Translations under genes and position numbers: made by a program | In this document: positions 1-23,022 of the stretch, in pieces | How positions within the stretch are numbered: the first letter of the stretch is position 1 | How the letters are laid out: each line of letters starts with the position of its first letter | Notes under the pieces: model-generated | The model's input: the letters and a program-made list of their open reading frames with translations, nothing else | Told to the model about the DNA's origin: nothing | Database searches by the model: none | DNA from: a virus | IMG/VR virus record: IMGVR_UViG_3300049224_000026 | Span: 1-23,022 of that record | Strand: one strand, 5' to 3' | DNA length: 23,022 nt

Positions 1-3000
1 TTTGCAGTAATTTTTGTATTTGGATATTCAACATTACTTACAAGTGGTTTCATAACATCCATCATTGCATTTTCAGTTACAACAGTTGTTGAATCACCAA
101 ATTTAATACCAGAGGTTGCATTTGAAGCTGTTGTTGCAGTTGCAGTCTGGGTTGCAAGTGTATTTGCAGTTGTAATTGTATACGAATCAATTCCTACATT
201 TCCGACTGATGTATGAGTTCTATTAATTTGGTCTAATGGTATTCCATCTACTTCATATAATTCTATACCAGCACCAGAACTATGTGCAATCGCACCAGTA
301 GGTCTTGTTATACTGGTTACAGAAGAACCAGAAATAGTACCACTAAAGATTTCATCTTCTCTAATATCACCAGTAGTTGAATCTCTTGGAACTGTAATTT
401 TTAATCTTACTGAACCACTGCCTGGGAAACCAGTATTACTAGTTAATGTTAGTGAAGTATCAGAGGCACCAAAAGCACCGTTAAGAGTAGTTGAAACTCC
501 AGACGATACACCACTAATTGCAACATTATTTGTTGTTGCATACATATGGTGGTTTCTATGTGTAACTTTTACTACACCAGAACTTGCAAGTGATTCTAAT
601 GAATTTTGTTTTAATGTTCTAGTTTCTACTGAATCATTTGTTAATACTAGATTTGATGTTTTACTTGTATCAAATTTTGCACGATAAAGTGAGAACTTAA
701 TATCTTCATCTTGATATGCGTTCCAAGTTCTATTGTTTTGAGATTTAAATAACACACCAAGATATGGTTGGTCATTAACAATCGTTCCAGTATCAATATC
801 TGCATCACCTAATTTAGAAATCCAAAGTTTATAATCTCTTGAATCTGTTTTCACAACCAATGCATATTCACTATGGTCTGCAACATAAATTGGTGATTCA
901 AATTCAAATGTTGTAGCAGTAGTTGCGTTATCTGATAATAATATTTCAGAAGACTCTAGTGTTTTAGATGCAAGTGGTAATAATTTCTCAGTTGGATAAC
1001 CATCTCTCATCTCTCTGATTTGAACAGTTACTGGAACTCTTTCATCTTTTTCTTGGAAATATAAATCTACTTTTGTAATAAACTCACCACCAACACTATC
1101 AACAATAAATGATTGTGCAAGCGGATCCCAAGGCTGTATTAAAGTTCTACCTCTATGTTGGAAACTTCTTGATTCAAAAACTTCCTCTTGGAATAATTGT
1201 CCGTTTCTTGTTCTTGTAACAGTTTCTTCAATAGTGTTTAAGAAACCTCTTGCAGTATAGATACCCTCTGCATATGTTTCTACACCTTCTAAATTGACAT
1301 CATCTGCTTCATTAATTCTAGAAGATGTTAATCTGAATTGTCTTTCACCAGTTTTAAATGCTGGGTTGCCTGGAGCGTTAGGGTCTGGAATACTAAAGAC
1401 ACCACTTATTGAACCAGTAGGGCCTGTTATGAAATTATTACCATCTTCACCTGGCGGTAATAGTTTTTGTACAGTTCCACTTTCTGGAGTCTGTGTTCTT
1501 GTTCCAGTAAATAAATTATATGTAATCTGAAGAACAGAATCTCTAGGAGTGCCTGGAGTTTCTGCACCAACTGGTGGTACTATTCCGTCAATAGTTGCAC
1601 TTGGATTTGTTAAATTCTGGAATTGTACAACAGAACAGAATTGTGTTAAATCAATATTAGTTGTTGCATCTGCATTGAAAAATTCTACACCATATAATCT
1701 ATGTCCAGCACAAGTATGAATAGGGTCTTCTGCTCTTTCAATCTGAATTCTCCAAAACTTTTCACCTTGAATGTTAGGGCCAACTACACCCTCAGCTGCA
1801 GTTGTAAAGTCATAAGTATAAAATGCATTACTATTTCTTGAGATGTTTATTGTTGTATGTAATGAGAACTGTCCTACTGTATTAAATCCATATTCAGAAT
1901 CAGAACTCATAATTTTTGCAACATAATCGTGTGCAGTATCGTTATTATCGTAACCAAATCTAATTTTACCTATGGCAGTCCAGTTTGGAGTTTCTGGTAA
2001 AGTGATTGTTGTTAATGTTCCACCAGGCTTACCACCATCTGGAACACAGAAATCACCAATATATTGTCTATCAAAGAAAGGATAAACTCTTGTTTTAGGT
2101 TTCATTTTAGATGCTCTAAATGTAACATTTCTAGAACGAATAAATGGAACTACATCTTGTCTAATTAATTCATTACCGATAGGTTTATGGTCATTAACTT
2201 CAGTTACAAAAGTTCTTGTACCATTTCTAACTTGGTCTGTTAAAACTAATTCCCAAAGACCACCTCGTCCCCAACCATTACTAGTTTGTCCGATAACACC
2301 AGATGAAATAGTTTCCCAAGCATTCCATATAGTACCTAATGCATCTTCACCACCAGCGGCTTGTAATATCTGGTCAAAGTTACCCTCTAAGTTAATTACA
2401 ATTTGTGGAAGTTTATTTACTTCAAACCATTCATCACCAGATGGGTCTAATTCTAATACACCAACCCAAGCAAAGAAGTATGCAGCTTGAGCACTTTCTA
2501 CTCTAGTTGCAAACTTATTTCCAACAGTTTCAACAGAAGTAAATGGTAGCATACATTGGTCACCAATTTTAGAATAACCATCATTTGCTCTTGCAGTAGA
2601 ATCTTCGTTTTGTTCTATAAGTGCAACATTCTTCATAGAGTATTTTGGTCTTAGTGTTCTGTTTTCATAATCTATTGCACAACTATAATCTTGGTGAGAT
2701 ACATCACCAGTTTTATGTCCAGTAAAATTATCAACAACAAAACCAGATTTAAATCTATCAAATCCGTTTGCATCTAATACTTGGAAGTTTTCTGTTTCTG
2801 CTTCTAATAAGTTAAGAGTTGTATAATCTTCTAGTCGTTCTATTCTATTTTCTAAACGACCAATATCTCTCATTGTAAATCTGTTATTTTTTTGTATTCT
2901 TAAAAATATATCTTGTTCTGGTTCTTTGACATAAGGTTGCATTAATACATCAACTATTTTCATAGCTTCATTTTCAGATAATGGTTTAGGTGGTTCTGTT

Positions 3001-6000
3001 ATTTCTGTTTCAACATCTAAACCTTCTTTAACTACAAACTGTTTATCTTTAGTTAAGAAAACACTATCTGTTCTACCTACATAAAAATCTAAATCATATT
3101 GAAAGTTAGAATTGTCTTGTGGAATATTTGAAACTATTGAACCAGCTGCAGAGAAGTTTCTTTGTGCAAAGTTAAATGTATAATCATTTACTCTTTCAGT
3201 AGATAAACTTTGTGATGATGTTGTTACAGTAGATATTGTATCATCATTTGCAACAGTAGGTCTAAAATCTATTGAGTCGTGTAATAAGAATCTACCTCTA
3301 GGTTGTCTTTGTTCTGTGTCTACTCTTGTTGCAAGGTATGTAGGAATTTCTTTATAATCTATGTTTGAATATGAATCTACATTGAAGAAATCACCAGTAC
3401 CGTGAGTAAAGTGGTCGCATACAATTAATAATTTACCAATAGGAACATCAACATTTGTTTTTCTGATTATTCTAGAAATATCATAATATGAATCTCTCAT
3501 ACCATCATCTAATACATAATTACTAGTTACTACTGTATCACCAGCAGTAACAACAGTAGTTGTACCAGTTGCACCACTTGTTAAACCAGTAAATGTTTCA
3601 CCGTCTGAAAAGTTTTTATTAGATAATAAAACATAAAAGAAAGTAGTTGGGCCTGTGTTAATAAGAGAACCTATTGCACCACTAGTTGTACCTTTTATTC
3701 TTTCACCTTTAGTAAATGTTCCACTTGAAACTGTTCCAGTAAATTGTGGAACTAATGGGTCGGTAGATGCGTTTGCAGATTCGTATATTGCTCTTATTTT
3801 ATATACATCAGTTCTACCTAAAGAAATCTCTTTGTGATGTGCAGATGTACCATATTGTACACCACCACCTACACCATTGTTATCTACAATAACTAAATGA
3901 GCAGGATTGTTTGTTTTGTTTTTTTGTTGTGCAGTAGTTTTTGAAATTGTTGCAGTCACTTTAACTACACAATCTGAAGATGTTCCGAAAACAGTTGTAT
4001 CAGTAATTGTTGCAGTTTTAGAATCACCAGCCAATACAGCAGAAGTCATATCATCAATATCAATAATATCTCCATCATTACACCCACCAGAACCATCATC
4101 TAAAATAGTAATTGCATAATTTGTATTAGATAGTGCATTAAATGTTTCGTTAGTTCCAGCAGTTATTACTATCTGTCCAGATGCATTTGATGTAACAATA
4201 AATTGTTTCTTAAATGTATAAGAAGTTTGTGATACACCATTGTTGTCCGTAGTCAACATTGTTTTTGCATATTTCTTAACTGTTTTTCTTAAAAGAATAT
4301 TTTTGTTTACATCATTAATTTTTGTTCTTGTTCTAATTGCACCAACACTTGTTACATTACTAGAGATTAAAACTATATCTGAATTACCAGTACCAGCAGT
4401 ATCTGGAGTTGTAATACCAGAGTTTACTGGATATGTAGCTGTATTATTTGATGCATATGTAATAGTTGCTTTACCATTATATCCGTTAATTGCGTGGTCT
4501 TTAAATACAACAGTTCTACTTCCAGAACCACTTAATACTGAACCAGTAGTTGCAGTGAACGCTCCAGTTGCAGTAAATGTTGCAGTACCACTAGAACGAG
4601 TAGTATTAGATGTGTTTACAACTGCACCACCTTGAATACAGAAATAAGTTGCAGAAGTATTATTTGTTACACTTTCAATAACAATTTTTTCTGTTGCACT
4701 AGCAGCACCAGTTGGAACTTCTAAAACATCACCAGCTTTTAATTCAGTATTAAATAAAGTGTTTTGTCCAACTAAAGTATTTGTGTTTCTTGTAAGTGAT
4801 ACTGTACCAGTAAGACTGAATCTACTTTGCATAGTACAATCAGCACTAAAGTTTGCTTGATTTGAATCATCATCATTCATAAAGACTTGTCTTACTTGAC
4901 TAATGTCAAATGACTCTATTGCACTAATTGTTAAATCTGTTGTTGTACCATTTTCGTGTACTAATTCATCTGATTGAGTTGATGCACTTGATTTTACTTT
5001 TTCACCACTTGAGAATATACCATTTACATTTGTAAGATAAACTGCATCTGAACTAACAGAGTGAACAAATCCAGTTGCACCAGAATTTGCACCAGTTATT
5101 TTTGCCCCAGCAGCAAATTCAGATGAAGTTACTACTCCACTAAAATCAATCTCTGTAAACATTTTAATATCAAATAATCCAAGATTAAATGTTGAATCAT
5201 TATCTGCACTATTTGATAAAAAGTCAGTTACTGTGGAATTATTTGCAGCTGTATCAAAACTTCTTACTCTTGCAACACCAATTTTTCCACCGTCTTCTGT
5301 TAAAATACTATCTGTTTCTATTCCTCTTCCTGGCCCGCCAGTTGTTCCAGTTACTTTAGATGCTGTAAAATTATCGTGAAGTGAAACTTCCATAAATGGT
5401 TCATCAATAGAACCAGGCGTTTCTGGAGATATGTCTGGAGAACCAAATGTATTTTCTACTACGATTGTATTACCAACTTCAACTGGTGTGATTGCGTTAT
5501 CAACATTATCAGTTGTTCTTGGTTTTCTAATATCTATAAATGTTGGGTGACTTTTTTCTATTTCATAACCAGCAACATATGCCTTACCAGGCGTTAGATG
5601 TAAAGTAAGTAAATCTTCAGATGCTGTATTTCCACTATCAGTAGTAGCACCAGATTCAAATATTCCATTATTAATACCATCAGCTAAAGTTTCTCTTGCA
5701 TCTGGTTTAAAATCTCTAACAATATAGTGTCCAGATTCGTCATAAGTTCTTCTTGCAAGTGTTTCACCTAATACTGCATATTCAGTATTTCTTGATGCAG
5801 ATAAAACATTACCAAGATTTACTCTCATTATTTCTACAAAATTTGTATCATTAGTATCTGTTAAAGATAATTTAGAAAGTGTTAATGAGATTTTTAATCT
5901 ATGAGCACCAGCTGCGTTTTCGTTTGATGTACCAGTTGCATTATCATATAATGTACTATCTTCTTCTGGAGTTACTAAATCTTCTGTAACTGTAAAACCT

Positions 6001-6632
6001 ATTCTATATGATGGTGTGTTTCCATACTTATCTAAAACTAATGTTTGTTCTGTAACATTTACAAAAATACCTCTAACAAAATATGTTCCAGCCGCAACTG
6101 TTACTGCTGAACCTATTGCAGTTGCATCTGTTGATTGACAAGTTAATGATTCTTGTCCAGCAATAAATGAACCGACTGCACCGTTAGCTGTTAAGTTTTC
6201 ACCATTAGAAAATACAAAAGTTTCACCAGTTAAATCTGGATTTAAATATTTTACAAATAAAGTGATTGGGTCATCACCACTTGCAGCTGCAGTTCCTACA
6301 ACTTTTGCAGATACTCCAGATGTTGCACCAGTAATAACTTTATCTACATAAGATGAAATATTAGATGTAATGTCTGTGGTATTAAATGTTCCTTGAACTT
6401 TAACAGCATAATACTGTTTGTCCATTCCAACTTCACCACCAGATATAATTGCACCTTCTTTAAAGATGTTTCTACCCATTTCTTCAACTTGATTTTGAAG
6501 TATAGATTGTTGTGTGGTTAGTTCTCTAGCCTGTACTGCAAAGCCAGGTCTATATAATACTTTATGAAAATTTTTACTTGTATCAAAATCATCATAATAT
6601 GGTGATACATTTAGATTTGTTTTTTGTGCCAT
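1..6632 (-). CDS. Giant DUF4815-type virion structural protein (3' end outside window)
   Basis: The reading frame is open from the ATG at 6632 to the left edge, giving at least 2210 residues; its stop is not in the window. The N-terminus (MAQKTNLNVSPYYDDFD, then a VLYRPGFAVQARELTTQQSILQNQ-type stretch) is the hallmark of DUF4815 proteins of T4-like marine phages, which are virion structural proteins near the baseplate or fibres. The middle carries several F-GE-I-G-TSGATG modules (about residues 95, 500, 970 and 1010). The C-terminal part has two conserved blocks: MKPKTRVYPFFD, and DPLAQSFIVD followed by FQEKDERVPVTVQIR. It starts two bases after the gp8 stop (TAAGAATG), so it is probably coupled to gp8. 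Its place just after gp8 corresponds to the gp9-gp10 position in T4, but I see no clear gp10 sequence in it. The family call is firm; the exact position in the virion is inferred. Confidence 0.85.
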   Translation of the reverse strand, partial: MAQKTNLNVSPYYDDFDTSKNFHKVLYRPGFAVQARELTTQQSILQNQVEEMGRNIFKEGAIISGGEVGMDKQYYAVKVQGTFNTTDITSNISSYVDKVITGATSGVSAKVVGTAAASGDDPITLFVKYLNPDLTGETFVFSNGENLTANGAVGSFIAGQESLTCQSTDATAIGSAVTVAAGTYFVRGIFVNVTEQTLVLDKYGNTPSYRIGFTVTEDLVTPEEDSTLYDNATGTSNENAAGAHRLKISLTLSKLSLTDTNDTNFVEIMRVNLGNVLSASRNTEYAVLGETLARRTYDESGHYIVRDFKPDARETLADGINNGIFESGATTDSGNTASEDLLTLHLTPGKAYVAGYEIEKSHPTFIDIRKPRTTDNVDNAITPVEVGNTIVVENTFGSPDISPETPGSIDEPFMEVSLHDNFTASKVTGTTGGPGRGIETDSILTEDGGKIGVARVRSFDTAANNSTVTDFLSNSADNDSTFNLGLFDIKMFTEIDFSGVVTSSEFAAGAKITGANSGATGFVHSVSSDAVYLTNVNGIFSSGEKVKSSASTQSDELVHENGTTTDLTISAIESFDISQVRQVFMNDDDSNQANFSADCTMQSRFSLTGTVSLTRNTNTLVGQNTLFNTELKAGDVLEVPTGAASATEKIVIESVTNNTSATYFCIQGGAVVNTSNTTRSSGTATFTATGAFTATTGSVLSGSGSRTVVFKDHAINGYNGKATITYASNNTATYPVNSGITTPDTAGTGNSDIVLISSNVTSVGAIRTRTKINDVNKNILLRKTVKKYAKTMLTTDNNGVSQTSYTFKKQFIVTSNASGQIVITAGTNETFNALSNTNYAITILDDGSGGCNDGDIIDIDDMTSAVLAGDSKTATITDTTVFGTSSDCVVKVTATISKTTAQQKNKTNNPAHLVIVDNNGVGGGVQYGTSAHHKEISLGRTDVYKIRAIYESANASTDPLVPQFTGTVSSGTFTKGERIKGTTSGAIGSLINTGPTTFFYVLLSNKNFSDGETFTGLTSGATGTTTVVTAGDTVVTSNYVLDDGMRDSYYDISRIIRKTNVDVPIGKLLIVCDHFTHGTGDFFNVDSYSNIDYKEIPTYLATRVDTEQRQPRGRFLLHDSIDFRPTVANDDTISTVTTSSQSLSTERVNDYTFNFAQRNFSAAGSIVSNIPQDNSNFQYDLDFYVGRTDSVFLTKDKQFVVKEGLDVETEITEPPKPLSENEAMKIVDVLMQPYVKEPEQDIFLRIQKNNRFTMRDIGRLENRIERLEDYTTLNLLEAETENFQVLDANGFDRFKSGFVVDNFTGHKTGDVSHQDYSCAIDYENRTLRPKYSMKNVALIEQNEDSTARANDGYSKIGDQCMLPFTSVETVGNKFATRVESAQAAYFFAWVGVLELDPSGDEWFEVNKLPQIVINLEGNFDQILQAAGGEDALGTIWNAWETISSGVIGQTSNGWGRGGLWELVLTDQVRNGTRTFVTEVNDHKPIGNELIRQDVVPFIRSRNVTFRASKMKPKTRVYPFFDRQYIGDFCVPDGGKPGGTLTTITLPETPNWTAIGKIRFGYDNNDTAHDYVAKIMSSDSEYGFNTVGQFSLHTTINISRNSNAFYTYDFTTAAEGVVGPNIQGEKFWRIQIERAEDPIHTCAGHRLYGVEFFNADATTNIDLTQFCSVVQFQNLTNPSATIDGIVPPVGAETPGTPRDSVLQITYNLFTGTRTQTPESGTVQKLLPPGEDGNNFITGPTGSISGVFSIPDPNAPGNPAFKTGERQFRLTSSRINEADDVNLEGVETYAEGIYTARGFLNTIEETVTRTRNGQLFQEEVFESRSFQHRGRTLIQPWDPLAQSFIVDSVGGEFITKVDLYFQEKDERVPVTVQIREMRDGYPTEKLLPLASKTLESSEILLSDNATTATTFEFESPIYVADHSEYALVVKTDSRDYKLWISKLGDADIDTGTIVNDQPYLGVLFKSQNNRTWNAYQDEDIKFSLYRAKFDTSKTSNLVLTNDSVETRTLKQNSLESLASSGVVKVTHRNHHMYATTNNVAISGVSSGVSTTLNGAFGASDTSLTLTSNTGFPGSGSVRLKITVPRDSTTGDIREDEIFSGTISGSSVTSITRPTGAIAHSSGAGIELYEVDGIPLDQINRTHTSVGNVGIDSYTITTANTLATQTATATTASNATSGIKFGDSTTVVTENAMMDVMKPLVSNVEYPNTKITA

Positions 6633-6634
6633 TC

Positions 6635-8152
6635 TTAAAACTCAACTATGATTTTAACATCCTCTGTTTGGTCAGATGCTCGTGAAATAGGTCTTCTGTT
6701 TTCTATATAAATTATGTCCCCACTATCTGGGTGCATTTCTGGATTTGCATATCCACTTGAAAATGCGATACTATCAACAGTTTCAGAACCAGTTGATGAT
6801 GGAGTGCCAGATGCACTAGAGTCTGCACCAGATACTGCATTTGCACCAGAAAATAAAACTGTGTTACTTGCAGTATTAACACCATAATTTGTAAATCTTT
6901 CTTGTTGATAATATAAAATCTTATTTGTTGCATCCCATTCAACGACTCTACCGATTGCACCAGTAGTTGCTTGAGTTATTTTTTCATCTGCATCAAAATC
7001 TCCACTTGGTGAAGGAATATAAATTGCATATGTTTGTCTGGCAGTAGATGCTGTAAATAATGACGAACTGTTAAATTGAGTAGGATTTTTCATAATACCT
7101 ACTTGTCTAAAGTCGTTTGCAACAGTAATATCATTACCTTCTTCTTGTTCAAACTTTGTATTTAAAATTATATAGTGTCCACCTAATTCTTCAACTGCAT
7201 CGTGTCCGTGACCAACTTGAGGTGATATAATTGGAGTTATAGTTCCAGCACTAGCTGAATTCCAAGTTGATAAAGTACCTCCACTTATTAAAGATGTTGC
7301 ACCAGCATTTGTATAAACATTAGTTCCTGCCAAATCTACTGTTGCAAAAGTATAATTTGCACCACTAGCTTGTACTGATGATACACCAGTTTCACCAAAT
7401 CTTGTTATTACATTTGAACTCACAACAACCTTTAAGATTCCACCAGTTCCGTCTCCAGCAACTTTAACATAATAAGTTCCATCTGGATATCCACTACCTT
7501 GACTTGTTACCAAGAAAGTATCAATAGGAGCACCATTAAAAGGTGCAGAGTCTGTACTTGTTGTTACTGCACCAGATGATACAGTTGAGTCTGTTGCGAC
7601 TGCCATAAAGTCAGTTGTTAAAAATTTGTCTACTTGAGTGGTTGTCAATGTGTACATATATTGTAAATAATAACCACCAACAAATTGTTTTACTGGGGAA
7701 GTAAAAGTAGGTTCTGTTGAAAGTGCGATTTTTACTCCAGAAGAATTTAAGTTATATAAAACTTTGTAAACTCTGTAATCTGAAGTTATGAAAAAATATG
7801 TAGAATCAACAAGATTACTTGCACCAGTTTGATTTGAAGGATTAGCTGCACTAATGTTATGTTCGTACATATCGTAAGTAGTACCAGATGTATATGTTCT
7901 TCTAGGAACACCTCTTGATACATCAGAAGATGCAATCGCATTTGCACCTAACATTGAGTCCCATCTATAATTCTCTGATGTAATATCGTCTACTGGACTT
8001 GGTGGAGAAGTATCACTTCCACCAGAAGTTCCACTAGTAAAAGGAGTTGATTTTCCTACAAACATATAATAGTTTTCGTTTGTTTCAGAAAATGATTCCT
8101 CAAACTGAGCAGCATTTGTTTGTCTAAATTTTTCTGTAATAATTGCAGCCAT
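6635..8152 (-). CDS. 8: Baseplate wedge protein gp8
   Basis: This 505-residue protein is recognisable as T4 gp8, a dimeric baseplate wedge subunit joining gp6, gp7 and gp10. The N-terminus AIITEKFR with FVGKSTPF about 20 residues later parallels AIVTSKFR and FITFGRSEPW in T4 gp8. The internal RGVPRR, DFRQVGIMKNP and the C-terminal SGDIIYIENRRPI with DQTEDVKI also parallel T4 gp8 near its end. It is clearly longer than T4 gp8 (about 334 residues). The extra length includes a GSGYPDG module near residue 220, a FDADEKITQATTGAIG module near residue 380 and a Ser/Gly-rich stretch. A Shine-Dalgarno AAGGA sits 5 bases before the ATG. The gene lies between the fibre array and the giant DUF4815 gene, whereas in T4 gp8 follows gp7 directly. 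Homology is from memory of the T4 sequence, not an alignment. Confidence 0.88.
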   Translation of the reverse strand: MAAIITEKFRQTNAAQFEESFSETNENYYMFVGKSTPFTSGTSGGSDTSPPSPVDDITSENYRWDSMLGANAIASSDVSRGVPRRTYTSGTTYDMYEHNISAANPSNQTGASNLVDSTYFFITSDYRVYKVLYNLNSSGVKIALSTEPTFTSPVKQFVGGYYLQYMYTLTTTQVDKFLTTDFMAVATDSTVSSGAVTTSTDSAPFNGAPIDTFLVTSQGSGYPDGTYYVKVAGDGTGGILKVVVSSNVITRFGETGVSSVQASGANYTFATVDLAGTNVYTNAGATSLISGGTLSTWNSASAGTITPIISPQVGHGHDAVEELGGHYIILNTKFEQEEGNDITVANDFRQVGIMKNPTQFNSSSLFTASTARQTYAIYIPSPSGDFDADEKITQATTGAIGRVVEWDATNKILYYQQERFTNYGVNTASNTVLFSGANAVSGADSSASGTPSSTGSETVDSIAFSSGYANPEMHPDSGDIIYIENRRPISRASDQTEDVKIIVEF

Positions 8153-8180
8153 TGTATTTCCTTCTACTATTTAGTCCATC

Positions 8181-8474
8181 TTATGACGGTTCTGTTGGCC
8201 AAGTGACTTTATTTACTTTGTCCTCAGTATCTAATCCATTTGTTAAATCTCTTAACTCTTGTCTATAAGTTTTCCAATCAGAACTCATTGTCACATCAGA
8301 GTTTGCTCTCCAATCTGATTCACTTAATTTATTATTTCTTTCATTTCTTAAACCAGCAATCGCTCTATCGTAAGCACCTTTTGCCCACTCTACATCTCTT
8401 GCTTCAAGTTCTTTTATTTCTGAATCGGTCAAAGGTATTTTTTCACCATTAACCATTTTATGTGTGTATGCCAT
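8181..8474 (-). CDS. Small tail-fibre assembly chaperone-like protein (third copy)
   Basis: A 97-residue hydrophilic, charged protein. The second half, with LRNERNNKLSESDW, SDWKTYRQELRDL and a final VTWPTEPS, fits the Phage_tail_APC/fibre-chaperone type of short protein that follows phage fibre genes (R-x-LL-x-SDW ... W-x-YR-x-LRDL ... WP-x-P). Such proteins are thought to help fold or trimerise the fibre encoded upstream, here the one at 8506-9441. Its last 30 or so residues nearly repeat those of the protein at 11887-12255, also at the DNA level. A strong Shine-Dalgarno AGGAG stands 6 bases before the ATG. The N-terminal part (MAYTHKMVNGEKIPLTDSEI) is unlike the other copy and probably decides partner choice (inference). 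Confidence 0.7.
   Translation of the reverse strand: MAYTHKMVNGEKIPLTDSEIKELEARDVEWAKGAYDRAIAGLRNERNNKLSESDWRANSDVTMSSDWKTYRQELRDLTNGLDTEDKVNKVTWPTEPS
8189..8275 (-). repeat. Direct repeat, copy A (3' end of chaperone-like gene)
   Basis: About 87 bases that are mostly identical to 11894-11980, beginning with the same GGTTCTGTTGGCCAAGT on the plus strand. It encodes the shared C-terminus YR-x-ELRDLT ... GLDT ... WPTEPS. Confidence 0.85.
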
Positions 8475-8505
8475 TTTTATCTCCTATAATTATTGACATT
8501 AACCA

Positions 8506-9441
8506 TTAACTAATTCCATATAGTTTAATAAATCCATTAGCAAAGTTACCAGTGCTTGGATAAAATCTTAAACCATCTTGTGCTTGTGCAGTCGTTGAAC
8601 TTGCAGCTATCGTATTTGCTACTAAGTTTGTACTACCAGACCAAAGACTTTGTGACCCTATAATAGTTGTATAATCATTTGCATCGTTAGGATTAACAAT
8701 ATAAAAATATCCATTTACTGGAGTGGTTGTAGCACTTTCTTGTGAAGACCAAGTTGCAGTATTATTCATAAATCCTTGTGAATCATCTCCATAACTGCTT
8801 ATACCACTTCCGTGAGCAGAAGCACCAGTTGAATGATATCCAGAACTTAGTATACTTGCACCACTCATAAAATACACTCTTATAATCAAATCTGTACTTC
8901 TTTGTATATTATAAACACATTTATAAGAATCATATCCAGTCATTAATCCTTGAAACTGTACATCAGAAGATGATGATAATGTTGTTTTATTTAACAATGT
9001 TAAACCACCAGCAGTACCAAATTCAAATGCATTTCCAGCTTCATTAACTTTAAGTGCATCTCCAGCAGAACCTAAAGTATTAATATTAAACAATCCTACT
9101 TTATCTACAAAAGTTTCGTCAAATAATATTCTGTGATTTGCATTTGTACTAGAAACATCTGTTCCATCTAAAACTAAAAAATCACCAGCATCAGCAGTAC
9201 CATTAGTAGAATTTAAAATTATAGAGTCTGATGAAATATTATTTACTGCAGCTGATTGTAACTCATCACGAGTGACTGCATTAGAAGAAATTTCTGTTGA
9301 ACCAACTGCATCATTTGGAATTTTTGCAGAGGTAACATTATCGTTTAAAATCTTTGCAGTAGTGACAGCATCATCAGCAATTTGAGAAGTCCCAATCGTT
9401 CCAGATTGTATTGCACCTACTGGTATTTTACTTATTGGCAT
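8506..9441 (-). CDS. Tail fibre-like protein with TAKI and DGTD repeats
   Basis: A 311-residue Ser/Thr/Asn-rich protein with three parts. Residues 1-65 hold short repeats of the type DDAVTTAKI / NDNVTSAKI / NDAVGSTEI, common at the N-terminus of marine phage fibres. Residues 73-109 hold two acidic repeats ending in AGDFLVLDGTD. Residues about 145-311 form a likely beta-sandwich head ending in GNFANGFIKLYGIS. The head resembles that of the protein at 11251-11877, which ends in a similar F-x-IYG motif, so the two may be distant paralogues. No known enzymatic motif is present. The ATG directly follows the stop of the 55-residue gene (TAAATG). The probable role is a receptor-binding or decorating fibre, inferred from composition and context. 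Confidence 0.65.
   Translation of the reverse strand: MPISKIPVGAIQSGTIGTSQIADDAVTTAKILNDNVTSAKIPNDAVGSTEISSNAVTRDELQSAAVNNISSDSIILNSTNGTADAGDFLVLDGTDVSSTNANHRILFDETFVDKVGLFNINTLGSAGDALKVNEAGNAFEFGTAGGLTLLNKTTLSSSSDVQFQGLMTGYDSYKCVYNIQRSTDLIIRVYFMSGASILSSGYHSTGASAHGSGISSYGDDSQGFMNNTATWSSQESATTTPVNGYFYIVNPNDANDYTTIIGSQSLWSGSTNLVANTIAASSTTAQAQDGLRFYPSTGNFANGFIKLYGIS
9115..9225 (-). repeat. DGTD/AGD repeat pair in fibre protein
   Basis: Residues 73-109: SIILNSTNGTADAGDFLVL and LDGTDVSSTNANHRILF, matching the pair at 12983-13099 in order and length. Confidence 0.78.
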
Positions 9442-9609
9442 TTATGAAACCTTCTTTCCAAAGTAACCAGTTGTTTCATTAATTTTCCTAGTTTCACCTT
9501 CTTTGTTTGCATCAAAAGGTGTTTTTGGTAATTCTATATAAGTAGAACCATCTGGTCTTTTTAACTTTGCACCACCAGTTGGTGATTGTTTTGTGATTCT
9601 AGTTACCAT
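9442..9609 (-). CDS. Unknown 55-residue basic protein in the fibre array
   Basis: A short frame starting MVTRITKQSPTGGAKLKRP and ending TTGYFGKKVS. I do not recognise it. It is real in all likelihood: it fills exactly the gap between two fibre genes, its stop abuts the next start (TAAATG), it has a Shine-Dalgarno AAGGA 6 bases before its ATG, and it has an ordinary amino-acid mix rich in Lys, Thr and Gly. It has no membrane segment or signal peptide. An AT-rich NATAAATA-like stretch lies just upstream. It could be a small virion or assembly protein; nothing in the sequence fixes the function. Confidence 0.7.
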   Translation of the reverse strand: MVTRITKQSPTGGAKLKRPDGSTYIELPKTPFDANKEGETRKINETTGYFGKKVS

Positions 9610-9621
9610 TCTTATTCCTTT

Positions 9622-9633
9622 TATTTATTTATT
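9622..9633 (-). promoter_or_regulatory. Possible weak late promoter (AATAAATA, overlapping copies)
   Basis: The 47-base gap before the 55-residue gene holds two overlapping minus-strand AATAAATA sequences here and one more at 9645-9652. They fit NATAAATA but not the full T4 core. The region is almost pure A/T, so this may be chance. Confidence 0.3.
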
Positions 9634-9656
9634 ATTTCTTAGGATATTTATTTTTC

Positions 9657-10454
9657 TTATACCACTAAATATCTAACACCAACTTGTACTGTATTGCCTG
9701 GTGCAGAAGAAAAAGTTAAGGTTGTACCAGACACACTATAATCAGTTGTTGGTTTTTTAATAACTCCATTTTCTGTAACTATAATACTATTTACTGTATG
9801 TCCAGTAGTAATTGTAAATGCAGTTGTTGAACCATCACCAGTAAAATAAGATGATGTATAAGTGAAAGCTGCTTTTGCATTTGTTACTGCGTTGTCTTGA
9901 ATTTTTGCAGTACCTACTGAATTATCATCTGGAGAACCTAAATTAACTTCGTTTGTTGTTGATAAATGAACTACCACTATGACAGCAGATGTTTCTGGTG
10001 CAGAAGTAAAAGTTATAGTTGTACCAGCGATTGAAAAGTTTGTTGTATATTTTTGAAACACACCATTCACAAATGCAATTACAGTTGATGATGGGTTTTG
10101 AGGAACTCTTGATAAAGTAAATGCAGTTGTTCCACTTCCTCCAGTAAATGTATCTATTGTTGGAGTTGTATCTGTGGCTGCTCTTGCTTGAACTATTTGT
10201 TGTCTACCAAGATAAACTACAAAACATCTTACAGAGTTTGCTGGAGCAGAAGCAAAATTAATTTTTTGTACACCACTAACCATTGCGATATCATATGCAC
10301 TTCCAGGCTCTTGAATAACACCACCTAAAGAAACTATAATAGAAGTTGCAGAGGCAACATTATGTGTCAAAGTAAATTGTGTAGTTGAACCATCACCAGT
10401 GAAGATGTCTTTTTCAAATGCACCAAATGTAGGTTCTTTTCCAATATATGCCAT
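9657..10454 (-). CDS. Tail fibre-like protein with three ~63-residue repeats
   Basis: This 265-residue protein starts MAYIGKEPTFGAFEKDIFTG, a typical N-terminus of marine phage fibre or structural proteins. It contains three copies of a beta-rich unit at residues 18-83, 103-165 and 204-265. Each begins F-T-G-D-G-S-T-T-x-F-T, continues with S-I-I-V-x-x-x-G-V-I-x-x-P and T-x-D-Y-x-x-x-G, and closes F-x-S-A-P-x-N-x-V. A short linker between units 2 and 3 carries GTAKIQDNAVTNAK, the same kind of repeat as in the fibre at 8506-9441. Such units are likely stacked Ig-like or beta-sandwich domains in an extended fibre (inference). Translation is probably coupled: AAGGA overlaps the end of the upstream gene, whose stop lies 3 bases before the ATG. 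Confidence 0.72.
   Translation of the reverse strand: MAYIGKEPTFGAFEKDIFTGDGSTTQFTLTHNVASATSIIVSLGGVIQEPGSAYDIAMVSGVQKINFASAPANSVRCFVVYLGRQQIVQARAATDTTPTIDTFTGGSGTTAFTLSRVPQNPSSTVIAFVNGVFQKYTTNFSIAGTTITFTSAPETSAVIVVVHLSTTNEVNLGSPDDNSVGTAKIQDNAVTNAKAAFTYTSSYFTGDGSTTAFTITTGHTVNSIIVTENGVIKKPTTDYSVSGTTLTFSSAPGNTVQVGVRYLVV
9660..10403 (-). repeat. Three ~190-bp coding repeats in one fibre protein
   Basis: Units at 10206-10403, 9960-10148 and 9660-9845 encode the FTGDGSTT-x-FT ... FxSAP-x-N-x-V domain three times. They have diverged in sequence but share length and motif order. Confidence 0.8.
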
Positions 10455-10457
10455 TTT

Positions 10458-10733
10458 TTATCCTTTAGGGTGTTTATCTTTTATAGCTTTAATTTTTGTT
10501 TTCCAACCATCAATTCCATTATGATATAAATCATCTAGTTGGTCTTGAATTGATGGGTATTCTTGTAATCTCTTTTCTGCATATGTTAACTCTCGTGGAG
10601 TTGGGTCAACAAATTTGCCATCACTTTGTTTTATTTGACCACATATTACAGAATCAGATACTTCCACAAACCCAACTTCTTGATAAGGTTGTTTCTGTAT
10701 AACAATATTATTTTCTATTTTTACCCAAGCCAT
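10458..10733 (-). CDS. Small fibre-associated protein, chaperone-like
   Basis: A 91-residue protein beginning MAWVKIENNIVIQKQ. The C-terminal half, ELTYAEKRLQEYPSIQDQL followed by DDLYHNGIDGWKTKIKAIKDKHP, is a pattern I associate with short proteins encoded after fibre genes in T4-like marine phages (Y-P-x-I-x-D-Q-L-D-x-L ... I-x-x-I-K-x-K-x-P). Its likely role is tail-fibre assembly or capping, inferred from position after the two fibre genes at 10733-11877. I chose the ATG at 10733 because it forms a TAATG overlap with the upstream stop, as at many junctions here, and because MAWVKI is a natural start. A second in-frame ATG at 10748 would add MEDRL but lies inside the upstream gene. Confidence 0.62.
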   Translation of the reverse strand: MAWVKIENNIVIQKQPYQEVGFVEVSDSVICGQIKQSDGKFVDPTPRELTYAEKRLQEYPSIQDQLDDLYHNGIDGWKTKIKAIKDKHPKG

Positions 10734-11251
10734 TAGTCTATCTTCCATATTCTTACATTTGCATATACTTCTACATTTACGGTATCATTTACTGCAATAC
10801 CAGCAGCAGTACCAGATTGAATGAAATGTCTTAATTGAAAAACCTTTTGAGCTGATATAGTAAATCTTCCACTTAACATACTTACACTCGTAGTATAATA
10901 ACTAGCATGAGAGTTTGATGAAAGACCTACTAAAGTATAACTTGCATCTGTTTCATTATACAAAGTTATTTTATTTCTTGCATTTACATAACCATTTGCC
11001 TCTGCTTGACAAAAATATGTTCCACTTGGTAAAGTTATTTTATGACTACTAAGAGATGCTCCTGCAATTTCATTCGTTTTTACTGTTGTTAATTCTCTTG
11101 TATTTTGTCCTGCAGAAAAAGTTTGTGCAGCAGTATTATTAGCTTTTTCATCTACTACATGCAATAGAGCTGTTTGAAATGCATTTGCATTGAAACCGTT
11201 AACTGTAATTGCACCGTTTAAGTTTAAATTGTCTACTGTTAATGTTCCCAT
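10733..11251 (-). CDS. Short fibre/adhesin with C1q/TNF-like head
   Basis: A 172-residue protein. Residues 1-20 (MGTLTVDNLNLNGAITVNG) are a variant of the MG-L-VD leader of the two fibre genes upstream. The rest has alternating beta-strands, including QTFSAGQNTRELTTVKTNEI, ITLPSGTYFCQAEANGY, RNKITLYNETD and a closing VNVEVYANVRIWKID. This looks like the compact jelly-roll (C1q/TNF-type) heads often seen on phage and bacterial surface fibres. The fold assignment is a pattern judgement. It overlaps both neighbours by one base (TAATG), so translation of the three genes is probably coupled. It may form homo- or heterotrimers with neighbouring fibres. Confidence 0.62.
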   Translation of the reverse strand: MGTLTVDNLNLNGAITVNGFNANAFQTALLHVVDEKANNTAAQTFSAGQNTRELTTVKTNEIAGASLSSHKITLPSGTYFCQAEANGYVNARNKITLYNETDASYTLVGLSSNSHASYYTTSVSMLSGRFTISAQKVFQLRHFIQSGTAAGIAVNDTVNVEVYANVRIWKID

Positions 11252-11877
11252 TATTTGGTTACTCCGTATATTGCAAAGTCGTTCATAATTATATTACCAC
11301 TTCCAAAATAAAGATGAATACCAGTTATCGCAGTTGCTCTACCTCCGAGATCTTGACCTCCATTAAAAGTACCACCTTGACTACTTGCACCATCAACAAT
11401 TGTATAATCACCTTTAACTATTGTCGGTCTAGAGGTGCTATTTACTTGTGATAAAGTACAAAAAAGATTTAAACCTTCACCAGTTGCGTTACCAGCAGTT
11501 TGATAAACCATTCTAATATGGTCAGCTGCATCGTGGTCGTAAGAATGTGTTGAACTTGAATGAACTTCTGTTTCATAAAAATAATCACTACCAGTATGAA
11601 CAGAATCACTATGTAAAAATCTCATTCTTAATGTTTGTGCATCAGTAACTGGTGTGGCATCTATAAACATTAAATAATTGTCATAAGTAGAATTTATGTA
11701 TGTACTGTTTATTTCAAATGAAGCGGCAGAAGTTGCACTACCTTGAAATAATTTAATCATACCCACACCAGCACTTCTTAACGACTCTTGAGAAAGTAAA
11801 GTTGTTGATGCAGCCCCATCTGTGATAAGTGCAGTACCATCTCTTTTTTGTATACTATCTACTTTTAAAATACCCAT
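11251..11877 (-). CDS. Short tail fibre-like protein, MG-LKVD family
   Basis: A 208-residue protein. Its N-terminus, MGILKVDSIQKRDGTALI, is nearly the same as that of the fibre at 12260-12796. Residues about 40-208 form a probable adhesin head with INSTYDNYLMFIDATP, LRMRFLHSDSVHTGSDYFYE, a His/Asp-rich loop (SSTHSYDHDAADH) and a closing GNIIMNDFAIYGV. This head type is common in marine phage tail fibres and resembles the C-terminal head of the protein at 8506-9441. The His/Asp loop could bind metal, but no fixed motif supports that. The Shine-Dalgarno AAGGA overlaps the stop codon of the upstream chaperone-like gene. The gene ends in a one-base overlap with the next fibre. Confidence 0.65.
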   Translation of the reverse strand: MGILKVDSIQKRDGTALITDGAASTTLLSQESLRSAGVGMIKLFQGSATSAASFEINSTYINSTYDNYLMFIDATPVTDAQTLRMRFLHSDSVHTGSDYFYETEVHSSSTHSYDHDAADHIRMVYQTAGNATGEGLNLFCTLSQVNSTSRPTIVKGDYTIVDGASSQGGTFNGGQDLGGRATAITGIHLYFGSGNIIMNDFAIYGVTK

Positions 11878-11886
11878 TTATTATCC

Positions 11887-12255
11887 TTAGCTTGGTTCTG
11901 TTGGCCAAGTAACTTTTTTTACTTTGTCAACAGTATCTAATCCTTTTGTTAAATCTCTCAGTTCTTCTCTATACACTTGCCATTTACCTTTAGTTGTACT
12001 ATCCATTCTAGAGTCACTTATGTCTGGCATTTGTGTCCAATCACTTTCTCTTAAAAGTCTATTTCTTATTGGTCTTATTTCATCTAATGCTTCACGAAGT
12101 TCACCCTCATCTTTTTTTGCTAATAATTCTGATTCTGTTGGTTTCGTTGTTGATTCGTCTAACCAAGTTAAATTTTTATAATCAGTTTGGTCATTACCCA
12201 CTAATTCCCATAAACAACCAGGCCAATAGTATTCTAATAATTTTGCTATATTCAT
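11887..12255 (-). CDS. Tail-fibre assembly chaperone-like protein
   Basis: A 122-residue protein. It begins MNIAKLLEYYWPGCLWELVG and continues with a substrate-like segment YKNLTWLDESTTKPTE. A helical part then carries IRPIRNRLLRESDWTQMPD, WQVYREELRDL and a final VTWPTEPS. The R-x-x-LLRESDW ... W-x-x-YR-x-x-LRDL ... WP-x-x-P pattern is that of Phage_tail_APC-type (fibre assembly chaperone) proteins. Its position right after the fibre at 12260-12796 fits. Its 3' end is a near duplicate of the 3' end of the gene at 8181-8474. It starts 4 bases after the upstream stop. The family call is reasonably firm; the client fibre is inferred. Confidence 0.72.
   Translation of the reverse strand: MNIAKLLEYYWPGCLWELVGNDQTDYKNLTWLDESTTKPTESELLAKKDEGELREALDEIRPIRNRLLRESDWTQMPDISDSRMDSTTKGKWQVYREELRDLTKGLDTVDKVKKVTWPTEPS
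11894..11980 (-). repeat. Direct repeat, copy B (3' end of chaperone-like gene)
   Basis: The partner of 8189-8275, 3705 bases away in the same direction. The sequence between the two copies spans six fibre-array genes, so recombination between them would delete or swap that block. Confidence 0.85.
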
Positions 12256-12259
12256 ATTA

Positions 12260-12796
12260 CTAACCTTTTATCTCTTGAAGAGTTACACAATTTAAAGCCA
12301 TTGTTCCATTATATTTTTCTGAACTTCTTCTTTGTACATAAATTGCTGAAGACCCTGCCATACAACCAGCTCTAATTGAATATGTTACTGCTGAGGTTGA
12401 ACTAGGTGAATCTAAAACATTAATATTACATTGGTTAGGCTGACCACCACCCATAGCATTAGTTTGGTGAACTGTTAATATACAAGTACTTCCTCTAAAA
12501 ACAGTGATACCCCAACCATTTGCGGCTGAACTTGAACCTTCAATAGAACCAGTTATTAAAATTTTACTTGAAGTAGAACTCGGTGTTATTGCTTGTGAGT
12601 AAATTTCTGTTCCTTCTGAAACTGTGGGAGTTGTATCATCATCTGGTATTGCAGAAGTAAAAGTTGCTTTTGCAACTGCAACTGTTATTTGTTGTAGAAC
12701 TATTCCTGCTCCACTAACACTTGAACTAAAAACACCATCAGTAAGAATAGCAGTTCCGTCTTCTTTTTGTAAATTATCTACTTTTAATGTACCCAT
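12260..12796 (-). CDS. Short tail fibre-like protein, MG-LKVD family
   Basis: A 178-residue protein. The leader MGTLKVDNLQKEDGTAIL is shared with the gene at 11251-11877. A beta-rich domain follows: ATFTSAIPDDDTTPTVSEG, EIYSQAITPSSTSSKILITG, a Trp/Gly strand WGITVFRGSTCILTV, and a closing ALNCVTLQEIKG. This order resembles a compact head domain often found at the end of short phage fibres, where the TP-x-x-x-x-SKI-LI motif marks the first strands (a pattern I recognise but cannot name with certainty). It contains five cysteines, more than its neighbours. The next gene is a chaperone-like protein, so the pair looks like a fibre cassette. Only a weak Shine-Dalgarno (AGGT) precedes the ATG. Confidence 0.62.
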   Translation of the reverse strand: MGTLKVDNLQKEDGTAILTDGVFSSSVSGAGIVLQQITVAVAKATFTSAIPDDDTTPTVSEGTEIYSQAITPSSTSSKILITGSIEGSSSAANGWGITVFRGSTCILTVHQTNAMGGGQPNQCNINVLDSPSSTSAVTYSIRAGCMAGSSAIYVQRRSSEKYNGTMALNCVTLQEIKG

Positions 12797-12805
12797 AAAA
12801 TCTAC

Positions 12806-13192
12806 CTAAAGTATAACAACATCTCCCTCTATTGTCAATGTATTACCAGAAGTAACCGTGATAGGCCCTACTGCCACTGCATTGACTCCTTGAGGAATTG
12901 TAAGTGTTTCATTTAAAAATTTAGTGTTTGCTCTAAACTGTGCTGATTGTCCGAAAGATTGGGGAATGGCATTTGCATCTAGGACATCATTATATTGAAC
13001 TTTATCACCAGCGTTAGCACTAGCACCATCTGTACCGTCAAGGATTAAATTATCACCAGCATTAGAACCTCCACCATCTGTTCCGTTAAGAATAATATTA
13101 ACAGATGCACCAAGACTAACTGATGCATTAATCTTAGCAGTTGTGATGGCACCGTCTGCGATACCATCAGTTGGAAGTTGAAAGACAGCCAT
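12806..13192 (-). CDS. Small fibre-like protein with two DGTD repeats
   Basis: A 128-residue protein. Residues 1-25 include DGAITTAKIN, the fibre repeat also found at 8506-9441. Residues 32-70 hold two acidic repeats of the form I-I-L-N-G-T-D then N-A-G-D-N-L-I-L-D-G-T-D and A-N-A-G-D-K. A beta-rich end follows (NETLTIPQGVNAVAVGPITV, then a hydrophobic GDVVIL terminus). It is too short for a full fibre and may be a linker or tip piece. An AGGA Shine-Dalgarno overlaps the stop (TAG) of the upstream gp10-like gene. The function is inferred only from the shared repeats and position. Confidence 0.6.
   Translation of the reverse strand: MAVFQLPTDGIADGAITTAKINASVSLGASVNIILNGTDGGGSNAGDNLILDGTDGASANAGDKVQYNDVLDANAIPQSFGQSAQFRANTKFLNETLTIPQGVNAVAVGPITVTSGNTLTIEGDVVIL
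12983..13099 (-). repeat. DGTD/AGD repeat pair in small fibre protein
   Basis: Residues 32-70: two clean units, IILNGTDGGGSNAGDNLIL and LDGTDGASANAGDKVQY, the clearest form of this repeat in the window. Confidence 0.8.
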
Positions 13193-13200
13193 AATTTATC

Positions 13201-14112
13201 CTATGATATGGTTGCACCGTTACTAGAAACTACATTCCAGTTTGCACCATTGTAAACTAAAACAACACTTTCACCGATTGCATTAAATACAATACTTGTA
13301 GAAACATTGGTAGAGTTTAAGTTACCATTTGATTGTGTCATTGTTGCATTGTTACCAGCAACAGTCATAATGATTATTTTTCTTTGACCAACAAAACGAC
13401 CAGTTGCAAGAGTAAGTCCAGCAGTACCACTAGCTGTGTTTATAAGTGATACTTCAGTATCTTTATCTAGTGCGTTAGAACCACCAGCACCAGTAATGGT
13501 TTCAGTTGATGAACCTTGAAGTGTTGATGTTTTGTTTGGTAGTGTGACTGTGACATTACCAGAATATACAGCGTGAGCTGGAGATTCTATTGCAACATAG
13601 TGTGCATTTGAACTCTCACAATATAATCTTACTTGTGATTTTGCACCACTATTTTTTACATCAATAATACCAGTTGTGAAAATGATATCATCATCACCAT
13701 TTATTTTAAAGTGAATAGTATCATCTGTGTCAGCAGTGATAGATGTATCAGCGTCTGCATCTAAAACTAATTCTTTACCATTAAGGTCAAGTTTAGTTGC
13801 AGTCATCTGAAATATATCAGCACCACCTATTTTAAAATCTATTGTATCGTCTGAATCAGCAGTTATTGAAGTATCTGCATCAACATCTAAAATAAGTTCA
13901 GAACCATTAAGGTCTAAACTTGTAGCGATTACTGGGGCTGTTAATGTAACTACGGTTGCAGTTGCACTCATCCCAGAAGTTAAAGCAGAACCAGTACCTA
14001 ATAATGTGTACAGTTCTACAAAGTTATCGTTTGCCTTGTCACCTCCAGCTCTGAGGGTATCGCCTGTCCCATCATTTGCTGAACTTCCAAGTCCGATAGA
14101 TTGATATGCCAT
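13201..14112 (-). CDS. Baseplate-anchored fibre protein with gp9/gp10-type N-terminus
   Basis: A 303-residue protein. Residues 4-38 (SIGLGSSANDGTGDTLRAGG, then DKANDNFVELYTLLG) match the N-terminal pattern of T4 gp10 (NIG-x-x-x-DDGTGD-x-LR-x-GG-x-K-x-NENF-x-ELY-x-x-LG), also seen in a related form in gp9. In T4 this region attaches the protein to the baseplate. Residues 67-108 and 109-150 are a tandem 42-residue repeat (DLNG-x-EL-x-LD-x-DADTSITAD-x-DDTI-x-FKI). The C-terminal half has strands ending in a GESVVLVYNGANWNVVSSNG pattern. It is about half the length of T4 gp10 (602 residues), so it is better seen as a gp10-N fusion to a fibre shaft than as gp10 itself. A late promoter core and AGGAG precede it. 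It opens the fibre array. Confidence 0.72.
   Translation of the reverse strand: MAYQSIGLGSSANDGTGDTLRAGGDKANDNFVELYTLLGTGSALTSGMSATATVVTLTAPVIATSLDLNGSELILDVDADTSITADSDDTIDFKIGGADIFQMTATKLDLNGKELVLDADADTSITADTDDTIHFKINGDDDIIFTTGIIDVKNSGAKSQVRLYCESSNAHYVAIESPAHAVYSGNVTVTLPNKTSTLQGSSTETITGAGGSNALDKDTEVSLINTASGTAGLTLATGRFVGQRKIIIMTVAGNNATMTQSNGNLNSTNVSTSIVFNAIGESVVLVYNGANWNVVSSNGATIS
13663..13914 (-). repeat. Tandem 126-bp coding repeat in gp10-N-type fibre
   Basis: Two in-frame copies of a 42-residue unit (residues 67-108 and 109-150) with DLNG-x-EL-x-LD, DADTSITAD and DDTI-x-FKI in the same order. They probably form repeated beta segments of a fibre shaft. Confidence 0.85.
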
Positions 14113-14137
14113 TCCTATATCTCCTATTATCTACTTT

Positions 14138-14145
14138 TATTTATA
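14138..14145 (-). promoter_or_regulatory. Late promoter core TATAAATA before the fibre array
   Basis: Minus-strand TATAAATA in the 37-base gap between the gp7-like gene and the gp10-N-type fibre gene, 25 bases before the ATG at 14112. AGGAG lies between. The exact match to the late core at the head of the fibre array suggests a separate late transcription start for the fibres. Confidence 0.62.
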
Positions 14146-14149
14146 ATGA

Positions 14150-17100
14150 TTAAGTTGCAGTATTATCAAAAGTTAATCCCATATCTGATAAAGTTGCATC
14201 AAATCTAAATGCACTTGCATCAAATGTAGTTGTTATGTTTGCAGTTTGTGAAACACTAAAGTCTGCATCAAATCTTGCATAATCACCACCTAGTGTATCA
14301 TCAAATTTGTATAGTGTTTGTGAGAAGTCTAGTGGATTAGTTAATCCAGCAAAACCTACATCAAACTTGACACTATTTGAGTCAAATGTTTTATGTGTCT
14401 CAGAGAAATCTAAGAACTCTTGACCCAATGTGTCTATTGTCTTACCACCAGCATTGTCTTCATCAAATGTTTGTCTAATATCATCAAATGTTCTAAAGTC
14501 CATATCAAATGTTTGGAACATACCAGTTTTAGTAATTCTTAATTCACCTCTTGGTGGTACATTGATTCTTGTAGTAAATGCAGATGGTGCTATAAAGTTT
14601 CTACTTTCATCAAAGAACCTTGTTGTAGAATCAAAGTTCTCTTCATCAGTATCACTAAATCCACCAGTAACAGATACTTCATTTATTTTAACATCTTTAA
14701 ATTGGTCAATAGTAAAATAAGTATCAACATTTTCATCATCACCTAAAAATCCCTCTTGCATAAATCCATATTTCGCAAGGTTAACTAAAAAAGGTGCAAA
14801 TGATGATGATGTTGCACCACCCATAGTTACTGAAACAGAACTTGATAATGTAAGTTCTCTTTTACTAGATGGTAATACTGTTCCACCACCACTTGTATTT
14901 TCTTGATAACCAATAGCTGGAGTTGTATTTAAAGTTGTACCATCAGTTGCTGTACCTAACCTACGACCAAATACAGTTGTAAATAGAGTTGTAAGTGTAG
15001 ATGCAAGTTCTGGAGTGAATGTTTCAGTATCACCTACAAATCCAGAAATCTCAGAACCAGTAGGTATTTTAAGTTGTGCATTGACTAATGATGCAATAGT
15101 AACTTGTCCGAATACTGCAAACCCAGCAGGGTGTGTCGCAGTTCTAATACTATCACGCCACTCATTAATTGATTCACCTATTTTCACAACATAAGAAAAA
15201 TCTTGATAGTAATATGAATCTTGGATTCTCATAGTATCTTCAGATACAAATCCTTTTGAACCTATGAAGTTACCAGTTGTTCTACCAGTTGCACCAGTAG
15301 TTAAATCACCATCAGCTGTTAAACATTGTACAACTATTCCACTTGCAGTACCAGTTGTAATTAAATCACCCTCTTCTGGTGTATGTGTTGAATTTATTTT
15401 AATGGTTTGTTTTGCACTATCAAAGGAAACAATAGTTCCTTCTGATGATGTTAAACCTTCTGTTGCAACAAATGTTCCAACAATGTCTTTTACTAATACA
15501 GTTTTATTAAATCTTACAGAATCTCTTACTGTATCTTCATTTAAGATTGCATCACCTTCACCCTCATTTTCTAATAATATTTTTTGGCCAGATATTGCTT
15601 CACCAGTAACAGTTGCATCTTCTAATATGTGATAAACAGAATCGTTCTTATACCCAGAACCGAAGTTTCTAATACCTACTTCTGTAACACCACCAACTCC
15701 AGTATTAGATTTTGCAAGAAGTTTTGCACCAGTACCACCAGATACAGTTATAGATGGTAATTTAGTATAACCATTACCTTCATTTGTAATTCTTATTCTT
15801 CTTATCTCACCTTGTTCTTGTGACGGTAATGTTGCAGTTTCTAATTGTGTAAACTGTTCATTTTCAAATAGTAATACATCATCACTATCTGATAATTCCA
15901 TAGTGATTCTAGAAGCACCATCATTCTCTTGAACTATATTATCATTTTCGTTAGCACTATTTGTATCAGTACCATCAAGAACTATGTGGTCAACAGTTGC
16001 ATCTTGTTCTAATATCAAGAACTCTGGTTCAGATTCTTCTCTTAGTAATCTAAAGTTTCCTAATTCGTCTTCTAATATAAAATCGTTATTGTTATCTACT
16101 GGTAGTGATTGTCTAAATCTTTCAGATGAATTTGTTTCTTCACCGACTAACACACCAGTTTGTATTGCACTCGTAACAACAGAATCCTCTGTAAGTATTT
16201 TTGAATTTGCATCTGACCCAGTTGCATCTGTTCCATCAAAAATTATATTAGTGACACCATCAGAATCATTTTCTATTTGAATATGATTTGTAATGAAGTT
16301 GTCTGGGTCAACTGGTGTTTCAATAATTATATTATCACCAGCATCTGCGTGGGGGGTTGCAGTTCTATTTAAAACTATATTTACATTTTCAAAGGTTGCA
16401 TCTTCTTGTTCTATATCACCGACATCATCAACAATAATACTTTCTCTTTCATCAGTAATAATGTTATCACCAGATGTTGCGTTTTCTAATTGTATTGAAC
16501 CACCTACAATATCAACATTTGCTTCTACACCAGTACCATCTGTATCACTATTATCAAATTGAAGTTGAGCTCCATTTGTATAACCAGTACCAGTATCATC
16601 AATTATTATTTCATCTATCTTACCTTTTGATACATCTGCAACAACCATTTCTGCAAAACCATCACCACCTATTACAGTTACTGGGTCATTGATTTCATAA
16701 TACTGTCCACTTCTAGTAATATCAACACCAGAAACAATTTCTTGTATGACTGCAAAAATATCAAAATCATTATTAGGGTCTGTTCCAAAAACAGTTTCAC
16801 CAATTTGAAATGTTCCAGTAATAGAGTTATCTGCAATTCTTAATTGTGCAAACGCATTACCACCCTCTGTAAATTTAGTGACTGTCGTGATTCTTGCTGT
16901 TGCACCAGATGTTCTACCAGTTATTATTTTATTAGAAAGACTACCAAAGTCTGATGTGCCTGTTTCAATAACTTTCATAACAATTTCTGAGTCCCAGAAA
17001 CCGTCAGAAACTCTTAACATATTATCTCTTGGAAATACTATTTCAGCTTCTTCATCAAATAATAATCTAAAGAAATATTTGTGGCCATCAATAGTACCTT

Positions 17101-17689
17101 TAGAAGTATATAAATCTTTTATTGTTTTTATTAATTGTCTTTTTGATACACCACTTGCAAGTGTTTCACTAATACCTTCTAAAAATGAATCTCTAAATTG
17201 AGTTAAGAAATCATATATGGTATTATCAACATCTGCATAATCTAAAAGTTGTTGAATGTTTTGTATTGGATTACCACGAAACTGTGTAATTGTAGCTCGT
17301 GCATTAGAAGTTAAACCTTGAATCTCTTCATTGGTTTCAAATTTATTTTGTGAAGTAATATATAATACTTGATTGTCATCAAAGTCATCAATTAAAACTG
17401 TCGCAGTTGCATTAGATGTTAAACCTTTAACTGTTTCACCAACTGTAAACTTTGCAACAGAATCTTCTAATACAACATTCTCATCACCTTTCTCATTTAA
17501 AATATAATTATTAGATGTTGTTTCTTGTAATACATAATTTACTTCACCAGATATTGTAAGTTGTCCACACTCAAGATATCTATAATAATCTTTTAAAAAT
17601 TTTACAAATTTAGGGTGGTCAGATTTTAAGAACTCTGGAACGAATTCTTGCAATAAAGGTGAGATTTTTTTATCAAATGTAGAAGACAT
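14150..17689 (-). CDS. 7: Baseplate wedge protein gp7-like, with inserted repeats
   Basis: A 1179-residue protein following gp6 as gp7 does in T4. Residues 9-43 (ISPLLQEFVPEFLKSDHPKF ... YYRYLECG), residues about 187-220 (KTIKDLYTSKGTIDGHKYFF ... LFDEEAEI) and residues 852-857 (THPAGF) parallel blocks in the C-terminal third of T4 gp7. Between and around them lie modules not expected in T4 gp7: F-x-x-GE-x-x-G-x-TSNATA units at 81-136 and 255-270, GxGYT units near 361-373, 632-655 and 671-683, and an acidic DGTD-type block at about 398-620. The last 150 residues are a tail with 12 FD dipeptides. The N-terminal beta-rich part of T4 gp7 is not seen. The start overlaps the gp6 stop by one base (TAATG). 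gp7 identity is from remembered motifs plus synteny. Confidence 0.78.
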   Translation of the reverse strand: MSSTFDKKISPLLQEFVPEFLKSDHPKFVKFLKDYYRYLECGQLTISGEVNYVLQETTSNNYILNEKGDENVVLEDSVAKFTVGETVKGLTSNATATVLIDDFDDNQVLYITSQNKFETNEEIQGLTSNARATITQFRGNPIQNIQQLLDYADVDNTIYDFLTQFRDSFLEGISETLASGVSKRQLIKTIKDLYTSKGTIDGHKYFFRLLFDEEAEIVFPRDNMLRVSDGFWDSEIVMKVIETGTSDFGSLSNKIITGRTSGATARITTVTKFTEGGNAFAQLRIADNSITGTFQIGETVFGTDPNNDFDIFAVIQEIVSGVDITRSGQYYEINDPVTVIGGDGFAEMVVADVSKGKIDEIIIDDTGTGYTNGAQLQFDNSDTDGTGVEANVDIVGGSIQLENATSGDNIITDERESIIVDDVGDIEQEDATFENVNIVLNRTATPHADAGDNIIIETPVDPDNFITNHIQIENDSDGVTNIIFDGTDATGSDANSKILTEDSVVTSAIQTGVLVGEETNSSERFRQSLPVDNNNDFILEDELGNFRLLREESEPEFLILEQDATVDHIVLDGTDTNSANENDNIVQENDGASRITMELSDSDDVLLFENEQFTQLETATLPSQEQGEIRRIRITNEGNGYTKLPSITVSGGTGAKLLAKSNTGVGGVTEVGIRNFGSGYKNDSVYHILEDATVTGEAISGQKILLENEGEGDAILNEDTVRDSVRFNKTVLVKDIVGTFVATEGLTSSEGTIVSFDSAKQTIKINSTHTPEEGDLITTGTASGIVVQCLTADGDLTTGATGRTTGNFIGSKGFVSEDTMRIQDSYYYQDFSYVVKIGESINEWRDSIRTATHPAGFAVFGQVTIASLVNAQLKIPTGSEISGFVGDTETFTPELASTLTTLFTTVFGRRLGTATDGTTLNTTPAIGYQENTSGGGTVLPSSKRELTLSSSVSVTMGGATSSSFAPFLVNLAKYGFMQEGFLGDDENVDTYFTIDQFKDVKINEVSVTGGFSDTDEENFDSTTRFFDESRNFIAPSAFTTRINVPPRGELRITKTGMFQTFDMDFRTFDDIRQTFDEDNAGGKTIDTLGQEFLDFSETHKTFDSNSVKFDVGFAGLTNPLDFSQTLYKFDDTLGGDYARFDADFSVSQTANITTTFDASAFRFDATLSDMGLTFDNTAT
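14153..14605 (-). repeat. FD-rich C-terminal tail of gp7-like protein
   Basis: The last 150 residues hold 12 FD dipeptides, most preceded by T, R or K (QTFD, RTFD, KTFD, VKFD, YKFD, ARFD, TTFD, FRFD, LTFD), spaced irregularly by roughly 5-30 residues. Confidence 0.75.
15830..16498 (-). repeat. Acidic DGTD/AGD repeat block in gp7-like protein
   Basis: Residues about 398-620. Several units of the form hydrophobic-V/I-L-(D/N)-G/R-T-(D/A) followed by (N/D)-A-(G/N)-(D/S)-x-I and an acidic strand (examples NIIFDGTDATGSDANSKI and HIVLDGTDTNSANENDNI). They lie between conserved gp7-like blocks, so they look inserted. Confidence 0.7.
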
Positions 17690-19587
17690 TAGTAACCACT
17701 TGAGGAACTACTTCCAGTAGTAATATAAGATGTTGATGTATCAGCAGTTGTTACAGCAGCCGATGTTGTTGCAACAGATGAACCAGAACTTGAGGTTGCA
17801 GTGTCTACCTTTCCATTAACAGTTGAATTAGGTAAATCTATTTCTAATATATTATTTCTCAAAGGTATTATATCTGGAGATGATGGAACTGCAACTATTC
17901 TAATTTGTGTAGATGTTGCACCATCAACATTAGATATACTTGTTATTTTTGCACTAGGTATAGATACTTTACCAGCAATATAATCAACAGTACCAAAATT
18001 TGCATCTACAATAGTCTTCGTTGTACCAACAAAATAATAAGTTCTTAATGTACCATCTGTGTCATCAATGAAAAGTTCGTTATCATTACCACTTACTTTA
18101 AATCCAGTTGATGATACAACAGCTTCGTGACCACTATGAGGATTATATATTGAATTACCAAAGTTTACTGTATATGATGAATTGGTGTTAAGAGTTGGTG
18201 TGATTTTTTTAGACATTTGAATAGTAGTTACATTTGAAGTTATTGCACTATCAGTATCATCTATTTGTCCAATCAAATCTGAAAATCTAAATTGTGAATT
18301 AAATTGTTCTAAAGTATTTGCACTATAAGTTGTAAGTGTTGTTACAATTAATGCATTTAAATCATTAACTGTTTTTGTAGTAATTGTAGAATTATACTTA
18401 TAATTCGTAGTCAATCTAATCTGAATAGTTTCTGGGTCAACTATTTCTGTTCTAATAGATGCAACATTATATGGTTTTAAAGAATTTTGTATTGTAGACT
18501 TTTGAGAATTAGTTAATGTGTTTCCATCATTTGTTTTAATAGAGATATAAACTATTCCATATTTTGGTGGGTCATTATCTTCACCACCCCAAACTGAAAC
18601 AGCTGCAGTATCTGGAAATACTTGTCTTACAAATACTTTGTAATCATTTACTGTGACTGCTCTATTTTGTGCAGAGTAATCTAAAGGTGCATTAAATTTA
18701 ATACTATCAATAGTTTCTCTTGTTGCACCACCAGTGGCTGCAGATGTTGTCGTAACAGTATATGCAGTAGAACCAGAAATTTGTGAAGAACCAGTAAGAC
18801 TGCCTGCACCATTAGCTAAAGTTTCGTTAGTAACAATATATTCTAAAACAACTATATTACCATCAGTTAATTTTTTACCTATTACACCATCACCAAATAA
18901 TATTTCGTGTTGTCCATCTTCAACCTCTTGTATAAAAAATACATTAGATGTAGATGTTGCTTGAACTATGTCAGCAGATTCTGTATATGTTTGAGTAGTT
19001 GAATCGGTTGAAGAGTTTTGTACAGTAACTTTAAGAGTTGACATATCTGCTTTTGTATCTGCAATTATAAATCTTTGGTCAATGTTATCTGCATCAACAG
19101 TATATCTTGTTGTGATTAATGTTCCCTCAAATACTTCTAATCCTTCAAATCTTAATACATTATTTTCTCTTGATTTAGTAACTGCTTCATTTGTAATAAA
19201 AAAATAAGGAACATTATCAATAGATGATTGAAAAGAAAAACCTTTTGGTATTGTTGCAGTTGTTATGCCAGTAATTGCACTAACCTCTACATTAACTATT
19301 GCTTTAGGTGCTCGTGAACTTCTTACTTTATAACCTAATAGTTTTGCGTGTGATACGACTGAAGAACGAAGTTGTGCAGTATCAAGAAACATCTCATTAC
19401 CCATAAGGTTTGCGTTCATAGCTTGATAGTGCGTGTTGTATGCAAGAACATCTAATAAGACATTCATACCAGAACCTTCAAAGTCGTAGTCTGTAAATTC
19501 TGTTTGATTTTTTAGGAATGTTTTTAAATTACTTTTGATACCATCAAAATCTAATTCTGTAATTCTTAATCTTTCTTTATTTGCCAT
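17689..19587 (-). CDS. 6: Baseplate wedge protein gp6 (baseplate-J type)
   Basis: A 632-residue protein, close to T4 gp6 (about 660). The N-terminus RITELDFDGIKSNLKTFLKN, with DFEGSGMNVLLDVLAYNTHY and the following MFLDTAQLRSSVV, is the typical gp6/baseplate-J opening. The central part (residues about 290-400: APLDYSAQNRAVTVNDYKVF ... VWGGEDNDPPKYG) is the conserved J-like region. The C-terminus is a Ser/Thr-rich tail of about 35 residues. In the contractile baseplate, gp6 dimers form the iris that holds the wedges together with gp7 and gp25. It overlaps gp25 upstream and the gp7-like gene downstream by one base each, so the three wedge proteins are made from one coupled unit. Confidence 0.93.
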   Translation of the reverse strand: MANKERLRITELDFDGIKSNLKTFLKNQTEFTDYDFEGSGMNVLLDVLAYNTHYQAMNANLMGNEMFLDTAQLRSSVVSHAKLLGYKVRSSRAPKAIVNVEVSAITGITTATIPKGFSFQSSIDNVPYFFITNEAVTKSRENNVLRFEGLEVFEGTLITTRYTVDADNIDQRFIIADTKADMSTLKVTVQNSSTDSTTQTYTESADIVQATSTSNVFFIQEVEDGQHEILFGDGVIGKKLTDGNIVVLEYIVTNETLANGAGSLTGSSQISGSTAYTVTTTSAATGGATRETIDSIKFNAPLDYSAQNRAVTVNDYKVFVRQVFPDTAAVSVWGGEDNDPPKYGIVYISIKTNDGNTLTNSQKSTIQNSLKPYNVASIRTEIVDPETIQIRLTTNYKYNSTITTKTVNDLNALIVTTLTTYSANTLEQFNSQFRFSDLIGQIDDTDSAITSNVTTIQMSKKITPTLNTNSSYTVNFGNSIYNPHSGHEAVVSSTGFKVSGNDNELFIDDTDGTLRTYYFVGTTKTIVDANFGTVDYIAGKVSIPSAKITSISNVDGATSTQIRIVAVPSSPDIIPLRNNILEIDLPNSTVNGKVDTATSSSGSSVATTSAAVTTADTSTSYITTGSSSSSGY

Positions 19588-20027
19588 TATCTTATTCTCT
19601 CTAGTATAAACTCAAATGATATTAGTTCAGTTGTTGCATTAATAATAAAAAAGTCTAATCTAATATTATAAGCATTTCTGTCTATGTCTGGTGTGCAATC
19701 AACTCTATGTAATAAAATTCTTGGTTCGTGTGTTTCTAAAACATTAGTGATGTTGTGAGTTAATACTCCAGCAGTTAATGTGTTTAAAGGTTCAAATAAA
19801 GATTGTCTGATATTAGAACCTATCTCTGGGTGAAAAGGTTTTTCATAATGATTTAATGATATAAGATTTCTAACACTTCTTTTGATTGCCTCTACATCTG
19901 TAACTTTAGTAATATCTTTAGTAACTGGATTCTGATTAAAGTTTAAACTCAAATCCTTAAAGATACGGTTACTTCGTCTCTCGTTATTTATTTGTGCATC
20001 AAATAATAAATTTCCAGTTAATGACAT
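19587..20027 (-). CDS. 25: Baseplate wedge / sheath-initiator protein gp25
   Basis: A 146-residue protein of the GPW/gp25 family (T4 gp25 is about 132). Visible hallmarks are RIFKDLSLNF, the VEAIKRSVRNLISLNHYEKP helix-turn, FHPEIGSNIRQSLFEPL, and the ETHEPRI element with the family's central E-P-R motif. The typical beta end follows (NAYNIRLDFFIIN). gp25 binds gp6 in the wedge and starts sheath polymerisation around the tube. It lies between PAAR and gp6, coupled to both by TAATG overlaps. In T4 gene 25 is in a different place relative to 5-6, so this is the marine-phage-style arrangement. Confidence 0.93.
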   Translation of the reverse strand: MSLTGNLLFDAQINNERRSNRIFKDLSLNFNQNPVTKDITKVTDVEAIKRSVRNLISLNHYEKPFHPEIGSNIRQSLFEPLNTLTAGVLTHNITNVLETHEPRILLHRVDCTPDIDRNAYNIRLDFFIINATTELISFEFILERIR

Positions 20028-20428
20028 TATGCGGCCGTCCCTTCAAATACTGCTTGAATTCTATCATCAATTATCTGTTGAGGGTCAACTTGACTTCCAG
20101 TTACTGCACCACCACCAGCACCAGCAAAAACAGTTTTATTATCAGATGCAAAAACTTGTGTGCAACCAGCTATACCATCACCTACTCTACCAGCACCTAA
20201 ACCATTAACAAATACAGTGGTAGAACCTTTTGCAATCGGAGCTAAATGACCACAGCAACCCAATATACAAGGTAATAGATGTGGTGTATTTAAATGTCCT
20301 TGACAACTCCAAGGCAAACTTTCTGCAAAAACATTAGGTGAACCTTGCATACGGTGTGGTGTACTACAATGAACTAAATCTATGTCGCCGATTCTACAAG
20401 CTGTGCCTGGTGTGTAATTAAATGCCAT
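20027..20428 (-). CDS. PAAR-type spike tip protein (gp5.4 role), Cys/His-rich
   Basis: A 133-residue protein. PAAR-type features are the ACRIGDIDLVHCSTPHRMQG opening and the GHLAPIAKGSTTVFVNGLGA segment followed by RVGDGIAGCTQVF. These are the P-x-A-x-G-S-x-x-V-x-x-x-G-x-x-x-x-x-x-GD pattern of membrane-piercing tips. PAAR proteins cap the gp5 spike and hold a metal ion at the point. Here there are seven Cys and five His, many in HCSTPH, HLNTPHLLPC and GCCGH, more than needed for one metal site. The last 30 residues (DPQQIIDDRIQAVFEG) form an extra helix-like tail. An exact TATAAATA late promoter core lies 16 bases before the ATG, with AGGAAAAG as ribosome binding site. Confidence 0.87.
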   Translation of the reverse strand: MAFNYTPGTACRIGDIDLVHCSTPHRMQGSPNVFAESLPWSCQGHLNTPHLLPCILGCCGHLAPIAKGSTTVFVNGLGAGRVGDGIAGCTQVFASDNKTVFAGAGGGAVTGSQVDPQQIIDDRIQAVFEGTAA

Positions 20429-20444
20429 ATTCTTTTCCTATGAT

Positions 20445-20452
20445 TATTTATA
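20445..20452 (-). promoter_or_regulatory. Late promoter core TATAAATA before PAAR gene
   Basis: Minus-strand TATAAATA, an exact copy of the T4 late promoter core (recognised by gp55-type late sigma; the marine T4-like form is given as NATAAATA). It lies in the 27-base gap after the 298-residue gene, 16 bases before the PAAR ATG. The leader would be very short, but the AGGA site fits in it. The AT-rich genome makes a chance match possible, but the intergenic place supports it. Confidence 0.6.
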
Positions 20453-20455
20453 CTA

Positions 20456-21352
20456 TTACTCTGTAATAACAAAGTTTTCATCCTCTAATAATATAAATGC
20501 TTCATCATTTATTCCATCTTCATCATCTTCTAATTGTATTCTATTTTGTGCATAATAACTACTTACATATCTTCCTATAAATGATAAATCATTTATCACA
20601 GCGTGTGTTAATGTTGCAGAAAATGTTTTTATACTACTTCTTATTTTATGTGTTGTCGTGGTTGAAGTTATGGGGTCAGTTTCCGATATTTCTAGTTCTT
20701 CATAATACAATACTGTAACACTATATGTAAATCTGTATTGGTCAGTAAAATCTGGATTCATACTATACAATGTATATTTTTTTCCTAAAGACTCATCATT
20801 ATGATTTAAAGGCATCTTATCTATACCAGTAAAATCAAAACTCCCAGAAAATAAATCACTTTCTCCTTTAATAACAAACTGACCAATATCAGTAAACCTA
20901 CGACTATAAAATCCAGATGTTGTTGCACTTCTACCACCATTTGTAATCGTTATATCTGGTTCACTATCTGCAAGTGTATCTTCTAATAAAATTACATCTG
21001 TATCTGCTCGTACCTCATCTTCATCACTAACTGGAGTTCCTTCTTCTAGTAATACATTTGCATCAACTATTGCAGCTTCTAATTGTAATTTATCTCCAGC
21101 ATCTGCACCAGATAAATTAGTTCTATTAAAAACAATGTTATCATCATCTTCTGTAATAATATTATCTATTGAGTTAGTGGTTGCTGGTTCTAAATAAAAA
21201 TTATGAAACTCTCTATCTAAAGATAAAGATGTAGAAACTATTACTTCGTTTGGGCCTGGAGTCGCAGTTACAGTTCTTGAAAATACTTGACTATGACCAT
21301 TCTGTTGTCTAACTACACTTGCAAACCTTGATGAAGGTGATATTGTTACCAT
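20456..21352 (-). CDS. Unknown baseplate-region structural protein with acidic repeats
   Basis: A 298-residue protein between the spike genes. I do not recognise its core. N-terminal strands (MVTISPSSRFASVVRQQNGH, then SRTVTATPGPNEVIVSTSL) and a C-terminal half with GFYSRRFTDIGQFVIKGES and YRFTYSVTVLYYEELEISE look beta-rich and structural. Residues 60-135 and the last 29 residues are acidic repeats (ITEDDDNIVFNRT ... GADAGDKLQLE ... ILLED) of the same type as in the gp7-like protein. I chose ATG 21352, which overlaps the 45-residue gene's stop (TAATG). A TTG 27 bases earlier would need to read through that gene's coding end. T4 gp53 occupies a nearby place, but no LysM motif is visible, so I do not call it gp53. 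Confidence 0.72.
   Translation of the reverse strand: MVTISPSSRFASVVRQQNGHSQVFSRTVTATPGPNEVIVSTSLSLDREFHNFYLEPATTNSIDNIITEDDDNIVFNRTNLSGADAGDKLQLEAAIVDANVLLEEGTPVSDEDEVRADTDVILLEDTLADSEPDITITNGGRSATTSGFYSRRFTDIGQFVIKGESDLFSGSFDFTGIDKMPLNHNDESLGKKYTLYSMNPDFTDQYRFTYSVTVLYYEELEISETDPITSTTTTHKIRSSIKTFSATLTHAVINDLSFIGRYVSSYYAQNRIQLEDDEDGINDEAFILLEDENFVITE
20948..21175 (-). repeat. Acidic DGTD/AGD-type repeat block in 298-residue protein
   Basis: Residues 60-135. NIVFNRTNLSGADAGDKLQL and following VLLEEGTPVSDEDEVRADTD are the same repeat type as in the gp7-like protein. Confidence 0.65.
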
Positions 21353-21489
21353 TATCCTTGTCCACGATACTTCTTCCAACTACTTCTTTTATGTTTATTC
21401 ATAGTAGAAGTTTTAATTTTACCCCTACCAATAGATGTTCTTTTAAAAGTAGGTTCGTAGACTGACATTGTATTCATTTTTTTAGCCAT
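21352..21489 (-). CDS. Very basic 45-residue protein next to gp5
   Basis: A short gene, MAKKMNTMSVYEPTFKRTSI continuing GRGKIKTSTMNKHKRSSWKK and ending YRGQG. It has 13 Lys/Arg against one Glu and no hydrophobic segment. It is supported by a strong AGGAG Shine-Dalgarno 6 bases before the ATG (overlapping the gp5 stop TAG) and by a one-base TAATG overlap with the next gene. I believe similar short proteins sit at this place in other T4-like marine phages, but I cannot check it. A nucleic-acid- or spike-associated role would be a guess; the function is unknown. Confidence 0.78.
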   Translation of the reverse strand: MAKKMNTMSVYEPTFKRTSIGRGKIKTSTMNKHKRSSWKKYRGQG

Positions 21490-21498
21490 TTATTTCTC

Positions 21499-23022
21499 CT
21501 AGTTCAAGTCAATTCTTGGTGCAGTTACTTTATAGAAACCACCAGCAGTTGCAGTATATGCTCCACCAGCCATATCACCTATCTTTGCACCAGCTTTTCG
21601 TGATATATAACCACCTACTGAAGTTATTTGAGCACCACCAACAGTATCAGTTTGAGCACCACCTATCGCATTACTTTCAGCTGCACCCACAACTTTACTT
21701 CTCATTGCAGCTATGTTTAATGTATCTGCACCCATAATCATTGTCATTCGTGAACCTTTGATTACTTCAGTTTTACTTCCGTCTACTTGTATATTCCAGT
21801 TTCCTTTAATGTAGGTATTACAGTTTTGGTCAATCGTTAAATTACAAGCACCTTTAATGTTTACAAAATCATTACCAGCAACAACCTCATAATTATGTCC
21901 TACAACTCTTGTCATTTTTGTACCATCTGAATCTACCTCATAGAATGTTCCAGTCCTATGGAATTCCATAATTCTTTCTGCACCAGGCGTGTCATCATAC
22001 TCTTTAATGTGTCCAGACTCTGTTTCCCTTGCGTGATTGTAAGGATACTCTGGGTCAACTCTCATCTTTTCATTTCTTGGTTGTCCAGTTTCAGTAGAGA
22101 TACCACTCACTCTTGTACCAGTAAAATTAGTATCAGTTGTTCTTGGTTCACTCCAAGAACCACCACTTGTGGTTGTAGGGCCTGTGGTTGTTCTTCTACC
22201 AGTTTGTGTTTCTATTGTAATTGCATTTGCAACTGGGTCTGGTTTAATTGATATGTCTACACCTAGTTTTTCTGCTGTTCTTAAAATTAATTCTTTTTCT
22301 TTACCTCTATTTTCTATTAATAAATTTTCAGACATTTGTCTTGCTTTTTGTTCTACAAAAGCATCTGTGACTGCATCATTTCTATTGACAAAATTACCAT
22401 CAGCATCTTGTAAATATTTTACAGTATCCAACCAGTTTTCTGTTATTGACATACCACTAGAATTAAAATTACCACCCTTACTTGCATCAAAATCTGGAAG
22501 TAGATTTGCAAGTTCATCTGTCAAACTATTTAAATCACTATCGTTGGTACTATTATTAACAAAGTTCCAACCAGATGCTGAGTTAAATACTTTACCTCCA
22601 GATTGCGTACTTCTAAATGTATCTACTATCGTGTCGTGGTATTGGGGATTCTCATCTCTTGTTGGAATTCTACCACCGTATTTTTGTAATTCTATTTTAT
22701 AGTCTTCACCATATCTTTTTGCAAGGGCTGTTGATGCATCTACACCAAAATTAGTTATTGAATTTATTGCACCATCTGATGTTAGATTACCTTGTGAATC
22801 TACCGTGATACTATCATAAAGATACCTTGACATTCTTTCATCAACACTACCAACAGTTGAAAGTGGGTCAACTGCACTTAATAATTTTGCACCAGCAAGA
22901 ATATAACCAGACCTTGTTGTTGGTGCAAGTAAACCAGTTTTGATAACATCTGAAAGTGTATTTGTTACTTGTGGTAAACTTACTTTATAATCACCTATAT
23001 CAATATGAGTGTCTGCATTAAA
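21499..23022 (-). CDS. 5: gp5-like baseplate central spike protein (5' end outside window)
   Basis: The frame is open at the right edge and ends with TAG at 21499; 507 residues are visible. The C-terminal 190 or so residues are the gp5/VgrG spike type. The sequence YNHARETESGHIKEYDDTPG, followed by RIMEFHRTGTFYEVDSDGTK and VVGHNYEVVAGNDFVNIKG, is the OB-to-helix joint. Repeating short strands follow (NTYIKGNWNIQVDGSK ... VVGAAESNAIGGAQTDTVGG), forming the triple-stranded beta-helix needle. The upstream 300 residues are hydrophilic and hold no lysozyme motif that I can see, unlike T4 gp5. A linker rich in Thr/Gly (RRTTTGPTTTSGGSW) lies before the joint. Together with the PAAR protein it would form the membrane-piercing spike. 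The real start lies outside; the ATG at 22833 is only an internal Met. Confidence 0.88.
   Translation of the reverse strand, partial: FNADTHIDIGDYKVSLPQVTNTLSDVIKTGLLAPTTRSGYILAGAKLLSAVDPLSTVGSVDERMSRYLYDSITVDSQGNLTSDGAINSITNFGVDASTALAKRYGEDYKIELQKYGGRIPTRDENPQYHDTIVDTFRSTQSGGKVFNSASGWNFVNNSTNDSDLNSLTDELANLLPDFDASKGGNFNSSGMSITENWLDTVKYLQDADGNFVNRNDAVTDAFVEQKARQMSENLLIENRGKEKELILRTAEKLGVDISIKPDPVANAITIETQTGRRTTTGPTTTSGGSWSEPRTTDTNFTGTRVSGISTETGQPRNEKMRVDPEYPYNHARETESGHIKEYDDTPGAERIMEFHRTGTFYEVDSDGTKMTRVVGHNYEVVAGNDFVNIKGACNLTIDQNCNTYIKGNWNIQVDGSKTEVIKGSRMTMIMGADTLNIAAMRSKVVGAAESNAIGGAQTDTVGGAQITSVGGYISRKAGAKIGDMAGGAYTATAGGFYKVTAPRIDLN

Follow-up and report, generated by a model that had tools for sequence, protein, structure and literature searches.

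A gp7 orthologue of a marine T4-like myovirus built on the conserved wedge core, with insertions at two core positions and an extended C-terminus

In a marine T4-like myovirus of the Kyanoviridae type, the wedge protein gp7 is an orthologue of T4 gp7 that carries the C-terminal core of the T4 protein and none of its N-terminal domains. It is encoded in the stretch of 23,022 nucleotides analysed here (the window), positions 1 to 23,022 of IMG/VR record IMGVR_UViG_3300049224_000026. The conserved core consists, in order, of helix H1, helices H2, a beta-module at the position of T4 domain V, and a C-terminal core marked by HPAGF. The core pieces are constant, and the extra length is confined to a C-terminal extension and two sites within the core, residues 45-139 and residues 317-806. 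Judged by sequence comparison, this core-only build is the usual architecture of T4-like phages outside the T4 clade.

The gene belongs to a minus-strand series in the order gp5, PAAR, gp25, gp6, the gp7-type ORF, a connector, fibre genes, gp8 and a giant DUF4815 protein. The members relevant here are as follows:

14150..17689, minus strand: gp7-type baseplate wedge protein, whole ORF, 1179 aa, assigned by PF23786, PHROG wedge families, profiles and Foldseek
17689..19587, minus strand: gp6, the predicted wedge partner of gp7 (T4-type gp6 in the PDB, E 3e-48; PHROG_219, E 4e-184)
19587..20027, minus strand: gp25 (GPW_gp25, E 3e-11)
13201..14112, minus strand: connector with a T4 gp9/gp10-type N-terminus, the next downstream gene (PF07880, E 1.7e-6; phrog_677, E 1e-17)
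6635..8152, minus strand: gp8 (Phage-Gp8), with one GETxTG-type module at residues 374-467
3..6632, minus strand: giant DUF4815 protein ("VrlC"), truncated at the edge of the window, containing GETxTG modules

The order gp25-gp6-gp7 recurs in seven other loci (L001, L002, L003, L005, L006, L007 and L008). The borders of the gp7-type ORF are exact: its ATG lies at 17689 and its stop at 14150, and the gp6 stop overlaps its start (TAATG). The stop-to-stop frame measures 1185 aa against 1179 for the ORF, with the six extra codons lying upstream only, and therefore no N-terminal extension is hidden in it.

Homology to T4 gp7 (1032 aa; PDB 5IV5, 5HX2) is confined to the core. Plain BLASTP against T4 gp7 returns three collinear segments, all of them C-terminal. 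The sequence-only reading of this DNA had recognised three blocks as belonging to the C-terminal third of T4 gp7: PLLQEFVPEF (residues 11-20), the LYTSKG-IDG block (LYTSKGTIDGHKYFFRLLFDEEAEI at 193-217) and HPAGF (853-857). BLASTP, hhalign and HMM comparisons agree with it and place the blocks collinear with T4 gp7 641-679, 681-769 and about 860-893. The profile alignment which that reading had proposed likewise matches T4 gp7 residues 640-893 only, with a core identity of about 20%. The core consists of:

17558..17671, minus strand: core helix H1, residues 7-44, equivalent to T4 gp7 about 641-679 (Pfam Gp7_helical)
16973..17272, minus strand: core helices H2, residues 140-239, equivalent to T4 gp7 681-769
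16742..16972, minus strand: domain-V-position beta-module, residues 240-316, collinear with T4 about 770-848
15089..15271, minus strand: C-terminal core, residues 807-867 (QDSYYYQDFSYVVKIGESINEWRDSIRTATHPAGFAVFGQV), equivalent to T4 about 860-893

Profile-profile alignment to T4 gp7 reached E 3.5e-10 with the window protein as master and 6e-13 with a minimal homologue as master. An HMM of residues 139-240, trained without any T4-clade sequence, matched T4 gp7 681-769 at E 2e-16. The C-terminal core aligned with T4 at E 3.6e-6 alone and 3.8e-5 in the whole-protein run. The domain-V-position module sits within the hhalign stretch 184-325 (T4 725-848, E 3.5e-10) and is predicted with a pLDDT of 80-90; taken in isolation, it matches T4 domain V (766-861) weakly, at E 0.019. 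The ORF scores 43.3 bits against PF23786 (Baseplate_wedge), above the curated cut-off of 27; this model of 284 positions spans the core and neither the inserts nor the tail. Among 177,635 PDB sequences, the top two matches of a profile led by the shortest and least inserted relatives (profile A3) were T4-type gp7 (E 7.6e-7 and 1.2e-5), at chain residues 645-830 and 862-905. Only this profile reached T4 gp7: single-sequence phmmer of the ORF and a marine-only profile (A2) found no match in the PDB. A Foldseek search of the PDB with the AlphaFold2 (AF2) model gave two chains at E<0.001, 9f4a_A0 (E 7.5e-6) and 5iv5_BJ (E 9.6e-5), both T4-type gp7, and the third match was again T4 gp7. Most modules of the whole-protein model have a pLDDT of 70-90; the overall mean is 56, and the core helices, which are expected to pack on gp6, are low too. 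The protein resembles the gp7 of T4 and other Straboviridae in following gp6 and in its helical core and HPxGF core, which are collinear with T4 641-905, and a module lies between them at the domain-V position. Orthology to gp7, together with the core role, is held with great confidence.

Smaller equivalents of gp7 share the core-only build, namely XM1 gp17, P2 gpI and TssG of the type VI secretion system (T6SS). The present protein is about five times as long as XM1 gp17, and its relation to these proteins is drawn from the literature and from weak TIGR02242 matches. TIGR02242 matches residues 144-224 at E 7e-4 and 19.7 bits, below its cut-off of 51.85, and sub-threshold matches occur in five of ten family members. 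The weak match in the same region would indicate a distant relation to minimal gp7, and nothing closer.

A 2020 survey reported pelagi- and cyanomyophages as lacking gp7, with VrlC as its substitute (PMC7029224). If gp7 were truly missing here and VrlC (DUF4815) stood in its place, the ORF would have to be some other structural protein, and the RefSeq label of the HTVC008M homologue, head closure Hc2, which is also the name of the best PHROG match, would offer an identity for it. Such a replacement is highly improbable in view of a core homologous to T4 gp7 by sequence and structure in a gene that adjoins gp6. The DUF4815 protein is encoded by a gene of its own in the same neighbourhood and does not resemble T4 gp7 (E>0.4), and it was rejected on that ground both as a substitute for gp7 and as a carrier of its N-terminus. 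The label head closure Hc2 was rejected as well, given the core homology and the position after gp6. At the level of sequence the survey is contradicted, because the gp7 core and VrlC are both present, as separate coexisting genes, and VrlC is unlike T4 gp7. Labels for core-only gp7 proteins already exist in PF23786, several PHROGs, the gp7 entry of the DLP6 paper, the phiM12 record and the OC record; the annotation of many relatives reads hypothetical, head closure Hc2 or YHYH domain protein.

Compared with T4 gp7, the protein is without T4 residues 1-640 (the FnIII-like and subsequent domains) and without domain VI; it has instead two filled insertion sites and a different, disordered tail. 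The absence of the T4 N-terminal region, suspected from the sequence-only reading, is borne out at several levels. A profile of T4 gp7 1-635 gave no match to the gp7-type family (E 0.7-0.9), and among six-frame ORFs of the window and of the loci searched it found T4-clade gp7 only. Thirteen related phages outside the T4 clade were searched as complete genomes, and the N-terminal profile found nothing at E<=1 in any of them; both positive controls were detected (2/2), and the gp7 core profile had a match in 15 of 15 genomes. By tblastn at E<=0.1, T4 1-640 matched 1431 phage records and whole T4 gp7 matched 1432, with identical leading organism names in the two lists. Insert 2 and the tail are large, together about 800 aa, and even the core is only about 20% identical to T4, so the N-terminal domains might in principle be present there, or in a separate gene, and diverged past recognition. 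This is very doubtful, for besides the profile results the insert content is explained by two repeated beta-module families and disorder, and the smallest homologues (523-631 aa) have no space for 640 more residues. When residues 317-805 were folded by themselves, no PDB structure matched below E 0.2; the top weak structural match is a Mu baseplate chain (9ki1_R, E 0.2), and T4-type gp7 matches at E 2.2 over 83 columns only. Within residues 230-850, where T4 N-terminal domains would have spoken against that reading, none was thus detected by profile, and none by the fold of 317-805.

The same build is found throughout the family. In all 223 complete homologous ORFs of the fetched loci the core begins by residue 31; these are mostly IMG/VR sequences, some from overlapping loci, and 13 of the T4-like phages represented are named and fall outside the T4 clade. 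Relatives outside that clade, from Kyanoviridae and other phages, include Melnitz_161, HTVC008M gp055, Mosig_00105, Syn1_094, S-PM2p084, phiM12 gp105, DLP6 AAY80_265, OC p050 and RHph EVB91_234, in which the core starts at residue 2-31 and the two insertion sites are in the same places; they differ in the size of insert 2 and the tail. The nearest cultured homologue is that of Methylophilales phage Melnitz (41% amino acid identity over 82%), followed by the pelagiphages Mosig and HTVC008M. The 640-residue N-terminus of T4 is probably an addition in T4 rather than a loss elsewhere, because all other branches, as well as P2, XM1 and TssG, are core-only, a direction read from this distribution.

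Total length among the homologues ranges from 523 to 3274 aa. In the cyanophages both the second position and the tail are expanded, giving proteins of more than 3000 residues. The first position lies between core helices H1 and H2:

17273..17557, minus strand: insert 1, residues 45-139 (95 aa), with a GETxTG beta-module at 68-139

With the core anchored by HMM, insert 1 is all but missing (0-4 aa) from Rhizobium RHph, Caulobacter Cr30, Pseudomonas pf16 and phiM12 and also from OC, DLP6, BUCT-ZZ01 and a Desulfovibrio phage. In cyano-, pelagi- and Melnitz-type phages, the clade to which it is common, it spans 94-110 aa. All 32 carriers form one clade (support 0.77) in a tree built on 222 concatenated core columns, which is consistent with a single gain.

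The second position holds four segments:

16475..16741, minus strand: insert 2, beta-module YG1, residues 317-405, related to YG2, pLDDT >80
15833..16474, minus strand: insert 2, low-complexity DGTD/LED-type repeats, residues 406-619, predicted disordered
15620..15832, minus strand: insert 2, beta-module YG2, residues 620-690, related to YG1
15272..15517, minus strand: insert 2, module C, residues 725-806, a relative of the module in insert 1

An iterated domain-V HMM swelled from 264 to 883 matches; drift was possible, and the modules were therefore compared through profiles built separately for each segment, with reversed and shuffled versions as controls. The insert 1 module matched the domain-V-position module at E 8.6e-10 and module C at E 1.4e-10, module C matched the domain-V-position module at E 1.7e-4, and YG1 matched YG2 at E 1.2e-4 (all hhalign); reversed profiles and 100 column shuffles per pair gave a best E of 0.0036. 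These comparisons show that insert 1 and part of insert 2 are related to the protein's own domain-V-position module and are not foreign. The HMMs of insert 1 and module C also match residues 966-1030 of the DUF4815 protein (E 4e-8), and that of module C matches gp8 374-467 (E 6e-5). When residues 317-805 are folded alone, YG1, YG2 and module C reach a pLDDT of about 85-95. The DGTD-type stretch (about 397-625) is mostly below 50 and is sparsely occupied among the homologues. From H2 to the C-terminal core, the domain-V module included, the length of the chain ranges from 77 aa in OC, through 564 in the present protein, to about 1565 in S-PM2 and Syn1.

The third extension is the tail:

14153..15088, minus strand: C-terminal tail, residues 868-1179, largely disordered, with an FD-rich end at 1010-1179

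Its length ranges from 16 aa in RHph through 312 here to more than 1000 in cyanophages. It contains a conserved helix motif, FTTVFGRRLGT (at about 903-913), whose FGRRLGT is near-invariant. Twelve FD pairs occur within the last 170 aa, a number reached by none of 20,000 shuffles, and residues 1056-1179 have a pLDDT below 50. T4 domain VI (920-1012) was not found in the tail (E 0.43), nor did PF21456 match. The pLDDT values below 50 make disorder probable for both the DGTD-type stretch and the FD tail; the stretch and the long tail are shared mainly with close IMG/VR relatives. The proposal that the length is made up by inserted modules or repeats and an FD-rich tail is upheld by the module profiles and the shuffles. 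Its "repeats" are indeed present, though they consist of two beta-module families and a disordered DGTD-type stretch (about 400-620). The differently built outer wedge that had been predicted would follow from this arrangement. In the searchable literature neither the two insertion sites nor module copying was found described.

Known baseplates suggest how such a protein may work. The conserved unit in T4, the T6SS and XM1 is (gp6)2-gp7 or its equivalents, in which a three-helix bundle and a trifurcation domain connect the periphery with the sheath initiator (PMC6300606; PMC10457771). T4 gp7 domains contact gp9, gp10 and gp8 (PMC3004832). XM1 gp17, a gp7 orthologue of 242 aa, holds twelve tail spikes through a loop (80-106) inside the core domain and through its C-terminus (PMC10457771). 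On the model of the T4, XM1 and TssFG structures, the core described here would bind two gp6 chains as a three-helix core bundle and trifurcation unit, and would carry the signal to fire from the periphery towards gp25 and the sheath. The inserts and the tail may, more tentatively, face outwards and take over the job of the T4 gp7 N-terminal domains, docking a gp9/gp10-type connector, gp8, the DUF4815 protein or fibres. The connector encoded at 13201..14112 is a candidate partner of the inserts or the tail. Insert 2 and the tail would be the likeliest docking surfaces because of the analogy with XM1 gp17 and T4 gp7. A gp7 orthologue with its core in the wedge and with outward inserts and tail for docking is the best explanation overall and a likely one; peripheral docking by the inserts or the tail, taken separately, is modestly favoured by these analogies.

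The inserts and the tail might, on the other hand, be padding or spacers that widen the wedge around the same gp7 core, with no specific docking. Residues 406-619 and 1056-1179 are predicted disordered and could be plain spacers, the second variable stretch ranges from 77 to 1565 aa, and some relatives are nearly tailless (16 aa). A pure spacer role is nonetheless rather unlikely: throughout the clade insert 1 and modules YG1, YG2 and C are conserved and predicted with good confidence, the FGRRLGT helix motif of the tail is near-invariant, and both variable regions of the XM1 gp7 orthologue hold tail spikes (PMC10457771). A bolder extension of the docking model, offered as speculation, is that the cyano/pelagi/Melnitz clade rebuilt its outer baseplate from copies of one small beta-module of the gp7 core, which is present three times in gp7 and recurs in gp8 and the DUF4815 protein. 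The shared modules would then form a second outer layer replacing the T4 gp7 N-terminus and gp10/gp11, and the disordered FD tail would be a flexible adhesin tether.

These results show that the T4-like phages abundant in the ocean do possess gp7; its core is present in every genome tested. Misleading labels such as head closure Hc2 and hypothetical protein are thereby corrected for a protein that exceeds 3000 residues in cyanophages. The exact insertion points are now available for inspection in cryo-EM maps. What varies is the part of the protein that may face outwards, which would set a conserved firing core apart from an exchangeable periphery.

HTVC008M gp055 (L002:9998-13048), an orthologue of the window gp7, is labeled 'head closure Hc2' in RefSeq, a label also borne by PHROG_3465. 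Two cyanophage orthologues (L005:13054-22878 and L006:13159-22305) exceed 3000 aa, their extra length lying in the tail and at the same second insertion position (residues 317-806 of the window protein). DLP6 gp7 (L046:7983-11849) has a 775-aa tail with TxFxTxRxT-type repeats at its end, which differs in kind from the FD-rich tail of the window gp7.

Features of the fibre island (window positions)
8181-8474, tail-fibre-assembly-like ORF, copy 1, adjoining fibre-like ORFs
11887-12255, tail-fibre-assembly-like ORF, copy 2, adjoining fibre-like ORFs
12260-12796, short fibre-like protein

The assembly-like ORFs are paralogous (51% identity over 73 aa), and the island carries its chaperone in duplicate. 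The short fibre-like protein matches the C-terminal domain of Chlamydia Pgp3 (Pfam PF05475, E 2e-6), and over its N-terminal 27 residues it is similar to the start of ORF 11251-11877 (59%).

An ILDGTDxxSxNAGDxI repeat motif is found in gp7 and at least two more structural ORFs of the same phage, as well as in HTVC008M gp7.

15914-15985 (-), motif in gp7, residues 569-592
9106-9177, motif in ORF 8506-9441
12977-13096, motif in ORF 12806-13192

Besides the gp7 inserts, two other proteins contain the GETxTG beta-module.

3-6632 (-), DUF4815/VrlC protein, modules at residues 500-560 and 966-1030
6635-8152 (-), gp8, module at residues 374-467

Its presence in all three proteins suggests that wedge proteins have swapped modules among themselves.

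Follow-up and report, generated by a model that had tools for sequence, protein, structure and literature searches.

The C-terminus of the gp7-like baseplate wedge protein encoded in the window (the whole 23,022-nt stretch, a 23-kb virus record from a T4-like marine phage) carries a real, conserved and ordered array of Phe-Asp (FD) triplets. This FD-rich end is probably the peptide onto which the fibres clip. The best explanation, and one that we regard as reasonably probable, is that the array would act as a linear docking arm for the fibre connector encoded by the next gene, with the triplet as the working unit. Only a handful of solved phages show how a single baseplate chain holds a threefold fibre and how the number of fibres is set. 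With a motif that can be recognized in the sequence, the fibre-carrying protein and its partner gene, and perhaps also the fibre copy number, could be predicted for metagenomic phages infecting abundant marine bacteria.

The wedge protein and its gene neighbourhood

By profile match and gene position, the 1179-aa protein is a T4 gp7-like wedge protein. It matched PF23786 (Baseplate_wedge) in two stretches with 43.3 bits (cut-off 27) and, weakly (E = 8e-4), phrog_964, a profile of 1030 positions which, judged by this length, is probably the T4 gp7 family. The order of genes is gp5, PAAR, gp25, gp6, gp7, fibres, gp8 (PAAR and gp25 were named by eye from sequence and position); the wedge gene sits between gp6 (17689-19587) and gp8 (6635-8152), with fibre genes in the interval. 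Its closest named relatives are the proteins of Methylophilales phage Melnitz (41% identity) and of Pelagibacter phages Mosig (38%) and HTVC008M (33%). A search of solved structures with the gp7 alignment gave no match.

Residues 4-50 of the 303-aa product of the next gene correspond to PF07880 (T4_gp9_10_N, 28.7 bits, cut-off 25); the protein also matched PF25692, phrog_677 (baseplate wedge tail fiber connector) and T4 gp10 chains in PDB (E = 3.7e-5). Its N-terminus is T4 gp9/gp10-like, with the pattern DGTGDxLRxG..KxNxNF. By analogy with T4 gp9 and gp10, as described in the available text of PMC3004832, the connector would be a homotrimer. Coordinates of the features are given in Table 1.

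Table 1. Features of the wedge protein gene, its FD array and the adjacent fibre connector gene
Feature	Coordinates	Strand	Evidence or remark
gp7-like baseplate wedge protein, 1179 aa	14150..17689	-	PF23786, PHROG wedge/structural families, gene order
FD pair ahead of the anchor, residues 1019 and 1026, spacing 7	14609..14635	-	sequence
Recombination joint, gp7 body to FD tail	14551..14580	.	identity step against L018, L024 and L026
Conserved anchor TTRINVPPRGEL, residues 1039-1050, preceding the FD array	14540..14575	-	alignments
FD triplet 1: F1061, F1068, F1075, spacing 7-7	14462..14509	-	sequence
FD triplet 2: F1095-S, F1102-D, F1109-D, spacing 7-7	14360..14407	-	sequence
Irregular triplet 3: F1122-S, F1129-D, F1140-D, spacing 7-11	14267..14326	-	same spacing in L029
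Irregular triplet 4: F1156, F1163, F1174, spacing 7-11	14165..14224	-	same spacing in L029
Fibre connector, 303 aa, gene directly after gp7, proposed partner	13201..14112	-	PF07880, PF25692, phrog_677, T4 gp10 in PDB
N-terminal attachment domain of fibre connector, residues 1-50, ANDGTGDTLRAGGDKANDNF	13963..14112	-	profile and structure-database matches

Several repeats were seen elsewhere in the window. The fibre connector gene has an internal duplication of about 105 bases (13685-13788 and 13812-13914, 78% identical). A repeat of the approximate form I[VIL]L[DNE]GTD..S.NAGD.I.LED was recognized by eye in the middle of gp7 (15900-16500), in a 307-aa ORF upstream (20456-21379) and in a short ORF of the fibre region (12806-13192). 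The ORFs at 8181-8474 and 11887-12255 have, again by eye, a common C-terminal module ending in YR.ELRDLT.GLDT.DKV.KVTWPTEPS.

The triplet as the unit of the FD array

Residues 1029-1179 (14153-14605, 151 aa) contain 10 FD dipeptides. Shuffles of the same 151 residues gave 2.6 on average and none of 20,000 reached 10; a chance origin of the FD richness is thus excluded. The first-pass annotation had reported 12 FD in 150 residues; the pattern stands while the count needs correction, as the best 150-residue segment of the protein holds 11 and the 12 are found in 161 aa (residues 1019-1179, from about 14635). The whole protein has 19, with 12 of them in these last 161 residues. Most copies are indeed preceded by T, K or R, as that annotation had remarked. 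The dominant spacing is 7 residues and the motifs are grouped by three, with two exact (7-7) and two irregular (7-11) groups in the window. The anchor ahead of the array has the consensus TRINVPPxxEI; in locus L072, which has a different fibre gene, the protein stops 5 residues past it. The FD pair located ahead of the anchor is missing in L023-L026, which retain the post-anchor array.

The loss of the pattern from close orthologues, which the first-pass annotation had named as evidence against its conservation, was not found: all 11 close orthologues (L005-L015, 1179 or 1183 aa) keep 12 FD within their last 200 residues, as does L029, with a tail just 66% identical. A tblastn search of named phages with the tail alone gave matches in just two, Melnitz at E = 3e-3 (4 records) and Vibrio phage VBM1 at E about 1 (2 records); therefore, an annotated copy of the tail is absent among named phages.

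Spacing was analysed in 33 non-redundant tails out of 70 with the anchor (L002 and L003, which have no anchor, were left out), against shuffles keeping the FD units intact. Pairs of [FYW]D at distance 7 occurred 128 times (shuffle mean 20.2, maximum 36 in 2000) and exact 7-7 triplets 46 times (shuffle mean 1.5, maximum 9). The motif consensus is [TS]-F-D-[EN]-T-x-x-[TS]-F-D. Run lengths were counted in 41 tails (the 33 plus L002 and seven others) with a lenient motif, [FYWLM][DSN], where a run had to hold at least one [FYW]D. The 136 runs obtained comprised 28 of length one, 21 of two, 84 of three, 1 of four and 2 of five; a geometric distribution of equal mean predicts 55, 33, 19.5, 11.6 and 6.9, respectively. 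With the strict motif [FYW]D there were 47 single motifs, 45 pairs, 49 triplets and 1 run of five; the preference for three thus rests partly on the lenient definition. At one and the same site the array ranges from one group to about five: single-triplet tails exist in Mosig, Melnitz (L001 and L002 together), L055, L069, L093, L097 and L157, and the tail of L035, with five groups, marks the upper end. Gaps between groups vary from 9 to 21 residues. In L113 and L130 an FD pair has a more distant aromatic residue ahead of it, which counts against the docking model.

Some arrays are messy (L080, L076 and L044); these and the irregular 7-11 groups, two of four in the window, weaken the docking model. 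Along with the strict run counts they would suit a loose array that binds the fibre connector by avidity, the threes being a product of repeat history or of linker geometry, not of one FD per subunit. We consider such an array unlikely: tandem growth free of constraint should produce many long runs, yet triplets make up 84 of the 136 lenient runs and only 3 are longer than three, and the minimal natural tails are single triplets.

Coupling to the next gene and joint inheritance

A gp7 match was present in 155 loci, 114 of them including a stop, and 56 loci were kept after removing near-copies (ratio over 0.9) and loci with no visible next gene. Where a gp9/gp10-like fibre gene came next, at least one FD-7-FD pair was present near the gp7 end in 48 of 48 loci; where another gene or no fibre gene followed, in none of 8, an overall agreement of 56 out of 56. 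One of the eight is L072, in which the gene after gp7 has a different start; the other seven are HTVC008M-like, and in six of these gp8 comes directly after gp7. Within the HTVC008M clade, L113, L121 and L130 have both the fibre gene and the FD end, and the other seven members have neither. The tree of gp7 N-termini needs two changes of label (bootstrap range 2-3), so the agreement weighs as two to three independent events only; the co-occurrence argument is further weakened by the fact that adjacent genes are physically linked anyway. The fibre subtype (NDN or NAN) was also tried as a predictor of the number of FD-7-FD pairs and was unsupported (Fisher p 0.32).

Comparison of the window with loci L018 and L023-L026 revealed a common history of the tail and the fibre gene. 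DNA of gp6 and of the well-aligning gp7 body is mostly 71-76% identical; the tail and the fibre gene are 85-92% identical in long blast pieces. In 150-base blocks the identity is 68-73% on the body side (14551-14700) and 85-93% at 14401-14550, with the step at the anchor; beyond the step it is 81-97% through the fibre gene, and the exchanged block continues past this gene to at least 12766. Values of dS between the window and L018, L023, L024 and L026 are 0.32-0.46 in the tail and 0.64-1.15 in the body; for the fibre gene dS is 0.27-0.32 (L018, L023 and L024) and 0.14 (L025). Judged from these alignments, recombination transfers the FD tail and the fibre gene as a unit, and the joint is sharply placed just ahead of the tail. 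Given the steps in identity and dS, tail conservation in these loci is largely due to recent exchange, not to selection alone. There is no such step between L018 and L024 (dS of 0.70 in the tail and 0.80-0.97 in the body), and none in L029, where the FD motifs are still retained.

The same triplet in other proteins

Viral contigs were scanned for TTTGAT-N15-TTTGAT-N15-TTTGAT with no protein specified; the control had N18 spacing (8-8). Among the matches listed, the N15 scan yielded 113 reading frames of at least 100 aa (88 gpJ-like, 12 gp7-like and 13 other) and 8 further matches that were not in frame or fell in short frames; such out-of-frame or short-frame matches numbered 85 among those listed for the control. 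Tail proteins of the gpJ-like or gp7-like kind accounted for 100 of 113 frames listed at 7-7 spacing versus 14 of 59 at 8-8.

Lambda gpJ-like proteins make up the second family (phrog_31, E = 2.5e-76; PF13550), which occurs with the triplet in Pelagibacter and Roseobacter phages, among them the isolates HTVC202P and HTVC111P (Pelagibacter) and CRP-831 (Roseobacter). A closer look was taken at 80 of 119 listed loci. For the 88 gpJ-like members listed, the next gene has the fibre N-terminus NQxFPxxRxDLN in 69, is not visible in 12 and was scored as neither fibre class in 7. Throughout the scan the class labels are pattern-based; by eye, L259, L276 and L249 have class-A N-termini and L263 a class-B one, though scored as neither. 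With hhalign no homology was detectable between fibre N-terminal classes A and B (reference set of 50 of 57 listed references plus the window; L031 was left out for a bad coordinate and L108, L109, L110, L118, L120 and L122 as relatives of L105), and hence a pocket shared by both classes is not established. Cyanophage MED4-117, whose gpJ-like protein lacks the FD triplet despite a class-B-like fibre next to it, and Pelagibacter phage HTVC026P, whose triplet is degenerate, count against the docking idea; Rhizobium phages I4, TM16 and P106B, having neither the triplet nor a class-B-like fibre N-terminus, are in line with it.

Other occurrences were recorded in passing. L203:4685-7669 and its relatives are gpJ-like marine phage proteins that have one FD-7-FD-7-FD triplet or two and are encoded next to fibre genes. 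L206 and L269 have FD triplets in 850-890 aa proteins outside the gp7-like and gpJ-like families; the reading frame after that of L206 contains SQGFRNNFSAIKDSL, possibly a third class of fibre N-terminus. In L193:12101-12904 and L213 a triplet is located at the extreme N-terminus of a 268-270 aa protein (MAILFDSGYGLFDSAAGNFDDGG).

Conceivably, the true ligand of the tail is some other protein, either one more fibre or structural protein encoded in the exchanged block or an adjacent baseplate component such as gp8, and the tail accompanies the fibre gene by mere adjacency; the block does go beyond the fibre gene, and the joint could simply fall within a conserved stretch. We think this quite improbable, as presence of the tail tracks the type of adjoining gene in distant lineages too (L072 and the HTVC008M clade) and the same motif is present in the gpJ-like protein of other phages beside a fibre gene of another class.

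Predicted structure and selection

AlphaFold2 models had a mean pLDDT of 35.3 for the full wedge protein (9 sequences) and 48.6 for residues 827-1179 (51 sequences). The tail was modelled as coil at pLDDT 32-48, with a short hairpin at the very end only. As the models are poor, disorder of the tail is suggested, not proven; the predicted coil would fit a flexible arm. The first-pass annotation had offered a stack of short beta-turns as one reading of the motif, for which the model gives no support, though a prediction of this quality leaves some room for it. Folding of the tail into a small solenoid, or into stacked beta-turns packed as a compact domain, would explain the regular spacing; it appears very improbable against the low-confidence coil, the gaps of variable length between the groups and the change in array length at one site. 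A 7-residue spacing with such variable gaps between groups does not resemble known solenoids.

Neutral expansion of a functionless low-complexity sequence deserves next to no credence: slippage can enlarge repeat arrays and the FD codons are mostly TTTGAT, but purifying selection on the tail (dN/dS of 0.03-0.05 among close and 0.13-0.34 among distant relatives) already contradicts it, as do the spacing, retained while residues between motifs change, and the FD of L029, kept with both TTTGAT and TTTGAC codons.

A proposed model of fibre docking

We propose that the C-terminal 120-140 residues of the wedge protein would serve as a docking arm, extended and probably unfolded, to which the trimeric fibre connector would attach. 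The working unit would be the aromatic-Asp triplet at exact 7-residue spacing, each FD occupying one of three equivalent pockets in the threefold N-terminal domain of the connector (DGTGDxLRxG..KxNxNF), so that one asymmetric chain would satisfy a threefold partner; the Asp of FD may pair with a conserved Arg of the fibre domain. Tandem triplets would provide several sites or avidity. To hold a trimer, a monomer has to break symmetry, which three equivalent motifs on a single chain would achieve. Docking of one triplet per trimer is proposed because of the T4 gp7/gp9 arrangement and the E217 loop. In T4, according to the available text of PMC3004832, the gp9 N-terminal domain binds one domain of the monomeric gp7, and both gp9 and gp10 are trimeric; in E217, as the available text of PMC10329688 describes, a long gp45 loop is accommodated by the trimeric N-termini of the next-encoded fibre. 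The sequences show the array, how well it is conserved, that it co-occurs with the fibre gene and that both are inherited as one block; physical binding, the presence of one FD per subunit, the Phe/Asp pocket chemistry and the stoichiometry are what we infer. Under the model arm and fibre would have to be exchanged together, which would explain the recombination joint.

The first-pass annotation had also suggested a chain of short motifs that bind a partner such as the fibre anchor of the next gene, and this suggestion gains indirect support, at the level of sequence, from the co-occurrence in all 56 loci (on two to three independent changes), from the inheritance of tail and fibre gene as one recombination block and from the reappearance of the triplet in another family of tail proteins, likewise encoded next to fibre genes.

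A bolder version can be put forward tentatively, and we would sooner doubt it than rely on it: a symmetry-breaking linear code in which one triplet stands for one fibre trimer, the number of triplets sets the number of trimers per wedge, gp7-like and gpJ-like proteins both use the code and fibre sets are swapped together with the arm.

Comparison with known systems

Attachment of fibres to wedge proteins is of an already known kind; the FD array itself appears new, in that a narrow literature search found no report of such an array of short linear motifs for tail fibres or baseplates. T4 has the same neighbourhood of gp7 and gp9/gp10 genes as the window, whose connector has a gp9/gp10-like N-terminus, and it has a monomeric wedge protein holding trimeric connectors (the oligomeric states in the window being assigned by analogy); however, T4 gp7 has no FD array. 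In T4 gp7 (L161) the element DVRWSADDVRFSSQDITFAKLG (residues about 262-279) has aromatics at 7-7 spacing (W-S, F-S, F-A); in the comparison of T4-like sequences it is retained in 6 of 6, counting T4 itself, and two Vibrio phages have it in altered form. As a site for gp9 (PDB 5IV5) it is a lead only. T4 gp12 has KFDPTDTNF near its start (residues 17-25, F-7-F).

In Pseudomonas phage E217 (gp45/gp46) an extended stretch of the wedge protein likewise lies in the trimeric N-termini of the directly following fibre, but it is a single internal loop, and the available text of PMC10329688 mentions neither an FD motif nor a tandem array. In cyanophage A-1(L) a C-terminal loop of the wedge protein gp32 helps to anchor the N-terminus of the long tail fibre; this loop is short (residues 129-151), a second anchor is located in gp31B, and repeats are not mentioned in the available text of PMC10966104. 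The gpJ-like proteins are unrelated to gp7-like ones, their triplets lie mostly 150-230 residues ahead of the C-terminus and their neighbours have a fibre N-terminus of the other class (NQxFPxxRxDLN); nevertheless, they have the same FD-7-FD-7-FD triplets, often two per protein, and are likewise encoded beside a fibre gene.
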